A DNA stretch of 64,000 nt from Lentzea guizhouensis. Its GTDB lineage: Bacteria > Actinomycetota > Actinomycetes > Mycobacteriales > Pseudonocardiaceae. Made by a program: the position numbers and the translations under genes. Location of the stretch: contig NZ_CP016793.1 in the NCBI RefSeq assembly GCF_001701025.1, forward strand, positions 2,604,001-2,668,000, read 5' to 3'. Shown here in pieces: positions 1-64,000 of this stretch; positions within the stretch are counted from its first letter, which is position 1; every line of letters starts with the position of its first letter. Below the pieces are notes generated by a model. It was given only the letters and a program-made list of their open reading frames with translations, ran no database searches and was not told the DNA's origin.

Positions 1-1310
1 CTGATCTCTTCGCCGCCTCCGCCGACAGAAACCTCATGTGTGGTCCATCCACTAGGCCAGTCCATGTGGAAAGGGCGCTCTTGATCGCGCATCGATGCTC
101 CCGACATGACAGGCGGATCGGCGAACCGCGCGTCGCGGAACGAGGCGTTTCTGGTGAAGGTTGCGCCGCTGAACCTGGCGGCCCCGGTGAAGGTCGCGCC
201 GCTGAACCAGACGTCGCCGGTGAAGGTCGCGTCGCCGAACCAGACGTCGCCGGTGAAGGTCGCGTCGCCGAACCAGACGTCGCCGGTGAAGGTCGCGTCG
301 CCGAACCAGACGTCGCCGATGAAGGTCGCGCCGTTAAACCAGGCGTAATCGATGAAGGTCGCGCCGTTTAACCAGGCGCTCTTGATGAAGGTCGCGTCGC
401 TGAACGAGGTGGTCCCGGTAAAGGTCGCGTCGCTGAACGAGGTGGTCCAAAAGGTCGCGCCGCGGAAGTAGGTGTTCCCGTTGAAGGTTGCGCCATCGAA
501 CCGGGTCGTGCGTGCCTTGCAGCCGCCGAGGTCGAAGTCGATGAGTAGTGCGCTTTTGAGGTCGAGGTCGATGTCGTCCCAAAAAGACCGGGCGGGACGT
601 CGAAGGGGGTCACCCGGACGTAGGTGGCGAGTCAGGATGCGTTGGGCGGTAAGACGGACCTCGCGTTCCTGGCGTCGGTCCTCGTCCCGGACGGCGGCGA
701 TGGGCGGCGGCGTAGTTGCCGCGCGACGGGCAGCCGCCGCAGTAGCGGCGACACGGCGAGCCGGTGTGGCCCGCAACGACCCGCTAAGCCCTCGTGGTTT
801 GCGGACCCCCGTTTTATCGGGTGGTGGCGTGAAAGGCGCGCGCAGATAAGCGCAGATCACGTTGACCACGGTCTGTCGGTGATCGGGGTTGTCTTGGGCA
901 ACTCTTTCCAGCGCGTACATTGCGCCATGTCGTACTGCAGGCTTGTCGGACCCCAGCTGTTCCACTGCTTTCATGTACAACTCGGTGAGGCGACGTTCAG
1001 CGGCGTCGTGCTCAGTGGCCCACTGCCGCCGCCACGCAAGCACGAGGGTCATCACCGCACCGGTTCCCGCTCCGACCGCCAACGCCGTGCGGATCAGATC
1101 GAGCCGCTCTGTCGACGAGGCGGTGTTCAACACCAGCACGAACACCAACACCGCCAGTGTGGTCATGACGATCACCGGCGTGACGATCAATAGCAGTGCC
1201 CGCCAAGACGTTCCTGGCAACTCTCGTCGGTTCCTCCGTGTTGAGACCGGACGACGTAGTCGCTCGCGGGAACGGCGCAGACGGGACTGAGCAGGTTCGG
1301 AGACGGTCAC
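1..1310 (-). CDS. Pentapeptide-repeat membrane protein, 3' end beyond window
   Basis: Translating the minus strand from about 1310 gives one open frame that reaches position 1 without a stop, so the C-terminus lies outside the window. The N-terminus is Arg-rich, followed by two hydrophobic segments (around LLLIVTPVIVMTTLAVLVF and AVGAGTGAVMTLVLAW). A helical block (ELYMKAVEQLGSDKPAVRHG, then ALERVAQDNPDHRQTVVNVI) and a run of ATFTGDVWFGD-type pentapeptides come next. It is a paralogue of the gene at 3275-5374 with the same domain order. The GTG at 1310 is my best start guess, but it lacks a clear ribosome site and the frame is open upstream. Pentapeptide repeats form a right-handed beta-helix; the role of this membrane-linked family is unknown. 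Confidence 0.8.
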   Translation of the reverse strand, partial: MTVSEPAQSRLRRSRERLRRPVSTRRNRRELPGTSWRALLLIVTPVIVMTTLAVLVFVLVLNTASSTERLDLIRTALAVGAGTGAVMTLVLAWRRQWATEHDAAERRLTELYMKAVEQLGSDKPAVRHGAMYALERVAQDNPDHRQTVVNVICAYLRAPFTPPPDKTGVRKPRGLSGSLRATPARRVAATAAAARRAATTPPPIAAVRDEDRRQEREVRLTAQRILTRHLRPGDPLRRPARSFWDDIDLDLKSALLIDFDLGGCKARTTRFDGATFNGNTYFRGATFWTTSFSDATFTGTTSFSDATFIKSAWLNGATFIDYAWFNGATFIGDVWFGDATFTGDVWFGDATFTGDVWFGDATFTGDVWFSGATFTGAARFSGATFTRNASFRDARFADPPVMSGASMRDQERPFHMDWPSGWTTHEVSVGGGGEEI

Positions 1311-1655
1311 CTTTATACGGTCGCTCAAGGTTGTCGCTCTGCTACAACCACAAGGTCCGCCACGGTTGCCGGCGCGTGTACATGTGTACGCGGACCTCAA
1401 GGTCGTTTAGGTGGGTCCCACGCCGACCGCTGAAACGCGACGTCCGGCGATGAGGCGAACCTAAGCGCCGGGACGTGACCTAGCCCGCGAAGCTCCTGCT
1501 TTCAAGGTGTTGGCATGGCTGTTCGAGTGCGTCTGCGTGCGTACTCGTTCCTGGTCAACGAGGTTGAACGGTCCAGCGCTGAACGCTGCCGAATGCGCGC
1601 GAATGAGACTGGCTGTGAGACTGATAGGTCCACTCGGGATGATCGTGCCCGTCGG
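1311..1655. other. Intergenic stretch, no gene seen
   Basis: This stretch between the 5' end of the left pentapeptide gene and the terminator of the fic gene has no ORF with family-like sequence. It probably holds the promoter of the minus-strand pentapeptide gene, but I see no clear promoter boxes. Confidence 0.4.
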
Positions 1656-1707
1656 CGCACAGCAGACGGTCCCCGAACCGGCTGGTTCGGGGCCCGTCTG
1701 CTGTGCG
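1656..1707. terminator. Long stem-loop after fic
   Basis: A 14-bp outer stem (1656-1669 with 1694-1707) and a 9-bp inner stem (1671-1679 with 1684-1692) are separated by one T/C mismatch, with a GGCT loop. It starts 2 nt beyond the fic stop codon, so it most likely ends the minus-strand fic transcript. There is no U-tract, which is common for actinomycete terminators. Confidence 0.75.
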
Positions 1708-1709
1708 AC

Positions 1710-2912
1710 CTAGTCGTTCGGCTGGAGACGGAGCGGAAGGAACGCGCGGATCAACTCAATATTCGCCCGCACGCCGCGCCGGCCGCCCTTAACCAGCAGC
1801 TCCAGCTCTTCCAGCGCGTTGATGTCGCGGGTGATCGTCTTGTCGGTTTTGGTGGCATACATGCGTGCCAGTTCGACCGACAGCGTCGGAATGTCGGCTC
1901 GCGGCGTCCACTCTCCGGAGGGCAGCGTGAGGATGAGCTCGCGACGCCGCACGTCCGTCTCGGTGGTGCCGGGCAGTTCTTCGTGAACATAGTTCTGCCA
2001 TGTGACCAGCGTTTGCTGAGCGCGGATCATGCGGAGCTGGTCGCGAAGCCCGTCGACGAGGCCCTGCACGGCGTAGTGGACGAACGTCTCAACCGGGTAC
2101 GGCGGTCCCTGCCGGCTGGTCTTGTCGAGTTCCCGGTAGTACTGGTCGCGGGTCCGGTTGAAGTGGTTCGACAGCAGATGCGCGGCGGGACTGGGCACGC
2201 CACCCTCGATGAGGATCTGGAACTCGAGCAGCCGGGCGGTGCGGCCGTTGCCGTCGCCAAATGGGTGGATCCAGGCGATGTAGAGGTGCGCGACGATCGC
2301 TTTCACGATGGTCATGCAGTCGCGGAACTCTTTCTCGGCGGCCCAGTCGTCACTGTTCAACCAGTCGCACAAGCGGTCGAGCAGGTGCAGACAGTCCTGG
2401 TGTGGTGCGCCGCGGTAGAGAAACACGCCGACGTTGTGGCTGCGGACTTCGCCAGCGACGACATCGTCCTTCAATTCGAGGCCAGCGAGCACCTGCTTAT
2501 TGAGCCAGCAGATCCAATCAGTAGTGATGGGCTGTCGGCCCTCTTCTGCGGCGCGGTCGGCGATCGCATGGCAGCCGGCGAGCACGTTGTTGACCTCACG
2601 GTGCAGGTACTCCTGGCTGGGCGGGAGTTCCAGCTCTCCGTCAACCGCCTGGCGAACCTCTGCCTCAGACAGCGTGTTGCCTTCAATGGCGACGGTTCCC
2701 TGTACGCCACGGGTGAGGAAGAGCTTGTGGAGCTCGCGGGCAACGAACGGGCGAAGGTTGACGTTGGCGATGTGGTCCATCTTCGAGGTGGCCTCGCCCA
2801 GCAGAAGCCACGTTTTAGGGCTGAACCTCTTGAGCGCAAGGTCGAAGGTGAGCCATGGATGTGTCTCTTCATGGCGGCGCACTTGGGTGGTCGTCATGGC
2901 GGCTCTTTTCAC
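1710..2912 (-). CDS. Fic family protein (AMPylase)
   Basis: This 400-aa protein has the complete Fic motif HPFGDGNGRTAR at residues 216-227. The catalytic His is at 216, followed by the acidic metal ligand and the phosphate-binding GNGR. Upstream, TVAIEGN at 73-79 matches the (S/T)xxxE(G/N) inhibitory helix of class II Fic proteins, so the enzyme is probably self-inhibited through Glu77. The C-terminal 70 residues look like a winged helix (LPSGEWTPRADIPTLSVELA, then TITRDINALEELELL), as in many free-standing Fic proteins. Fic enzymes transfer AMP from ATP to target hydroxyls; the target here is unknown. The gene is monocistronic between two pentapeptide genes and ends in a strong stem-loop. 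Met6 is an alternative start. Confidence 0.93.
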   Translation of the reverse strand: MKRAAMTTTQVRRHEETHPWLTFDLALKRFSPKTWLLLGEATSKMDHIANVNLRPFVARELHKLFLTRGVQGTVAIEGNTLSEAEVRQAVDGELELPPSQEYLHREVNNVLAGCHAIADRAAEEGRQPITTDWICWLNKQVLAGLELKDDVVAGEVRSHNVGVFLYRGAPHQDCLHLLDRLCDWLNSDDWAAEKEFRDCMTIVKAIVAHLYIAWIHPFGDGNGRTARLLEFQILIEGGVPSPAAHLLSNHFNRTRDQYYRELDKTSRQGPPYPVETFVHYAVQGLVDGLRDQLRMIRAQQTLVTWQNYVHEELPGTTETDVRRRELILTLPSGEWTPRADIPTLSVELARMYATKTDKTITRDINALEELELLVKGGRRGVRANIELIRAFLPLRLQPND

Positions 2913-3274
2913 TGGTCAGGCCTGGCAGATGCGGATTTCTCTGCCCTCAGTGTCCCCTGCGGTGTCCCCTAATGGTAGGGCCATCTGCGGGTTTGGTGTC
3001 CGCCCTGCGCGAAGTATGCCCAAACGGGAGCATAGGACCGAACCGGTGTTCGGAGCGCAGCCGGACAGCTCTAGATCTTTCAGCGATGAACCATCACACG
3101 CAGGTAGACGTCGAGCGGCGGTCGCCCGCCAATTGCGCCCAGGACAGCTGCCGTGGACAGAGGCGCTCCTTGGCGCGATAGCCGGGTAGTCAGCCTAGAT
3201 CGTCGAGGCAGGAGCAGGGTGGTGGGCGAGTTGGCCGGTCGTGGAGGTAACACAGTGCGTGAGTTCACGATGCC
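2913..3274. other. Divergent intergenic region with possible leader ORF
   Basis: This 360-nt gap separates the divergent fic and pentapeptide genes, so both promoters should lie here. At 3243-3250 there is a strong ribosome site (GGAGGTAA), but it precedes a 9-codon GTG frame (3255-3284, VREFTMPCA) rather than the pentapeptide gene. The stop of this frame overlaps the GTG at 3281 inside the next gene, so it could be a coupled leader peptide. I see nothing else. Confidence 0.35.
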
Positions 3275-5374
3275 GTGTGCGTGACGACTGCTGCAACTTC
3301 ATCCTCCACTGATCGCCCTGCCGGGCGGGCGGCACGTGTCCGACAGGCAGTGACCGGACGACGTGGGCTAGGAGTGCTGGCCTGGCTGCTGGCCGCTGCG
3401 GGCCTGGGCATGGCGATGTGGATGGCCCGATCCTGGTCCTGGTGGTCTACGGCGTGGGTGTGGCTAGGCCGGTGGTGGATGGTGCCGGTCACGGTGCTGT
3501 TGCTGACCGCCGCGGCAGTGCTCGGGGCGCTGCGGTCCCGACACCCGGCTTCGTCACCCCGCCCTATAGCGGACCCAGGGACGGAGGTGATGCCGGCGCT
3601 GACACCGCGGGCGATCCTGCTCGGCGCACTCGTCTTGCTGGGCTTGGGCGTCACCGCGGCAGTGCTGCTGCTGGTCAACTTCTCCGGGACCGAGCCGCGA
3701 GACCGGTTGGACGCGATCCGGACCGCGGCCACGCTGTTGGTGGGCACCGGCGGCGCCGCCGCGCTGCTACTGGCCGCCCGCCGCCAACGCGCGGCCGAAC
3801 TGACCCTGGCCGTGCAGCGCAAGGCCGCCGCCGACACCGCGCACGACGCCGCAGCGCGGCGGATCACCGAGCTTTACCTGAAGGCGGTCGAGCAATTGGG
3901 CTCAGACAAGGCCGCGGTCCGCCACGGCGGCCTCTACGCGCTGGAACGCGTCGCCCAGGACAATCCCGACCAGCGCCAGACCGTGATCAACGTGATCTGC
4001 GCCTACCTACGCAGCCCCTACACCCCGCCACCCGAGCGGCCTGTCGCCCGCCGGACCGGGCTGTCCGCGGCCGCACGCCGAAGCACTGCGGCCGACCGCG
4101 TCGCCGCTCGCGCCGCGGCCGCACGCCGTATCAGCCTCACGCCACCTACACCGGCTGTTCCGCCCGAGCAGTTGCGGCAGGAACGCGAGGTCCGGCTCAC
4201 CGCCCAACGCATCCTCACCACCCATCTATGCCGCCCCAGCTCCGACAAGACCGCCGACCAGCTGGCCCATTCCCGATACTGGGCCGAGGACTATGACCTC
4301 GACCTCACCGGTGCCACTCTCATCGACTTCCACGCCGCTAACCTCACCGTGCGACAAGCAACCTTCACCGACGTGCACTTTTCCGGCGCTGCATGGTTCG
4401 ATAGGGCGACATTCACCGGCGCCGCATGGTTCAGCGAGGCGACGTTCACCGGGGCCGCGTGGTTCAGCGAGGCGACGTTCACCAGCGCCGCAGTGTTCAA
4501 CGAGGCGACGTTCACCAGCGCCGCGCGGTTCAACGAGGCGACGTTCACCGGGGCCGTGTGGTTCGACGGGGCGACGTTCACCGGCGACGCGCGGTTCAGC
4601 AAAGCGACGTTCACCGGCATCACGGTATTCAACGGGGCGACGTTCACCAGCGACGCGCGGTTCAACGAGGCGACGTTCACCGGCGACGCGATGTTCGGCG
4701 GGACGACGTTCATCGAGGCCGCGCAGTTCAACAGAGTGACGTTCACCAGCGACGCGCACTTCGACGAAGCGGCGTTCACCGGCGACGCGCACTTCGACGA
4801 AGCGGCGTTCACTGGCGACGCGCACTTCGGCGAAGCGGCGTTCAGCAGGGCCGTGCGGTTCAGCAAGGCGATGTTCACTGGCGACGCGCACTTCGGCGAA
4901 GCGGCGTTCACCGGCAACGCGCACTTCGACGAAGCGGCGTTCACTGGCGACGCGCACTTCGGCGAAGCGGCGTTCAGCAGGGCCGTGCGGTTCAGCGAGG
5001 CGATGTTCACTGGCGACGCGCACTTCGGCGAAGCGACGTTCACCGGCGACGCGTGGTTCAACGGGGCGACGTTCACCAGGGTCGCGTGGTTCAGCAAGGC
5101 GACGTTCACCAGGGCCGCGTGGTTCAGCAGGGCGACGTTCACCGGCGACGCGTGGTTCAACGAGGCGACGTTCGCCCTCGCCGCGCGGTTCGACGGAGCA
5201 ACCTTCGCCGCTATCGCATTGATGAGGAGAGCCGTAGCTGCGAGAGTATCTGTCGAGTGTGTATGGCCGATGGGATGGACAGTTGATGATCCCCGTCTGA
5301 GGACCGCAGTACCTGGTGAAGCACCGGGCATGCTGCGGCTGGTGCCAGTACCGGCGGTGCTAGCCGGGGTCTGA
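3275..5374 (+). CDS. Pentapeptide-repeat membrane protein
   Basis: This 699-aa protein has four hydrophobic segments in the first 170 residues (for example VLAWLLAAAGLGMAMWMA and AILLGALVLLGLGVTAAVLL). A conserved helical domain follows (RRITELYLKAVEQLGSDKAA, then ALERVAQDNPDQRQTVINVI, about 193-250). From about residue 345 to 640 there are more than 25 pentapeptide pairs of the ATFTGDAWFNE type, predicted to fold as a right-handed beta-helix. This layout is widespread in actinomycetes without assigned function. The start is uncertain: GTG 3275 and GTG 3281 are both possible, and the only good ribosome site belongs to a short upstream frame. It is a paralogue of the left-edge gene on the other side of fic. 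Confidence 0.85.
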   Translation: MCVTTAATSSSTDRPAGRAARVRQAVTGRRGLGVLAWLLAAAGLGMAMWMARSWSWWSTAWVWLGRWWMVPVTVLLLTAAAVLGALRSRHPASSPRPIADPGTEVMPALTPRAILLGALVLLGLGVTAAVLLLVNFSGTEPRDRLDAIRTAATLLVGTGGAAALLLAARRQRAAELTLAVQRKAAADTAHDAAARRITELYLKAVEQLGSDKAAVRHGGLYALERVAQDNPDQRQTVINVICAYLRSPYTPPPERPVARRTGLSAAARRSTAADRVAARAAAARRISLTPPTPAVPPEQLRQEREVRLTAQRILTTHLCRPSSDKTADQLAHSRYWAEDYDLDLTGATLIDFHAANLTVRQATFTDVHFSGAAWFDRATFTGAAWFSEATFTGAAWFSEATFTSAAVFNEATFTSAARFNEATFTGAVWFDGATFTGDARFSKATFTGITVFNGATFTSDARFNEATFTGDAMFGGTTFIEAAQFNRVTFTSDAHFDEAAFTGDAHFDEAAFTGDAHFGEAAFSRAVRFSKAMFTGDAHFGEAAFTGNAHFDEAAFTGDAHFGEAAFSRAVRFSEAMFTGDAHFGEATFTGDAWFNGATFTRVAWFSKATFTRAAWFSRATFTGDAWFNEATFALAARFDGATFAAIALMRRAVAARVSVECVWPMGWTVDDPRLRTAVPGEAPGMLRLVPVPAVLAGV
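4386..5205 (+). repeat. 30-nt periodic repeats in the pentapeptide gene
   Basis: Units of about 30 nt built on GCGACGTTCACCGGC plus a variable GCCGCGTGGTTCAGC-like half recur through the coding region. They encode paired pentapeptides. The near-identity at DNA level between neighbouring units suggests recent tandem duplication or conversion. Confidence 0.8.
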
Positions 5375-5615
5375 ACCGAGCGACGGGCTCAAAGTGGGGC
5401 GTGGCGGCAGCTAGCTGGAGTGAGAAGAAGCCTTCGGGTGTAAATCAGATGGTTTGCCTCGTTGACCTGGATGTGTCCGCCAACCGACGCTGTCGAGGGT
5501 TCCCTTCACGCCAGGTCAGTTCACAGCCGTCCACCGCCGTTGATGTCACACGATGATGTCAAGACCGACTTGGGGTGCGAACGTTGACGGAGGTTGTCAG
5601 CGTCGGTAGGGCTCG
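5375..5615. other. Convergent intergenic gap
   Basis: This gap lies between the 3' ends of two convergent repeat-protein genes. I saw no gene, strong hairpin or other signal in it. Confidence 0.4.
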
Positions 5616-7709
5616 TCAAGCGTTTTTGCGGATGAGGCCGGTGTAGGCGGCGATGGTGAGGGTGGCCAGTGCCCAAAGGAGAGCTTGGAGGGCCCAAAGC
5701 AAATAGGTGAAGGCTTGGCCCCACCGTGTGGCGGTGTCGAGGTCGCATCGGGCGCGCAGGCCGGTGGCGCCGACGGGCAGGCCGCGGTCGATGCCGAGGC
5801 CTATGAGCTCGGCGGTGGAGCAGGGGATACCGGGTGCGGTGGTGGGGGTGGTAGGTGGTTGGACGCGTTCGGCGGCGTGGTGGGTTGGTCGGGTGGTGAT
5901 CTGTCCTGCGGTGTAGCCGGTGGCGCCGGCGACGACCAAGACGATGAGAAGGGCGGTGACCAGTCGATGAGCGCGGTAGCCGTAGCGACCCAGCCAGCCC
6001 CATAGCCAGTGGCGTGCGCGTGCGAGAGTGCCACCGAGCGCGTCAGGAGTGCGGCGGCGTAGGTCGTGCTGCTGGGTGATGAGGATGGTGCGGGCGTTGT
6101 TATCGTGCCCAGCAGCGCGTTCCACCGCGGCGAGTTGCTGGTAGGGCTGGGGCAGGTACCCGGAGGTGTGGTGAACCAGCAAATGCAGCCACTCTCGCCA
6201 GGTGACGTCCCGAAGCTGCTTAAATACAAGCCCTCCCACGGCCATGCGGCGTGCTCCGTCAATGCAGGGATGGTCGCTGACTTCACTGCGGGACCGCGGG
6301 CACACCAGCGCGACGGAGAAAAACATTCCCCGGTCCACCTGTGCTTCCGTGAGATCCAGCAAGGCACCGGTGTCGTTGATCAGCTGTGTACTGGTCAAGT
6401 GAGCTTGGCCGCTGACGCGCGCGCCCACCAGCCAAACGGCCCCCTTTTTGCCGGTGGCGGTGATGTGCGCATCGCGCAAGAATAGATTGTCGCCGATGTG
6501 GATGCCGTCGGCGACCAGAGCGGGACCGGCGGTGTTGGTGATGGTGGCTCGGTCGAGGTCGAGTTGGCCGCTGATGTCCGCGCCCAGCAGCCGGATGGCC
6601 CCGTTTTCGCCAGTGCCCGTGAAGTGCGCATCGCGCAGGAACATGTGGCCGCCGGTGCGGATGCCGTCGGCGACCAGAACGGGTCCGGTCGCGTTGGTGA
6701 TGGTGGCTCGGTCGAGGTCGAGTTGGCCGCCGATGTCCGCGCCCAGCAGCCGGATGGCCCCGTTTTCGCCAGTGCCCGTGAAGTGCACATCGCGCAGGAA
6801 CATGGTGTTGTCGCTGCGGATGCCGTCGGCGACCAGAGCGGGACCGGCGGTGTTGGTGATGGTGGCTCGGTCGAGGTCGAGTTGGCCGCCGATGTCCGCG
6901 CCCAGCAGCCGGATGGCCCCGTTTTCGCCAGTGCCCGTGAAGTGCACATCGCGCAGGAACATGTGGCCGCCGGCGCGGATGCCTTCAGCGTCAAGAACGG
7001 GTCCGGCGGTGTTGGTGATGGTGGCTCGGTCGAGGTCGAGTTGGCCGCCGATGTCCGCGCCCAGCAGCCGGATGGCCCCGTTTTCGCCAGTGCCCGTGAA
7101 GTGCACATCGCGCAGGAACATGTGGCCGCCGGTGCGGATGCCGTCGGCGACCAGAACGGGTCCGGTCGCGTTGGTGATGGTGACTCGGTCGAGATTGAGT
7201 TGGCCGCCGATGTGTGCGCCCAGCAGCCGGATGGCCCCGTTTTCTCCGGTACCCGTGATACGAACGCCGCGCAGCAACAGATTGTTGTCGGTGCGGATGC
7301 CGTTGGCGTGCAGGACTGAGATAACGCTGCGGTCCAGGCTCATTCTGTGGAGGCGCGCGTCTTCACACTCAATTCCATCCGATAACGCACAGCCGTCTAG
7401 CGCCAGGCCGGTGACCGCCGTGACGCGATCCAGATTCAAGCGGCCGATCACCCGCACACCGCGGATGAGTACGCCGCGCGGATCGAGTTCGCCGCGGCGT
7501 CCCATAAGAAGTTCGCGGATCAGCTCCGCCCGCACTTGCAGTTCTAAGTCCTCAGCATCGACAAGGTCTGCAGCCGCCAGTGTGACGGCAGGTTGGGCCC
7601 AAGTCCCTCGGCGGGCGGCGTCAATGACCGCTTCTTCAAGTGTGCTGAGCTTGTCCAACACCGGTGGCAGCTGCGAATCGCTCACCTCACCGTTTCGTCT
7701 ACACCGCAA
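5616..7709 (-). CDS. Repeat-rich membrane protein with six 53-aa repeats
   Basis: This 697-aa protein begins with a helical domain (LDKLSTLEEAVIDAARRGTW) and continues with LDLDxATI/LLGADIGGQ repeats, a pentapeptide-like beta-solenoid pattern. Six copies of a 53-residue unit (RDVHFTGTGENGAIRLLGAD plus IGGQLDLDRATITN) fill about residues 145-470. A globular region with tryptophans (REWLHLLVHHTSGYLPQPYQ) follows, then C-terminal membrane segments (VTALLIVLVVAGATGYTAG and AFTYLLWALQALLWALATLT). Related actinomycete proteins are sometimes labelled membrane oxidoreductase, but I see no cofactor motif. An internal GTG at 7685 is an alternative start. The gene overlaps its upstream neighbour by 11 nt. 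Confidence 0.8.
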   Translation of the reverse strand: MRCRRNGEVSDSQLPPVLDKLSTLEEAVIDAARRGTWAQPAVTLAAADLVDAEDLELQVRAELIRELLMGRRGELDPRGVLIRGVRVIGRLNLDRVTAVTGLALDGCALSDGIECEDARLHRMSLDRSVISVLHANGIRTDNNLLLRGVRITGTGENGAIRLLGAHIGGQLNLDRVTITNATGPVLVADGIRTGGHMFLRDVHFTGTGENGAIRLLGADIGGQLDLDRATITNTAGPVLDAEGIRAGGHMFLRDVHFTGTGENGAIRLLGADIGGQLDLDRATITNTAGPALVADGIRSDNTMFLRDVHFTGTGENGAIRLLGADIGGQLDLDRATITNATGPVLVADGIRTGGHMFLRDAHFTGTGENGAIRLLGADISGQLDLDRATITNTAGPALVADGIHIGDNLFLRDAHITATGKKGAVWLVGARVSGQAHLTSTQLINDTGALLDLTEAQVDRGMFFSVALVCPRSRSEVSDHPCIDGARRMAVGGLVFKQLRDVTWREWLHLLVHHTSGYLPQPYQQLAAVERAAGHDNNARTILITQQHDLRRRTPDALGGTLARARHWLWGWLGRYGYRAHRLVTALLIVLVVAGATGYTAGQITTRPTHHAAERVQPPTTPTTAPGIPCSTAELIGLGIDRGLPVGATGLRARCDLDTATRWGQAFTYLLWALQALLWALATLTIAAYTGLIRKNA
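6472..7270 (-). repeat. 159-bp tandem repeats within coding sequence
   Basis: The marker TCGCGCAGGA (or a close variant) recurs at 6472, 6631, 6790, 6949, 7108 and 7267, exactly 159 bp apart. Each unit encodes 53 residues. The middle units are nearly identical at nucleotide level, so the array is a candidate for copy-number variation and a risk for assembly collapse. Confidence 0.92.
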
Positions 7710-8103
7710 GCCGCGTTACGAGACGACGGGACGCCCCGTCGTCGGGACGCAGGGCGGACGCATGAACCCACAGCCACATGCGCGTGCCGCCGTCGCCGTC
7801 GGTCGCCCTCACGGTGAACTGGACGTAGCCAGCCAATGCCCCGTCGCGGTACGGCGCCACAGCCGCAGTCTCCGGGCACGTCGATAGCACGTCCAGACCT
7901 CCGGCCATCTGGCCGCGGCGCACCACAGCAGCCGGCCACACCCTGCGCAGATTGATCAGCACCGGCCGGGGTGGATCGACCTTCCGAGAAGAAGGATGCT
8001 TTGGCGACTCAACTCCCAAGGGCCCCTTGCGTCGCGTGTCAGCAGCAACTCCAATCCTCCCGCCTGGGCCGATCGCCCGTATCACCCCACTACAGCGCTC
8101 CAT
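7699..8103 (-). CDS. Hypothetical protein, 134 aa
   Basis: I do not recognise this protein. A basic N-terminal part is followed by a compact domain (PRPVLINLRRVWPAAVVRRG, DVLSTCPETAAVAPYRDGAL, TRMWLWVHASALRP) that reads like a genuine beta-rich fold rather than a shadow frame. It lies upstream of and overlaps the repeat-protein gene by 11 nt, so the two are probably co-transcribed. A competing minus frame at 7682-7939 lacks such composition. Confidence 0.5.
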   Translation of the reverse strand: MERCSGVIRAIGPGGRIGVAADTRRKGPLGVESPKHPSSRKVDPPRPVLINLRRVWPAAVVRRGQMAGGLDVLSTCPETAAVAPYRDGALAGYVQFTVRATDGDGGTRMWLWVHASALRPDDGASRRLVTRLAV

Positions 8104-8232
8104 GCCGAAGCGCCGCTGAACAATAGGAAGCGCGGGCGGAGCTGGCTCGCGAGCCCATAGAGGGTATGACAGCCGATCGCATCGTGCTGGTGTAGACAGG
8201 CCGCCTCAGCCCGAACAATGACGCAGCTCGGC
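8104..8232. other. Short intergenic gap
   Basis: This gap lies between two minus-strand genes. It probably carries the promoter of the small gene and repeat-protein pair. I recognise no element in it. Confidence 0.3.
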
Positions 8233-9000
8233 TCAGCCTTCGTCGAAACTCACGAGGACCGCCGTGGCATCGTCGTGATGTTTTCGCGTTCGGCCATCAC
8301 TCGCCTCAGCGCCTGCACGCTCAGCTTGCCGGGTGCGTGCGATCAAGTCTGCTGGGCCTTCCTCGACAAGGACACTGAAGAGCTGCTCCCAGCTGAGGTC
8401 TCCGAAGACATCAACCAGCCGACTAGCACCGTCGCTCAGCAGTGCCGCAGAATCAACTGCATCCGCCGACACTGTGCCTAGTACAGATTGAAATGCAGCC
8501 TCCGGCATAGTGTTGGCAACATAATAGCCATCAGGAGTGTTCTGCACGGCGATGACTGCATCGTATGAGTAGTCGGTTAGATTGGCCATCCGTTCGTCAA
8601 GGATGGCTTCAACCCGCCCATCTCGACGGAGCAACAACGGCGAATCACCGAGAACAAGGTAATCAAGTTCGTCGGTTCGCCGTCTCAATATCGTGACTGT
8701 CGAAGATGGGCTATCGGGGTTCGACAAATCGCACGTGTTCCTATGTGCCGAACATGTGCGTTCGATCGCTTCGGCTAGCGCTTCATCTAGCCGCACCTGC
8801 GGAGCCAGGGTAAGCGCCTGGGCGAGGTGCCCGGCTATGCGACGGACAACCCATGGAACGCCATGGATGCATCCATTGTCAGCAGGCTTGAGGGCAGTGG
8901 CCCCATCAAGGACGACCGCCCAATTCAGGCCGACCATCGCATAGTCATCGCTGGCTCGCCCTGGCGTCGGCTGACTATCCATTGTTGCGCGCATCGACAT
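8233..9000 (-). CDS. PP2C-like protein phosphatase
   Basis: This 255-aa protein has the PP2C pattern: an early acidic segment (DDYAMVGLNWAVVLDGAT), STVTILRRRTDELDYLVLGD in place of the usual strand-GD motif, LLSDGAS and a C-terminal KHHDDATAVLVSF. The family removes phosphate from Ser/Thr using two metal ions. The first metal-binding DG site is kept as VLDGAT. The ATG follows the GntR stop codon by 2 nt, so the two are translated from one message. Such GntR-PP2C pairs occur in actinomycete mobile elements; a direct role in controlling the repressor is possible but unproven. Confidence 0.8.
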   Translation of the reverse strand: MSMRATMDSQPTPGRASDDYAMVGLNWAVVLDGATALKPADNGCIHGVPWVVRRIAGHLAQALTLAPQVRLDEALAEAIERTCSAHRNTCDLSNPDSPSSTVTILRRRTDELDYLVLGDSPLLLRRDGRVEAILDERMANLTDYSYDAVIAVQNTPDGYYVANTMPEAAFQSVLGTVSADAVDSAALLSDGASRLVDVFGDLSWEQLFSVLVEEGPADLIARTRQAERAGAEASDGRTRKHHDDATAVLVSFDEG

Positions 9001-9002
9001 CC

Positions 9003-9773
9003 TTAATCGGGTATCGGGAATCGATAACTGAACGCTGCAGTGTCTCCTGCAATAACGGAGATCATGACCTCAACAGGCCGTCCCGTGTCCGTGAAGACTG
9101 TACGCACGAGTTCGAGAACTGGAGTACCAGGCGGAAGCTGAAGCTCGACCGACTCCGGACCGGTCGGCATTCGGGTGCAAATCTCCTCGGCAATTTCAGC
9201 CAACCGGAACCCCGCCTCCTCCAGTCGCGCAAAACCGCCACCAGGACCCGTATCACGCTCCATGATGGCGGTCCCCCGAACTACCTCAAGTTCGTAATAA
9301 CTATCGGCGAGCTGGTTCGGGCGACCGTCGACCGCCGTCGTACGCCGTCGGACCCACACCGGGGTCCCTACCGCGATATTCAATCGACTTGCAACAACTT
9401 CCGGGGCAGGAACCTCTTCAAGCGCACGAATGTTCTGGCTCGCTGCGACGCCTGCGACCTTCGGCGCAGCGACCAATACAGTTTTTCCCGACTGCCAGAG
9501 GCTACGTGAGTAGCGCTCGATCCCCTGACGCTGAAGCATCGGACGTGACCGCACAAACGTGCCGCTACCCTGGACGGTCACGATCAAACCCTGCTGCTTC
9601 AGCAGGTCTATCGCCTTGCGGATCACCGCCAGTGAGCACTTGTGCTCTGTGGCGAGCTCGTCGAAGGACGGCAACTTGCGGCCAGGCGGCCACTCGCCAC
9701 TCTCGATCTTGAGTCGGATGTCGTCGGCTACCTGCACTTGCAGCGGTCGCGCGTCGGTGAACCTGCTGGTCAT
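9003..9773 (-). CDS. GntR/HutC-family transcriptional repressor (KorSA-like)
   Basis: This 256-aa protein has an N-terminal winged helix (LQVQVADDIRLKIESGEWPP, then LPSFDELATEHKCSLAVIRK) and a C-terminal UTRA ligand domain ending in YRFPIPD, which is the HutC subfamily layout. It sits at the left edge of the mobile-element genes and is divergent from the long rightward operon, the position and family of KorSA in pSAM2. Upstream palindromes TCTGCATACAGA and TCTGTATACAGA fit the HutC operator rule (GT-N-TA-N-AC), so it probably represses both itself and the rightward promoter. The ATG at 9773 has a short GCAGG ribosome site. Confidence 0.88.
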   Translation of the reverse strand: MTSRFTDARPLQVQVADDIRLKIESGEWPPGRKLPSFDELATEHKCSLAVIRKAIDLLKQQGLIVTVQGSGTFVRSRPMLQRQGIERYSRSLWQSGKTVLVAAPKVAGVAASQNIRALEEVPAPEVVASRLNIAVGTPVWVRRRTTAVDGRPNQLADSYYELEVVRGTAIMERDTGPGGGFARLEEAGFRLAEIAEEICTRMPTGPESVELQLPPGTPVLELVRTVFTDTGRPVEVMISVIAGDTAAFSYRFPIPD

Positions 9774-9791
9774 ACCTGCAGTCTAGAGCAG

Positions 9792-9863
9792 TCTGCATAC
9801 AGAGTCTTGACACTGCCCGCGATGCGGTCTTAATGTCTGTATACAGACCGGCAGACATGCAGA
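9792..9863 (+). promoter_or_regulatory. Rightward promoter with GntR operators
   Basis: TTGACA at 9807-9812 and TTAATG at 9830-9835 are spaced 17 nt apart and form a good vegetative promoter reading right. The palindrome TCTGTATACAGA (9836-9847) abuts the -10 box on its downstream side. TCTGCATACAGA (9792-9803) lies just upstream of the -35 box, and a half-site (TCTGCAT on the minus strand) lies at 9857-9863. The divergent gntR promoter must overlap this region. The arrangement fits occlusion by the HutC-type repressor. Confidence 0.7.
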
Positions 9864-10195
9864 AGGTCGGTGACGCACAACTTAATCTCACTTCGTGTGA
9901 GCGGCACTCACGTGTCGTCAGGTGGTCGCTCCCAAGGGGGCCATTGCGCACGACGTTCCTGAGGTAGCCCAGAGCTGGGAGTCGAGGGGTAATTCGTCCT
10001 GCCTGCGCAATCACTGCGTGAGAGAACTACATAGCGTGTATTTCGTGCACCCTTTTCCAGGTGCACAAGAAGGCCTTCATTGAGCCTGTTTGTGCAGATA
10101 GAAGGCCATGCGGAGGCCCTGGCGGCGGAGCGATGCCTTTGTTTCGCCGCCAGGCCTTCACTTCTCATCCACTTTCTTCTTTTGGAGGTTTTGTC
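9864..10195 (+). other. Structured 5' leader of the rightward operon
   Basis: About 330 nt separate the promoter from the first ATG. Two stem-loops are visible. GTGCACC/GGTGCAC pairs at 10045-10066. A longer stem at 10114-10157 (CTGGCGGCG/CGCCGCCAG, extended by AGGC/GCCT across one bulged C) is followed by a pyrimidine-rich stretch. They could act as an attenuator or as RNA-stabilising structures; neither has been shown. Confidence 0.45.
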
Positions 10196-10516
10196 ATGTC
10201 CAAGAACACGTTCGTTGCGTCGCCGTTGACCGCGTTGCGTCTGGCTGAAGAGCAGGCCTGCGCGGGTTACCTGGTGGCGCGTAAGTCGATGGTCCGCGCT
10301 GCGGCGCTGGTGGCGTCGGTGTCGCAGCTGGTGCGGGAGCGTCCGACCCGGGCCGACTACCGCGAGGTGCTGGGTGAGCTGATGGGCAGGCACTTCGACG
10401 CGGAGCAGCGCGTGCGGCTGGCCTACGAGCGGTGGCAGCGTGCGCAGCGGCGGGCCGATGCGTTCTGGGTCGCCTCGAACATGTCCGGTGCGTCCGTGCT
10501 GGGTGTGGCGGCGTGA
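10196..10516 (+). CDS. Hypothetical protein, 106 aa
   Basis: I chose ATG 10196 because GGAGG lies about 9 nt upstream, although the frame stays open further 5'. The product is helical and Ala/Arg-rich (LRLAEEQACAGYLVARKSMV, then FDAEQRVRLAYERWQRAQRR), with no motif I recognise. It is the first gene of the rightward operon of the element, and its stop overlaps the next start (GTGA). Its position suggests an early or regulatory role, which is inference only. Confidence 0.6.
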   Translation: MSKNTFVASPLTALRLAEEQACAGYLVARKSMVRAAALVASVSQLVRERPTRADYREVLGELMGRHFDAEQRVRLAYERWQRAQRRADAFWVASNMSGASVLGVAA

Positions 10517-10968
10517 GCACGACGGCCGTGACGTTCGCGGCGGTGCTGCCCGGCCTGCTGGTCGCGCACAACGTCGCCGACCACTGGATGCAGACCCACC
10601 ACCAGGCCCTGACCAAAGGACAGGCCGGAACCGCCGGCCGGATCGCGTGCCTGGCGCACGTGGCCACCTACACCGCCGTCACCGCCGTGGTGGTGGCCCT
10701 GTTGTGGCTGGTCCTGGACCTGGACGTCAGCCCGGTGGGGTTCGCCGCGGGGCAGCTGGTGTCGGCGGTGACGCACTACTGGGCGGACCGCCGCTTCACC
10801 CTCGCCCGGCTGGCCGCGCTGCTGGGCAAGACGGCGTTCTACGTGCTCGGCATGCCGCGTGCCGGCCGCGACGACAACCCCACGTTGGGTACCGGCGCTT
10901 ACGCGCTGGACCAGTCCTTCCACTGGCTGTGGCTGTTCGTGGCCGCCCTGGTCACCGCCACCGCCTGA
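10513..10968 (+). CDS. DUF3307-like membrane protein
   Basis: This 151-aa product starts at a GTG that overlaps the previous stop. It has four hydrophobic segments (VTFAAVLPGLLVAHNVADHW, HVATYTAVTAVVVALLWLVL, GFAAGQLVSAVTHYWADRRF and FHWLWLFVAALV) with conserved-looking His/Trp/Asp residues within or next to the membrane parts (ADHW, HYWADRR, DQSFHW). The pattern resembles the DUF3307 family found in phages and mobile elements. Its function is unknown; proteins of this kind in conjugative elements may act in mating or exclusion. The family call is from memory of the pattern, so it is moderate. Confidence 0.6.
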   Translation: MSTTAVTFAAVLPGLLVAHNVADHWMQTHHQALTKGQAGTAGRIACLAHVATYTAVTAVVVALLWLVLDLDVSPVGFAAGQLVSAVTHYWADRRFTLARLAALLGKTAFYVLGMPRAGRDDNPTLGTGAYALDQSFHWLWLFVAALVTATA

Positions 10969-11002
10969 CCTCGATCCCTCTACCTGAACGGGAGTACCTG
11001 CG

Positions 11003-11062
11003 ATGACGACCAACCGCGTGCACGGCGACAACTACGGCGTCATGACCGGCGACCAGAGGTAG
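11003..11062 (+). CDS. Possible 19-residue peptide
   Basis: An ATG with GGGAG 9 nt upstream opens a 19-codon frame (MTTNRVHGDNYGVMTGDQR) that fills the gap before the RapZ-like gene. The HGDNYGVMTG pattern recalls short Gly/Asn/His motifs in actinomycete proteins. It may be a real micro-protein or a translational coupler. Confidence 0.35.
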   Translation: MTTNRVHGDNYGVMTGDQR

Positions 11063-11068
11063 GCGGTC

Positions 11069-11473
11069 ATGAAGAACACGGTGTTGTACCGCCTGATCTC
11101 CTTCAGCTACCTGCACAATCAGCCGCCTGAGGCAGACCTGCTCTTCGACGTGCGGCGCACCATGCACGAGCCGCCGGTGTTCGCCGGCGACCTGGCGGGG
11201 GTCGACGGCCGCGACCATGAGGTGCAGCAGGCCGTCATGGCGCATCCCACCGCGGAAGCAGTCGTGCACCTCGGGACCGTCTTCGCCGACACGATGTCCT
11301 TTCAGGACAAGTCATGCGTGATCGCGATCGGTTGTTCGCATGGCCGTCACCGGTCGGTCGCGCTGGTCGAGCGGCTCGCGTCCGAGCTCGCGCGGTTCGG
11401 CCTCCCGACCGACGTGCGCCACATGCGGCTGGAGTTGCTGGAGAACCCGCCCGCCGGTGGCGGTGTGGGCTGA
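11069..11473 (+). CDS. RapZ C-terminal-domain-like protein
   Basis: This 134-aa protein has the two hallmarks of the RapZ/YvcJ C-terminal domain: an early LLFDVRRTMHEPP segment and IAIGCSHGRHRSVALVERLA (about residues 84-104). The N-terminal P-loop kinase half of full RapZ is missing. In E. coli the C-terminal half binds the small RNA GlmZ, and related domains sense UDP-sugar precursors. The stand-alone form is known from mobile elements but its role is not. The start has an AGGTAGG ribosome site. Its stop overlaps the ATG of the HIT gene (TGATG), indicating coupling. Confidence 0.78.
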   Translation: MKNTVLYRLISFSYLHNQPPEADLLFDVRRTMHEPPVFAGDLAGVDGRDHEVQQAVMAHPTAEAVVHLGTVFADTMSFQDKSCVIAIGCSHGRHRSVALVERLASELARFGLPTDVRHMRLELLENPPAGGGVG

Positions 11474-11907
11474 TGGCCAAGCTGCTGTTCGACCCTGGCT
11501 GTGTGTTCTGCCGGCGCGTGGTGACCGGCGAGTACATCGAGGGTGACGAGCACGCGGTGATCTTCGCGCCGCGTCACCCGGTGACTGCGGGGCACATGCT
11601 GATCGTGCCGCGGCTGCACATCACCGACGCCGCCGACGACCCGGACGTCTTCGCCCACACCATGCGGCTGGCCGCCCGCTACGCCGCGCGCAGCGGCGAG
11701 GACTTCAACCTCATCACCAGCCGTGGCAGGTGGGGGACGCAGACCGTCCTGCACTGCCACGCCCACTACGCGCCGCGCCGCCGCAAGGACGGCCTGCCGC
11801 TGCCCTGGACCGGGCAGAAGATGCCGCCCGTGCGCCGCTGGCTGCTGCGGGCGCTGGTCAGGACCAGCCGTGCCAACAGTTCTGGCCCGGCCCCCACCGC
11901 ACGCTGA
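11473..11907 (+). CDS. HIT-family nucleotide hydrolase/transferase
   Basis: This 144-aa protein carries the histidine triad HCHAHYAPR at about residues 95-103. Upstream it has the family segments CVFCRRVVTGEY and HPVTAGHMLIVPRLHITDAA. HIT enzymes cleave or transfer nucleotidyl groups, such as Ap4A, AMP-lysine or adenylylated molecules, through the central His. The gene is translationally coupled to the RapZ-like gene by a TGATG overlap. Its C-terminus is basic. Together with the Nudix gene downstream it suggests that the element handles modified nucleotides. Confidence 0.88.
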   Translation: MAKLLFDPGCVFCRRVVTGEYIEGDEHAVIFAPRHPVTAGHMLIVPRLHITDAADDPDVFAHTMRLAARYAARSGEDFNLITSRGRWGTQTVLHCHAHYAPRRRKDGLPLPWTGQKMPPVRRWLLRALVRTSRANSSGPAPTAR

Positions 11908-11927
11908 CAGTCCCGGAAGGACATGCG

Positions 11928-12314
11928 ATGGACGACTACATCGAGATGCACAGCAAGACGGTTGAGCTGTTGCGCGCTCACCGGGACGCTCCGGAGATCT
12001 CCTTCACCATGGTGGAACTGCACGGCCGGACGGTGAAGCTGCTGGTGCGTTCCGACAAGACCGGCGCCGGTGTGTTCGAGTGGGCGCGGCGGCTGGGATT
12101 GCTGGTGCACGCGAGGGAAGGCGACACCTACGTCAGCCTGGAAGCCTCGCAGGTCATCGACGGCATCACCTTCACCGTGTGGACGCACGTGCACGGTCGC
12201 GCGGTCTACGAGCTGTTCCGTGAGTTCGACTGGACGATCGACGAGGCCATGTCGGTCCTCATCGACCCGGCCACCCGCCGCGTGGTGCCGCCCAGGTTGG
12301 CGGCGGTGTCGTGA
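11928..12314 (+). CDS. Hypothetical protein, 128 aa
   Basis: ATG 11928 has a GGAAGG ribosome site 8 nt upstream. The product (MDDYIEMHSKTVELLRAHRD..., ISFTMVELHGRTVKLLVRSD, GITFTVWTHVHGRAVYELFR) is a small alpha/beta protein that I do not recognise. It lies inside the rightward operon and overlaps the next small gene by GTGA. Confidence 0.65.
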   Translation: MDDYIEMHSKTVELLRAHRDAPEISFTMVELHGRTVKLLVRSDKTGAGVFEWARRLGLLVHAREGDTYVSLEASQVIDGITFTVWTHVHGRAVYELFREFDWTIDEAMSVLIDPATRRVVPPRLAAVS

Positions 12315-12478
12315 GCGCGGCGATCGTGAACATCCTCGTAAACACGGTCCAGGACTGCGCGGCTGGCTGTGACCTGCCGACAGTGCTGGTCGATCCCGGA
12401 TACGGCCAGCCCGTCCGCGTACACGCCGGTACCTACGAGTACCGGTGCCCGCCCGCCGCTGCGGCGCCGAGTGCCTGA
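12311..12478 (+). CDS. Small Cys-containing protein, 55 aa
   Basis: A GTG overlapping the previous stop (GTGA) opens a 55-codon frame: VSAAIVNILVNTVQDCAAGC, then DLPTVLVDPGYGQPVRVHAG and TYEYRCPPAAAAPSA. Three cysteines (DCAAGC and RC) and the overlap support a real gene that automated callers may miss. Confidence 0.5.
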   Translation: MSAAIVNILVNTVQDCAAGCDLPTVLVDPGYGQPVRVHAGTYEYRCPPAAAAPSA

Positions 12479-12519
12479 CCGCGCGAAAACCCGTACACAG
12501 CAACGAAAGGACCAGTGAC

Positions 12520-12657
12520 ATGGCTGACAAGCAGTACCTGCCGAACCCGGACTGCACGACGTGCGGCGGCACCGGCAGTTACGAGCAGTGGACCGAGACG
12601 ACCGGCGGCAACTGGTTCGTGGTGGACACGAGCTGCGGCTGCCGCGACTGGCGCTGA
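12520..12657 (+). CDS. 45-aa zinc-ribbon-like protein
   Basis: ATG 12520 follows a GAAAGGA ribosome site. The product has CTTCGGTGSYEQW and a C-terminal CGCRDW, a CxxCGGxG knuckle like that of DnaJ zinc fingers plus a second CxC. It probably binds zinc. Several tiny CxxC genes occur across this operon. Confidence 0.6.
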   Translation: MADKQYLPNPDCTTCGGTGSYEQWTETTGGNWFVVDTSCGCRDWR

Positions 12658-12694
12658 CCTACCCCACGACGTTTCCAGAAAGGACTGATCGGCA

Positions 12695-12856
12695 ATGGGC
12701 AGGACCAACGACGTCAACACGCAGAACAACAATAACACCAACCAGGCGGCCGACAACTGCACCAACGGCCACATCGCCACCAACGGCCAGTGCTCGATCG
12801 GCTGGTGCGCCTACAACCAGTGGCCGGCCACCTGGCCGGAGAACACGACCCGCTAG
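12695..12856 (+). CDS. 53-aa Asn-rich small protein
   Basis: ATG 12695 lies 10 nt after an AAAGGA ribosome site. The frame encodes MGRTNDVNTQNNNNTNQAAD, then a part with three Cys and four Trp (NCTNGHIATNGQCSIGWCAY, NQWPATWPENTTR). I do not recognise it. Short length kept it from ordinary gene calling, but its ribosome site and spacing match its neighbours. Confidence 0.5.
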   Translation: MGRTNDVNTQNNNNTNQAADNCTNGHIATNGQCSIGWCAYNQWPATWPENTTR

Positions 12857-12861
12857 ACGCC

Positions 12862-12905
12862 CTGGTCCGGCGGCTCGAACCGCCAAGAACGCACCGCCGG
12901 ACCAG
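12862..12905. repeat. Stem-loop with GGCTCGAACCGCC core, copy 1
   Basis: CTGGTCCGGCGG (12862-12873) pairs with CCGCCGGACCAG (12894-12905). Inside lies GGCGGCTCGAACCGCC (12869-12884), itself able to fold. The same core recurs at 13975-13990 and, with one change, at 27080-27096. It lies just after the stop codon of the small gene and could be a terminator. Confidence 0.65.
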
Positions 12906-13023
12906 GTTGCACCACCTCACCCGGTAACAACCGAGCGCAGGCCCGCACAGTGTCCCGCACACCTGTGCACGCGGGCAACGCGCGAACACCCCCTTCACCT
13001 CGACCCGAAAGGGCCTGTTTGCC

Positions 13024-13779
13024 ATGCCCAAGAACAAGTTCACGCCTCGCGGTTGCCACGTTCCCGCCGACCTGCGGCCGTGGTCGACGCGCTGGCCCTA
13101 CTACACGCCGGTGGACATCACCCCGCCCCAGCTGACGCGCAAGGGGCTGCCGGAGAGCGTCGCGGAGGGCTGGGCCGAGCCCGCGGTGACGCCTGAGGAT
13201 GTGCGGGACTGGCCCGGCCGCGCGGCGTCGGCGCTGGTGCCGTTCACGTTCGACGCCTACCGGTGGCCGCTCAACCCGACCGGCCGCACCGGCAAGACCG
13301 GCCGCAACCTGGGCCGCTGGGGCGAGAACCGCGCTGCCGACCCGATCGTGGTCGCCGGTGACCTCGACCGCGACGGGGAGCGGTGGGTGCTGCTGATCCT
13401 GCGCGGCGACACCAGGCAGTGGGCCATCCCCGGCGGCATGGTCAACCCTGGCGAGACCGCCCCGGCCGCGCTGGTGCGCGAGCTGCGCGAGGAGACCGGC
13501 GTCGACCTGGCCGGCCAGACGCCCACGATCGTCGCCTGCGCTTACGTCGACGACCCGCGCAACTCCGATCACGCCTGGATCGTCTCCACCGCCGCGCTCT
13601 ACCGGCTGCCGCACACCGTGCTCGCGGTCGGCGGCGACGACGCCGTGGAAGCCGCCTGGTTCCCGTTCAGCGATCTGGACGCGCTGACCAGTGCCGTCGC
13701 CGACGCCGGCGGGCAGCTCTACCCCGCGCACCTGCCGCTGTTCACCGCGGCCCTCGACCACCTCGACGGCTGCTGCTGA
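13024..13779 (+). CDS. NUDT9-like Nudix hydrolase (probable ADP-ribose pyrophosphatase)
   Basis: This 251-aa protein has the full Nudix box GGMVNPGETAPAALVRELRE-ETGVDL (about 138-163). The preceding segment PLNPTGRTGKTGRNLGRWGE plus NRAADPIVV matches the signature of NUDT9-type ADP-ribose pyrophosphatases, which hydrolyse ADP-ribose to AMP and ribose 5-phosphate. pSAM2 encodes Pif, a Nudix-motif protein that confers transfer immunity (established for pSAM2), so a similar role is a reasonable inference. Its place among transfer genes supports that. ADP-ribose clearance against NAD-based defences is another option. Confidence 0.88.
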   Translation: MPKNKFTPRGCHVPADLRPWSTRWPYYTPVDITPPQLTRKGLPESVAEGWAEPAVTPEDVRDWPGRAASALVPFTFDAYRWPLNPTGRTGKTGRNLGRWGENRAADPIVVAGDLDRDGERWVLLILRGDTRQWAIPGGMVNPGETAPAALVRELREETGVDLAGQTPTIVACAYVDDPRNSDHAWIVSTAALYRLPHTVLAVGGDDAVEAAWFPFSDLDALTSAVADAGGQLYPAHLPLFTAALDHLDGCC

Positions 13780-13798
13780 CCAGCGAGGAGACCCGCTC

Positions 13799-13936
13799 AT
13801 GCAGTGCCCTGACTGTGCCACCGCGAACGGCGCCGTGTGCTCGACCTGCGAGGGCGACGGCACGGTGCCGGACTGGCTGGCCAACCCCGAGATCCAGGGC
13901 GAGGCCGCCGCCCGCTCCTGGGGCTGGCGCGGCTAA
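13799..13936 (+). CDS. 45-aa zinc-finger-like protein
   Basis: ATG 13799 follows a GAGGAG ribosome site 8 nt upstream. The product MQCPDCATANGAVCSTCEGD plus GTVPDWLANPEIQGE has two CxxC pairs (CPDC and CSTC) in a DnaJ-like CxxCxGxG setting, so zinc binding is likely. It is 19 nt downstream of the Nudix gene. Confidence 0.6.
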   Translation: MQCPDCATANGAVCSTCEGDGTVPDWLANPEIQGEAAARSWGWRG

Positions 13937-13968
13937 GCCCGACCCGGTCGGCCCCCTCGTTCTGCCGT

Positions 13969-14017
13969 CAGGCGGGCGGCTCGAACCGCCCTGGCTCTCT
14001 TACGCCCCGCCCGCCTG
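13969..14017. repeat. Stem-loop with GGCTCGAACCGCC core, copy 2
   Basis: CAGGCGGGCGG (13969-13979) pairs with CCGCCCGCCTG (14007-14017) and encloses the same core as copy 1 (13975-13990). It lies between a small zinc-finger gene and the next ATG at 14064. Confidence 0.6.
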
Positions 14018-14063
14018 GCGGTGCCCCACCTCACCCCTCGTCACGAGACAGGACCCACGTGCC

Positions 14064-14327
14064 ATGCCCTCCACCTCGTTCACCTCGACCTCGACCACCG
14101 CCGAACCGACCATCTGCGAGCTGCTGGCCACCTGGCAGGCCAGCGCGCCATCCGAGGACGCCCCCAACAGCGTTGTCGCCGACTGGTTCGCGTTGTCGGT
14201 GAGGCTGCTGACGCCGATCACCGGCAACCCCGCCCACCCGCAGCACGCCGACGCGTGCGAGCTCGCCCGCGAGAACTCCCACGACGCCCTGGCCCTGCGC
14301 GCGGGCGCCGGATCGGCGGGTGCGTGA
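14064..14327 (+). CDS. Hypothetical protein, 87 aa
   Basis: ATG 14064 opens a Ser/Thr-rich N-terminus (MPSTSFTSTSTTAEPT), followed by a helical part (ICELLATWQASAPSEDAPNS, DADACELARENSHDALALRA-like). No family is recognised. The stop overlaps the next ATG (TGATG), so it is coupled to the membrane-protein gene behind it. Confidence 0.5.
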   Translation: MPSTSFTSTSTTAEPTICELLATWQASAPSEDAPNSVVADWFALSVRLLTPITGNPAHPQHADACELARENSHDALALRAGAGSAGA

Positions 14328-14635
14328 TGGGTGGCCCGGAACTGGTGCTGCTGCTGGGTTCTGGCGTCGCGCTGGCGCTGGCAGTGCTGCTGTGGAAGCT
14401 GCTGGTGCTCACCGGCGGTATCGCCGTCGTGCAGTGGGCGTTCGTGACCGGGTTTGCCGACAACCCCGCCGTGCAGGCCGTCGCGTTCGCGCTGCCCGCG
14501 CTGCTGGCCGCCGCCGCACTGCTGTACCTGCCGCGCGCGGCCGGCCGTTCCGCCCGCGCGCACTCGCCGCGCTCGACCCACTCGTTCAACCCGCGCCGTC
14601 GCGCGCACCAGACCCGTTGGGAGGCAATGGCATGA
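14327..14635 (+). CDS. Small membrane protein, 102 aa
   Basis: Two or three hydrophobic stretches (ELVLLLGSGVALALAVLLWK, LLVLTGGIAVVQWAFVTGF, AVAFALPALLAAAALLYL) precede a basic tail. It is coupled at both ends, by TGATG upstream and ATGA downstream. Small membrane proteins next to traB are typical of Spd (spread) genes of actinomycete conjugative elements, and I infer such a role. Confidence 0.6.
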   Translation: MGGPELVLLLGSGVALALAVLLWKLLVLTGGIAVVQWAFVTGFADNPAVQAVAFALPALLAAAALLYLPRAAGRSARAHSPRSTHSFNPRRRAHQTRWEAMA

Positions 14636-15748
14636 GCACCTGGGCTGAGAACCGCCGCGCCGACCGCGTGGCCGCTGCCGAGCAGGCGCGTGAGGACCGC
14701 CGGGTGCTGGCCGAGCTGCGCGCCGACCGTGACCACGACGCCCGCATCCGCGCGCAGGCCGCGCAGGCCGCGCGGGACCGCCGTGCCGCCGCACTGGCCA
14801 CGGTGACCAGCTGGACGCGGGATCACGTGCTGGACCTGATGTTCGCTCCGGTGATCGTCGTCCCGGCGGTGCTGGCGTGGACGGCGATGGCCGTCTACGG
14901 CGAAAAGATCTTCGGTCCGGCGGGGGTGCTGCTGCCGCTGTTCTCCGAGGGCGCCATGTGGGTGTTCGCGTTCGCCGTCGCGTTCGCGGCCCGCGCGGGC
15001 CGGTCCACCGGCTGGTTGCAGCTGGGCACATGGGTGTTCGCCGGGGTCGCCGCGGCGCTCAACTTCGTGCACGGGGTCGAGCAGCCCGGCGGCGGCATCG
15101 GCCACGGCATCGTCATGGCGCTGGTGTCGATCGGCGGCGTGGTGGTGCACCAGCTGGTGCACGCCAACCCCATGCGCGCTCGCCGCACCCGTGCCGAGCG
15201 GGCCGCGGCGAAGGTCGAGCGCGACGCGCAGCCGGTTGCAGCGGGTGCGCCGCGCCGCCGTCCGCCAGGCCGCCGCGCAGGTCGCCGCCGATGGCACCGC
15301 GACCCTGGTCTACCGGCCTGGCACGTTCATCCTGCGTGGCGGATTCGGCTGGCCGCGACTGGCCCCGGCGACCGTTCCCGGCCTTCCCGTGGACGTGCTG
15401 GGAGCCGAGCTGGGCGACGGCCTGGCCGACGAGATCACCGCCTACCTCACCGCCCTGCCTGCCCCGGACGCACTGCCCGGCGGGAAGACCGAGCACCCCT
15501 CGGGAAGAGGGCAAACGCCCGCCACGACCTCCGCTGTGGAGGTCCCGGCGGAGATCGCGGACAAGTTCGGCGGCTACGTCGCGCGGGTCCGCGCGGCGAT
15601 CGACTCCGGCAGGCTCCCGGCCTCGCCGAGCAAGGACGCGGTGCGCAAGTTCCTGCGCATCCGCGCCACCTACGCAGCCGCCGTGTGGCAGGCCGCGACT
15701 GACCACGACAACGGCCCCGACGACGGCCGTCAGGAGGTGACCGCATGA
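14632..15748 (+). CDS. DUF2637/SpdB-like membrane protein, apparently frameshifted
   Basis: The first frame from ATG 14632 encodes a charged coil and then a DUF2637-like membrane block (LFSEGAMWVFAFAVAFAARA, WLQLGTWVFAGVAAALNFVH, IVMALVSIGGVVVHQLVHAN). After about residue 198 this frame turns into Arg/Pro-rich nonsense. The next frame takes over with sensible sequence (RLQRVRRAAVRQAAAQVAAD, TLVYRPGTFIL, KDAVRKFLRIRATYAAAVW) and ends at 15748 with the ATGA overlap to traB. One extra nucleotide near 15222-15240 would explain it. This could be a sequencing indel, a real lesion or recoding. SpdB proteins help spread transferred DNA through the mycelium. Confidence 0.7.
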
Positions 15749-18027
15749 ACACCCTCGACAACACACAGCCCGAGCAGCACGACGAGCACGGTGCGCGGGT
15801 CTACGACCTGTCCGCGCACCGCACCACCACCGCCGCCGACCAGCCCGCAGTGGACGGCGACGCGCAGCAGCAGCAGCAGCACGCGCACGACAGTGAGATC
15901 GTGACCGGTCCTGCGGCTGCCGAGCTGGAGGCGCGGGTACAGCGCGGCGAGCTGCGCACGATCCCGCAGACCCGCATCGGTCGTGCGCGGGTCGTGGTGG
16001 TCACGCAGGGCGGCAAGGCCGTGCGGCGCACCGCCCGCGCGGGCTGGACGGTGGCGCAGGGCCACGGGTCGTGGATGCGCCGTGCCGCCGACGCGGTGAC
16101 CTTCGGCCACGTCCGCGAACAGATCCGCCTGGCTCGCATGCAGGGCGACAGCGTCGCCCTGGCGGAGTGGACCGAGCGGCTGAACATGCTCAAGACCGGT
16201 CGCGCGCAGCGCATGCGCGAGCTTCCGGCCACCATCTACGCCGGGCTGCGTGCCGCCGCCGTGGTGACCATCGTCGCCGCCGGCGTCATGCTGATGGCGG
16301 GGCTGGCCTTCCAGCTCACCCCCGGTGGCTGGACGTGGGGCGACTGGTGGAGCTTCGTCGGTGACGTTGTCGGCATCGCCGGGGTGTTCGCGACGATCGC
16401 CCTGCACACGGTGCTGTGGGGCGCTGCCCCTGCGTGGCTGTTCGCCGCCTGGCGGGAAGGACGGCGCGCGGGGATCGTGCCGCGCTGGCTGGTGTCGGAG
16501 ACCGAGCGCGCGGAGATGAACTCCGAGATCACGCCGGACCTGGTCACCCAGGCGCTGATGCACGTCAAGCTCCCGGCATTGACCAAGTTCCTCAAGGACG
16601 GCGGCCAGCTGGAGTACCTGATTCAGCCGCGTGAGCAGGGCGGCGGCACGTATTTGCAGGTCAGGCTGCCGTTCGGGGTGGTGGCGGCGGAGCTTTTGCC
16701 GTCGAAGAAGGTGGAGCTGCTGGCGGGCAACCTCGGGCGGCACAAGCACGAGGTGTGGCCGCAGCGCGATCCGGCCGCCGACGCCCGCGTGCTGGACCTG
16801 TGGGTGGCCGACAAGGGCACGATGGACAAGCCCGCTCCGGCCTGGCCGCTGCTGGAGACCGGCGAGTTCGACGTGTTCCGTGAGCGCATCCCGTTCGGTG
16901 TCACCATGCGCCAGGAACAGATCGAGGTCGGTGCGCTGCAGAAGCACTGGCTCATCGGCGCCACCTCCAAGCAGGGCAAATCGACCGTCATGCGGCTGAT
17001 CGCCCTGTGCTTGGCGCTCGATCCGACGATCGAACTGAAGATCGCCGATCTCAAGGGCGACGGTGACTGGAAGATGTTCACCCCGCGCGCCACCACGTTC
17101 ATCGAGGGCTCCACCGAGGAGGACGCGGAGGCCACCGCGGCCATGCTCGAATGGGGCGTGGCGGAGATGGAACGCCGCTACCAGGCCAAAGCCGACCAGA
17201 ACATCGTCGGGCCGATCACGCGGGAGATCTCGCGGCGCAAGGGTTCTGGGTTCCACCCGGTCTACCTGATCGTTGACGAGTGCCAGGTTCTTTACGGCGC
17301 GGAGCACCCGGTGGGCGGTACCAAGGACGGTGCCCGCGCGGTCAAGGCCGCCAAGCGGCTGCACGACCAGGCCCGCGCGGTCAACATCCACCTCATGCAG
17401 GCCACCCAGCGTCCCGACGACCGCACGCTTCCGGTGCGGGTACGTGAGGGCGCGCACGTGCGCGGCTCGCTCAACGTCCCCAACGAGGCCACCGCGAAGA
17501 TGATCCTGGCCGACGCGGTGGACCGGGGCGCCCGCCCGCAGGACCTGCGGCCCGGCGCGGATGCCGGAACCATCGTCATGACCGGCGAGGTGGAGGACAT
17601 TCCCGCAGGTCAGGCGTTCGTCATCGTGCGCAGCCACTACGTGTCGACCAAGGACGCCTACGCGGTCATCGCCCGCGCGATGGACATCCTCAAGCGCCAC
17701 GGCCGCCAGGTCACCGCACCGGTGACCGAGCAGCCCGTGCAGGTCGACCACCTGCGCAACATCGAACGCGCCCTGCGCGACGAACCGCGCGCCCGCACCG
17801 CCGTGGTGCTCGCGCGCCTGATCGAGCACGACCCCGACACCTACACCGCCATGACCGCGCAGACCTTCGCCGCACTGCTTGACGAGGTCGGCGTGCCCAT
17901 CCGCAAGAGCCACGGCGACAGCGTCATCCGCGCCACCGACATCACCAGCGCCCTCACCCAGCGTGACAGCCATGACGGCGACTCAGAACGCGCCGACACC
18001 AACGCCGGCAGCCGTGACGGTGCCTGA
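15745..18027 (+). CDS. FtsK/SpoIIIE-type DNA translocase (TraB-like)
   Basis: This 760-aa protein has two membrane segments near residues 160-240 (AVVTIVAAGVMLMAGLAFQL and FVGDVVGIAGVFATIALHTV). The motor domain follows with Walker A GATSKQGKST (about 404-413), Walker B VYLIVDECQV (about 505-514), and the FtsK-type QATQRPDD and ADAGTIVMTGEVEDIPAGQA segments. The C-terminal 100 residues look like a winged helix that could read DNA repeats. TraB proteins move double-stranded DNA between mycelia during conjugation of actinomycete elements. ATG 15745 has an AGGAGG site and overlaps the preceding stop. Octamer repeats that may be its target start 30 nt after its stop codon. Confidence 0.9.
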   Translation: MNTLDNTQPEQHDEHGARVYDLSAHRTTTAADQPAVDGDAQQQQQHAHDSEIVTGPAAAELEARVQRGELRTIPQTRIGRARVVVVTQGGKAVRRTARAGWTVAQGHGSWMRRAADAVTFGHVREQIRLARMQGDSVALAEWTERLNMLKTGRAQRMRELPATIYAGLRAAAVVTIVAAGVMLMAGLAFQLTPGGWTWGDWWSFVGDVVGIAGVFATIALHTVLWGAAPAWLFAAWREGRRAGIVPRWLVSETERAEMNSEITPDLVTQALMHVKLPALTKFLKDGGQLEYLIQPREQGGGTYLQVRLPFGVVAAELLPSKKVELLAGNLGRHKHEVWPQRDPAADARVLDLWVADKGTMDKPAPAWPLLETGEFDVFRERIPFGVTMRQEQIEVGALQKHWLIGATSKQGKSTVMRLIALCLALDPTIELKIADLKGDGDWKMFTPRATTFIEGSTEEDAEATAAMLEWGVAEMERRYQAKADQNIVGPITREISRRKGSGFHPVYLIVDECQVLYGAEHPVGGTKDGARAVKAAKRLHDQARAVNIHLMQATQRPDDRTLPVRVREGAHVRGSLNVPNEATAKMILADAVDRGARPQDLRPGADAGTIVMTGEVEDIPAGQAFVIVRSHYVSTKDAYAVIARAMDILKRHGRQVTAPVTEQPVQVDHLRNIERALRDEPRARTAVVLARLIEHDPDTYTAMTAQTFAALLDEVGVPIRKSHGDSVIRATDITSALTQRDSHDGDSERADTNAGSRDGA

Positions 18028-18056
18028 CCACACCCACGGCACGACAGGGAAGGGCA

Positions 18057-18223
18057 CGGGGAAGACACCACGGCACGGGGAAATTTCCCCACACCCATCC
18101 CCATGCTCGCTTCCCCGCCCTCACCAGGGCCAACACCCACCGGGGAAGATCCACACCGACGACCGCTGACCAGGCGAAACCCGCCAGAAAACGGGCCGCC
18201 CATCCCCGGCCGACTCTTCCCCG
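18057..18223. promoter_or_regulatory. Octamer repeat cluster, candidate TraB recognition/clt site
   Basis: CGGGGAAG occurs at 18057-18064 and 18131-18138, and its complement CTTCCCCG at 18110-18117 and 18216-18223. A variant CGGGGAAA lies at 18076-18083 within the perfect palindrome GGGGAAATTTCCCC (18077-18090). TraB proteins of Streptomyces plasmids bind 8-bp repeats in the clt locus close to traB (established for pSVH1, different sequence). Position and repeat length fit; function is inferred. The rest of 18028-18325 has no gene. Confidence 0.5.
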
Positions 18224-18325
18224 ACCCACCCGCAGATCCGGCCGCAGCGCACTCGGCACGGAGGCGCACGCGGCACTCCACCACCCCCACCAACAGTCAC
18301 CCACAGTGACGGATTTGAGGTTCTG

Positions 18326-18493
18326 ATGATCGACGACGTCATGCACATCGAGAAGTCCCGGTCCTGGTGGGACGGCTCCGCGATCACGCTGTGCGGGATC
18401 AAGATCCCCAAGCCGCACACGTTCTGGTTCGCGTGGCTGTCGAGCAACCCCAAGTGCCCGGCCTGCGAGGCGGCGAACACGGCCAAGCGATGA
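18326..18493 (+). CDS. 55-aa CxxC protein
   Basis: ATG 18326 (GAGG about 7 nt upstream) opens MIDDVMHIEKSRSWWDGSAI, then TLCGIKIPKPHTFWFAWLSS and NPKCPACEAANTAKR. The late CPAC and an earlier Cys may bind metal. It overlaps the next gene by ATGA. It was found by direct translation and belongs to the set of tiny Cys proteins in this element. Confidence 0.6.
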   Translation: MIDDVMHIEKSRSWWDGSAITLCGIKIPKPHTFWFAWLSSNPKCPACEAANTAKR

Positions 18494-18681
18494 GGTGGCC
18501 GTGGCGCCCGCGTCCGCGGCTGCACATCGGCTACCGGTGCCGCTGGGACGCCAGTGTCCGGACCTACTGCGGCATCGAGGTCCAGCCGCAGGACTGGCCG
18601 GTCTACTTCGGACAGTCCGGACTCACGCCGTGCCGGAGCTGCCAACGGCAGAAGCGACCGACCCCGGAAGGATCACCGTGA
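18490..18681 (+). CDS. 63-aa Cys-rich small protein
   Basis: The ATG overlaps the previous stop. The sequence RLHIGYRCRWDASVRTYCGI, then PCRSCQRQKR, has four cysteines, the last two as CRSC, and resembles the preceding small protein (a Cys-Gly-Ile step before a CxxC). Both may be small metal-binding proteins from one ancestor. It overlaps the next gene by GTGA. Confidence 0.6.
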   Translation: MRWPWRPRPRLHIGYRCRWDASVRTYCGIEVQPQDWPVYFGQSGLTPCRSCQRQKRPTPEGSP

Positions 18682-19262
18682 CCGACACCCAGACCACCCC
18701 CGCTGTCACCACACCTGACCGCCCGCTCGGTTTGGTCTCCCTGGCCCAAGTCGACGTCCCGTACTCGTACGGGATCGTCAAGGTCGCGCAACTCGGTGTG
18801 GAAGCTGACGAGGAGTTCTCGGTCTTCACCGCAGATCCCGACCTCGCCATACGCGCCGTTGACCACGTCATCCGCGAGCACTACGCCGCCATCCCCGACG
18901 AGATCGTCCTGGCCGACGAGGCACAGCCCGTCCACTGGCGACAGCTCTACAACCACTGCGGCTGTGTCGAGCACCAGCTCGACGACGACGGCGCGCACCT
19001 GTGCCGCTGCAAGCGGGAAGGCATGCCGCCGTGCGTCGACGACGACCAGGACTACTACACCTGGCAGATGGAGCCCGCCGACAAGGACGACCTCGACGCC
19101 ACCCCGGTTGTGCTCGTGTCCACGGAGTTCCACTTCCCCGCGAGCACCGACGACGGCGTGCAGCTCGAACTCGTGGTCTCGCCATCCAACCGGCTGGAAG
19201 TGGGCGGGCCGCTCAATGGCTCGCACACCGCATCGCCCAAGTCCTCTGACCACCGCCGGTAA
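18678..19262 (+). CDS. Hypothetical protein, 194 aa
   Basis: The GTG start overlaps the previous stop. The product has a plausible alpha/beta body (LVSLAQVDVPYSYGIVKVAQ, FTADPDLAIRAVDHVIREHY, AQPVHWRQLYNHCGCVEHQL) with a CGC and a CRC cluster and an acidic linker. I know no family for it. It is the last gene of this coupled train before the repeat-rich gap. Confidence 0.55.
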   Translation: MTDTQTTPAVTTPDRPLGLVSLAQVDVPYSYGIVKVAQLGVEADEEFSVFTADPDLAIRAVDHVIREHYAAIPDEIVLADEAQPVHWRQLYNHCGCVEHQLDDDGAHLCRCKREGMPPCVDDDQDYYTWQMEPADKDDLDATPVVLVSTEFHFPASTDDGVQLELVVSPSNRLEVGGPLNGSHTASPKSSDHRR

Positions 19263-19294
19263 CCCCTACAACAACCCTTCTCAGATAGAGAAAA

Positions 19295-19409
19295 CAAACC
19301 CGCAAACCCGCAAACGCATACCGACACAGCTCCTGAGCTGGGCAAACAGTGTGCGGGTTTGAGTGCGGGTTTAGACGGGGGTGCGGGTTTGACACCCGCA
19401 AACCCGCAC
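19295..19409. repeat. GCGGGTTTG repeat array A
   Basis: CAAACCCGC lies at 19295-19303 and 19303-19311. GCGGGTTTG or GCGGGTTTA lies at 19353-19361, 19365-19373 and 19383-19391. GTGCGGGTTTG (19381-19391) pairs with CAAACCCGCAC (19399-19409) as an 11-bp stem. The same 9-mer forms array B downstream of the replication genes. It may be an iteron array. Confidence 0.7.
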
Positions 19410-19452
19410 CACACCCGCACTCTCTTCAGGCCCTTCGGCCGCACACCTCACA

Positions 19453-19492
19453 GGCAGGCCCCACTACCCCGCGCGGGTTAGTGGGGCCTGCC
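19453..19492. terminator. 14-bp stem-loop before the methyltransferase gene
   Basis: GGCAGGCCCCACTA (19453-19466) pairs perfectly with TAGTGGGGCCTGCC (19479-19492). It lies 64 nt before the methyltransferase ATG, so it could end the upstream operon or attenuate methyltransferase expression. No U-tract follows. Confidence 0.6.
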
Positions 19493-19556
19493 CTTCACAC
19501 CTCCGCAGGGCGCGACGTCGTGCCCTGCTTCGAGCGAGCGCGAAAGGCAGACGGCC

Positions 19557-21272
19557 ATGGGCATCACGTTCACCGACATCTTCTGCGGCGCGGGCGGTTC
19601 CTCGATCGGCCTGACCGCCGCCGGGTTCGAACTCAAGCTCGCCGCGAACCACTGGGACCGCGCGATCGAGACGCACGCCGCGAACTTCCGCGACGCCGAC
19701 CACCTGTGCGCGGACGTGTCGAACTACGACATGCGCCGCCTGCCCCGCACCGACGTGCTGTGGGCATCACCGATCTGCACCGAGCTCAGCCCCGCCGGGG
19801 GACGTAAGCAGAGCCGCGGGCAGCTCGACCTGCTGGCCGACCTCAACGAGCACGGCCCGGTCAGCTCCGACGCGCTGACCCGTACACGGGCGACCTTTCA
19901 CGACGTCATCCGGGCCGCCGAGGTCCACCGCTACAAGGCGGTCCTAGTCGAGAACGTCGTCAACGTGGCCACCGACTGGGAGTTGTTCGACTGGTGGGTG
20001 CAGGGCATGTGCCAGCTGCGCCCCGGCTACAACGTGCAGTTCGTCTCCGCCAGCAGCGCCCACATCGGCGGCCCCGGCAACCCACACGCCCCACAGTGGC
20101 GCGACCGGCTCTACATCGTGTTCACCCGCAAGGACATCACGCTCCCCGACGTCAGCCCGCGCCCGCTCGCCTACTGCGCCAAGTGCGACCAGGTGATCGA
20201 GGCGTTCCAGTCGTGGAAGCGCCCGGAGCGGCGCACGATCGGCAAGTACGGGCAGCAGTACGTCTACCGCTGCCCGTCCACCAGCTGCGGCCACGCGATC
20301 GTGGAGCCCTACGTCCTGCCCGCCGCCGCCGCGATCGACTGGACCGACCTGGGCCAGGTCATCGGGGAGCGCGCCAAGCCGCTGGCCGCCAAGACCGTCA
20401 AGCGCATCCAGGCAGGGCTGGACATGTTCGCCCAGCCCATCGTCGCCGCCGCCGGTGGCAACACGTGGGAGCGGCCGGGTTCGGGCTACGTGCGGGCATG
20501 GCCCGCGATGCGGTCCCCGGCCATGGCCCGCACCGGCACCCCCGGTGACGGCGTCGCGGTGCCGCCATTCCTCACGCCCGCCGGCGGCACGTGGAACGAG
20601 ACGCCGACCGAGGTCGGTGTGCCGATGCGGACCCGCACCACGCGCGACACCGAAGCCCTGGTGTGCCCGCCGGTGATGGTGTCGGTCAACCACGACGGCG
20701 ACGGACGCGCCTACCCGGCCGACTCCCGGCCGCTGCCCTCACGCACCACGAAGATCGGCGACGGGCTGGCCTTGGCGCCGCCGTTCGTGGCGGAGCTGCG
20801 CGGCGGCGGGTCGACCGCACGGCCGGTCGCGCACCCGCTCGCGACCATCACCGCGGGCGGCAACCACCACGGCCTGGTCGTGCCCGATAAAGCATTTATC
20901 ACCCGCCACTACGGCGGCCACGACACCTCCAAGTCCCGGCCGGTGACGCAGCCCCTCGGGGCGATCACCGCGACCGGCGGCAACCATAGCCTGGTCATCC
21001 CGTACCGGCGCGGCGCCAAGCCGCACCGCGCGGACACCCAGCCGATCTCGACCGTCGCCACGCGGGAGCAGCACGGGCTGATGCACGCCGGGTACGCGGT
21101 CGAGGACTGCCGGTTCCGGATGCTCAAGCCCAGCGAACACCTGGCGGCACAGCGGTTCCCGGCCAGCTACGTCGTCACCGGCAACTCCGGCGAACAGACC
21201 ATGCAGGCGGGCAACGCCGTCAGCTCCAACGTCGCACAGTGGCTCGCCATCCGCCTCGCGAAGGTCCTCTAG
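19557..21272 (+). CDS. C5-cytosine DNA methyltransferase
   Basis: This 571-aa protein has motif I FTDIFCGAGGSS (5-16), a motif IV variant SPICTE with the likely catalytic Cys74, motif VI VENV (about 130), motif VIII QWRDRLYIVF and motif X GNAVSSNVAQW. A four-Cys insertion (CAKC ... CPSTSC) may bind zinc. The target-recognition region contains repeated phrases of the type RPVTQPLGAITATGGNHSLV. No restriction endonuclease gene lies nearby, so it is probably an orphan enzyme, perhaps shielding the element from host restriction. The ribosome site GAAAGG is about 12 nt upstream. Confidence 0.9.
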   Translation: MGITFTDIFCGAGGSSIGLTAAGFELKLAANHWDRAIETHAANFRDADHLCADVSNYDMRRLPRTDVLWASPICTELSPAGGRKQSRGQLDLLADLNEHGPVSSDALTRTRATFHDVIRAAEVHRYKAVLVENVVNVATDWELFDWWVQGMCQLRPGYNVQFVSASSAHIGGPGNPHAPQWRDRLYIVFTRKDITLPDVSPRPLAYCAKCDQVIEAFQSWKRPERRTIGKYGQQYVYRCPSTSCGHAIVEPYVLPAAAAIDWTDLGQVIGERAKPLAAKTVKRIQAGLDMFAQPIVAAAGGNTWERPGSGYVRAWPAMRSPAMARTGTPGDGVAVPPFLTPAGGTWNETPTEVGVPMRTRTTRDTEALVCPPVMVSVNHDGDGRAYPADSRPLPSRTTKIGDGLALAPPFVAELRGGGSTARPVAHPLATITAGGNHHGLVVPDKAFITRHYGGHDTSKSRPVTQPLGAITATGGNHSLVIPYRRGAKPHRADTQPISTVATREQHGLMHAGYAVEDCRFRMLKPSEHLAAQRFPASYVVTGNSGEQTMQAGNAVSSNVAQWLAIRLAKVL

Positions 21273-21351
21273 CCCGCGCGGCACACGAACGTGACAGCAC
21301 CGACTGCTGTCCACGACAGACACACCAACCAACCAGTCAGGAGAACCTGTG

Positions 21352-22086
21352 ATGCGCCAGGACTACGAGACGATGACCGTCTCGGTCGGCACCGCCACCG
21401 ACATCGGCGGCCGGTCCCACAACTGCGACGCCACCGCCGTGCACTCGACTGCGTCCACCACTGCCGTCGCGCTCATCGACGGCATCGGCAGCACGCCCGA
21501 GGTCGAGCACGCGGCCGGCCTTTTCGCCGAAGTCGCTGCCCGCGTGGCCGCCCGCCGTGGCCCGGTCGCCGGTCTGTTGGCCGCGCACGACCTCGTCTCC
21601 GGACCGGGACCGGAGACGCCCAAACCCAACGCGGTCGGTGCGGTCGCGGTCGTCTACCCCTCGGACCGGGCGATCGTCACCGCGCATGTCGGTGACTGCC
21701 GCGTCTACTCCTGGACCGCCGGCACGCTCACCAGCCACACCACCGACCACACCGTGGGCGAGCTGCTGCGCCAGGTCGGCGTCACCGAGCACCACGCCGC
21801 CCTGCACGACGACTGGGTTCGCACCAGCATCGGCAACGCCACCGTGGCCAGCATCCCGGTCGTGGATGTCGTGGCGGACCTCGTGATCCTCACCAGCGAC
21901 GGCATCCACAAGGTCCTCACCGACGACCAGATCGCCGCCGTGGCGACCCGGTTCCCCGACGACGCGGATCAGCTGGCGTGCGAGTTGGTGGCAGCGGCCC
22001 TCGACGCAGCGCGCGATGACGAGCCGCTCGACAACATGTCGGCCGCCGTGATCCGCGTGGACGGCCCTCGGGAAGGTAAGCGATGA
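21352..22086 (+). CDS. PP2C-like protein phosphatase
   Basis: This 244-aa protein shows PP2C motifs: ALIDGIGS (metal site), AHVGDCRVYSW, LVILTSDGIHKVL and the C-terminal DNMSAAVIRV. The ATG at 21352 has a CAGGAG ribosome site, with GTG 21349 directly before it as an alternative. It is the second PP2C-like gene of the element, the other being next to the GntR repressor. Ser/Thr dephosphorylation is likely; the partner kinase is not in the window. Its stop overlaps the next ATG (ATGA). Confidence 0.85.
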   Translation: MRQDYETMTVSVGTATDIGGRSHNCDATAVHSTASTTAVALIDGIGSTPEVEHAAGLFAEVAARVAARRGPVAGLLAAHDLVSGPGPETPKPNAVGAVAVVYPSDRAIVTAHVGDCRVYSWTAGTLTSHTTDHTVGELLRQVGVTEHHAALHDDWVRTSIGNATVASIPVVDVVADLVILTSDGIHKVLTDDQIAAVATRFPDDADQLACELVAAALDAARDDEPLDNMSAAVIRVDGPREGKR

Positions 22087-22223
22087 GGATTCGCCTGGAA
22101 GGCACCCGCGCCGAGGTCGACGCCGCCGTGCCCGCGCTCGAGCACGCCGTCGGGAACCGTGCGCCGGGCGCCGCTGCTGGACGAAGGTGTCCGGCTGGGC
22201 TGGGTGTGGTCGAACGGCGCTGA
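22083..22223 (+). CDS. Possible 46-aa protein
   Basis: The ATG overlaps the PP2C stop. MRIRLEGTRAEVDAAVPALE looks like the beginning of a small family common in actinomycete elements, but the frame soon degenerates (APGAAAGRRCPAGLG). It may be truncated or fused out of frame with the next ORF. Confidence 0.35.
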   Translation: MRIRLEGTRAEVDAAVPALEHAVGNRAPGAAAGRRCPAGLGVVERR

Positions 22224-22395
22224 CGCTGCGGGCTGGGAGCCGGACGAGCCGATACCGGCCTCGGCGCGTGCCGGCGGTTTCGTGTGGCGCGTGCTCCAGG
22301 CCGCTCACGGCCGGGGTGATCGCGGCAAGGTGGTGCTCAACCCGAAGTGGTACGCGCCGCTGTACGCGCTCGGCGACGTCGAGAACGGTAGATGA
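22159..22395 (+). CDS. Possible 78-aa hypothetical protein
   Basis: A GTG-started frame overlaps the previous one by 65 nt. It encodes GVRLGWVWSNGADAAGWEPD, then GGFVWRVLQAAHGRGDRGKV and VLNPKWYAPLYALG, which reads as real protein. With the preceding half-gene it may be what remains of rearranged genes. Confidence 0.4.
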   Translation: MRRAPLLDEGVRLGWVWSNGADAAGWEPDEPIPASARAGGFVWRVLQAAHGRGDRGKVVLNPKWYAPLYALGDVENGR

Positions 22396-22537
22396 CGTCA
22401 GCCCAACACCCGATGAGTGTAATTAATGCGATGATGCAGTGGCCTAAGCCTGTGACCTGCGGTTTCTCTGTGGGCAGGCTTGCGTATCGGTCCTCATATG
22501 TAGATAACCGGTGTAGTGTTGGGCCCGGTCCAAAGGG

Positions 22538-22842
22538 GTGGGCAGCGTGCTTGACGCGCTGCCCACCCTCAGGATCGGGATCAGGTACCGGAGAGCCAGG
22601 TAAGCAACTCGATACCGATCCTCACCAACCCGACGGCGCGGGCCAGGTGGGCAGTCATGGTGGAGCTCTTACTCCACCATGACCGAGCCACCGGCCTGCG
22701 TCTCGGACCCTTCTCGCGGCGCACTCGTCGCCGCTTCTCATTGCGACGCTTTGAGCGTCGCTTCCGTGGCGCGATCAAGCTGGCACCCTTCTGTCGCAAC
22801 AAAAGGGCAGACGGCATGTCTGCCCTGCAGGGACAGACATGC
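22538..22842. repeat. Cluster of four stem-loops in non-coding DNA
   Basis: Perfect stems lie at 22538-22566 (GTGGGCAGCG/CGCTGCCCAC), 22656-22681 (CATGGTGGAG/CTCCACCATG), 22743-22761 (GCGACGC/GCGTCGC) and 22814-22842 (GCATGTCTG/CAGACATGC, with CCCTGCAGGG inside). The 700-nt gap 22396-23132 has no convincing gene. The first stem may end the rightward operon. The rest could be an origin-type or transfer region. Confidence 0.55.
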
Positions 22843-23132
22843 GAGTCACGAGCTGACCGACCTCGGTGCGAATCGACCGGACGCCGATCCACACTCGGAA
22901 TCATAGGGTGGGGGTGTGACAGTTTCTCGCAGCTGCTTGAAGTCCCTGACCTGCGCAGATACACGCTCCCAGTCACGTTTCCGCAGGTAGAAGCCTGCGG
23001 ACGATCATTCGGGTCGAGATCGAGGGGTGACATAGAAGCATGGGTCCCCCACGAACCTCAGTGCGCTGACCTGCGGCTTCGCTGAGATCCCCCAGAACTC
23101 CGCTGAATGAGGTGACATTCAATTAGGTGGCT

Positions 23133-23178
23133 CACACGACGAAGGGCCCCGTCCGTGGACGGGGCCCTTCATCGTGTG
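23133..23178 (-). terminator. Very strong bidirectional stem-loop
   Basis: CACACGA, then GAAGGGCCCCGTCC pairs with GGACGGGGCCCTTC, then TCGTGTG, broken by one C/A mismatch. It begins 8 nt after the stop codon of the minus-strand small gene, so it most likely ends that operon. Confidence 0.8.
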
Positions 23179-23185
23179 CGACCGC

Positions 23186-23326
23186 CTAGTGAGGCTGTTC
23201 CGGGTTCGTCACCCAGGCGGAAGCCTCGGCCAGATCCTTCAGCTGATCTGGAGACGAAGTCGGCGCCAGCTTGACGATCTCCTTGACCACGGCTTCGCGA
23301 GCCGCGTCGTAGCTAGTCGATCCCAT
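23186..23326 (-). CDS. 46-aa small protein
   Basis: Found by direct translation of the minus strand: MGSTSYDAAREAVVKEIVKL, then APTSSPDQLKDLAEASAWVT and NPEQPH. It is an amphipathic two-helix protein of a kind common in actinomycetes, function unknown. It lies 44 nt after the decayed lipoprotein gene, probably in one transcript that stops at the strong hairpin 23133-23178. Confidence 0.65.
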   Translation of the reverse strand: MGSTSYDAAREAVVKEIVKLAPTSSPDQLKDLAEASAWVTNPEQPH

Positions 23327-23370
23327 GTACCACCAACAAAGGACCGCAGGCGGCCGTTCCTACCGGCGCG

Positions 23371-23810
23371 CTACATGTTCGGGTGATCGTCAGCGAGCAG
23401 CTTTGCCAGCTCCGCCTGGTATTTGGGCCGCTCAGCCTCCGGCGTCCGGGCCGCGGTGTAGGACAGAACGACGAGCCCGTTCCGGTGTGCGTTGTCCTTG
23501 CCAGCATCCGCGTACTTCACCGCAGCTGCCTCGTCCTTGAACGACAGCACGGTGATCGCATCCGTCGTGATCTGCTGCTCACACCCCGGCGAGCCGCAGT
23601 TCTTCGATTGTCACGCACCCCCGACACCGACAGGCCGGCCGCGCTGAACGCGTCGGCCACCTGCTGAGCCGTCACCGCTGCTGGTGCTGCGCTGCTCGGA
23701 CTTGTACTCGGCGCGGCGCTGCGCCGGTCGAGTTGGACGTGTTCCCCGGCGCAGTCCGCGAGCGCGAACGCGGCCAAGACCACCGCTACCACAACGGCAC
23801 GCCGCTGCGC
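23371..23810 (-). pseudogene. Frameshifted lipoprotein-like gene
   Basis: The 5' part encodes a signal-like segment with a Cys (RAVVVAVVLAAFALADCAGE) and a linker to VADAFSAAGLSVSGVRDN. One nucleotide seems missing near 23603. The next frame then continues smoothly (SKNCGSPGCEQQITTDAITV, VLSYTAARTPEAERPKYQAE) to a TAG at 23371. I find no good start codon, so the 5' end may also be lost. The intact family appears to be a secreted or lipid-anchored actinomycete protein of unknown role. Confidence 0.6.
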
Positions 23811-24077
23811 GACGCCACGGTGAACCCAAAGCTGACCGACTTCCTGCCCCGGTGAACGCCGGAGTCGAGGACCCGCACGGCCCGCGGGCCCAGGAGAACG
23901 TCGAGACGCAGGTCGCCGAGGCGTTCTCGTCGAGGGCCACGCCGTCGGCGAGGCGACGCAGACGGCGGCCGAGCTAACCCACCCTCGTCCGCCTCGAAGC
24001 GGGAACGGCTGCACTAGCCGTGCCCGGCTTCTCATTGCACCGCAACCACCACAGCTCCCAGGAAGGGACTCGCGACC
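23811..24077. other. Rearranged or decayed gap before the replication genes
   Basis: Short coding-like pieces on the plus strand (YHNGTPLRDATVNPKLTDFL ending at a TGA near 23855, then GVEDPHGPRAQENVETQVAE) suggest remnants of other genes. No intact gene is visible. The PrimPol ribosome site (GGAAGGGA) lies at its right end. Confidence 0.35.
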
Positions 24078-25130
24078 ATGACCACGAACCGGACTGTGCA
24101 GACCGCCGCTGACGCCGCGTTGTGGCTGGCGGTGCACCGCGGCTGGCACGTCCTGCCTCTCAACTACGGCACCAAAACCCCGCTGCGCGGCTGCGCCGAC
24201 TGCCGCGCCGAGAACACCGACCACACTCCGCAGACCTGCCCGTGCCTGGCACGTGGCGACGGGGCGCTGTGCCACGGCGTGTGGGCCGCCACCACCGACG
24301 CGAGCGTGATCAGCCGCTGGGCGCAGCGCTGGCACACCAGCGTCTGGGCCGTGCACCTCGGGGCGTCCGGGCTGCTCGCGGTCGACCTCGACACCCGCCC
24401 CGGTCCGCCGCCGCGCCACCCGCTCAACGGCCTGCCCTGGCCCGCCGACGAGCCCCCGCCGGTGGACGGGCTGGACACCTACGCCACCCTCGCCGCGCTA
24501 TCCGGTGGCACGGTCGGCGACACGTTCACCACCGACACGCCCTCCGGCGGTCTGCACCTCGTCCACGAGGCAGAGCCGGGCCGGTGGAAGGGCAGTCACG
24601 GCAAGGTCCGCGACGGCGACGACACTGTGCGCACCGGCCTTGGATGGCAGATCGACATCAAGGCCTACGGCGGCTATGTCGTGCTGCCCGGTTCCACGAG
24701 CAAGGCCGGTCTGTACCGGCGCAGCTCGACCACCACCACGCCGTTGTGGCGCCCGGACTGGCTGGCCGACGCCCTGGCCCGCACCGGCCACGACCGCACC
24801 GCCACACCCGCCAAGGCCACGTCCGCACCGGCGCCCGTAGCGACTGGCGGGCGGAGCGGCCCGAGGCGCTACGCCGTCGGCGCCCTGCGGTCCGCCTGCA
24901 CCGAGCTCGCGGTGATGGAGCCCAACAGCGGACGCAACCGCAAGCTGTTCCGCTCGACCACCCGCCTGGCGGGCATGGTCGCCGCTGGATGGATCGACCG
25001 CACCGAGGTGGAAACCGCGCTGGCCGCCGCCGCCGGCCACGCCGGGCTCCCAGCCGGGGAGATCCGCTACGCCCTCACGTCCGGGTTCAACCGGCCGCTT
25101 CCCGTCCCGGACATCCGGAGCGCCGCGTGA
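24078..25130 (+). CDS. Bifunctional DNA primase/polymerase (PrimPol)
   Basis: This 350-aa protein has the PrimPol N-terminal domain: GWHVLPLNYGTKTPL (22-36), the acidic metal pair AVDLD (D103, D105), SGGLHLV (His160) and QIDIKAYGGYVVLPGS (D193). A Cys cluster (CADC ... CPC ... C, 39-65) sits near the N-terminus. PrimPol proteins start and extend DNA strands; in AICEs they serve as replication initiator modules. The ribosome site is strong (AGGAAGGGA). The helicase-like gene follows by 55 nt and the two probably act together at an origin on the excised circle. Confidence 0.9.
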   Translation: MTTNRTVQTAADAALWLAVHRGWHVLPLNYGTKTPLRGCADCRAENTDHTPQTCPCLARGDGALCHGVWAATTDASVISRWAQRWHTSVWAVHLGASGLLAVDLDTRPGPPPRHPLNGLPWPADEPPPVDGLDTYATLAALSGGTVGDTFTTDTPSGGLHLVHEAEPGRWKGSHGKVRDGDDTVRTGLGWQIDIKAYGGYVVLPGSTSKAGLYRRSSTTTTPLWRPDWLADALARTGHDRTATPAKATSAPAPVATGGRSGPRRYAVGALRSACTELAVMEPNSGRNRKLFRSTTRLAGMVAAGWIDRTEVETALAAAAGHAGLPAGEIRYALTSGFNRPLPVPDIRSAA

Positions 25131-25185
25131 GTCCCACCCGCACCACCGCACCACCCACACCAGGCACGGAAGGGAGGACCCGCAC

Positions 25186-26871
25186 ATGAGCATCACCGCC
25201 GACCCCACCCCCGACACCAGCAACGGCGACCACAGCGTGCCCGCCGACCGCCCGGCGATCCAGATCGGCGGCGAGGCCGAAACGATCCGCGTCCTCACGG
25301 CCGCGCTGGGACAGGGCGCGCTGCCCGACGTTTACGTCTGCGGCGGGCAGCTGGTGCACCTCTCGCGCGTGTCCGGCAAAGCCGCCGGCGCCGCGGAGCA
25401 CGCCCACCAGGCCGCCTCCGGGGCGCTGCCGGTGCAGGCCGACCCGCTCACCGCGTCGTCGCTGGCGTGGCTGCTGGCCCACCACGCCTACGTCTACCGC
25501 GACAAGTTCAACAAGCAGACCGACCAATGGGAGCAGGTCGAGGCCAGCCCCACCAAAGCCGCCCTGTCCGCGGTGCTGTCCACCCGCTACTGGCCCGACG
25601 TCCGCCCGCTCACCGGCGTGGTCACCTCACCGGTGCTGCGCCCTGACGGCACCCTGCTGCAGACCGCCGGATACGACACCCCAACCGGCCTGTACTACGC
25701 CCCCAACACCGCCATGCCGCACATCCCCGCGCAACCATCCACACAGGAAGTCACCGACGCGCGCGAGTTCGTGCTCGGCACGCTGCTGCGGGACTTCCCG
25801 TTCGTCGCCCCGGCCGACAAGGCCAACCACATCGGCCTGCTGGTCGCGCCGATCCTGCGCCCCTACCTGGGGTGCCTGACCCCGTTCGGTCTGATCTCCG
25901 CCACTACGCAGTCCAGCGGCAAGACGCTGCTGGCCGAGATCCCCGGCTACCTCTACGGCCGCAAACACCTCGTGTGGCGCAAGGGCGACGACTCCGAGCT
26001 GGAGAAGTCCATCACCAGCGCCCTGCACAGCACCGCCCCGGTGATGCTGTGGGACAACCTCGCCGAAGGAACCGAAGTCAACTCCGCGGTGCTGGCCAAG
26101 CTGCTCACCGGTCCGCAGTGGGATGCCCGGATGCTCGGCTCCAACGGTGCCGGGTTCGAGGCGGCCAACGACCGGCTGTGGCTGGCCACCGGCAACAACA
26201 TCCGGCTGGGCGGCGACATGGCCACCCGCACCGCCCTCGTGCGGCTCGACCCCAACGACCCGCACCCCGACCAGCGCGACCAGACCGGGTTCGGCATCCC
26301 GCACCTGGACGACTGGCTCAAGAAACCCGCCAACCGCGTCACCGTGCTGCGGCACCTGCTCATCCTGGTCATGGACTGGATCAACGCCGGAGCACCCCGC
26401 AGTGGTCACACCATGCGCCAGTTCACTAGCTGGGCAGACGCGGCCGGCGGGTTCCTCGCCCACCACAGCATCGACGGGTTCCTCGACAACCTGGAGGAGA
26501 TGCGCGAGGCCGACGACGAGAACACCGAATGGACCGCGTTCCTCGCCCAGTGGCACGAGCTGCACGGAGACCAGCGCCTGCGCAGCAAGGTCCTGTGCCA
26601 CAGCGCCGAACCCCAGCTCATCGGCGACCAGCTGGTCGACCGCTGGGAAGGCACCTTCCTCACCGACGACCGGGACCGCATCCTGTCCCCGAAGAGCATC
26701 GGCAAACTGCTCACCGGCCACGTCGGCCGCTGGCACGGCCGCCACGTCCTGCGCAGCACCCTCGACAAGCACGCCAACTCCCTCGTGTTCTGGGTCGAAA
26801 CCAGCCCCGAACAGGCACAACCCGACCACGACCACACCAGCGCCGCCGACGACCAGACGGCACTGATGTAG
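25186..26871 (+). CDS. Replication helicase-like ATPase
   Basis: This 561-aa protein has a P-loop variant ATTQSSGKT (about 239-247), Walker B VMLWDN (about 285-290) and a sensor segment LATGNNIRLGGD. This is the layout of plasmid/phage primase-helicase ATPases that follow PrimPol genes. The N-terminal 180 residues are of unknown fold and the C-terminal part holds helical, Trp-containing segments. An AGGGAGG ribosome site precedes ATG 25186. It probably unwinds DNA at the element's origin; the GCGGGTTTG repeats just downstream are candidate binding sites. Confidence 0.85.
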   Translation: MSITADPTPDTSNGDHSVPADRPAIQIGGEAETIRVLTAALGQGALPDVYVCGGQLVHLSRVSGKAAGAAEHAHQAASGALPVQADPLTASSLAWLLAHHAYVYRDKFNKQTDQWEQVEASPTKAALSAVLSTRYWPDVRPLTGVVTSPVLRPDGTLLQTAGYDTPTGLYYAPNTAMPHIPAQPSTQEVTDAREFVLGTLLRDFPFVAPADKANHIGLLVAPILRPYLGCLTPFGLISATTQSSGKTLLAEIPGYLYGRKHLVWRKGDDSELEKSITSALHSTAPVMLWDNLAEGTEVNSAVLAKLLTGPQWDARMLGSNGAGFEAANDRLWLATGNNIRLGGDMATRTALVRLDPNDPHPDQRDQTGFGIPHLDDWLKKPANRVTVLRHLLILVMDWINAGAPRSGHTMRQFTSWADAAGGFLAHHSIDGFLDNLEEMREADDENTEWTAFLAQWHELHGDQRLRSKVLCHSAEPQLIGDQLVDRWEGTFLTDDRDRILSPKSIGKLLTGHVGRWHGRHVLRSTLDKHANSLVFWVETSPEQAQPDHDHTSAADDQTALM

Positions 26872-26902
26872 CCGCGGCCAGCAGCTGCCGTGCACCCCCG
26901 CT

Positions 26903-27036
26903 GCGGGTTTAGCGCGGGTCTGCGGGTTTGCTCCGGGTTTCCCGCGGGTTTGACCCGCACCCAAACCCGCACACCATCACCGCAGTTCACAGCCCTGCCG
27001 TACCCAAGTTGCGGGTTTGCGGGTTTGAAACCCGCA
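26903..27036. repeat. GCGGGTTTG repeat array B
   Basis: Copies of GCGGGTTTG or one-base variants occur at 26903-26911 (TTTA), 26922-26930, 26944-26952, 26962-26970 (inverted), 27011-27019 and 27019-27027, with an inverted AAACCCGC just after. They lie directly behind the replication genes and before xis/int. The array shares its 9-mer with array A, 7.5 kb away. Confidence 0.75.
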
Positions 27037-27079
27037 TCCCACACCAGCCCGTACACGCAACGGGCCACCCACACCGCCC

Positions 27080-27110
27080 GGACGGCTCGAACCGCCAACC
27101 ACGCACCGCC
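27080..27110. repeat. GGCTCGAACCGCC element, copy 3
   Basis: ACGGCTCGAACCGCCAACCACGC at 27082-27104 matches the core and right flank of the elements at 12869-12884 and 13975-13990 with small changes. Here the flanks (CCGCCCGGACGG) are direct rather than inverted repeats. It lies 54 nt before the excisionase ATG. Confidence 0.5.
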
Positions 27111-27149
27111 CGGACGGCCACACCGCACCACCACACAGAACGGTCTGCC

Positions 27150-27476
27150 ATGTCCAACGCTGACAGTCCCAAGCTGCACAAGCCCGTAGATGTCGCCAAG
27201 CGCCTCGGATGCTCGGAATGGTGGGTGAAGGAGCAGGCACGCCGCCGTCGAATCCCGTATAGCTGGATCGGTGGGCGCTACCTATTCACCGACGCCCACA
27301 TCAACGAAATCGTGTTGATCTGCGAGAAGCGGCCGGTTTCGGTCGAAACCCCAGTCACTCATCAAGGTGAATCGCCGCGCAGCGTCCCTTCTTCCGGTGA
27401 ACAGCCCGTGGTGAGGCTTCGTGCGCGTCCACCGCGCCGCGCACGCGCAACAGCGGGCCGTTCGACTGCCGCATGA
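27150..27476 (+). CDS. Excisionase-like winged-helix DNA-binding protein
   Basis: This 108-aa product starts with KPVDVAKRLGCSEWWVKEQA, then RRRRIPYSWIGGRYLFTDAH, a MerR/excisionase-type helix-turn-helix with wing (about 10-52). A disordered basic tail follows. Its position directly before the integrase gene matches xis of AICEs, which biases Int toward excision. A 15-bp stem-loop lies between the two genes and may tune integrase levels. Some members of this class also regulate. Confidence 0.85.
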   Translation: MSNADSPKLHKPVDVAKRLGCSEWWVKEQARRRRIPYSWIGGRYLFTDAHINEIVLICEKRPVSVETPVTHQGESPRSVPSSGEQPVVRLRARPPRRARATAGRSTAA

Positions 27477-27483
27477 CAACTTC

Positions 27484-27521
27484 TGTGCACGCCGTCGCAT
27501 TAAATAGCGACGGCGTGCACA
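27484..27521 (+). terminator. 15-bp stem-loop between xis and int
   Basis: TGTGCACGCCGTCGC (27484-27498) pairs perfectly with GCGACGGCGTGCACA (27507-27521) around an AT-rich loop. It lies 19 nt before the integrase ATG, so it may attenuate read-through from xis into int or protect the transcript. Confidence 0.7.
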
Positions 27522-27540
27522 TTCATTTCCTGGAGAGCGA

Positions 27541-29055
27541 ATGGGATTCGCAGAGAATCGCGGTGACTACTATCGTGCTCGATACAAGATCGCGCCTGGC
27601 AAGTACGGCACGGTAAAGAACGAGTTCGGTGAGACCATCCGATACGCCAAGAAGCGTGATGCGGAGAAGGCCGCCAACGATGCAGAGGCAGACATTCGCA
27701 GCGGGCGTGTCAGTGCCGTCAAACAGGCTGGTGTGCTGTTCGGTGAGTACGTGGATAAATGGTACGCGGCGCAGGACCTGGCAGCGTCTACGATGCAGAA
27801 CTACCGCAGGCACATCGAGGAACACATTCTGCCCACATTCGGGGACAAGATAATTGGAGAAATCCGGCCCTTGGACGTGAACGAGTGGGAGAAGAGCGAG
27901 CGCGCCGCAGGCTACGCCGAGTCCAGCATCAAAACCTGGCGGGGAACTCTGCACCTGGTCTTCGCCGACGCGGTCGACGACCCGACCATTCCGATCGACT
28001 CGAACCCGGCGGCAAGGCGCCGAGGCAGAGGTAAGCGTGCGGGTAGGTCCAGCAAGCGAGGACCCGAGAAGGCGATCACGACCATGCTCGGGGTGCTGCT
28101 GATCGCCGAACGCGCAGCCCTGTTGTCTGGCCGCGATGACGAGTTCGTGGCCATCGTGACCAAGGGCTACACCGGAATGCGCTGGGGCGAGCTGGTTGGT
28201 TTGGAGGCTCAGTACGTGAAGAAAAGCGGTATTCGCGTCGAATGGCAGCTTTACGAGCTGGACACAGGAGAGTTTCACAGGTGTCCGCCGAAGGATGACT
28301 CATACCGGACGATCGACACTCCGGAGTGGCATTCATGGCTGCTCGTTGAGCATCTGGCCAAACGAAGCGCTGGACCATGCACATGTCATGGCCTTGACTA
28401 CGTGTTCACCGGCCATCGGCCGAGCAACACCTCTGCGCGAAGTACGGGCGCGAAACTCGTTGATGTCGCACGGCTTGCCGCGGTGTCTGTCGGAACCGTG
28501 TCCAACGTGCTCAACCGGCCAGCGACGGTGCCGATGAGGACCCGGCTCGCTGTCGAGAGCGCGATTTCGGATCTCGGTTATGTCCGTGGCGGCGCACCGA
28601 CGCAGCTTGCCGCGCACTGGCGCCGGAACGGGTTCGCGACGTGGCTGTTCAAACCGGCCGCAACAGGTTGGTATCCGGCGAAGGCGCCGCACGCGGCTCG
28701 ACCGGTGCCCATCATCGGCAACCCGTGGCCTGGAGTGCCGGCACGTGGCAGGAATGCCACGGCACGTGCTGACGCGTCGTGGCTGCCCGTCGCGCCCGGT
28801 CTAACGCCGCACGGACTGCGGCACACGCACAAGACGCTCCTGGTGGAGCTGAACGTGCCGAAACCACTCCAGGATGAGCGGATGGGGCACTTGGACGGCT
28901 CTGTGCAGGGTCGCTACTCGCACGTGACGCAGTCGATGAGGCATCAGCTCATGGCGGACCTCACAGAGGTCTGGGAGCAAGCATTGGAGTTGCGGCGGGT
29001 GATGAGCCCGACCTCGCCGGTTGTTGTCCTCGACAGGCTTCTCAGAGCCTCTTGA
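27541..29055 (+). CDS. Tyrosine integrase with internal LacI-type helix-turn-helix
   Basis: This 504-aa protein has a SAM-like arm-binding/core-binding part (EYVDKWYAAQDLAASTMQNY) and all catalytic residues: Arg214 (GMRWGEL), Lys251 (PPKDDSYRT), His424-Arg427 (HGLRHTH), His450 (MGHLDG) and the nucleophile Tyr459 (GRYSHV). Between Lys251 and the HxxR motif lies an unusual insertion. Residues 304-345 (KLVDVARLAAVSVGTVSNVL, then NRPATVPMRTRLAVESAISD) are a textbook LacI-family DNA-binding head. The extra length (504 aa) comes from this and a following linker. The gene ends about 125 nt from the tRNA-Pro 3' end, the expected target. ATG 27541 has a TGGAGAG ribosome site. Confidence 0.93.
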   Translation: MGFAENRGDYYRARYKIAPGKYGTVKNEFGETIRYAKKRDAEKAANDAEADIRSGRVSAVKQAGVLFGEYVDKWYAAQDLAASTMQNYRRHIEEHILPTFGDKIIGEIRPLDVNEWEKSERAAGYAESSIKTWRGTLHLVFADAVDDPTIPIDSNPAARRRGRGKRAGRSSKRGPEKAITTMLGVLLIAERAALLSGRDDEFVAIVTKGYTGMRWGELVGLEAQYVKKSGIRVEWQLYELDTGEFHRCPPKDDSYRTIDTPEWHSWLLVEHLAKRSAGPCTCHGLDYVFTGHRPSNTSARSTGAKLVDVARLAAVSVGTVSNVLNRPATVPMRTRLAVESAISDLGYVRGGAPTQLAAHWRRNGFATWLFKPAATGWYPAKAPHAARPVPIIGNPWPGVPARGRNATARADASWLPVAPGLTPHGLRHTHKTLLVELNVPKPLQDERMGHLDGSVQGRYSHVTQSMRHQLMADLTEVWEQALELRRVMSPTSPVVVLDRLLRAS

Positions 29056-29128
29056 CCGGGAGCCTCTCCGGGGGTGAAACGGGAGTTGTTCTCCCAGATT
29101 TCTCCCAGAACAGTCCGCGAACACAAAT

Positions 29129-29163
29129 CAGGCCCTGTCCACGTCTACTGTGGACAGGGCCTG
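29129..29163. terminator. 14-bp stem-loop between int and tRNA-Pro
   Basis: CAGGCCCTGTCCAC (29129-29142) pairs perfectly with GTGGACAGGGCCTG (29150-29163) around GTCTACT. It can stop int transcripts from the left and tRNA transcripts from the right. Confidence 0.8.
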
Positions 29164-29180
29164 ACCTGTATCTATTTCAA

Positions 29181-29254
<74 letters not shown>

Positions 29255-29272
29255 GCTGGAACGAGTAGAACT

Positions 29273-30226
29273 CTACATCATGTCCTTCCTAGCTCCGAAT
29301 CGGACCCCCTCATTCCGGTCCTGACCAGGCATGACCGGCCTCGGGACCAAGGTGAGCAAGGAGGCCTCCGGCGGGCAGCAGAAGCGCACCGGGGCGTAAG
29401 GGGAAGTGCCCATGCCGGCGGAGACGTTCATCCACATGTGGGAGCCCCAGCGGGAAACGCCGCGGGCGCGGGTGCGGTCGAGCTCGCAGTTCGTGACCAG
29501 GGCGCCGTAGAAGGGGACGCGGAGCTGGCCGCCGTGGGTGTGGCCCGCCATGACGAAGTCGTAGCCGTCGGCGGCGAACGGGTCCAGGACGCGGGGTTCC
29601 GGGGAGTGGGTGACGCCCAGGCGCAGGGCTGCGCGGGGGTCGGGGGCGCCGGCGATGTCGGCGTAGCGGTCGCGCTTGAGGTGCGGGTCGTCGAGGCCCG
29701 CTGCGAAGACGGTCTGGCCGGCGACCTCGATGGTGCGGCGGACGTGGGTGAGGTCCTGCCAGCCGCGTTCGATCATGCCGGCGCGGAGGTCTCGCCACGG
29801 GAGGGTGACGCCGTGGATGCGCTTGGTCTTGGCCGACGGGAGCAGGTAGCGCACCGGGTTCTTCATCCGCGGGGCGTAGTAGTCGTTGCTGCCGAAGACG
29901 AAGACGCCGGGGCGGTCCAGGAGTGGGCCGAGGGCGCGCAGGACGGCGGGGACGGCGTCCTTGTGGGCGAGGTTGTCGCCCGTGTTCACGACCAGGTCCG
30001 GGTTCAGGTCGTTGAGCGCGGCGACCCAGCGCTGCTTGGAGACCTGGTTCGGGGTCATGTGCAGGTCTGAGATGTGCAACACCCTCATCGGCTTGGCGCC
30101 GGGGGCGAGCACGGGGACCGTCGCGGTGCGCAGGGTCCAGTGCCTTCTCTCGATTCCCGCCGCGTACGCGATGGTCGCGGTGCCGAGGGCGGTCGTGGCG
30201 AGGAGTGCGCGGCCGAGCTTGTTCAC
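29273..30226 (-). CDS. Membrane-anchored metallophosphoesterase
   Basis: This 317-aa protein has an N-terminal hydrophobic anchor ([18 protein letters not shown]) and all calcineurin-like metal motifs: [24 protein letters not shown] and GHTHGGQLR. It resembles YkuE-type phosphoesterases that act outside the membrane, often on cell-envelope phosphodiesters; the substrate is unknown. It is the first chromosomal gene past the tRNA and is divergent from the YqeY gene. Confidence 0.9.
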
Positions 30227-30294
30227 GTGTCAAGGGTACGGAAGACGGATAACTCGATCGGCGCCGCATCCGGCGGGCGGTACCGTTCTGCGCC

Positions 30295-30765
30295 ATGGCG
30301 GAGTTGAAGACGCGGCTGCAGAGCGACCTGACTGCGGCGATGAAGGCCAGGGAGACGGTCACGGCCGGTGCTCTGCGCATGGCGCTCACGGCGGTCACGA
30401 ACGAGGAGGTCTCCGGCGAGCAGGCCCGTGAGCTCAGCGACGACGAGGTCGTGAAGGTGCTGATGCGCGAGGCCAAGAAGCGCAAGGAGGCCGCGGAGGC
30501 TTTCGCGGGTGCCGGGCGCGCGGAGAAGGCCGAGCTGGAGCGGGCGGAGCTCGCCGTGCTGGAGACCTACCTGCCGAAGCAGCTCGACGACGCCGAGATC
30601 GCGTCCATTGTGGACAACGTGGTGGCTGCGCTGGCCGAGCAGTCCGGTGAGGCGCCGGGCCCGAAGCAGATGGGTCAGGTCATGAAGGCCGTCAACGCCG
30701 AGGTGGCCGGGCGTGCCGAGGGTGGCCGGGTGGCCGCCGCGGTGAAGGCGAAGCTGACCTCCTGA
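30295..30765 (+). CDS. GatB/YqeY-domain protein
   Basis: This 156-aa protein matches the YqeY family over its whole length: LKTRLQSDLTAAMKARETVT, ALTAVTNEEVSGEQARELSD, VLMREAKKRKEAAEAFAGAG, YLPKQLDDAEI and GPKQMGQVMKAVNAEVAGRA. YqeY resembles the tail domain of the GatB amidotransferase subunit and may bind tRNA; its exact job is unsettled. It is followed by a strong shared terminator. Confidence 0.92.
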   Translation: MAELKTRLQSDLTAAMKARETVTAGALRMALTAVTNEEVSGEQARELSDDEVVKVLMREAKKRKEAAEAFAGAGRAEKAELERAELAVLETYLPKQLDDAEIASIVDNVVAALAEQSGEAPGPKQMGQVMKAVNAEVAGRAEGGRVAAAVKAKLTS

Positions 30766-30772
30766 GACCGAG

Positions 30773-30802
30773 AAGGCCCCTCCGCACATGAGGAGGGGCC
30801 TT
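30773..30802. terminator. Bidirectional terminator
   Basis: AAGGCCCCTCC (30773-30783) pairs with GGAGGGGCCTT (30792-30802), followed by TTTG. It lies between the convergent YqeY and MFS genes and can serve both. Confidence 0.85.
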
Positions 30803-30804
30803 TG

Positions 30805-31977
30805 TCATGCCCGTACGCGGTCGCGTTGCCGGGCGAGCAGCCAGCCGATCCCCGCCACCAGCAGGCCGCCCGCACCGACCACCACGAAGCCCAGCGGTGC
30901 GCCGCCGTGGTCGATCGCCACGCCCGCGAGCGGTGAGCCGATGGCGCTGCCGACCGTGAACGCCGAGCCCTGCAACCCCAGCGCGAGCCCTCGGGCCGTG
31001 GCGGGGGCGAGCCGGCTGATGTGCTCGCCGGAGGCCGCGATCAGCGGCGCGCACATCAGGTTCATCGGGATGAGCAGCAGGCACAGCCACAGGACGCTGC
31101 CGTCGCCGAGCCCGACCGGCATCTCCAGCAGTCCCATCAGCGCGAGCAGCACCAGCACGCTCGGTGTCCGCTTCACGCCGCCGTAGACCAGGCCGCCGGT
31201 GATCGAGGACGCGCACATCGCGAAGAACGCGACGCCGATCCAGCCCTGCTTCCCGGCGTGCTCGAGGCTCGCGATCGTCGAGACCTCCATGCCCACCAGG
31301 CAGAGCGTCGCGCCCGCGCACACCACGAACACACCGATGACCGGGCCGCGCAGCCATTCGGAGACCCGCGGCTTCGGGCCGTCGACGACCTCGTCCTGGT
31401 GCACCATCGGCGGGTTCGCGACGTACAGCAGCACGCCGGCCACCAGGATCGAGACGCCGATGAACACCAGTGCCGCGTCAGTGGAGAACTTGGTCGCCAT
31501 GAACACCCCAAGCGCGGGACCGGCCATGAACGACAGCTCGACGGAGATCGAGTCGAGCGACAACGCGACCCGGCGCTGCCCCTCCGGCACCAGCGCGGTG
31601 ATGATCTGCCGCCCGATCGACATCATCGGCACGCCGAGCAACCCCACGGCGAACGACGCGACCAGCAGCGTCCAGTACGACAGCAGCGGCGCGACGAGCC
31701 AGAACGCGGTCGACGCCGTGACGCTCAGCGCGAGCATCAGGCGCAGGCCGCGTTCGTCGATCAGCTTGCCCATCAACGGCGCGCCCAGCCCCATGCCGAC
31801 GGTGCCCGCCGCACCGACCAGCCCGGCCGCGCCGTAGCCCTCGTCCAGCGTGACGGCGACGTGCAGCGTGAGGATCACGCCGGTCGCCGCCGGTGGCATC
31901 CGCGCAAACAACATCAACAGCACGAGCGGCCGGACCTTGGGCAGCACGAGGACGTGTTTGAACGGGGCGAGGTTCAC
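30805..31977 (-). CDS. MFS transporter
   Basis: This 390-aa protein has about 12 hydrophobic segments, an early VLLMLFARMPPAATGVILTL helix, a loop GKLIDERGLRL corresponding to the MFS signature between helices 2 and 3, and a central charged loop (HQDEVVDGPKPRVSEWLRGP). It most resembles drug or metabolite efflux carriers of the major facilitator superfamily; the substrate cannot be inferred. It is monocistronic, 60 nt downstream of the gluconokinase gene on the same strand. Confidence 0.88.
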   Translation of the reverse strand: MNLAPFKHVLVLPKVRPLVLLMLFARMPPAATGVILTLHVAVTLDEGYGAAGLVGAAGTVGMGLGAPLMGKLIDERGLRLMLALSVTASTAFWLVAPLLSYWTLLVASFAVGLLGVPMMSIGRQIITALVPEGQRRVALSLDSISVELSFMAGPALGVFMATKFSTDAALVFIGVSILVAGVLLYVANPPMVHQDEVVDGPKPRVSEWLRGPVIGVFVVCAGATLCLVGMEVSTIASLEHAGKQGWIGVAFFAMCASSITGGLVYGGVKRTPSVLVLLALMGLLEMPVGLGDGSVLWLCLLLIPMNLMCAPLIAASGEHISRLAPATARGLALGLQGSAFTVGSAIGSPLAGVAIDHGGAPLGFVVVGAGGLLVAGIGWLLARQRDRVRA

Positions 31978-32037
31978 ACCCCATACTTACTTTGCCTGGC
32001 TAATGATTTACAGGGCGTTTTCTTGAGGTGCTCAAGA

Positions 32038-33435
32038 TCACACGCGGTAGAGGTCCTCCAGCGCCTGGTACGCCTTCGCCACGAACGGCCGCGCCGCCGC
32101 GTACCGCTTGATCGCCGCCTCGTCCGGCGTGATCGTGCTGATCGGCCGCACGAGGTCCACCGTCAGCGACTCGATCTCGCCCAGCGCCCGCCACGCCAGC
32201 AGCGCGGCACCGATCGCCGACCCGCCGCTGTCCTCGGTGAGGTGCAACGGCATGCCGAGCGCGTTCGCCAGCACCTGCGCCCACACCCGTGCGCGGAACG
32301 CACCGCCGGTGATCCGGATCGAGTCGACCCGCGGCACGGCGTCGAGCACCAGTGCGAGCTGCTGGCAGGCTCCCTCGACCAGGGCCTTGGTGATCTGCGC
32401 CGGCTTGTGCTCGCGGCGCAGCCCCAGCAACGCGGCGTGCGCGGTCGAGTCCCACCACGGCGCCCGCTCCCCGAGCAGGTACGGCAGCGCCACCAACCCG
32501 TCGGAATCCGCGTGCAGAGCCTGTTCGAGCAGCTCACCGACCGGGACGCCGAACGTCTCCGACGCCCACTGCGCCACGACACCACCGTTGCTGATCGCCC
32601 CGCCCCGCACCCACAGCCCCTCGGCGATGGCGTAGCTGAACGTGCGGCCCTCGTCGTCGATGCCCGGCCCCAGCTGGGCCACCCGCAACGCGCCGGACGT
32701 GCCGAGCGACACCGCACCCGTGCCGGGGGTGGCCGCGCCGACGCCGAGGTTGCCGAGCGGCCCGTCACCGCCACCGACGACGACCGGGATCCCCCTGCGC
32801 AGCCCCGGGATCTCGGCGGTCAACGGCGTGGCGTGCGTGGGGTCGACGAGCGGCGGGAGCTGGTCGGCGGTCACCCCGGCGAACTCCAGCGACGGCTCGT
32901 GCCACTGCAGCGTGTGGATGTTCATCAGGCCGGTGCCGGAGCCGGACGAGTGCTCGTTGAGCAGCACGCCGGTCAGGTGCAGGTGCACGAAGTCCTTGAT
33001 CTCACACCACTTCGCCGCGCGCACGCCGTTCTCGTGGAACCAGGCGAGCTTCATCAGCGGCGTGAACGAGTGGATCGGCGCGCCGGTCGTCCGATGCAGC
33101 TCGCGCCCTTCCTCGGTGCCGCGCAACCGTTCCGTCTGCTCGACCGCGCGGTTGTCGGCCCAGCTCAACGACTCGGTGACGGGCCGCAGGTCCGCGTCCA
33201 GGCCCATGATCGTGTGCATCGCGCCGGTCAACGCGATGGCGCGCACGTCGTCGGAGGCCAGCTCGCGCAGCGCGTCGAACGCCGCGGCGAGCACCTCCAG
33301 CGGGTCGTGGGTCGCCTCCAGACCGCTGGTGCGCATCGGGTACCCGCGCTCGGTCGAGGCCACCACACGGGCCTGCGAGTCCACCGCGACGACCTTGGTC
33401 GCCGTGGTGCCGAGATCGACCGCCAGCACGATCAT
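32038..33435 (-). CDS. Gluconokinase, FGGY family
   Basis: This 465-aa protein begins MIVLAVDLGTTATKVVAVDS, the phosphate-1 motif of FGGY carbohydrate kinases. GAMHTIMGLD, TGAPIHSFTPLMKLAWF and GAISNGGVVAQW match gluconate kinases better than xylulokinases. VVVGGGDGPLGNLGVGA and ITGGAFRARVWAQVLANALG form the ATP-binding part. The reaction is gluconate + ATP to 6-phosphogluconate. ATG 33435 overlaps the stop of the methyltransferase gene (ATGA). I rejected an upstream extension because it is a shadow frame. Confidence 0.88.
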   Translation of the reverse strand: MIVLAVDLGTTATKVVAVDSQARVVASTERGYPMRTSGLEATHDPLEVLAAAFDALRELASDDVRAIALTGAMHTIMGLDADLRPVTESLSWADNRAVEQTERLRGTEEGRELHRTTGAPIHSFTPLMKLAWFHENGVRAAKWCEIKDFVHLHLTGVLLNEHSSGSGTGLMNIHTLQWHEPSLEFAGVTADQLPPLVDPTHATPLTAEIPGLRRGIPVVVGGGDGPLGNLGVGAATPGTGAVSLGTSGALRVAQLGPGIDDEGRTFSYAIAEGLWVRGGAISNGGVVAQWASETFGVPVGELLEQALHADSDGLVALPYLLGERAPWWDSTAHAALLGLRREHKPAQITKALVEGACQQLALVLDAVPRVDSIRITGGAFRARVWAQVLANALGMPLHLTEDSGGSAIGAALLAWRALGEIESLTVDLVRPISTITPDEAAIKRYAAARPFVAKAYQALEDLYRV

Positions 33436-34181
33436 GACTCGCCCTTCACCGCGCTGAAGACCGCGAAGCTCGGCGAGGTCCGCAGCGGTTCCCAGAACTC
33501 GGTACCGCGGTCGTCGTCCGGCACCACGACGGGGTGGCGCGTCACGTCCGCGAGCCCGGCGCGTTCCAGTGCCGCGTCGAACACGCCGCGCTCCCAGTAG
33601 AAGGAGTCGAAGCCGAACGGCGGGTCGCCCAGCACGTGCACGCGGACCGGCTGCTTGACGTCCATCGGGCCGGTGCGGGTGATCTCGTAGCCGTAGCGGC
33701 CGTACTGCGCGTACAGGTCCCAGTCGGCGTCCGGGTTCGGCACCACCACGACGAGCCGCCCGCCGGGGGCGAGGTTCGCGGCCAGGTTGCCGACCATGAC
33801 GTCCAGCGCGGGCACGTCGTCGGCGTACCCGAGCAGCCACACGGCCGTGACGACGTCATACGAGCCGAGCACCGGCAGGGTCGCCGCGTCGTGCTGCGCA
33901 TAGGTGATGCCGCGCGGTTCCCGGTCCTCGACGTGCCGGGCGTACCCGATCATCTCGCCCGCCGAGTCGACGCCGGCGACCCGCGTGGCGCCGAGGTCGT
34001 GGAAGAGCCGCGGGTAGAACCCGGTGCCGCAGGCCACGTCCAGCACCGACCGGCCGCGCAGGTCGCCGACGGCCGACAGCAGCGTGGCGCGTTCGGCCAG
34101 CCCGGTCGGGATGTGCTTGGCACGCTCGTAGACCGCACCCAGCGCGTCGTACTGCTCGTCGCTCTCCGCCATGCCGCCCAC
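33432..34181 (-). CDS. SAM-dependent class I methyltransferase
   Basis: This 249-aa protein has motif I VLDVACGTGFYPR (about 44-56), motif II acidic step GVDSAGEMIGYAR, the motif IV region DVVTAVWLLGYADD and post-motif GGRLVVVVPNPDA. It is a small-molecule type methyltransferase of unknown substrate. It is coupled to gluconokinase by ATGA and lies directly after the ADP-ribosylglycohydrolase gene. Met4 is an equally good start. Confidence 0.9.
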   Translation of the reverse strand: MGGMAESDEQYDALGAVYERAKHIPTGLAERATLLSAVGDLRGRSVLDVACGTGFYPRLFHDLGATRVAGVDSAGEMIGYARHVEDREPRGITYAQHDAATLPVLGSYDVVTAVWLLGYADDVPALDVMVGNLAANLAPGGRLVVVVPNPDADWDLYAQYGRYGYEITRTGPMDVKQPVRVHVLGDPPFGFDSFYWERGVFDAALERAGLADVTRHPVVVPDDDRGTEFWEPLRTSPSFAVFSAVKGES

Positions 34182-34182
34182 C

Positions 34183-36093
34183 CTAAGACGGCGGGTAGCG
34201 GCGGAACCACTCCTCCGCCACCGGCGCGGCGGGTCCGGTCTCGATCTCCCAGTCGGCGACCATCCGGTCGACCAGCTCGCGGAACTGCACGCGCTCCACC
34301 CAGTCCGGCCGGATCGCGTCGATGCCGTGCAGCGCGCCGACCAGGTTGCCGCACAGGGACGCCGTCGAGTCGCTGTCGCCGCCGTGGTTGACCGAGACCA
34401 GCAACGCCTCGTTCGGGTCGTCGGTGACGAGTGCGGAGTAGAGCGCGATCGCGAGGGCCGAGTCGCCCACGCCGCCGCGGCCTAGTTCCTCGACCCGGGC
34501 GACGCTCGGGTCGCCCAGCGCGGCGAGCTCGATGGCGTGTTCGAGGCCGGCGACGACTTCCTCGTGGCCTTCGCGGCGGACGAGCGGGCTCATCGCGATG
34601 TCGACGGCTTCGAGCAAACCGTTGCCGCGCAACAGCTGGTGGACGAGCACGGCGAACACCCCCGCCGAGAGGTAGCCGCTGGGGTGGCCGTGGGTGAGCG
34701 CCGCGTTGGCCGCCGCGAGCGCGAACACGGTGCTCGGGTCGTCGCTGGCGAGTGCGACCGGAGCGACCCGCATGACGCCACCGCAGCCCTTGGAGTCGTT
34801 GACGGGCTTGGTGATCGTCGCAAGCTCGCCGGTGCGGGCGTACTCCTGCAACGCGCTCGTGCAGGTGAGTCCGGGCGCGCGTTTGCGGAACAGGTCCTCG
34901 TGCGTGACGAGCCAGCCGTCAGGCGAGTCCAGAGTGGACAGTGGACCGCGCGCCCTGTCCCACGGCGTTTTCTGCGTGTGCAGCCAGCGTTGCAACGCGT
35001 TCTGCGTGACCAACGTGAGCTCGTGCGTTCCCGTGAGCCGTTCGCGGACGTGCGCGCGAATGACCGCTTCGAACGTGAAGAGCATCATCTGCGTGTCGTC
35101 GGTGATGCGCGCGTCGACCGGCAGATCCGTCACGCCTTCCGGGCCGTGGCGTTCGTGAACGACCTCCATCGGCAGGTTCTCGGTGTTCGCACCCAACGCG
35201 TCACCGATCGCGCCCGCGATGAGGAAACCGCGCAGCCTGCTGTGGTCCGCGGACTCGCGCACCTCGTAGAACCGGTGCCCGTTCCCGTCGACCCACCGGC
35301 TCGCTTCCCGCCGCGTGAACGGGCGCTCGTAGCAGCCGCACATCCGCATGTGCTGGGACGCGTCGTCGGCGAGCTCGGCCAGGTCGAACTCGGTGTCGAA
35401 CGGCAGTCCGGGGTTGATGTGCAGGCGCTTCGGCTTGCTGCCGGCGGACTTCGAGCTGTTCACCAGTTCGCTGAGGACCGTGTGCAGCGTGACGCGGACC
35501 CAGTGGCCGACCTCCGCCGGCAGCCGTTCGGGAGCCGTGTAGACGTCGAGCGTCTCGGGGAAGCCGTCGTTCTCGGTCAGCACGTCACCGGGGATGAGCA
35601 CCTCGCCGTGTGGCGCGTTGTGCCCGAAGTCACCGCGGTCGTACCAGCCGAGCTCGAGGTAGCTCAGGAAGTGCTCCATCGGCGTCACCGGCCGCGGCCT
35701 GCCCTGCGCCACCGGCCCCGGCACGCGGTCCGGGTTGGGGTGCAGCGCGCCGCCGCCCTTCGGCACCCAGCCGAGCACCGCCGCACGTCCCGGGTACAGC
35801 CGCATGCCGGGCAGCTCGGCGAACTCCGGGTCGAACCGCGGCTCCCACGGCCGTTCACCGTCGACCGCGTTGCCCTGCGACAGCTCGGTGATCGTGCCGA
35901 GCGCGTGCACCTCGATCGCGTGCTCCGGCCACCGCCCGCCCGCGCGGACCCTGCCCTCCGCGTCGGGCAGGGCGAACCCGATCTCCCAGCCGTCGGTCGT
36001 GTCGAACACGCACTTCGGGTCGATGCGGTGTTCCGGCCGGTGCTCGGCCAGCCACTGGTCGGCCTTGAGGACCGCCTCGTCCCGGTTCACCAC
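34183..36093 (-). CDS. ADP-ribosylglycohydrolase fused to a YrhB-like N-terminal domain
   Basis: This is a 636-aa multidomain protein. Residues 1-60 (AVLKADQWLAE ... DGWEIGFALPD) resemble the YrhB/Imm35-type immunity domain. A middle region (about 100-280) is unknown and ends in a Cys pair (MRMCGCYERP). The C-terminal 350 residues are an ADP-ribosylglycohydrolase: GFLIAGAIGDALGA, DARITDDTQMMLF, GCGGVMRVAPVAL and the metal-binding NHGGDSDSTASLCGNLVGAL. Such enzymes remove ADP-ribose from proteins or nucleic acids. The fusion suggests protection against an ADP-ribosylating toxin, which is inference. It overlaps the upstream gene by 7 nt. Confidence 0.85.
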   Translation of the reverse strand: MVNRDEAVLKADQWLAEHRPEHRIDPKCVFDTTDGWEIGFALPDAEGRVRAGGRWPEHAIEVHALGTITELSQGNAVDGERPWEPRFDPEFAELPGMRLYPGRAAVLGWVPKGGGALHPNPDRVPGPVAQGRPRPVTPMEHFLSYLELGWYDRGDFGHNAPHGEVLIPGDVLTENDGFPETLDVYTAPERLPAEVGHWVRVTLHTVLSELVNSSKSAGSKPKRLHINPGLPFDTEFDLAELADDASQHMRMCGCYERPFTRREASRWVDGNGHRFYEVRESADHSRLRGFLIAGAIGDALGANTENLPMEVVHERHGPEGVTDLPVDARITDDTQMMLFTFEAVIRAHVRERLTGTHELTLVTQNALQRWLHTQKTPWDRARGPLSTLDSPDGWLVTHEDLFRKRAPGLTCTSALQEYARTGELATITKPVNDSKGCGGVMRVAPVALASDDPSTVFALAAANAALTHGHPSGYLSAGVFAVLVHQLLRGNGLLEAVDIAMSPLVRREGHEEVVAGLEHAIELAALGDPSVARVEELGRGGVGDSALAIALYSALVTDDPNEALLVSVNHGGDSDSTASLCGNLVGALHGIDAIRPDWVERVQFRELVDRMVADWEIETGPAAPVAEEWFRRYPPS

Positions 36094-36650
36094 GACCTCC
36101 GGAACAGCTCTTCGGCGGTGCTGCTGATCTCGTGCTCCGGTCCGCCCCGGAGCGCACCCGCAATCGCTTGCGCCACACCGCGTCCCTCACCGCGCACGGC
36201 CTGGGCCAACGCCCCGGCCGCGGTGAACGGATCGGCGTCGGGCGGGTCGAGGTGCTCCGGCGTGAACAGGTGCTCGGCCAGCATCAGCACGGCGTCGAGC
36301 GCCGGTGAGCCGGGACCGTGGGTGAGCGCGACGAGCTCGGCGACCCGGTACTCGTCGAGGCGGCGGACGGCGGCGGGCAGCGCCCAGATGAGCGCGCCGG
36401 GGCCCTGCGAGTTGGGCTTGCCGCGGTAGTCGTCCTCGACCAGCAGCCGGGCGCTCTGCCGGGACACCAGGTCGGGTTGGACGGCCGGTCTGCCGGCCCA
36501 CTCCACCAGCGCGGCTCTCGGGTCGTCGGCGGAACAGGCGACCAGCTGGTCGACGAGTCCTGTCCGGACGCCGGCGCCGTGTGCGAAACCCTGGTAGGCG
36601 GCCACGACGTGCTGCAGCCGTGGCGGCTGGACCCACTTGATCTCCCCCAT
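36087..36650 (-). CDS. Hypothetical protein, 187 aa
   Basis: It is a helical protein (LQHVVAAYQGFAHGAGVRTG, PGALIWALPAAVRRLDEYRV, LDAVLMLAEHLFTP) without a family I can name. It overlaps the ADP-ribosylglycohydrolase gene by 7 nt and so is probably translated with it. A partner or substrate-handling role is possible. Confidence 0.65.
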   Translation of the reverse strand: MGEIKWVQPPRLQHVVAAYQGFAHGAGVRTGLVDQLVACSADDPRAALVEWAGRPAVQPDLVSRQSARLLVEDDYRGKPNSQGPGALIWALPAAVRRLDEYRVAELVALTHGPGSPALDAVLMLAEHLFTPEHLDPPDADPFTAAGALAQAVRGEGRGVAQAIAGALRGGPEHEISSTAEELFRRSW

Positions 36651-36697
36651 CGCCGCCCGACCCTACCGGGACCGGGCGGCGACAGGTGGAGCGATCC

Positions 36698-37762
36698 TCA
36701 GAGGCGCTTCGCGAGCTCTTCCGCGACCTCGTAGGTGTTCAGCGCGGCACCCTTGCGCAGGTTGTCGCCGCACACGAAGAAGTCGAGCGTGTTCGGGAAG
36801 TCCAGCGCCTGCCGCACGCGGCCCACGTACGTCGGGTCCTCGCCCACGACGTCGGCCGGGGTCGGGAACTTCTGCGCGGCCGGGTCGTCGACCAGCACGA
36901 TCGTCGGCTGCTCCGAGAAGATCTTGTGCGCCGCCTCGACCGTGACCTCGCGGGCGAACACCGCGTGGACGGCCAGCGAGTGCGTCGTGACGACCGGGAC
37001 GCGCACGCAGGTGGCGGAGACCTTCAGGTCCGGGATGCCGAGGATCTTGCGGGCCTCGTTGCGGACCTTCAGCTCCTCCGACGACCAGCCGTCGTCCTTC
37101 AGCGAGCCCGCCCACGGCACCACGTTCAGCACCAGCGGCGCCGGGAACGGCGAGTCCTCGGCCGACAGACCGGCGGCGGCGAGCGCCTCGGCGACGTCAC
37201 CCGCGGCGACACCCGCCTCCTTGCCGGCCAGCGCGCTGATCTCGGCGTAGAGGCGGTCGATGCCGGACTGACCGGCACCGGACGCGGCCTGGTAGGAGGA
37301 GACGACCAGTTCCTTCAGCTCGAACTCGCGGTGCAGGGCACCGAGCGACGCCATCATCGACAGCGTCGTGCAGTTCGGGTTCGAGATGATGCCGCGCGGG
37401 CGGTTGTCGATCTGGTCCGCGTTGACCTCGGGCACGACCAGCGGCACGTCCGCGTCCATCCGGAACGCGCCCGAGTTGTCGATCGCGATGGCCCCGCGCT
37501 CGGCGGCGATCGGGGCCCACTCCTTCGACACCTCGTCCGGCACGTCGAACATCGCGATGTCGACGCCGTCGAAGGCCTCCGGCGACAGCTCGACGACGGT
37601 GAGCTCCTGGCCGCGCACGTTGATCTTCTTGCCCGCGGAGCGCGCGGAGGCGATCAGCCGGATCTCGCCCCACGGCACGGAGGAGCGGGTGTTCATGATG
37701 TCGATCATCACGGTGCCCACGGCACCGGTCGCGCCGACGAGCGCGATCACGGGGGCGGTCAT
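36698..37762 (-). CDS. asd: Aspartate-semialdehyde dehydrogenase
   Basis: This 354-aa protein has the NADP loop [22 protein letters not shown] start ([12 protein letters not shown]), the active-site Cys in [25 protein letters not shown] and a late [15 protein letters not shown] with the catalytic His. The enzyme makes aspartate semialdehyde from aspartyl phosphate for lysine, diaminopimelate, threonine and methionine. It follows lysC with an ATGA overlap, as in other actinobacteria. Confidence 0.96.
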
Positions 37763-39024
37763 CGGCCAGTCCCTGCGTAGACGACGGCCTCTTCGTCGGT
37801 GCCCAGGTCGAACGCGTCGTGCAGGGCACGGACGGCGTCGTCGAGCTGGGTGTCGCGGCAGATGACCGAGATGCGGATCTCCGAGGTGGAGATGATGTCG
37901 ATGTTGACGCCGGCCGTGGCCAGCGCCTCGCAGAACGTGGCCGTGACACCGGGGTGCGAGCGCATGCCCGCGCCGATCAGCGACACCTTGCCGACGTGCT
38001 CGTCGTAGAGGACCTGGTCGAACCCGATCTCACCGCGGGCCTTCTCCAGTGCCGCCACCGCACGCGGGCCGTCGTCCTTCGACAGCGTGAACGTGATGTC
38101 GGTGCGGCCGGACGCGGCCGTCGAGACGTTCTGCACGACCATGTCGATGTCGAGCTCCGCCTGCGCCACCACGCGGAAGATCTTGGCCGCGATGCCGGGG
38201 TGGTCGGGGACGGCGGTAACGGTGATCTTGGCTTCGGACCGGTCGTGCGCGACGCCGGTGATCATCGCCTGTTCCACGGAAGCGTCCTCCACTGAACCGG
38301 ACACGATGGTTCCGGTCTTGTTGCTGAACGACGAACGGACGTGCACGGGGACGCCGTAGCGGCGGGCGTACTCCACACAGCGGAGCATCAGCACCTTCGC
38401 GCCACAGGCGGCCATCTCGAGCATTTCCTCGTAGGTGATCGTGTCGAGCTTCCTCGCGTTCGGCACGATGCGCGGGTCGGCGGTGTAGACGCCGTCCACG
38501 TCGGTGTAGATCTCGCACACGTCGGCCTTCGTCGCCGCCGCGAGCGCCACCGCCGTGGTGTCGCTGCCGCCGCGGCCGAGCGTGGTGATCTCCTTGGAGT
38601 CCTGGCTCACGCCCTGGAACCCGGCGACGATCGTGATCGCCCCGTCCGAGAGCGCGTCCTGGATCCGGCTCGGCGTCACGTCGATGATCCGGGCCTTGCC
38701 GTGCACCGACGTCGTGATCACGCCGGCCTGCGAGCCCGTGTAGGACCGCGCCTGCGCACCGAGTGAGTTGATCGCCATCGCGAGCAGCGACATGGAGATC
38801 CGCTCACCCGAGGTGAGGAGCATGTCGAGCTCGCGCGCCGGCGGCACCGGGGCGACCTGGCGGGCGAGGTCGAGCAGCTCATCGGTCGTGTCGCCCATGG
38901 CGGACACGACGACGACAACGTCGTTCCCCGCCTTTTTGGTCGCGACGATGCGCTCGGCCACGCGTTTGATCCGCTCGGCACTTCCCACCGATGAACCGCC
39001 GTACTTCTGGACGACGAGCGCCAC
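37759..39024 (-). CDS. lysC: Aspartokinase
   Basis: I chose GTG 39024 ([20 protein letters not shown]) because GGGAGG lies 8 nt upstream; the N-terminal extension is unsupported. The 421-aa protein has the kinase part ([48 protein letters not shown]) and two ACT domains ([40 protein letters not shown]). It phosphorylates aspartate and is probably inhibited by lysine plus threonine. In corynebacteria an internal start gives a separate beta subunit; a comparable place here is near [13 protein letters not shown], which I could not prove. Confidence 0.95.
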
Positions 39025-39166
39025 CGACCCAACCTCCCTCACACGCGACCAAAACCGCACGTCGTAGGCAGCCTACCCGGACCACCTGGTGAGACTCTGG
39101 AGCCGTGATGCGCGTGACTACTCTGTCCGGGTGTCCTCAGTCGATGTGGTGGAGGCTTCTCCAGCG

Positions 39167-40351
39167 ATGCCCGAACGCGCTGCGCGACCACCGGTCCGCG
39201 ACTGGCTGAGACACCCCGCCGCGCTGTGGGCCGCCCCGGCGCTCATCTACCTGTTCGTCCGCCAGCTCGGCCTGGTCGTGCTGGGCTGGATGGTCGACTT
39301 CCAGAACAGCAGGCAGAACTCGACCATGTCCGTGTCCGGCGAGCTGGGCTCGTGGGACGGCGAGTGGTTCCTCGCGATCGCCGAGCACGGGTACAACGAC
39401 GTGCCGCTGCGCCTGGTCGACGCGGCTGGCCGGCGGTCGGCGGAGACCCCGCTCGCGTTCTTCCCGGGCTATCCCGCGCTGGTCAGGTGGGTCGACGGCC
39501 TGCCGGGCGTGACCGTGGCGGGCGCGGCGTTCGCGGTGAGCCTGATCAGCGGCCTGTTCTGCGCCTACGGCCTGTTCGTGCTCGGCCGCACGGTCCGCAC
39601 CGGCTCGTCGCGGGCAGGGTTGGTGCTGGTCACGCTGTTCGCCGCCTCCCCGATGGCGGTCGTGCTGTCGATGACGTACTCCGAGGCCACGTTCTGCGCG
39701 TTCGCCGTGTGGGCGCTGGTCGGCGTGGTGCGCAAGCAGTGGGTCATGGCGGGCGTCTGCTGCGCGGCCGCGGGCCTGGTCCGCCCGACCGCGGGCGCGC
39801 TGATCGCCGCGGTCTGCCTGGCCGCGCTCGTCGCGGTGATCGGCGACCGGCGCGACTGGAAGGCGTGGGCCGGCGGCCTGATCGCCCCGATCGGCCTGCT
39901 GGGCTACCTGGGCTGGGTGGCCGTCCGCACGGATGACGTCGCCGGCTGGTTCGGCGTGCAGCAACGCGGCTGGGGCTCGAAGTTCGACGGCGGCGAGGCG
40001 ACCTGGACGTTCGCCCTGCAGCACCTCGGCGAACCGCGCTCGGCACTGGAGATCGGCACGGTCTGGCTGCTGGTCCTGGCGATCGCGCTGGTGCTCTACG
40101 CGTTCCAACGGCGCCTGGAGTGGCCGCTGATCGTCTACGGCATCGGCGTGCTGGTCATGGACCTCGGCTCGAACGGCTTGATGAACTCCAAGGCCCGCCT
40201 GCTGCTCCCGGCCTTCACGCTGCTGGTACCGCTGGCCCTCGTGCTGGCCCGCCGCCGGCTGTCCACCGTCGTCACCGTGCTGGCCGTGACGGCCCTGTTC
40301 AGCGCGTGGTTCGGTGCGTACGCCCTCGCCGTTTGGGACTATGCGATCTGA
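39167..40351 (+). CDS. GT-C type membrane glycosyltransferase (PIG-V-like)
   Basis: It is an integral membrane protein with about ten helices. The first loop holds GSWDGEWFLAIAEHGYND, the WD(G)xW(F/Y) acidic signature of PIG-V-like mannosyltransferases, and FFPGYPALVRW follows. Such enzymes use polyprenyl-phosphate sugars on the outer face of the membrane. The frame is open from GTG 39089; ATG 39167 with GGAGG upstream seems the better start, and GTG 39131 is also possible. It is divergent from lysC and overlaps the nitroreductase gene by TGATG. Confidence 0.85.
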   Translation: MPERAARPPVRDWLRHPAALWAAPALIYLFVRQLGLVVLGWMVDFQNSRQNSTMSVSGELGSWDGEWFLAIAEHGYNDVPLRLVDAAGRRSAETPLAFFPGYPALVRWVDGLPGVTVAGAAFAVSLISGLFCAYGLFVLGRTVRTGSSRAGLVLVTLFAASPMAVVLSMTYSEATFCAFAVWALVGVVRKQWVMAGVCCAAAGLVRPTAGALIAAVCLAALVAVIGDRRDWKAWAGGLIAPIGLLGYLGWVAVRTDDVAGWFGVQQRGWGSKFDGGEATWTFALQHLGEPRSALEIGTVWLLVLAIALVLYAFQRRLEWPLIVYGIGVLVMDLGSNGLMNSKARLLLPAFTLLVPLALVLARRRLSTVVTVLAVTALFSAWFGAYALAVWDYAI

Positions 40352-40911
40352 TGAACGAGCTGATCTCGAAGCGCTGGAGCCCTCGCGCCTTCTCCGCCGA
40401 CGCCGTGGTGACCGACGACGAGCTGCGCACGCTCCTGGAGGCCGCCCGCTGGGCCCCTTCACACGGCAACAGCCAACCCGCGCGCTTCGTCGTGGGCAGG
40501 CGCGGCTCCCCGACCTTCGTCGCGATCTTCGACACCCTGCGTCCCGGCAACAAGACCTGGGCCGTGCGCGCGTCCGTCCTGCTGATCGGCTGCGTGCTCA
40601 CCACCGACGACCGCGGCCCCATCCCGAACACCGAGTTCGGCTTGGGCCTAGCAATGGAGAACATCGCCCTGCAGGCCGTCGACCTGGGCCTGATCGCGCA
40701 CATGATGGGCGGCTTCGACAAGGAGGAAGCCCACTCCGCGTTCGCCATGCCCGCCGACGTCCGCCCGCTGGTCGCGATGGCGGTGGGCAGGCTGGGTGAC
40801 CTCACCGACCTGCCCGAAGACCTCCAGGCCCGCGAACAGCGCGAACGTCACCGCCTCCCGCTCTCCGAAACCGTCTTCACCGGCACCTGGGGCGAGTCAC
40901 AGTTCAGTTGA
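40351..40911 (+). CDS. Nitroreductase-family oxidoreductase
   Basis: This 186-aa protein has SKRWSPRAFS at the start (FMN phosphate contact), LLEAARWAPSHGNSQPARFV (family signature) and LGLAMENIALQAVDLGLIAH. Members use FMN and NAD(P)H to reduce nitro compounds, quinones or flavin-linked substrates. The ATG overlaps the stop of the glycosyltransferase gene. It overlaps the convergent Nudix gene by 15 nt at the 3' ends. Confidence 0.9.
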   Translation: MNELISKRWSPRAFSADAVVTDDELRTLLEAARWAPSHGNSQPARFVVGRRGSPTFVAIFDTLRPGNKTWAVRASVLLIGCVLTTDDRGPIPNTEFGLGLAMENIALQAVDLGLIAHMMGGFDKEEAHSAFAMPADVRPLVAMAVGRLGDLTDLPEDLQAREQRERHRLPLSETVFTGTWGESQFS

Positions 40912-41397
40912 GAAGTACTTCGTCGCAACCTCGTTGTGCAGCGGAAACGCCAACGGCTCGCACTCGAAGATGACCTTCCGCTCCGACGCCTCGTCGTTGG
41001 GCACGAACGGCGGCATGTCCTCCGCGTTGATGGCGGGCGCGGTGGCGAACAAGAGCACCGTCCCCCCGTCCGGCGTCGACACGAAGTGCAACGGCCGCAG
41101 GTCTTCGGGGTTCACGCTGACCCCGGCCTCTTCCTCCAGCTCACGCGCCGCACTCTGCTGCCACGACTCCCCGCGCTCCATGAACCCGCTGACGAAGGCC
41201 AACTCCCCCACCGGCGGAATGGCCCGTCGCACGGTGAGCAACCCGGTCCGGTGCCCGTCCTTGACCGGCACCAGCAACACGACCACGGGCGAAGGGTTCG
41301 CCCACACGCTGTGGTGACAGCTCGGGCAAGTGCGCGGGTAGGCGCTCGTGTCGGTGTACGCCGTACCGCAGCTGCTGCAGAAGTCGTCGCGCGCCAT
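40897..41397 (-). CDS. Nudix hydrolase with zinc ribbon
   Basis: This 166-aa protein starts with a zinc ribbon (CSSCGTAYTDTSAYPRTCPS, CxxC pairs at about 7-10 and 24-27). The Nudix box follows (SGFMERGESWQQSAARELEE plus EAGVSV). Zinc-ribbon Nudix proteins include NADH pyrophosphatases, but the SQPWPFPxS motif of those is absent here, so the substrate is open. Confidence 0.9.
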   Translation of the reverse strand: MARDDFCSSCGTAYTDTSAYPRTCPSCHHSVWANPSPVVVLLVPVKDGHRTGLLTVRRAIPPVGELAFVSGFMERGESWQQSAARELEEEAGVSVNPEDLRPLHFVSTPDGGTVLLFATAPAINAEDMPPFVPNDEASERKVIFECEPLAFPLHNEVATKYFSTEL

Positions 41398-41407
41398 GCC
41401 CGTGACG

Positions 41408-41695
41408 CTAGCCGAGCCGCCTCACAAGCCTGAGGACAACCGCTCGAACGGCCAGCCAGAACACCGCCGCCAACCCGAAGTTGACGATCGTCCGCAGCTT
41501 CTCGTCAGCCGGAGCGAACAGGTCCCTGAACGCCAAAGCCACCGGCTCGGCAATCGCCTTGACGGTGGAGGTGATGGGGTTGCCGGGATTGGCCCCGCCG
41601 ACGGTGAGCACGACGTGAACGACGAGCACCACCGCCAGCGCGAGGCCGACCCAGCTCAAGATCCCTGCCGCGATTCCGACCACGCGCGTACGCAT
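41408..41695 (-). CDS. Small membrane protein, 95 aa
   Basis: Two membrane segments (ILSWVGLALAVVLVVHVVLT and IVNFGLAAVFWLAVRAVVLR) flank a loop AIAEPVALAFRDLFAP. It is a paralogue of the next upstream gene, sharing the phrase FGLAAVFWL and AEPxAL. Its function is unknown. Confidence 0.75.
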   Translation of the reverse strand: MRTRVVGIAAGILSWVGLALAVVLVVHVVLTVGGANPGNPITSTVKAIAEPVALAFRDLFAPADEKLRTIVNFGLAAVFWLAVRAVVLRLVRRLG

Positions 41696-41722
41696 GGGCC
41701 AGGAATCTACTACCGAGTAGCG

Positions 41723-42019
41723 TCAGTAGCGCGACACCGCGCGCGCCAGCAAGCCGGTGACGACCAGCCAGAACACCGCGGCGAGTCCGTAGTTGAGGAG
41801 GACATCGACGTTGTAGTTGCCCGTCGCGAACAAGCCGGGGAAGAACAGGGCCAGCGGCTCCGCGAGAGAGCCGATGAACCGGAAGAACGCGTTGGCCTGG
41901 TTCGCGCCCAGCACGATCATCAAGATGTACAGCACCTCGATGATCGCAAAGACCGCACCGATGCCGCTGATCACGCGTGAAGCCGTGCCGCGGCCACTGG
42001 TTGTACGTAATCTGGACAT
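41723..42019 (-). CDS. Small membrane protein, 98 aa
   Basis: This paralogue of the neighbouring gene has FAIIEVLYILMIVLGANQAN, FIGSLAEPLALFFPGLFATG and LLNYGLAAVFWLVVTGLLAR. I chose ATG 42019; a TTG at 42052 would add 11 residues. The tandem pair probably arose by duplication and may form one complex. Confidence 0.75.
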   Translation of the reverse strand: MSRLRTTSGRGTASRVISGIGAVFAIIEVLYILMIVLGANQANAFFRFIGSLAEPLALFFPGLFATGNYNVDVLLNYGLAAVFWLVVTGLLARAVSRY

Positions 42020-42418
42020 ACCTGAAAACTTCCCGGGTTTGCTCGACTTCAAACCGCAGGCTTGCGCAAGGGTCCCCTTTATTTCTGGCTCCCTCGCGTC
42101 CTACGGTACTCCGCTGCACCGACAGGATCAGCGCGCTGAGCTGGACGGACGCACGCAACGGACCAGAACGGCAATTCGGACAGTTGGATTGGACTCGAAT
42201 GTTCCACGGGCCGCAGCCGTGCCTTTGATCGAGCCGAAGGCGAGACGTAAAGCAAGCCCGCCGAACTCAAGCCACCACCGCAAAGCAACAACAACGCAAC
42301 AGGAAGCCGCTCGATGCAACAGGCGTGCCATCTACCTGAGAGAAGCGGAGGCGGAGGGCCTCTTCAAGAGGGCAGGCATCCCACGATCCGGGCATCAAGT
42401 TCCATCCCCGCCCAACCT
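42020..42418. other. Non-coding stretch upstream of leuA
   Basis: This stretch holds no supported gene. It should contain the promoter of the leader-leuA transcript and that of the small membrane genes. No clear boxes were identified. Confidence 0.35.
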
Positions 42419-42478
42419 ATGGCTACTCTGTCCGGCGTGTGGCGTTCCCTCCTGCTTCGCTGCCGTGACGGGGTCTGA
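42419..42478 (+). CDS. leuA leader peptide with Leu codons
   Basis: ATG 42419 opens MATLSGVWRSLLLRCRDGV, with three successive Leu codons (CTC CTG CTT), ending 76 nt before leuA. Such leaders govern leuA by attenuation in actinobacteria (predicted by comparative work): ribosome stalling at Leu codons under starvation shifts RNA folding. The following sequence can fold (see 42467-42497). Confidence 0.72.
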   Translation: MATLSGVWRSLLLRCRDGV

Positions 42479-42497
42479 TCCAGACCGGCCCCCCGTC
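42467..42497 (+). promoter_or_regulatory. Candidate leuA attenuator stem
   Basis: GACGGGG at 42467 can pair with CCCCGTC at 42491-42497, or GGTCTG (42472-42477) with CAGACC (42481-42486). These are competing hairpins that overlap the end of the leader peptide. No U-tract is seen, so control could act on translation as well. Confidence 0.45.
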
Positions 42498-42527
42498 GCG
42501 GGACTCAGCGTTGCCGCCGGTCGTTGA

Positions 42528-45282
<2,755 letters not shown>

Positions 45283-45286
<4 letters not shown>

Positions 45287-46416
45287 CACGCGAACCACGT
45301 CCACATCGCACCGAACAGCACGGAGGAAAACGCACGGGCCAGCACCTGTCCGGTCTGCAGCAAGGCCAAACCCGACGTGCGCAGCTCCTCGGGGACCATC
45401 GGCCCGGCCACGGCCATCAGCACGCCGTCCGTGCACGCGTAGAACAGCCCGTGCAGCAGCAGAACCCCGACCAGCAGCGCGATTCCGGACGTGCCGAGGA
45501 ACAACGCGTACGCACCGAGCAGCGCGAGGTGGCCGGCCAGGAAGATCCGCCACCTCCCTACCCGGTCGGCGAGCGCCCCCACCGGCACGGCTGCCAGCAG
45601 GTACACGCCGGCCGTGCCGAGAGGCAGCAACGCGATGTAGGCGACCTCGACGTCGAGCTGCTTCTGCAGCAACAGGTAGATGAACCCGTCGCCGAGCGTC
45701 AGCAGCCCGAGCCCGCACGCGACCAGGCAGACCCGCCGGAACGGCCTGGACCGCAACAGCCCGAAGGCGTTCCGCAGCGACACCGCGACGCGTGGCAGCA
45801 CGTCGCGGTGGTCGCGGACGAACAGCACGAGCACCAGGAAACCCAGTGCGGCGAAGCAGAAGCTGACGACGAACACCACGTCGTAGCGCGCCGGCAACGT
45901 CCACAGCAGGCAGAACGCCACCAGCGGACCGAGGAACGCGCCCACGGTGTCCATGGCACGGTGGACACCGAAGGCACGCCCGAGCGCCGAGGGCTCGCTG
46001 CTCAACGTGATCAGCGCGTCCCGCGGTGCCGTGCGCAGGCCCTTGCCGGTCCGGTCACCGGCCAGCACGAGCCCCATCGCCGTGGCCGAGGTCCCGGCGG
46101 CGAGCAGGCCGAGCTTGCCCAGCGCCGAGATCCCGTACCCGAGCCCGGCCACGAGCTTGCGGCGTTGCCAGCGGTCAGCCGCATGACCGCCGACAACGCG
46201 CACCAGCGCTGTCACACCGGTGTAGATGCCGTCGAGCACACCGAACTGCAGCGGGGAGAACCCCAGCCCCAGCACGAGGTAGAGCGGCAGGATCGCCGTG
46301 ACCATCTCCGAGGAGACGTCGGTGAGCAGGGAAACCGCGCCCAGTGCGAGCACGTTCGCCGCGATCCTGCCGGTCCCGCCCGCGGCTGGGGCTTGTCGAG
46401 CAGTTGCGATGTACAC
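45283..46416 (-). CDS. MFS transporter
   Basis: This 377-aa protein starts at GTG 46416 with GGAGG 6 nt upstream. MFS features are GHAADRWQRRKLVAGLGY (loop 2-3), GDRTGKGLRTAPRDALITLS (signature loop of this subfamily) and GALADRVGRWRIFLAGHLAL (loop 8-9). It belongs to drug/proton antiporter-like carriers with unknown substrate. It is coupled to the downstream propeller gene by GTGA overlap. Confidence 0.88.
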
Positions 46417-46445
46417 GACGGCCTCCGATCAACAGCCAGAACCGG

Positions 46446-48014
46446 TCAGCGGCAGGGGTAGGGGCCTGCCTTGTCGCGCACCCGCCCGGCCGTGTCGATG
46501 ACCTCCCACGAGTAGGAGCGGCCGGTCAGGGTGAGCTTCATGACGCCGTGCGTGTCGGCGAACCAGCTCTCGACACCGGTGCGCGGCTTGACGTCCTTGT
46601 AGAGGTAGTCGCCGCCGATGCCGACGATCGCCGCGCGCATGCCGTTGGTCGTGTCGACCGAACCGCTCTTGCTCAACGGCTTCAGCCGCTCGTAGTGGTG
46701 GTCGTGACCGTTGAGCACGAGGTCGGCCTTGGCGTCGGCGAACGTGTTCCACAGCGGCGACATCACGGACTTGTCGCCGTACTGGCCGGAGTTGAACCGC
46801 GGGTGGTGCCAGTAGCCGACGACGCACGGCTTGGTGTTCGCGGCCAGGTCGTCCTTCAGCCAGTTGAGCTGCGTCGAGTCGCTGCCGCTGTCGTAGAGCT
46901 TCTGCGAGTCGAACGAGACGAAGTGGAACTCGCCGGCTTCCCAGCTGTAGTACGGCTTGCCGTTGGGGTAGGCCTGCGCGCCGAAGTACGCCTTGTAGCC
47001 GTTGAGGTTGTCCTCCCACTCGTGGTTGCCGGTCGCGGGGTGGGTGATGCTCTTGTAGCGGCCCCACGACTTGTCGTAGTGGTTGCGGAACTCGGTGAGC
47101 GTGCCGCTGTCGTACTGGTTGTCGCCGACCGTGAGGATGTGGTTCGGCTTGATCTGGTCGATGAGCTTCGCGGTCTCGTAGTGCTCGGAGTTCGTGAGCG
47201 ACGCGATGTCACCGGCGACGACGACCGTGATGGTGTCGCCGGGCCCGGCCGGTTGGGTGGTCACCTGCAGCGCGTTGCTCACGGGGCCGAGGTTGCCGGC
47301 GGCGTCGCGAGCGCGGACGGTGTAGGTGAACGCCGTGCCGGAGGCCAGCCCGGTGTCGGTGAACGTCGTGCCGGTGGGCCTGCCGACGACGCTGCCGTTG
47401 CGCAGCACCTCGTAGCCGGTCACGCCGACGTTGTCGGTGGCGGCCGTCCACCGCAGACCGACCGAGCTGGACGTGGTGCCGGTGCCGGTCAGTCCGGACG
47501 GTGCGGTCGGCGGCACGGTGTCGCCGTTCGCGATGCTGCCGTAGACCTCGAGCTCGTACAGCGAGTAGCCGTACGTGGTTCCGCGCTTCGTGCCGTAGAT
47601 CCGCACGTAGCGCCCGGACGTGGTCAGCGCCGTCTCGTCGACGCCACCGTTCTGCCCGGTCAGGGTCTTCTTGGTGCTCCACGACGAGCCGTCGCTCGAC
47701 GTCTGGATCTTGTACTCGCTGGCGTGCGCGACCTCCCAGGTGAGCTTGACCTTGGAGATCGTGGCGTTGCCACCGAGGTCGACGGCGATCCACTGCGGGT
47801 CGACGCCTTCGAGGCTCGCCCAGCGAGTGGTCGGATCTCCGTCGACGGCGTTGGCACCACCGAAGGTCTCCGCTTCGACCGAGGAGACGGTGGTGGGCTT
47901 GTTGGCGGAGAGCAGGGAGTCGGCCGCCTGCGCCGGTCCTGACGCCGCCAGAGGGGGTATCACCAGGGCCAACACCACGACGGCAACACCGGTTCTGGTG
48001 TGCTTTCTGATCAC
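46446..48014 (-). CDS. Secreted metallophosphoesterase with F5/8-C and FN3 domains
   Basis: I chose GTG 48014, which has GGAGG 7 nt upstream; the protein is 522 aa. A signal peptide (VAVVVLALVIPPLAASGPAQ) precedes a discoidin/F5-8 type C domain (DGDPTTRWASLEGVDPQWIA, GRYVRIYGTKRG). A fibronectin type III domain (PPTAPSGLTGTGTTSSSVGL, TAFTYTVRARDAAGNLGPVS) comes next. The catalytic part has VVAGDIAS, VGDNQYDSG, ATGNHEWE, WHHPRF and NGHDHHYERL. It is an extracellular phosphatase that probably binds carbohydrate or surfaces through the discoidin domain. Confidence 0.92.
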   Translation of the reverse strand: MIRKHTRTGVAVVVLALVIPPLAASGPAQAADSLLSANKPTTVSSVEAETFGGANAVDGDPTTRWASLEGVDPQWIAVDLGGNATISKVKLTWEVAHASEYKIQTSSDGSSWSTKKTLTGQNGGVDETALTTSGRYVRIYGTKRGTTYGYSLYELEVYGSIANGDTVPPTAPSGLTGTGTTSSSVGLRWTAATDNVGVTGYEVLRNGSVVGRPTGTTFTDTGLASGTAFTYTVRARDAAGNLGPVSNALQVTTQPAGPGDTITVVVAGDIASLTNSEHYETAKLIDQIKPNHILTVGDNQYDSGTLTEFRNHYDKSWGRYKSITHPATGNHEWEDNLNGYKAYFGAQAYPNGKPYYSWEAGEFHFVSFDSQKLYDSGSDSTQLNWLKDDLAANTKPCVVGYWHHPRFNSGQYGDKSVMSPLWNTFADAKADLVLNGHDHHYERLKPLSKSGSVDTTNGMRAAIVGIGGDYLYKDVKPRTGVESWFADTHGVMKLTLTGRSYSWEVIDTAGRVRDKAGPYPCR

Positions 48015-48560
48015 TTCGTCCTCCTGGGCGGGGGATGGCGGCGAAGGATTGGTAAACAAGCTTTCCTATTGAGGTCGGAGGTTAGCTGCGGCCCAAGACG
48101 CAGGTCAACGGCAGAACCGGGAGTTGCTCCCGTGACAGGCCGGAACTTCACCGGGCGAAACCGGCGGTCATCCCCTGTCATTCGCTGACTTGGTGAACCG
48201 CCATACAACGGTGTGGACCAGCAGTACCGCCAAGAACCCCTGGACCGCGCCCCAGCAACAGGCTGCGCACCCAGTCATGTGCGCTGACCTGCCTGACAGG
48301 ATCGGACAACGACCAGGCAGCGGCCACTGCGGTCATGATCACGACGAGGGACCGGAACTTGAACCGGGAAATCCCGGTGCGTGACGGCCAGTCATGCCTC
48401 TTCGGACACCGTGCGGCCATTCAGCCCAGCACCAGCATCACGGCGACCGCCGATCCACCCGGGACGTCGCAGGTGGGGAAGATCGACTTTGTTCCTGTGG
48501 GCGGGCTGAAGAAACACCCAGGTCGGGATTGTTCACGTCGGTCACGTACGTTCACAGATC
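48015..48560. other. Intergenic stretch, no gene seen
   Basis: This gap between divergent genes shows only a small palindrome, ACCGGGAAATCCCGGT at 48363-48378. I support no gene. Promoters of both neighbours should be here. Confidence 0.35.
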
Positions 48561-49139
48561 ATGAGCACCGCAGCCGCCAGCCTCGTCGTGCTGTTCCTGG
48601 TCGCCGTCGTGCCGCTGGCACCGACGGAGGCCGTGCTCATCGGCGCCGGTGTCCTGGCCGCGACCGGTGAGGTTCCGCTGTACCTGGTGATCGCCGTGGC
48701 CGCTGCGGGATGCCTGGCCAGCGACATGATCAACTTTACCGCAGGGCGCAGGATGGGCATGAAGGCCCTGGACAAGGTGAACAAGAACGCCAAGGCGCGG
48801 GCGATGGTGGTGTGGACGGCCGACCAGCTGGCGACCAGGGGCGAGACGATCCTCGTCGTGGCCAGGTTCCTGCCGGCGGGCGGGATCGTCGGCGCGGGGC
48901 TCGCCGGTGCCCTGAAGTGGCCGCTGCGGCGCTTCCTGCCGGTGGCGGCCATCGGGTCCGTGGTGTGGAGCCTCTACCCCGCCACGATCGGCTACATCGG
49001 CGGTCAGATCGTGGACGAGGCCTGGCTGGCGATGCTGCTGTCCCTCGCGGTGGCGATGCTGATCTCGGTGCCGATCGGCATGGTGTGGCGTGCCCGCAAC
49101 GCCAACCGCACCCTCTCGTACGCCGACGCGTCGTCGTAG
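48561..49139 (+). CDS. DedA-family membrane protein
   Basis: This 192-aa protein has the DedA/SNARE-associated pattern: PLAPTEAVLIGAGVLAATGE, an aqueous-facing NFTAGRRMGMKAL, and the signature VVARFLPAGGIVGAGLAGAL with conserved Arg, followed by GYIGG. DedA proteins flip lipid carriers such as undecaprenyl phosphate. The last 136 nt overlap the 3' end of the convergent TetR gene. Confidence 0.88.
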   Translation: MSTAAASLVVLFLVAVVPLAPTEAVLIGAGVLAATGEVPLYLVIAVAAAGCLASDMINFTAGRRMGMKALDKVNKNAKARAMVVWTADQLATRGETILVVARFLPAGGIVGAGLAGALKWPLRRFLPVAAIGSVVWSLYPATIGYIGGQIVDEAWLAMLLSLAVAMLISVPIGMVWRARNANRTLSYADASS

Positions 49140-49585
49140 AGCACCGCGAACCGGTCCGCGGCCGCCAGCAGCGCGTCCACCTCGAACGCCATCTGCGCGT
49201 CACCGCACAGGCGTTCCAGCAGTGAGACCCAGCGCAGGTTGAACAACATCAGCGCATCGCGCACGCGGCCGGGGCGGGCCGCGAACTCCGAGCGCGTCAC
49301 CACGAAGAAGCAGCCGCCGGGGAAGACCCGGCGCTTCGAGTAGTCGAGCCACCGGTCGCTCAGGTCCAGCAGCGACCCACCGGCCACCACGACCTCGCGC
49401 GCGAAGATCTCCGACGCCGTGTGCACGGCCGCCAGCTGCAGCTCCTCCTTGGAGCCGAAGTGCGAGAACACCCCGCTCTTGCTCATGCCGAGCTCGACCG
49501 CGAGCCGCCCGATCGTGACCCCTTCGAGCCCGTCGACGGACGCGATCTCCGCCGCCCTGCCCAGGATCGCCGCACGACTGTCCAC
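49004..49585 (-). CDS. TetR-family transcriptional regulator
   Basis: The N-terminal helix-turn-helix reads SRAAILGRAAEIASVDGLEG, then VTIGRLAVELGMSKSGVFSH and FGSKEELQLA, a classic TetR head. The ligand domain contains GGCFFVVTRSEFAARPGRVR. I chose GTG 49585 (VDSRAAIL); the longer frame to 49645 is Arg/Gly filler. The C-terminus runs 136 nt into the dedA gene on the other strand, with no earlier stop codon. Confidence 0.85.
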   Translation of the reverse strand: MDSRAAILGRAAEIASVDGLEGVTIGRLAVELGMSKSGVFSHFGSKEELQLAAVHTASEIFAREVVVAGGSLLDLSDRWLDYSKRRVFPGGCFFVVTRSEFAARPGRVRDALMLFNLRWVSLLERLCGDAQMAFEVDALLAAADRFAVLYDDASAYERVRLALRARHTMPIGTEISIATARDSSIASQASSTI

Positions 49586-49639
49586 CGCCCCACGACACCC
49601 GACCCCCCTCAAGCCCCGCCCGCACTCCCCTCGAAACGA

Positions 49640-49765
49640 GTGCACGCGGGGAGCTTTCGCACTCTCCTACCGCACGCGGGCTCCCCGCGTGCCGCCAAAT
49701 GCCACGCGGGGACCTTTCGTCCGATCCTGGCGTACGCAACGTCCCCGCGTACGCTCCGCAAACGG
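49640..49765. repeat. CACGCGGGGA-type intergenic repeats
   Basis: Related units built on CACGCGGGGAGCTTTCG / CACGCGGGGACCTTTCG alternate with inverted forms (CTCCCCGCGTG, GTCCCCGCGTA) about every 30 nt. They lie between the TetR gene and the ABC-transporter terminator and look like a dispersed palindromic intergenic repeat family. Confidence 0.65.
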
Positions 49766-49814
49766 CACGCGGGGGCCCCGCGTTCCCCGGAAGGGAACGT
49801 GGGGCCCCCGCGTG
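49766..49814 (-). terminator. 22-bp stem-loop ending the ABC transporter operon
   Basis: The 22-nt arm 49766-49787 (CACGCGGGGGCCCC...) pairs with 49793-49814 (...GGGGCCCCCGCGTG) with a single G/T wobble and a 5-nt loop. It begins 10 nt past the stop codon of the last transporter gene. Confidence 0.85.
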
Positions 49815-49824
49815 ACGTCGGGGA

Positions 49825-50927
49825 CTACGGGTTGAGCGCCTCGGTGACCGAGGCCGGGCCCACGAGGGGGACGTCCGGGGAGAGGCCGTCGCCCTCCTCC
49901 ACCAGGATCGGCTTGACCTCGTGCGGCTGGATCTCACCGGAGCGGATCTGCTCGGCCCAGTGGCACGCGACCTTGTGGCCGGGCTTGAGCTCGCGCAGCG
50001 CCGGACGTTCCGTGTCGCACTTCGTGGCCTGCCGCCACGGGCACCGGGTGTGGAACCGGCAGCCGGTGGGCGGGTTCGCGGGCGACGGGAGGTCGCCCGC
50101 GAGCAGGATCCGTTCCCGCCGGTCCTCGACCACCGGGTCGGGCACCGGGATCGCCGACAGCAGCGCCCGCGTGTACGGGTGCAGCGGCTCGGCGTAGAGG
50201 TCCTCGGAGTCGGCCTCCTCGACCAGCCCGCCCAGGTACATCACGCCGACCCGGTCGGAGATGTGCTTCACGACGGCGAGGTCGTGCGCGATCACCAGGT
50301 AGGTCAGGCCGAACTGCTCCTGCAGCTCCTCCAGCAGGTTCACGACCTGCGCCTGCACCGACACGTCCAGCGCGGACACCGGCTCGTCGGCGACGATCAG
50401 GTCCGGCTCCAGCGCCAGTGCCCGCGCGATGCCGATGCGCTGGCGCTGACCACCGGAGAACTCGTGCGGGTACTTGCGCAACGCGGTGTGCGGCAGACCG
50501 ACGGCGGTGAGCAGCTCGCGCAGCCGCTTGGCGGTCTCCTCCTTGCCCTTGTCCAGGCCGTGCGCCCGCAGGCCCTCGACCAGGATCGACTCCACGGACT
50601 GGCGCGGGTCGAGCGAGGACAGCGGGTCCTGGAACACCATCTGGATCCGGCGCCGCATCTTGCGCAGCTCCTCGCCCTTCAGACCGGAGAAGTCCTGCCC
50701 GTCGAAGACCATCTTGCCCGCGGTCGGCTCGTTCAGCCGCAGCATCGCCCGCCCGAGGGTGGACTTGCCGCAGCCGGACTCGCCGACCAGGCCGTAGGTC
50801 TCGCCGCGCCGGATCTCCAGGTCCACGCCGTCGACCGCGTAGACGTGGCCGACCGTGCGGTCGAAGAAGACGCCGCGCTTGATCGGGAAATGCACCTTCA
50901 TGTCCTGCACGGACACCAGGGTCTCGC

Positions 50928-50931
<4 letters not shown>
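49825..50931 (-). CDS. Oligo/dipeptide ABC transporter ATP-binding protein (DppF type)
   Basis: This 368-aa protein has Walker [11 protein letters not shown]-loop [12 protein letters not shown], signature [15 protein letters not shown], Walker [13 protein letters not shown] and the oligopeptide-family C-terminal Cys region ([15 protein letters not shown]) that may hold an iron-sulfur cluster. ATG 50931 overlaps the DppD stop (ATGA). It powers uptake together with DppD. Confidence 0.94.
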
Positions 50932-51926
<995 letters not shown>

Positions 51927-51932
51927 GACGAC

Positions 51933-52865
51933 TCACCGCCTGTTCTTCGGGTCGAGGGCTTCGCGCAGCGTCTCGCCCATCAGCGTGAAGCCGAGCGCGA
52001 CGACGATGATGCAGATGGCGGGCCAGGCGGCGAGGTGCGGATGGGTGTCGAACACCTTCTGCACATCGCTGAGCATCTGCCCCCACTCCGGGACCCGGTC
52101 GTCCGGGTTGCCGAGGCCGAGGAACGACAGCGCCGCCGCCTCGATGATCGCGGTGGCCAGCACCAGCGTGGACTGCACGATCACCGGGCTGAGCGAGTTC
52201 GGCAGCATGTGCCGGAACACGATCGCGCCCTTCTTCACGCCCAGCGCGGTGGCCGCCAGCACGTGGTCGCTGTGCCGTTGCGCCAGCATCGAACCGCGCA
52301 GCAACCGGGCGAACACCGGGATCTGCACGATCGCGACCGCGAGGATCAGGGTGAACTGGCTCGGCCGGGCGAACATCGCCGCGATCGAGAACGCGAGCAG
52401 CAGCGACGGCAGCGAGAGCATGACGTCGACCATGCGCATGACCAGCGAGTCGACCCAGCCGCCGATCGCGCCCGCGAGCGTACCGAGGATCAACCCGCCG
52501 GTCAGGCCGATGAGCGTCGCGCCGACACCGACGACCAGCGTCTGCTGCGAGCCGACCAGCAGACGCGACAGGAAGTCACGGCCCTGCAGGTCACCGCCGA
52601 GCGGGTGGCCCGGCTGCGCTTGCGGGATCTCGTTGCGCGCCTTGACGACCTGGTCGATGAGCATCGGCTCGGACGGGTCGTGCGGCGCGAGCCACGGCGA
52701 CAGCAGCGAGAGCACGATGAACAGGCCGGTGATGACCGCGCCGGTGAGGAACACCGGGCTGCGGCGCAGCCTCTTCCACGCGCTGGCCGCGAGCGAGGTG
52801 CCCGCGGACTCGGCGAGGCCGTCGATCTTTTCCTTCTTGGTCACTCCAAGAGCCACTGCGCTCAC
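51933..52865 (-). CDS. Oligo/dipeptide ABC transporter permease (DppC type)
   Basis: This 310-aa protein has an N-terminal anchor, the SPWLAPHDP loop and GHPLGGDLQGRDFLSRLLVG, typical of the DppC N-terminal domain. The EAA-type loop is EAAALSFLGLGNPDDRVPEW. GTG 52865 overlaps the DppB stop (GTGA). Confidence 0.93.
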   Translation of the reverse strand: MSAVALGVTKKEKIDGLAESAGTSLAASAWKRLRRSPVFLTGAVITGLFIVLSLLSPWLAPHDPSEPMLIDQVVKARNEIPQAQPGHPLGGDLQGRDFLSRLLVGSQQTLVVGVGATLIGLTGGLILGTLAGAIGGWVDSLVMRMVDVMLSLPSLLLAFSIAAMFARPSQFTLILAVAIVQIPVFARLLRGSMLAQRHSDHVLAATALGVKKGAIVFRHMLPNSLSPVIVQSTLVLATAIIEAAALSFLGLGNPDDRVPEWGQMLSDVQKVFDTHPHLAAWPAICIIVVALGFTLMGETLREALDPKNRR

Positions 52866-53866
52866 CTCGTCCTGATGCGCGGGTCGATGAGCGCGTACGA
52901 GAGGTCGACCAGCAGGTTGACCACGACGTAGACGATCGCGGCCATGATGATCAGCAACAGCAGCACCGGGTAGTCACGCCGTTCGAACCCGATCGCGAGC
53001 GCCTCGCCGACACCGGCGAACGAGAACACCTTCTCGGTGAGCACCGCGCCGGAGAGCAGCGCACCGGTCTGCAGGCCGATCGTCGTGACGACCGGGAGCA
53101 TCGCGTTGCGCAGGACGTGCCGGCGGCGGATCACCGGTGCGGTGAGGCCCTTCGACTCGGCGGTGCGCACGAAGTCCTCGTCGAGCACGTCGAGCACGGC
53201 CGCACGGGTGATCCGGAAGATCACCGCGAACGGGATCGTGGCGAGCGCGATCGCCGGCAGGATCAGGTGTTCCAGCGCGTTGAAGGTCGCGTCCCACTCG
53301 CCGGTGATGATCCCGTCGAGGGTGAAGAACCCGGTGACACGGGTGGCGTCGATGGCGTCCTGCCTGCCGCTGGACGGCAGGCCCAGCGCGGACGAGGCAA
53401 CGTCCTTGAGCAGGTAGGCCAGGAAGAACACCGGCACCGCGACACCGATGAGCGAACCGATGACGCTCAGGTTGTCGAACCAGCCGCCGCGGCGCTTCGC
53501 CGCGAGGTAGCCGAGCGGGACGCCGACCGCGATCGCGATGACGATCGCGAAGAAGCTGAGCTCGATCGTCGCCGGGAACCGCTGGAGGAAGATGTCGAGC
53601 GCGGAGTCACCGGGCTGGACACCGGTGGAGGTGCCGAAGTCACCGGTCGCGGCGCGACCGAGGAACTTGAAGTACTGGACGAAGATCGGCTGGTCGAGGC
53701 CGAGCTGCTTGGTGAGCTCCGCTGCCTTCTCCGGCGTAGAGCGATCTCCCAGGAGGGCCGAAACCGGCCCTCCTGGGAGAAGTCGCAACCACGCGAAGAG
53801 CAGCAGCGAGAGCACCAGCACCACGCCGACCAGCTGGATCAGCCGTCGAATGGTGTAGCGGAGCAC
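52862..53866 (-). CDS. Oligo/dipeptide ABC transporter permease (DppB type)
   Basis: This 334-aa protein has the family start RYTIRRLIQLVGVVLVLSLL, the LLPGGPVSALLGDRSTPEKA loop, six membrane segments and the EAA loop region DEDFVRTAESKGLTAPVIRR. It is the first permease of the operon. A perfect 15-bp palindrome lies in its early coding region. Confidence 0.93.
   Translation of the reverse strand: MLRYTIRRLIQLVGVVLVLSLLLFAWLRLLPGGPVSALLGDRSTPEKAAELTKQLGLDQPIFVQYFKFLGRAATGDFGTSTGVQPGDSALDIFLQRFPATIELSFFAIVIAIAVGVPLGYLAAKRRGGWFDNLSVIGSLIGVAVPVFFLAYLLKDVASSALGLPSSGRQDAIDATRVTGFFTLDGIITGEWDATFNALEHLILPAIALATIPFAVIFRITRAAVLDVLDEDFVRTAESKGLTAPVIRRRHVLRNAMLPVVTTIGLQTGALLSGAVLTEKVFSFAGVGEALAIGFERRDYPVLLLLIIMAAIVYVVVNLLVDLSYALIDPRIRTR
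53745..53780. other. Perfect 15-bp palindrome within dppB-type gene
   Basis: TCTCCCAGGAGGGCC (53745-53759) pairs perfectly with GGCCCTCCTGGGAGA (53766-53780) around GAAACC. It covers codons for about GPVSALLGDRS near residues 29-40. Such a stable hairpin inside a gene could slow ribosomes or set the ratio of binding protein to permease. Confidence 0.7.
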
Positions 53867-53909
53867 TGTTAGCTACCCCGTTGTTCTCTCGTGGTGGGAG
53901 CCGGCCGGA

Positions 53910-55589
53910 TCAGCCCTTGGAGGCCGAACCGAACCTCTCGTCGGTCAACGGGCTCGGGACGACACCCTTGATGTCCGACTTGAACACCAGCGCGGGCGGG
54001 GAGTGCGAGATCGGGATCGCGGGCAGGTACTGCTCCATGATCTTCTTGTTGACCTCTTCGTACAGCTTGGTGCGGTTGCCCTCGTTCGGCTCGGAGTTGG
54101 CCTTGGCCAGGTCGCTCGCGAGCGAGGCGCCCCACGCCGACGCACCGGTGTTGAAGCGGTTGTCGGTGCGGCCGAAGAAGGTGCCGACCCAGTTGTGCGC
54201 CGTGCCGTTGTCACCGGTCCAGCCCAGCAGGAACAGGTCCGGGATGCCGTTGTCGACGTCGGTCAGGTAACCGCCGTTCCACGGCTTGGTGACGACGTCC
54301 AGCTTGATGCCGGCCTTCTGCAGGTCGCCGGCGATGGCGCCCCACAGGTCCTTCGGGGACGGCATGTACGGACGCGTGACCTCGGACGGCCAGTAGGCCT
54401 TCAGGGTCAGGTCGGTGGCACCGGCCTCGGCGAGCAGCGACTTCGCCTTCTCGACGTCGTACTTCACCTCGGGGATCGACTTGTTGTAGCCGTTCACCGT
54501 GTCCGGCATGAACTGCGTCGCGACCTTGGCACCCTCGGGCAGCTGCGACTTGATCAGCTGTTCGCGGTTGATCGCGTACATCAGCGCCTGGCGGACCTTG
54601 AGGTCGGCGAGCTTCGGGTTGTTCTTCTGGTTGATGCCCAGGTAGAACACGTTGAACGCCGGGCGGATCGCCACGTTGAAGCCGTCGGTCTTCAGACCGG
54701 CCCAGTCCGCCGCGTTCGGCAGGTCGTAGCCGTCGATGTCGCCGGCCTTGAGCGCCTGCTTGCGGGCGGTCTCGTCCGGGATGATCTTGAAGACGATCTT
54801 GTCCAGCTTGGCCTTCGTGCCGTGGTAGTCGTCGTTGCGGACGAGCTCGACGGTGTTGTTGGCCTTGTCGTACTTGCTGAACTTGAACGGGCCCGTGCCG
54901 GTCGGGTGCTCGTTCGCGTAAGCCGGGTAGGTGAACGCGTCACCGGCGGCCTGGACGTTGTCGGCGTCGTACTTCTTCAGCGCGTCGGGGCTGGAGATCG
55001 AGAACGACGTGAAGCCGAGGACCGACGGGAACTGCGAGGTGACCTCGTTCAGCTCGATGACCGCGGTCTTGGCGTCCTTGGCCGTGCAGGACTTGTACAG
55101 CGAGGGCTTGTCCGGCGTGTCCTTGAACCCGCCGAAGTTGTCCAGCCAGTACTGCGAGACGGCGTCGGACTGGCCGGCGCCCTTCTGGTTGTACCAGCGC
55201 TCGAAGTTGAAGCACACGGCCTCGGCGTTGAACGCGGAGCCGTCGTGGAACTTCACGTTCTCCCTGAGGGTGAACGTCCACGTCTTGCCGTCCGAGGAGG
55301 GCTCGTACTTCGTGGCGAGCGCGGGCTCGACCTCGGCGGTGCCGGGCTTGAAGCCGACGAGACCCTCGTACATCTGCCGCGCGACCCGGAAGGTCTCGCC
55401 GTCAGTCGCGTAGAACGGGTCGAACAGCTTCGGCGCGCCAGCGGCACCGAAGGTCAGCGTGCCGCCCTGCTGGCCGCCACCGCCGGAGTCGCGCTGGGAT
55501 TGCGCGCAACCTGACAGGGCCAGCGCGCTGACGCTGAGGAAGCCGATCGCGGCAACCCAACGGCGGCGAGCCGTTACTGAGTGGACCAT
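53910..55589 (-). CDS. Peptide-binding lipoprotein of ABC transporter (SBP family 5)
   Basis: I chose ATG 55589 (MVHSVTARRRW), preceded by AAGGGGTG; the protein is 559 aa. A lipobox LALSGC sits at the end of the signal peptide. Family 5 motifs include YEGLVGFKPGTAEVEPALAT, FTLRENVKFHDGSAFNAEAV and NGTGPFKFSKYD-like HPTGTGPFKFSKYD. It captures peptides or similar solutes outside the cell and is the first gene of the five-gene operon. Confidence 0.94.
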   Translation of the reverse strand: MVHSVTARRRWVAAIGFLSVSALALSGCAQSQRDSGGGGQQGGTLTFGAAGAPKLFDPFYATDGETFRVARQMYEGLVGFKPGTAEVEPALATKYEPSSDGKTWTFTLRENVKFHDGSAFNAEAVCFNFERWYNQKGAGQSDAVSQYWLDNFGGFKDTPDKPSLYKSCTAKDAKTAVIELNEVTSQFPSVLGFTSFSISSPDALKKYDADNVQAAGDAFTYPAYANEHPTGTGPFKFSKYDKANNTVELVRNDDYHGTKAKLDKIVFKIIPDETARKQALKAGDIDGYDLPNAADWAGLKTDGFNVAIRPAFNVFYLGINQKNNPKLADLKVRQALMYAINREQLIKSQLPEGAKVATQFMPDTVNGYNKSIPEVKYDVEKAKSLLAEAGATDLTLKAYWPSEVTRPYMPSPKDLWGAIAGDLQKAGIKLDVVTKPWNGGYLTDVDNGIPDLFLLGWTGDNGTAHNWVGTFFGRTDNRFNTGASAWGASLASDLAKANSEPNEGNRTKLYEEVNKKIMEQYLPAIPISHSPPALVFKSDIKGVVPSPLTDERFGSASKG

Positions 55590-55805
55590 CAAACACCCCT
55601 TGGACAATCCGCACATCTCACGGTGTGGTCGCCGACCATAACCGTTGTTCATACCCCTCCTGAGGTAGTCCAGGTCACGATCCGGCCACTAGACCAGGCA
55701 TTCTGATACGTCCGGCGCATGCTCGCTGACCCAACGTGAGCACGCCAGATGCGTCGAACGCTCTCCTAGGCTGTAGAAACGACAACGACACGCGGAGGAG
55801 GACGC

Positions 55806-58800
55806 ATGAGCAGGCAGGTCGAGTTCCGCGTACTCGGCCCTCTGCAGGTGCTCGTCGACTCCGAACCACTGCTGGTCCGAGCAGGCAGGCAGCGTGCGTT
55901 GCTGGTGTCGCTGCTGCTGCGCGCGGGCACCTCGGTGTCGGTCGACGAGCTCGCCGGGAACGTTTGGGGCGACGAGCCGCCCGCTCGGGCACGAGCGACC
56001 CTCCAGACCTACGTGATGAGGCTCAGACAGCTGCTCGGCCCGTCCGTGCCCATTCGGACCGTGCCAGACGGATACCTGATCGATGTCGACGAGAAGACCA
56101 TCGACCTGATGCGCTTCGAGCCGTTGATCGAACAGGGCGAGCAGGAGCGCGCCGCGGGCAACCTGCAGGCCGCCTCGGCCGCGTTCGCCGCCGCCCTGGG
56201 CCTCTGGCGGGGCCCGGCGCTGGTCGACGTGCCGTCGGAGATACTGCACCGCGACGAGGTGCCGCGGCTCAACGAGCGCCGCCTGCACGTGCTGGAACGC
56301 CGGGTCGAGGTCGACCTGGAGCTGGGCCGGCACGGTGAGCTGGTCGCGGAGCTGTCCCGGCTGACCAGCGAGCACCCGTTGCGCGAGCGGTTCTGGGCGC
56401 AGCTGATGGTGGCGCTGTACCGCTCCGGGCGGCAGAGCGAGGCGCTGGCGGCCTACCAGCGGGTGTCGCGGCTGCTCGGCGACGAGCTGGGCATCGACCC
56501 CGGTGACGAGCTGCGGCGCGTGCACGGGCAGGTGCTGTCCGGCTCGATCGACGCGGTGGCCGCCGCCGCTCCCGGTGCCGCCGTGGTGGCCGCGAAGCCC
56601 GAGCGGGTGGTGCCGTCGCAGCTGCCGGCCGACATCCCGGACTTCGTGGGCCGCGACGAGGCCGTGTCGTTGATCATCGCGTTGCTCCGGACGGCCCAGG
56701 GTGTGCCGGTTGTCACACTCGCCGGGCCGCCGGGCGTGGGCAAGACGGCGCTGGCGGTGCACGCGGCGCACCGGATGCGGGCGGACTTCCCGGACGGGCA
56801 GCTGTACGTGAACCTGCGCGGGTACGCCCCCGGTCCGCCGTTGAGCGCGGTGGACGTGCTGCCGCGGTTCCTGCGCGCGCTGGGCACCGAGCCGGACCAG
56901 GTGCCGCTGGACCAGGACGAGCAGGAGGCGATGTTCCGGTCCACGCTGACCGGTCAGCGCGTGCTGCTGCTGCTCGACAACGCGTCGTCGGCCGAGCAGA
57001 TCAGGCCGCTGCTGCCGGGTTCGCCGGGGTGCGCGGTGCTGGTGACCTCGCGGGACACCCTGCGCGGCCTGGCGGTGTCGCACGCGGCGTCGAACGTGCG
57101 GCTGGACGTGCTCGACTGGCCGGAGACCAAGGCGTTGCTCGCGGGCATCGTGGGAGTCGCCGAGGTGGAGGCGCAGGAGGACGCGGCCGCCGAGCTGGCG
57201 GCGTTGTGCGCGCACCTGCCACTGGCGTTGCGGATCGCGGCGGCGAACCTGGTGTCGCGGCCGGAACTGTCCATCGCGGACTACGTCGAGGAGCTGCGCG
57301 CGGGCAACCGCCTCGCCGCCCTGGCCGTGGAGGGTGACGAGCGGGTCGCGGTGCACGCGGCGTTCGACCTCTCCTACACGGCGCTGAAGCCGGAGCTCGC
57401 GCAGATGTTCCGGCTGCTGTCACTGGTGCCCGGCACCGACTTCACGCCGGAGATGGCGGCGGCCCTGTCGGGTCTGACCACACAGGACGCCCGCCGGCGG
57501 CTGGACCGGCTGGCGACGGCGAACCTGATCGCGAACCACGCGCCGTCGCGGTACCAGTTCCACGACCTGCTGCGTGACTACGCGGCCGAGCGGCTGGCGT
57601 TCGAGGAGGGCCGCGCCGACTCGCGGCTGGCGCTGCGCCGGCTGGTGGACTGGGCGGTCCGGTCGGTCGACAACGCCACGGCCGCGCTGAAGTCGACGCT
57701 GTTCCGCTTCCCGCGCCCGGCCCCGCTGGACGGGGTGGTGCCGCGGACGTTCAGCACCTCGACCGAGGCATTGAGCTGGCTGGACGTCGAACGCGCGAAC
57801 CTGGTGGCCCTGGTCGCACACGCCGTGGAGCGCGACCCGGAGAACTCGCCGTGGCTGCTCGCGGACGCGTTGCGCGGGTACTTCCACACGCAGGGGCTGG
57901 CCGCGGAGTGGCGGGAGACGGCGAAGGCGGGCTTGCTGGGTGCGCGCGCTCCGCGCGATGAGCTCGGTCAGCTCGCGATGCTGTCTTCGCTGGGCACGCT
58001 GTACTGGGTGACCGGGCAGCTGCGCAACGCTCTCGGGTACTACCAGCAGGCGATCGCTCTGGTGCCGCGGATCTCGTTGCCGCAGGCCGAGGCTGCCGTG
58101 TTGTCGAACGCCGGTGGCGTCTACATCGATCTGGGCGAGCTGGAGCACGCGGCGGATCACCTGGAACGTGCGCTGGTGATCACCCGGCGGGTGCAGGCCG
58201 ACCAGCTGCAGGCCACGGCGTTGTTCAACCTCGGTGGCATCTACATGCAGCTCGGTCAGTTGGACCGTGCGGCGGCGAATTTCGAAGAGGCTTTGGAAGC
58301 CGGCACACGGCTCGATTCGTGGATCACGCAGGCGCACGTCATGCGCGCGTTGGGCGAGGTGCACGCCATGCGTGGCCAGGCGGACCTCGGCGCGGACTAC
58401 TTCGTGCGCGCGGGTGAGCTCTATGAGCGCTCTGCGGCTCGCACGTTCGGACACACACTGCACGAGGGCATGGCGATCACTCTGCTGATGCGCGGGCGGT
58501 ACGAAGAAGCCGCCACGCACGCCCGTGCGGCCATGGAGATCGCCGCAGACCTGGAGAACGTCAAGTCTTCCTGCGACGCAACGAATCTGCTCGGGCGCGC
58601 ACTGGAAGGCGCCGGGTGCTACGAGGAGGCGCTGACGCAGTTCTCGTCGGCGCTGGCCAACGCGACCGAGACCGGCTACTCGTGGGGAACCATCCTGGCC
58701 CGCCGCGGTCTGGCCGCTTCCTTCCGCGGGGTCGGGCGGCTCGACGAGGCGCTGACGCAGGCGACCTCGGCGTTGGTGGAGGCAGGACGCTCGCAGTTCC

Positions 58801-59087
58801 GGACCGCGGAGATGGAGGTGCTGCTCGTGCTGGGCCGCATCCACCTCGACATGGGCGACGCTTCGCAGGGGCTGGAATGCGCTTTGCGCGCGGCCGAGGT
58901 CGGCGAATCTTCCGGCCACCGCTGGGTTTTCGCGCGCGCCCTTGGCCTGGCCGGCGACGCGGCGGCGGCGACGGGATCCGTTGCGGCGGCGCGGGACTAC
59001 TGGAAGTCGGCGCTTGAGGTGTTCAACGCGATCGGCTCACCGGAGGCTGACGTCGTCCGAGGTCAGCTGGCCGTCACGACAACGTAG
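55806..59087 (+). CDS. AfsR/SARP-family regulator with NB-ARC and TPR domains
   Basis: This 1093-aa protein has an N-terminal winged helix (VEFRVLGPLQVLVDSEPLLV, RARATLQTYVMRLRQLLGPS), a BTAD helical domain (ALGLWRGPALVDVPSEILHR, LYRSGRQSEALAAYQRVSRL) and an NB-ARC ATPase with P-loop LAGPPGVGKTALAVHAAHRM, LLLLDNAS and LVTSRD. At least eight TPR units follow (GDALGYYQQAIALV-type). This is the AfsR layout; such proteins activate secondary metabolism or respond to envelope or nutrient signals. GAGGAGGA lies 6 nt before the ATG. It is divergent from the peptide transporter operon, which it may control. Confidence 0.94.
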   Translation: MSRQVEFRVLGPLQVLVDSEPLLVRAGRQRALLVSLLLRAGTSVSVDELAGNVWGDEPPARARATLQTYVMRLRQLLGPSVPIRTVPDGYLIDVDEKTIDLMRFEPLIEQGEQERAAGNLQAASAAFAAALGLWRGPALVDVPSEILHRDEVPRLNERRLHVLERRVEVDLELGRHGELVAELSRLTSEHPLRERFWAQLMVALYRSGRQSEALAAYQRVSRLLGDELGIDPGDELRRVHGQVLSGSIDAVAAAAPGAAVVAAKPERVVPSQLPADIPDFVGRDEAVSLIIALLRTAQGVPVVTLAGPPGVGKTALAVHAAHRMRADFPDGQLYVNLRGYAPGPPLSAVDVLPRFLRALGTEPDQVPLDQDEQEAMFRSTLTGQRVLLLLDNASSAEQIRPLLPGSPGCAVLVTSRDTLRGLAVSHAASNVRLDVLDWPETKALLAGIVGVAEVEAQEDAAAELAALCAHLPLALRIAAANLVSRPELSIADYVEELRAGNRLAALAVEGDERVAVHAAFDLSYTALKPELAQMFRLLSLVPGTDFTPEMAAALSGLTTQDARRRLDRLATANLIANHAPSRYQFHDLLRDYAAERLAFEEGRADSRLALRRLVDWAVRSVDNATAALKSTLFRFPRPAPLDGVVPRTFSTSTEALSWLDVERANLVALVAHAVERDPENSPWLLADALRGYFHTQGLAAEWRETAKAGLLGARAPRDELGQLAMLSSLGTLYWVTGQLRNALGYYQQAIALVPRISLPQAEAAVLSNAGGVYIDLGELEHAADHLERALVITRRVQADQLQATALFNLGGIYMQLGQLDRAAANFEEALEAGTRLDSWITQAHVMRALGEVHAMRGQADLGADYFVRAGELYERSAARTFGHTLHEGMAITLLMRGRYEEAATHARAAMEIAADLENVKSSCDATNLLGRALEGAGCYEEALTQFSSALANATETGYSWGTILARRGLAASFRGVGRLDEALTQATSALVEAGRSQFRTAEMEVLLVLGRIHLDMGDASQGLECALRAAEVGESSGHRWVFARALGLAGDAAAATGSVAAARDYWKSALEVFNAIGSPEADVVRGQLAVTTT

Positions 59088-59626
59088 TCGGCGCGGGCCT
59101 TCGTCTCGTCGACGGCGAACCACCCGCGTTCGAATGCTTGCCAGCGTTGGAAGTTCGCGCGGTTCTGCTCGCCGTCTCGTCGGACTGCGCGTTCGAGCCT
59201 GGCCGCTTCGTCGCCGTGGTCGACGAAGATCGTGAGGCTGGCGCGGTGGTTCGCCTTCCTGGCCGCGGAAAAGCCTTCCAGGATGATCACCGGCTTTGGT
59301 GCTACGTGGACCCATTCGCCCTGTTCCGGGCGCGGAAACCCGTGGGACCAATCGGTTTTCCGGTATGCGGCCGGGGTGTTCCGCGCGATCCGGTCGAGGA
59401 CCTCGATGAGCCGCGGCCACCACTTCGTCGTCGGGTCGTCCCACGTCGCGAAGTGGTCGGTCCGGATCAGCTGGGCGTTCGTGTGTTCCGCGAGCGCTTC
59501 GGCGAAGGTCGACTTGCCCGCACCGGACGGACCATCCACCGCGATGAGCCTGGTGCTGCCCAACCGCGGTGGATGGCCCTCGATCCGTTCTGGCGACCAG
59601 ACGGCCGGCTCGTGCGACGCGATCAC
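59063..59626 (-). CDS. Uridine-kinase-like P-loop protein
   Basis: This 187-aa protein has Walker [39 protein letters not shown] (the acidic residue after Thr is typical of nucleoside kinases), [12 protein letters not shown] and an Arg-rich lid ([20 protein letters not shown]). The substrate is unknown. Its 3' end overlaps the convergent SARP gene by 25 nt, and its ATG overlaps the recR stop by 4 nt. Confidence 0.85.
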
Positions 59627-60231
59627 ATGCTCCGACGCCCGGACAACGCGCGCCCCAACGTCAACTCGTCCGCGAACTCCAGATCGCCACCCATCGGCAA
59701 CCCGCTGGCGAGCCTGGTGACCGTCAGCCCCGGGAAGTCCCGCAGCATCCGCACCAGGTACGTCGCCGTCGCCTCACCCTCGGTGTTGGGGTCGGTGGCG
59801 ATGATCACCTCGGAGATGTCGACCCCGTCGACCGGCGTGCCGATCCGCGTGAGCAGCTGCCGAATCCGCAACTGGTCCGGTCCGATCCCGCTGAGCGGGT
59901 CGAGCGCACCACCCAGCACGTGGTAGCGCCCCTTGAACTCCCTGGTCCGCTCCACGGCCAGCACGTCCTTGGGCTCCTCGACCACGCACACCAACGTCAG
60001 GTCGCGCTTGGGATCGCGGCAGATGCGGCAGGTGGTCTCGGCACTCACGTTGCCGCAGACGTCGCAGAACACAACGCCTTCCTTGACCTTCTGCAACGCG
60101 CTCTGCAACCGCTCGATGTCCGCAGGTTCGGTTGCCAGCAGGTGGAAAGCGATGCGCTGCGCACTCTTCGGGCCGACGCCGGGCAACCTGCCCAGCTCGT
60201 CGATGAGGTCCTGTACCGGCCCTTCGTACAT
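59623..60231 (-). CDS. recR: Recombination mediator RecR
   Basis: This 202-aa protein has the helix-hairpin-helix [20 protein letters not shown], a four-Cys zinc finger ([16 protein letters not shown]) and a Toprim domain ([36 protein letters not shown]). With RecO it loads RecA on single-stranded DNA. The order dnaX-ybaB-recR is conserved across bacteria. Confidence 0.97.
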
Positions 60232-60237
60232 CGCGTC

Positions 60238-60558
60238 TTACCCGAGCAATCCGCCGAGGCCACCCTGCGCGAGGGGGCCGAGCTTCTGTTCGACCAGCTG
60301 CTGGGCCTTGGTGTTCGCGTCCTTGATGGCGGCGATCACGAGGTCCTGCAGCGTCTCGATGTCCTCGGGGTCGACGATCTTCGGGTCGATGGCGAGGTTC
60401 ACGAGCTCACCGCCGCCGGTGACGGTCGCGGTCACGAGGCCGTTGCCCGCGGAGCCGGCGACCTCGGTTTCGGCCAGTTCCTGCTGGGCGGTGGCCATCT
60501 GCTGCTGCATGTTCTGGGCCTGCTGGAGCAGGGCCTGCATGTCGAAACCGGGTTGCAC
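60238..60558 (-). CDS. YbaB/EbfC family nucleoid-associated protein
   Basis: GTG 60558 ([20 protein letters not shown]) gives a 106-aa protein with the family core [40 protein letters not shown] and [20 protein letters not shown]. Dimers bind DNA. Its stop is 6 nt before recR. The unusually long gap to dnaX upstream is described separately. Confidence 0.93.
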
Positions 60559-61175
60559 CTGCTGGTCCTCTCGGGAGGGGCTTGGGGTGGGTCCAGGGTA
60601 CGGCGAAGTGGGTGGTGAGGGTGCGGGGGTGGGTGCGGGCCGCCGTTTCGGCGGGTGCGCGTGGGGTGGGGGCCGCCGTTCCGGCGGGCGCGGTCGTTGG
60701 GTGGGTCGTCCCCCTGGTGCGTGCCGTTCGCGGGTTGATGGCACGCCGGTTGCGTACGGCGGCTGCGCGTTGGGTGGGGGCGTGCGTTGGTGGTGTGGTT
60801 TCGTCCCGAGTCGCACCAGAAGCAGCCACCCCAAGCCAGCGAGAAAACAGAAGCTCGACCGGCAAGCGGGCAAACACGAGCCCGACCCCGCCGGGCAAGA
60901 CAGGAACACGATCCGGCCAGCGACAAACAGCCACCCGCCTCAGCCACCGACAAACAGGAGCTCGACCCGGTAGGCCACAAACAGGAGCTGGCCGGGTAGA
61001 GGTGGGAACGTCTGTCTGGCCTGGGGGCCGGGTCGAGTTCGGGGTGAGCATCGTCGCCTCCTTTCCGCGCGTTTCCCTATCTGCGGGCGCTGGTGACCGT
61101 GAGGTCGTGACGCCATACAGACGAGGCCCCGCGTGGATCAGGACGACGTTCACCCGATCGAGTGGGCGGCCGGGG
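60559..61175. other. Unusual gap between dnaX and ybaB
   Basis: About 615 nt separate two genes that are normally close. The right part holds the six-unit repeat at 60841-61002. The left part has GC-rich repeats of a GGGCCGCCGTTYCGGCGGG unit around 60635 and 60668. Open frames here are compositional and I do not support a gene. Confidence 0.5.
60841..61002. repeat. Six degenerate 27-bp tandem repeats
   Basis: Units start at 60841, 60868, 60895, 60922, 60949 and 60976. Each begins with a form of GACAAACAGGAGCTCGACCC. On the plus strand they would encode 9-residue repeats (DKQELDPVG type). The exact 27-nt spacing is clear; the function is unknown. Confidence 0.8.
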
Positions 61176-63289
61176 TCAGGCCTTCTTCAGCGGGCGGGCT
61201 CCCAGTTCGTCGGCCAGGAGTTGGAACATCTTGGCCTCCGGGTCCAGGGCGGCGACTGGGGTGGCGTTGGGGTCGGCGGGGCGGGCGGCCTCGGCGAGCA
61301 TTGCCTCTTCGTCGTCCGGTTCTGGCGGGAGGGGTTCGTCGGGCTCTGGGGTTCTGGTGGGGTGGGACGTCGTCGGCCGGTGGCGGGGGCCGGGCGGACT
61401 GAGGTTCTGGTTGAGGGCGGGTGGGTTGGGGCTGGTTTTGGGCCTGGCTTGGGCGGGTGGGGGCTGGGCGAGGGGATTTGGTCGGCGTGGCTGCTTGGGT
61501 GGTGGCGCCGGGGGTGCCGTGGATGCAGCGGACCTGCCAGGTGCCGCCGAGGACTGCGGACAGGGCGGTGGCGATGGCCTCGGTGTTGCGTGGTTCGGCC
61601 AGGCGGCGGGCCAGGGGGGCCGAGGTGTGGGCGATGGTGACGACGTTGCCGTCGACCTCGCTCACCATGGCGTTCGTGAGCATCGCCTCGGTGCTGCGGC
61701 TGGTGGCGCGGACGGCGGCCAGCAGTTCGGACCAGATGCGGCGGACGGCGGGGGCGTCCATGGTTCCGGCGGACGGCGAGGTCGACGGCTCCGCCGCGAC
61801 AGGAGCGGGAGTGGCGGTGGCCGGAGGCTGCGTGGCGGGGAATGCCGGGGCCGGGGCGGACGGGCGGTCGTGCTGAGGAGCGCGCGACTCGGCGGGGGCT
61901 GGGCGGCGGGTGCCGGTTGAGGCTGCGGAGTCGGTGCGGGGCCGACGGCTGCGCCGCGGCGGGTGCGGAGGCGGCGGCTGGAACCGAGGCGACAGCGGCA
62001 GGAGCAGCAGCGGCAGCAGGAGCGGCGGCGACAGCACTAGGCGCGGGGGCGGGTTGTTGGGACTTGCGGGTGAAGACCGGGGCGCCTGCTGGAACGGGGG
62101 CCGTGGGGTCGCCGGGGGCCGCGATGGTGGCTGGGGGGCGGCGTTCGAGTTGTTCGAGGCGTTGCAGGAGTGCGGCTTCTGACTGGGAGACGGACGGGAG
62201 GAGCATGCGGGAGCAGAGGAGCTCCAGCAGGAGGCGGGGGGCGGTGGCGCCGCGCATGTCGACGAGGCCCGTGTGGACGATCTCGGCGTAGCGGGTGAGG
62301 GCGGCGGGGCCGATGCGTTCGGCTTGGGCGGACATCGTCGCGAGTTCGTCGTCGGGGGCCGAGACGAGGTTGCGGTCGGCGGCGTCGGGGACGGCGCAGA
62401 GCAGGACGAGGTCGCGGAGGCGGTCGAGGAGGTCGGAGGCGAAGCGGCGGGGGTCGTGGCCTGCTTCGACGAGGCGGTCGATGGTGCTGAAGACGGCGGC
62501 GCCGTCGCCTGCGGCGAGGCCGTCGACCACGTCGTTGATCAGGGCCGAGTCGGTGACGCCGAGCAGGCTGATGGCGCGGTCGTACCGCACGCCCTCCGGG
62601 CCCGCGCCGGCGAGGAGCTGGTCCATCACGGACTGGGTGTCGCGGGCGGAGCCGCCGCCCGCGCGGATCACCAGGGGGAAGACGGCGGGCTCGACGGTGA
62701 CGCCCTCGGCGGCGCAGTTGCGTTCGAGCAGGCTGCGCATCACGCCCGGCGGGATCAGGCGGAACGGGTAGTGGTGCGTGCGGGAGCGGATGGTCGGGAG
62801 GACCTTGTCCGGCTCGGTGGTGGCGAAGATGAAGATCAGGTGGTCCGGCGGCTCTTCGACGATCTTCAGCAAGGCGTTGAAGCCCTGCGTGGTGACCATG
62901 TGCGCCTCGTCGATGATGAAGACGCGGTACTTCGACTCCGCGGGGGCGTAGAAGGCCTTGTCGCGGAGGTCGCGGGCGTCTTCGACACCACCGTGGGAGG
63001 CGGCGTCGAGCTCGACCACGTCGACGCTGCCGGTGCCGTTCGGGGCCAGGCCGATGCACGAGTTGCACTCGCCGCACGGGTCGGGCGTCGGGCCCTGCAC
63101 GCAGTTCAGCGAGCGGGCCAGGATGCGGGCCGACGACGTCTTGCCGCAGCCGCGTGGGCCACTGAACAGGTACGCGTGGTTCACCCGGCCCGCCGACAGA
63201 GCGACACGCAGCGGGTCGGTCACGTGCTCCTGGCCTACGACCTCGGAGAACGTGGCCGGACGGTACTTGCGATACAGAGCGAGCGCCAC
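61176..63289 (-). CDS. dnaX: DNA polymerase III subunit gamma/tau, reading frame broken twice
   Basis: GTG 63289 (VALALYRKYRPATFSEVVGQ) starts a clear DnaX. It has Walker A FSGPRGCGKTSSARIL, zinc Cys set (CVQG ... CGECNSCIG), Walker B FIIDEAHM, sensor IFATTEPDKV and the clamp-loader lid domain. After about residue 450 the frame becomes Pro/Arg nonsense. The next frame encodes RRIWSELLAAVRATSRSTEA and NVVTIAHTSAPLARRLAEPR. A third frame gives PDDEEAMLAEAARPADPNAT and the expected ending KMFQLLADELGARPLKKA at 61176. Each change equals one extra nucleotide, around 61.90-62.03 kb and 61.34-61.37 kb. Indel errors or real lesions in the variable tail are both possible. Confidence 0.88.
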
Positions 63290-63320
63290 GCCGCAGACAG
63301 TACCGGTGGACCCCGACACA

Positions 63321-63412
63321 AAAAGGGGACCCCGTGCACCCACCAGAGCCCGCTTATCCTTGCTGCCTTCCGGCCCTGGGGAGGTTCGCGAGATGTGTGC
63401 CGCACGAGGTCC
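63321..63412 (-). ncRNA. ffs: Signal recognition particle RNA, small bacterial type
   Basis: The minus strand contains the conserved apical loop CCCAGGGCCGGAAGGCAGCA followed by AGGATAAGC, the SRP RNA domain IV signature. Ends pair as GGACCTCGTGC with GCACGGGGTCC, and a CCCCTTTTT run follows as terminator. It binds Ffh for co-translational targeting. Its position next to dnaX is the usual one in actinobacteria. Ends are approximate. Confidence 0.92.
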
Positions 63413-63433
63413 GACGCAAGTGTAGCGAACGCC

Positions 63434-64000
63434 TTAGATCGAACGCATGTTCGAGTTGCCCACAGAGTTGTCCCCACCTGTGGACAACTTCCGGCCCGTG
63501 GCCAGCATCAACAGCTCCGGCGCAGGTAGATCGGGTACTCCGATCTCACGGAAACGCTTGCGCGCACCCCAGAACGGGCTCTTCAACACGTGTTCCAGCG
63601 CGGCCTGAGCCGGCTCGAGGGGCATCTCGCGAACGCGGCCCAGCGGGCGGGCGATGTCTTGGCCGTGGACGAGGAAGTCCACCAACGGGTCGATCGGAGC
63701 GGCCATCGGTGCCCGCTTCGGCGACGCCGCCGTCTCGCGGATCTGCGCGATCAGCTCCGAGCGGGTGAACCGTGCGGCGATCTCGCGCGCACGGCGGTCC
63801 TCCATGCGTTCCCAGTCGAATCGCGCCTTGACGATGCCCGACAGCACGTCGCCCCAGCCGGTGCGGGTGGACGTGGTCAGATGGGCGGCCATCTCCTGCA
63901 CGGTCCAGCCGGTGCAGAGGGTCTCCTGGCGCCATTCGGCGTCGGTCAGGTCTTCGAGCAGGCCGGCGACGCCGAGGCGTTCGGCCTCCAGCCACTTCAT
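63434..64000 (-). CDS. Maleylpyruvate isomerase/DinB-like (MDMPI) family protein
   Basis: The frame from an ATG at the very edge of the window encodes 188 aa: MKWLEAERLGVAGLLEDLTD, TLCTGWTVQEMAAHLTTSTR and PIDPLVDFLVHGQDIARPLG. These give the MDMPI pattern with metal-binding His residues (AAHLT and VHGQD). The fold is typical of mycothiol-dependent enzymes. The start may lie further upstream, outside the window. Confidence 0.85.
   Translation of the reverse strand: MKWLEAERLGVAGLLEDLTDAEWRQETLCTGWTVQEMAAHLTTSTRTGWGDVLSGIVKARFDWERMEDRRAREIAARFTRSELIAQIRETAASPKRAPMAAPIDPLVDFLVHGQDIARPLGRVREMPLEPAQAALEHVLKSPFWGARKRFREIGVPDLPAPELLMLATGRKLSTGGDNSVGNSNMRSI

Follow-up and report, generated by a model that had tools for sequence, protein, structure and literature searches.

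The gene at 27541..29055 of the window (the whole 64 000-nt stretch of Lentzea guizhouensis DNA that was analysed) encodes what is, judging from its sequence, an active-type tyrosine integrase. It belongs to an integrative and conjugative element of the actinomycete kind (AICE), and this integrase (Int) carries a LacI-type helix-turn-helix (HTH) within its catalytic domain. The HTH is real, cleanly bordered, inherited and selected. The protein is laid out as follows:

27541..29055, + strand: int, tyrosine integrase with inserted LacI-type HTH (ATG start, 504 amino acids; Pfam, AlphaFold2)
27541..27726, + strand: Int residues 1-62, N-terminal arm-binding domain (residues 16, 22, 23 and 39 covary with arm repeats)
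27739..28035, + strand: Int residues 67-165, core-binding (SAM-like) domain (Pfam, structure search)
28063..28416, + strand: Int residues 175-292, first part of the catalytic domain, with R214 and K251
28417..28614, + strand: Int residues ~293-358, inserted module made of a linker, the HTH and a hinge-like linker (alignment with sister integrases)
28453..28587, + strand: Int residues 305-349, LacI-type HTH, with helices 306-313, 317-325 and 332-345 (Pfam, PDB, AlphaFold2)
28615..29052, + strand: Int residues 359-504, second part of the catalytic domain, with H424, R427, H450 and Y459

As the earlier note had proposed, the HTH lies inside the catalytic domain, between the catalytic Lys251 and His424-xx-Arg427; Pfam, the PDB search and the AlphaFold2 model agree on this. 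Pfam assigns residues 67-116 to PF14659 (SAM-like, core-binding), 306-348 to PF00356 (LacI; 44.1 bits for a cut-off of 27, E = 1.8e-11) and 419-464 to PF00589 (catalytic end of phage integrases). In the PDB sequence search, the LacI headpiece 2bjc matches residues 305-358 (E = 4.3e-6), with LacI residue i aligned to Int residue 300+i, and an NCBIfam search of the HTH stretch leads to LacI-family regulators. The core-binding and catalytic fold of tyrosine recombinases is present in Int, as seen from structure-search rows that span mainly residues 62-455 and have the HTH outside their coverage. The AlphaFold2 model, a check that had been called for, forms the three HTH helices, flanked by two loosely modelled linkers. 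What follows the HTH is the second half of the catalytic domain; the C-terminal ligand-binding sensor domain of LacI was not found in Int by Pfam up to E = 1, and for that reason another of the earlier proposals, that Int responds to a regulatory state, is unlikely if meant as in LacI. The catalytic residues had been described as kept, and all six (R214, K251, H424, R427, H450 and Y459) are indeed identical in 96 of 96 aligned integrases, Int included, in a set from which L044 (broken frame) and L134 (fragment) were excluded. What recombination has apparently left behind is a 29.4-kb element bounded on either side by a 51-bp direct repeat.

The borders of the insert are given by sister integrases devoid of it: they align with Int up to 'YVF.G' and again from 'H.RR' (YVFLG..gGHFRRSNY in the sisters versus YVFTG-(~66 residues)-HWRRNGF in Int), so that residues ~293-358 form one inserted module. 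The insert had been placed at residues 304-345; its location holds, its size does not, since the inserted unit is slightly larger. A match to both the HTH and the hinge of LacI had also been claimed for that segment, and here the HTH stands and the hinge falls. The equivalent of Leu56 is L356 in Int, and Leu occupies this position in just 16 of 95 integrases (the residue counts over 95 exclude L131); the hinge stretch, residues 350-358, evolves fast (dN/dS of 0.59), and the AlphaFold2 model of Int contains no hinge helix. The hinge of Int is LacI-like on the surface only and is not conserved.

The HTH itself has a dN/dS of 0.26, as low as that of the catalytic domain, which indicates purifying selection (the sequence pairs used here, and in the tRNA-switch comparisons below, are not independent). 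With its clean borders, purifying selection and modelled fold, the segment is not the ordinary variable loop that had been considered as the alternative. Among the 95 integrases, the backbone-contact residues S321, T319, N325 and S316 are nearly invariant, and the base-reading positions 317, 318 and 322 are mostly T, G and N (64/95, 81/95 and 82/95, respectively). The recognition helix is mostly constant, being TGTVSN in 46 of 76 integrases; the L083 integrase has an altered one, MRTMST.

Of the 8000 candidates scored in a protein search with Int, 1612 reached E <= 1e-3. The earlier note had asked for other recombinases with the same insertion, and they exist: PF00356 is present in 120 of the 120 homologues listed, which are mostly 500-520 amino acids long, so the HTH of Int is not there by chance. 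Their hosts are Lentzea, Saccharothrix, Micromonospora, Streptomyces, Kitasatospora and others. In the bacterial family of the window, 14 of 390 genomes (that of the window included) have a full-length match, from residue 1 to at least residue 502, with at least 62% identity. The scan of genome contigs kept the best 80 of 262 relatives, to which viral contigs added 15 loci and plasmids two. Among the 96 integrases read, 95 show the HTH, L044 being unscored on account of its broken frame; six of six further members scanned, including the most divergent, match PF00356, five above the cut-off and L131 just below it. The phage collection gave zero matches to Int, and the plasmid collection gave seven matching records, two of them covering at least 80%. 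The phylum-wide search found it in 1 of 296 genomes, with five candidates scored per listed genome, a figure that is not a prevalence. Two circular molecules, L038 (plasmid phiM2) and L039 (pSITFR-21c), carry ERF or RecT and exonuclease genes near the LacI-head integrase; they resemble phage genomes and are probably phage-plasmids. By hand count, 39 of the 48 named proteins among the listed homologues are called 'LacI family DNA-binding transcriptional regulator' at NCBI; under such names, integrases and the elements that they mobilize can go unnoticed.

Within the bacterial family of the window, L025 (41% identity) is the nearest relative devoid of the insert, and it led to a large sister group, P0121-P0240, in which PF00356 is found in none of the 120 proteins listed. 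In a tree of 99 sequences built with the insert columns removed, 81 sequences of the insert clade separate from 18 sisters with a support of 1.0. P0248, which has no HTH, nests inside the insert clade (support 0.97), a secondary loss; P0324 is also without the HTH and its placement is less sure. As far as the tree can tell, the module seems to have been acquired a single time and to have disappeared one or more times. Since the P0248 lineage has lost it and the L083 helix is altered, the HTH is not strictly essential. Between Lys and HxxR, just before 'ASWLP...HGLRH', five of the insert-free sisters (P0150, P0161, P0187, P0329 and P0333) have an insert of another kind, a CxxC...H...C stretch. 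It is a possible zinc site; in the three that were scanned (P0150, P0161 and P0187) Pfam gave nothing above cut-off for it.

int belongs to a 29.4-kb pSAM2-like AICE integrated in tRNA-Pro, the features of which are:

1710..2912, - strand: Fic-domain protein
3275..5374, + strand, and 5616..7709, - strand: two large pentapeptide-repeat cargo proteins
9003..9773, - strand: GntR/UTRA regulator, KorSA-like by family only
13024..13779, + strand: NUDIX protein, Pif-like by family only
15745..18027, + strand: FtsK/SpoIIIE-type DNA translocase (PF01580, 27.5 bits for a cut-off of 24)
19557..21272, + strand: C5-cytosine methylase
24078..25130, + strand: Prim-Pol replication protein (PF09250, 80 bits)
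25186..26871, + strand: probable replication protein, 561 amino acids (from position alone; no Pfam match)
27150..27476, + strand: xis, HTH_17 excisionase-like, 108 amino acids (23.9 bits, below the Pfam cut-off of 27)
27485..27520, no strand: perfect 14-bp inverted repeat with an 8-nt loop, between xis and int
29089..29107, + strand: left-arm tandem repeats TTCTCCCA-GAT-TTCTCCCA, 11-bp period
29130..29162, no strand: hairpin followed by TGACCTG, read as a remade tRNA terminator
29177..29227, + strand: attL core, 51 bp
29181..29254, - strand: tRNA-Pro(CGG), integration target

The element shows AICE hallmarks: a tyrosine integrase gene and xis beside the 3' end of a tRNA gene with direct repeats, an FtsK/SpoIIIE-type translocase and a replication protein of its own. 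The end of int is 126 bp from tRNA-Pro(CGG), and the attR partner of the attL core, 96% identical to it, is at G000:C1:2603773-2603823, i.e. 178-228 bp beyond the left end of the window. One of the two pentapeptide-repeat proteins gives a very strong match (PF13576, 329.8 bits) and the other one is below the cut-off; PP2C-like gene(s) also lie within the element. Between the replication gene and xis, GCGGGTTT-type repeats are found at 26880-27035; in the other elements displayed, the same interval contains quite different repeats (TGCGTCA, TCTCCGCA and others), in the manner of element-specific iterons. The xis-int hairpins of a number of tRNA-Pro elements, compared by eye, also differ in sequence.

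The targets of 47 integrases could be assigned, nine of them by hand: 41 are tRNA-Pro, five tRNA-Val and one tRNA-Ala. At 44 loci there is no tRNA beside int, and 27 of these (a few of the 44 overlap the nine hand-set targets) have tRNA-Pro(CGG) farther downstream. At L070, L077, L084 and the others of these 27 loci, int and tRNA-Pro are separated by 1.7-9.5 kb of extra DNA, which is either cargo or another element. Direct repeats sought around the loci without an adjacent tRNA amounted to just 16-20-bp matches at five loci.

On the int side of the attachment site, the order is two tandem 11-bp repeats, the hairpin with TGACCTG, and the tRNA. We read the hairpin as a remade tRNA terminator because similar hairpins flank tRNA-Pro in L142, L144 and L146, where there are no arm repeats. 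In 29 of 39 right arms, AGGTCCGG is at positions 9-16 after the core, GACCTG at 27-32, GCAGGTCAG at 50-58 and the tandem GCGTTGGT/GTTGGTC repeats at 61-78, and the tandem repeats of the left arm recur at position 115; among the ten arms without repeats exactly at 115, four have them shifted by 1-2 and six are without the pattern (some genomes contribute a second copy to the 39, and the attR of L047, L052 and L106 were tentatively assigned on other contigs).

Covariation indicates that the tandem arm repeats are read by the N-terminal domain of Int. In the Streptomyces elements, TTCTCCC (12 loci) pairs with Y22 and GGCTCCC (17 loci) with H22, with zero exceptions (the repeat labels were set by hand, most of the Streptomyces ones from repeats 1.2-9.5 kb past int, and that of L088 is a minus-strand match). 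Between these two groups, the N-terminal domain shows 60% identity, against 86% within them, and the HTH hardly diverges (80% versus 84%), which is what designates the N-terminal domain as the reader. Over the full set of 76, residues 22, 23, 39 and 16 lead the covariation with the arm repeats; the HTH positions 317, 318, 320 and 322 rank 125, 339, 161 and 337 of 504 in Streptomyces. At loci L063-L119, the N-terminal domain and the arm sites look as if they had been swapped together, the other domains being alike. As candidate targets of the HTH, the tandem arm repeats were rejected, being present in the insert-free L025 as well and covarying with N-terminal residues; so was TGACCTG with its hairpin, since L025 has both and the tRNA-Pro hairpins mentioned above are similar. 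The attachment order in L025 is tandem repeats, hairpin, CCTGACCTG and tRNA, as in the insert-bearing elements.

The right-arm GTTGG repeats tend to be intact when the Xis helix is SEWWVKEQ; next to Xis proteins of other types they tend to be degraded or missing. As they follow the type of Xis helix, they are probably, not surely, Xis sites, an attribution made on few cases and with L095 and L047 as counter-examples. None of the seven right-arm blocks showed a marked association with the HTH (enrichment from 0.37 to 1.37). In the block beside the core, residues 317 and 318 give single-column covariation confounded by one clade; residue 318 ties there with 79 and 134, mere markers of one clade.

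Switches of host site appear to be matched more closely by changes in core-binding and linker residues than by changes in the HTH. On the tree, integrases moved from tRNA-Pro to tRNA-Val three times independently; linker residues 170 and 171 change in all three lineages (backgrounds of 0.05 and 0.12), core-binding residues 132 and 136 in two (background of 0.0), and HTH residue 322 in two (background of 0.31). Positions of higher background, such as 66, 115, 172, 228, 265, 269 and others, also change in three out of three.

Our preferred reading of the role of the inserted head, a tentative one that we hold at somewhat short of an even chance, is that the HTH may serve as a third DNA-binding module in the integrase-DNA complex, docking at or beside the att core; it would not be a ligand-controlled repressor because the sensor domain and a conserved hinge are both missing. 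The catalytic domain would have acquired the DNA-binding head of a LacI repressor as one clean insertion. Two loose linkers would tether it directly before helix 362-375 of the catalytic domain; in related recombinases, the corresponding helix occupies the core-site major groove. The HTH would then dock at or beside the att core, on bases that vary little between elements, and once docked would steady or license Int on its site. With a recognition helix that is mostly constant, the simplest reading is a contact with little-varying DNA at or next to the core. Against it are the unconserved hinge, since binding by LacI heads is normally dimeric and involves a hinge helix, and the right-arm blocks, in which no DNA site is assignable to the HTH. 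The loss of the HTH in P0248 and the altered helix of L083 also count against it. Recognition of an extra site, one of three functions put forward earlier, is thus the most plausible of the three, and it is the site itself that did not materialize: the tandem arm repeats belong with the N-terminal domain and Xis is the more probable owner of the remaining right-arm repeats, hence no extra site is assigned to the HTH. It is conceivable, though we would not expect it, that the recombinase is licensed only once its built-in LacI head docks on fixed DNA of the att complex. If true, Int would be a natural counterpart of an engineered Cre that stays dormant until its inserted zinc finger binds, and the CxxC...H...C stretch of the sisters would be a second, independent module inserted in the Lys-HxxR interval.

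The head could instead act as an autoregulator, repressing the xis-int promoter and tying the level of Int to its own transcription. LacI heads are repressor heads, a hairpin is present between xis and int, and integrase genes are known to come under regulation (intS, in the title of PMC2951348). Yet a search for CG-centred 14-bp palindromes, in which a single mismatched pair was allowed, found none shared near int among 81 regions: the best half-site occurs in 11 of them, and the best control also scored 11 (control size not given). The xis-int hairpin varies in sequence between elements with an identical recognition helix, and the repeats upstream of xis also vary among the elements displayed. 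Repression of its own promoter, as suggested in the earlier note, is accordingly unsupported, and we regard autoregulation as rather unlikely. An architectural role or one in protein contact, in which the HTH packs on a second Int protomer, on Xis or on a host factor and binds DNA only secondarily, would fit the conserved fold residues, the loosely modelled linkers and the empty site search, all the more since a lone unpaired LacI head binds DNA weakly. A mere docking surface has, however, no need of the near-invariant backbone-contact residues S321, T319, N325 and S316, which makes this role fairly improbable as well. Those conserved backbone contacts, next to base-reading positions 317, 318 and 322 that vary somewhat and without clear covariation, would rather suit a sequence-independent clamp, in which the head adds general DNA affinity to the intasome and reads no base; this is quite improbable given that the three positions still mostly are T, G and N, in the proportions given above.

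The bases read might lie elsewhere than at the core. That the HTH reads the right-arm tandem GCGTTGGT/GTTGGTC repeats agrees with their conservation in the 29 aligned arms and with the insert-free elements in G336 and L204, whose right arms do not have them; LacI half-sites, moreover, often read CGTT. The repeats are nevertheless not seen in L122, L123, L132 and L128, all of which have a LacI-type HTH, and the HTH enrichments over them are 0.87 and 1.37. They are weakened when the Xis helix is SVWW or SAWW (L041, L106 and L076), so that they are more likely to be read by Xis; two loci speak against Xis, namely L095, where SEWW goes with degraded repeats, and L047 (its attR being taken from another contig), where SGWW goes with intact ones. 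On balance, reading of these repeats by the HTH is very doubtful. It is still harder to believe that the HTH helps to read the host attB, with position 322 changing with the target. Five of five tRNA-Val integrases are without N322 (A or G instead) and N is found in 36 of 41 tRNA-Pro ones, a link that is strong without control for kinship but weak with it: matched sisters differ at 322 in just two of three lineages against the background given above, residues 170, 171, 132 and 136 track the switches at lower backgrounds, and five tRNA-Pro integrases likewise have no N322. Last, the one secondary loss (P0248) and the one altered recognition helix (L083) could suggest a neutral passenger, the HTH being a tolerated relic; the low dN/dS of the HTH and the presence of PF00356 in all six further members make this scarcely credible.

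Compared with known systems, the element resembles the pSAM2-type AICEs of Streptomyces in its PrimPol, its FtsK-type translocase, its GntR and NUDIX genes and its xis-int pair adjoining a tRNA gene; the target of pSAM2 is tRNA-Pro. According to passages of PMC3218068, pSAM2 encodes KorSA (GntR) and the NUDIX protein Pif. Unlike what is seen here, none of the AICE integrases is said in those passages to have a LacI insert, and the single 'LacI' there belongs to the colour key of a Frankia figure. The insert-free sisters (P0121-P0240) are 38-43% identical to Int (18 aligned) and differ in having no HTH and, for some, in the CxxC...H...C stretch just before the HxxR segment. With the LacI/GalR repressors, Int shares the headpiece (a 46-residue Pfam domain) and a hinge-like stretch; in contrast to theirs, its head is internal and not N-terminal, no sensor domain is found and the hinge is unconserved. 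In the arm-binding tyrosine recombinases Tn1549 integrase and lambda Int, the stretch from the catalytic Lys to HxxR is not known to contain an HTH. In Cre, the 278/279 junction falls between the catalytic Lys201 and His289; a zinc finger placed there sits after the equivalent of Cre helix J and the HTH of Int before it. Cre-type recombinases with a zinc finger engineered in at 278/279 stay inactive for as long as the finger is unbound (PMC11631766). Like Int, they have a foreign DNA-binding domain in the Lys-HxxR interval. They are man-made and use a zinc finger, whereas the version found in Int is natural and LacI-type. The main text of a survey of tyrosine recombinases (PMC8138268) contains 'LacI' zero times, and our literature searches, in which subscription literature was partly covered, brought up no description of an integrase with an internal LacI head, judging by the entries listed.

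The attachment site is now decoded in part, with the tandem arm repeats assigned, on covariation, to the N-terminal domain. Nature has put the head of a transcription factor inside the catalytic domain of a tyrosine recombinase, under selection across many actinobacterial genera, and in the same Lys-HxxR interval as that chosen by engineers for programmable recombinases (PMC11631766). The LacI-head integrases lend themselves to testing whether recombination can be licensed by a DNA-binding module placed within the enzyme.
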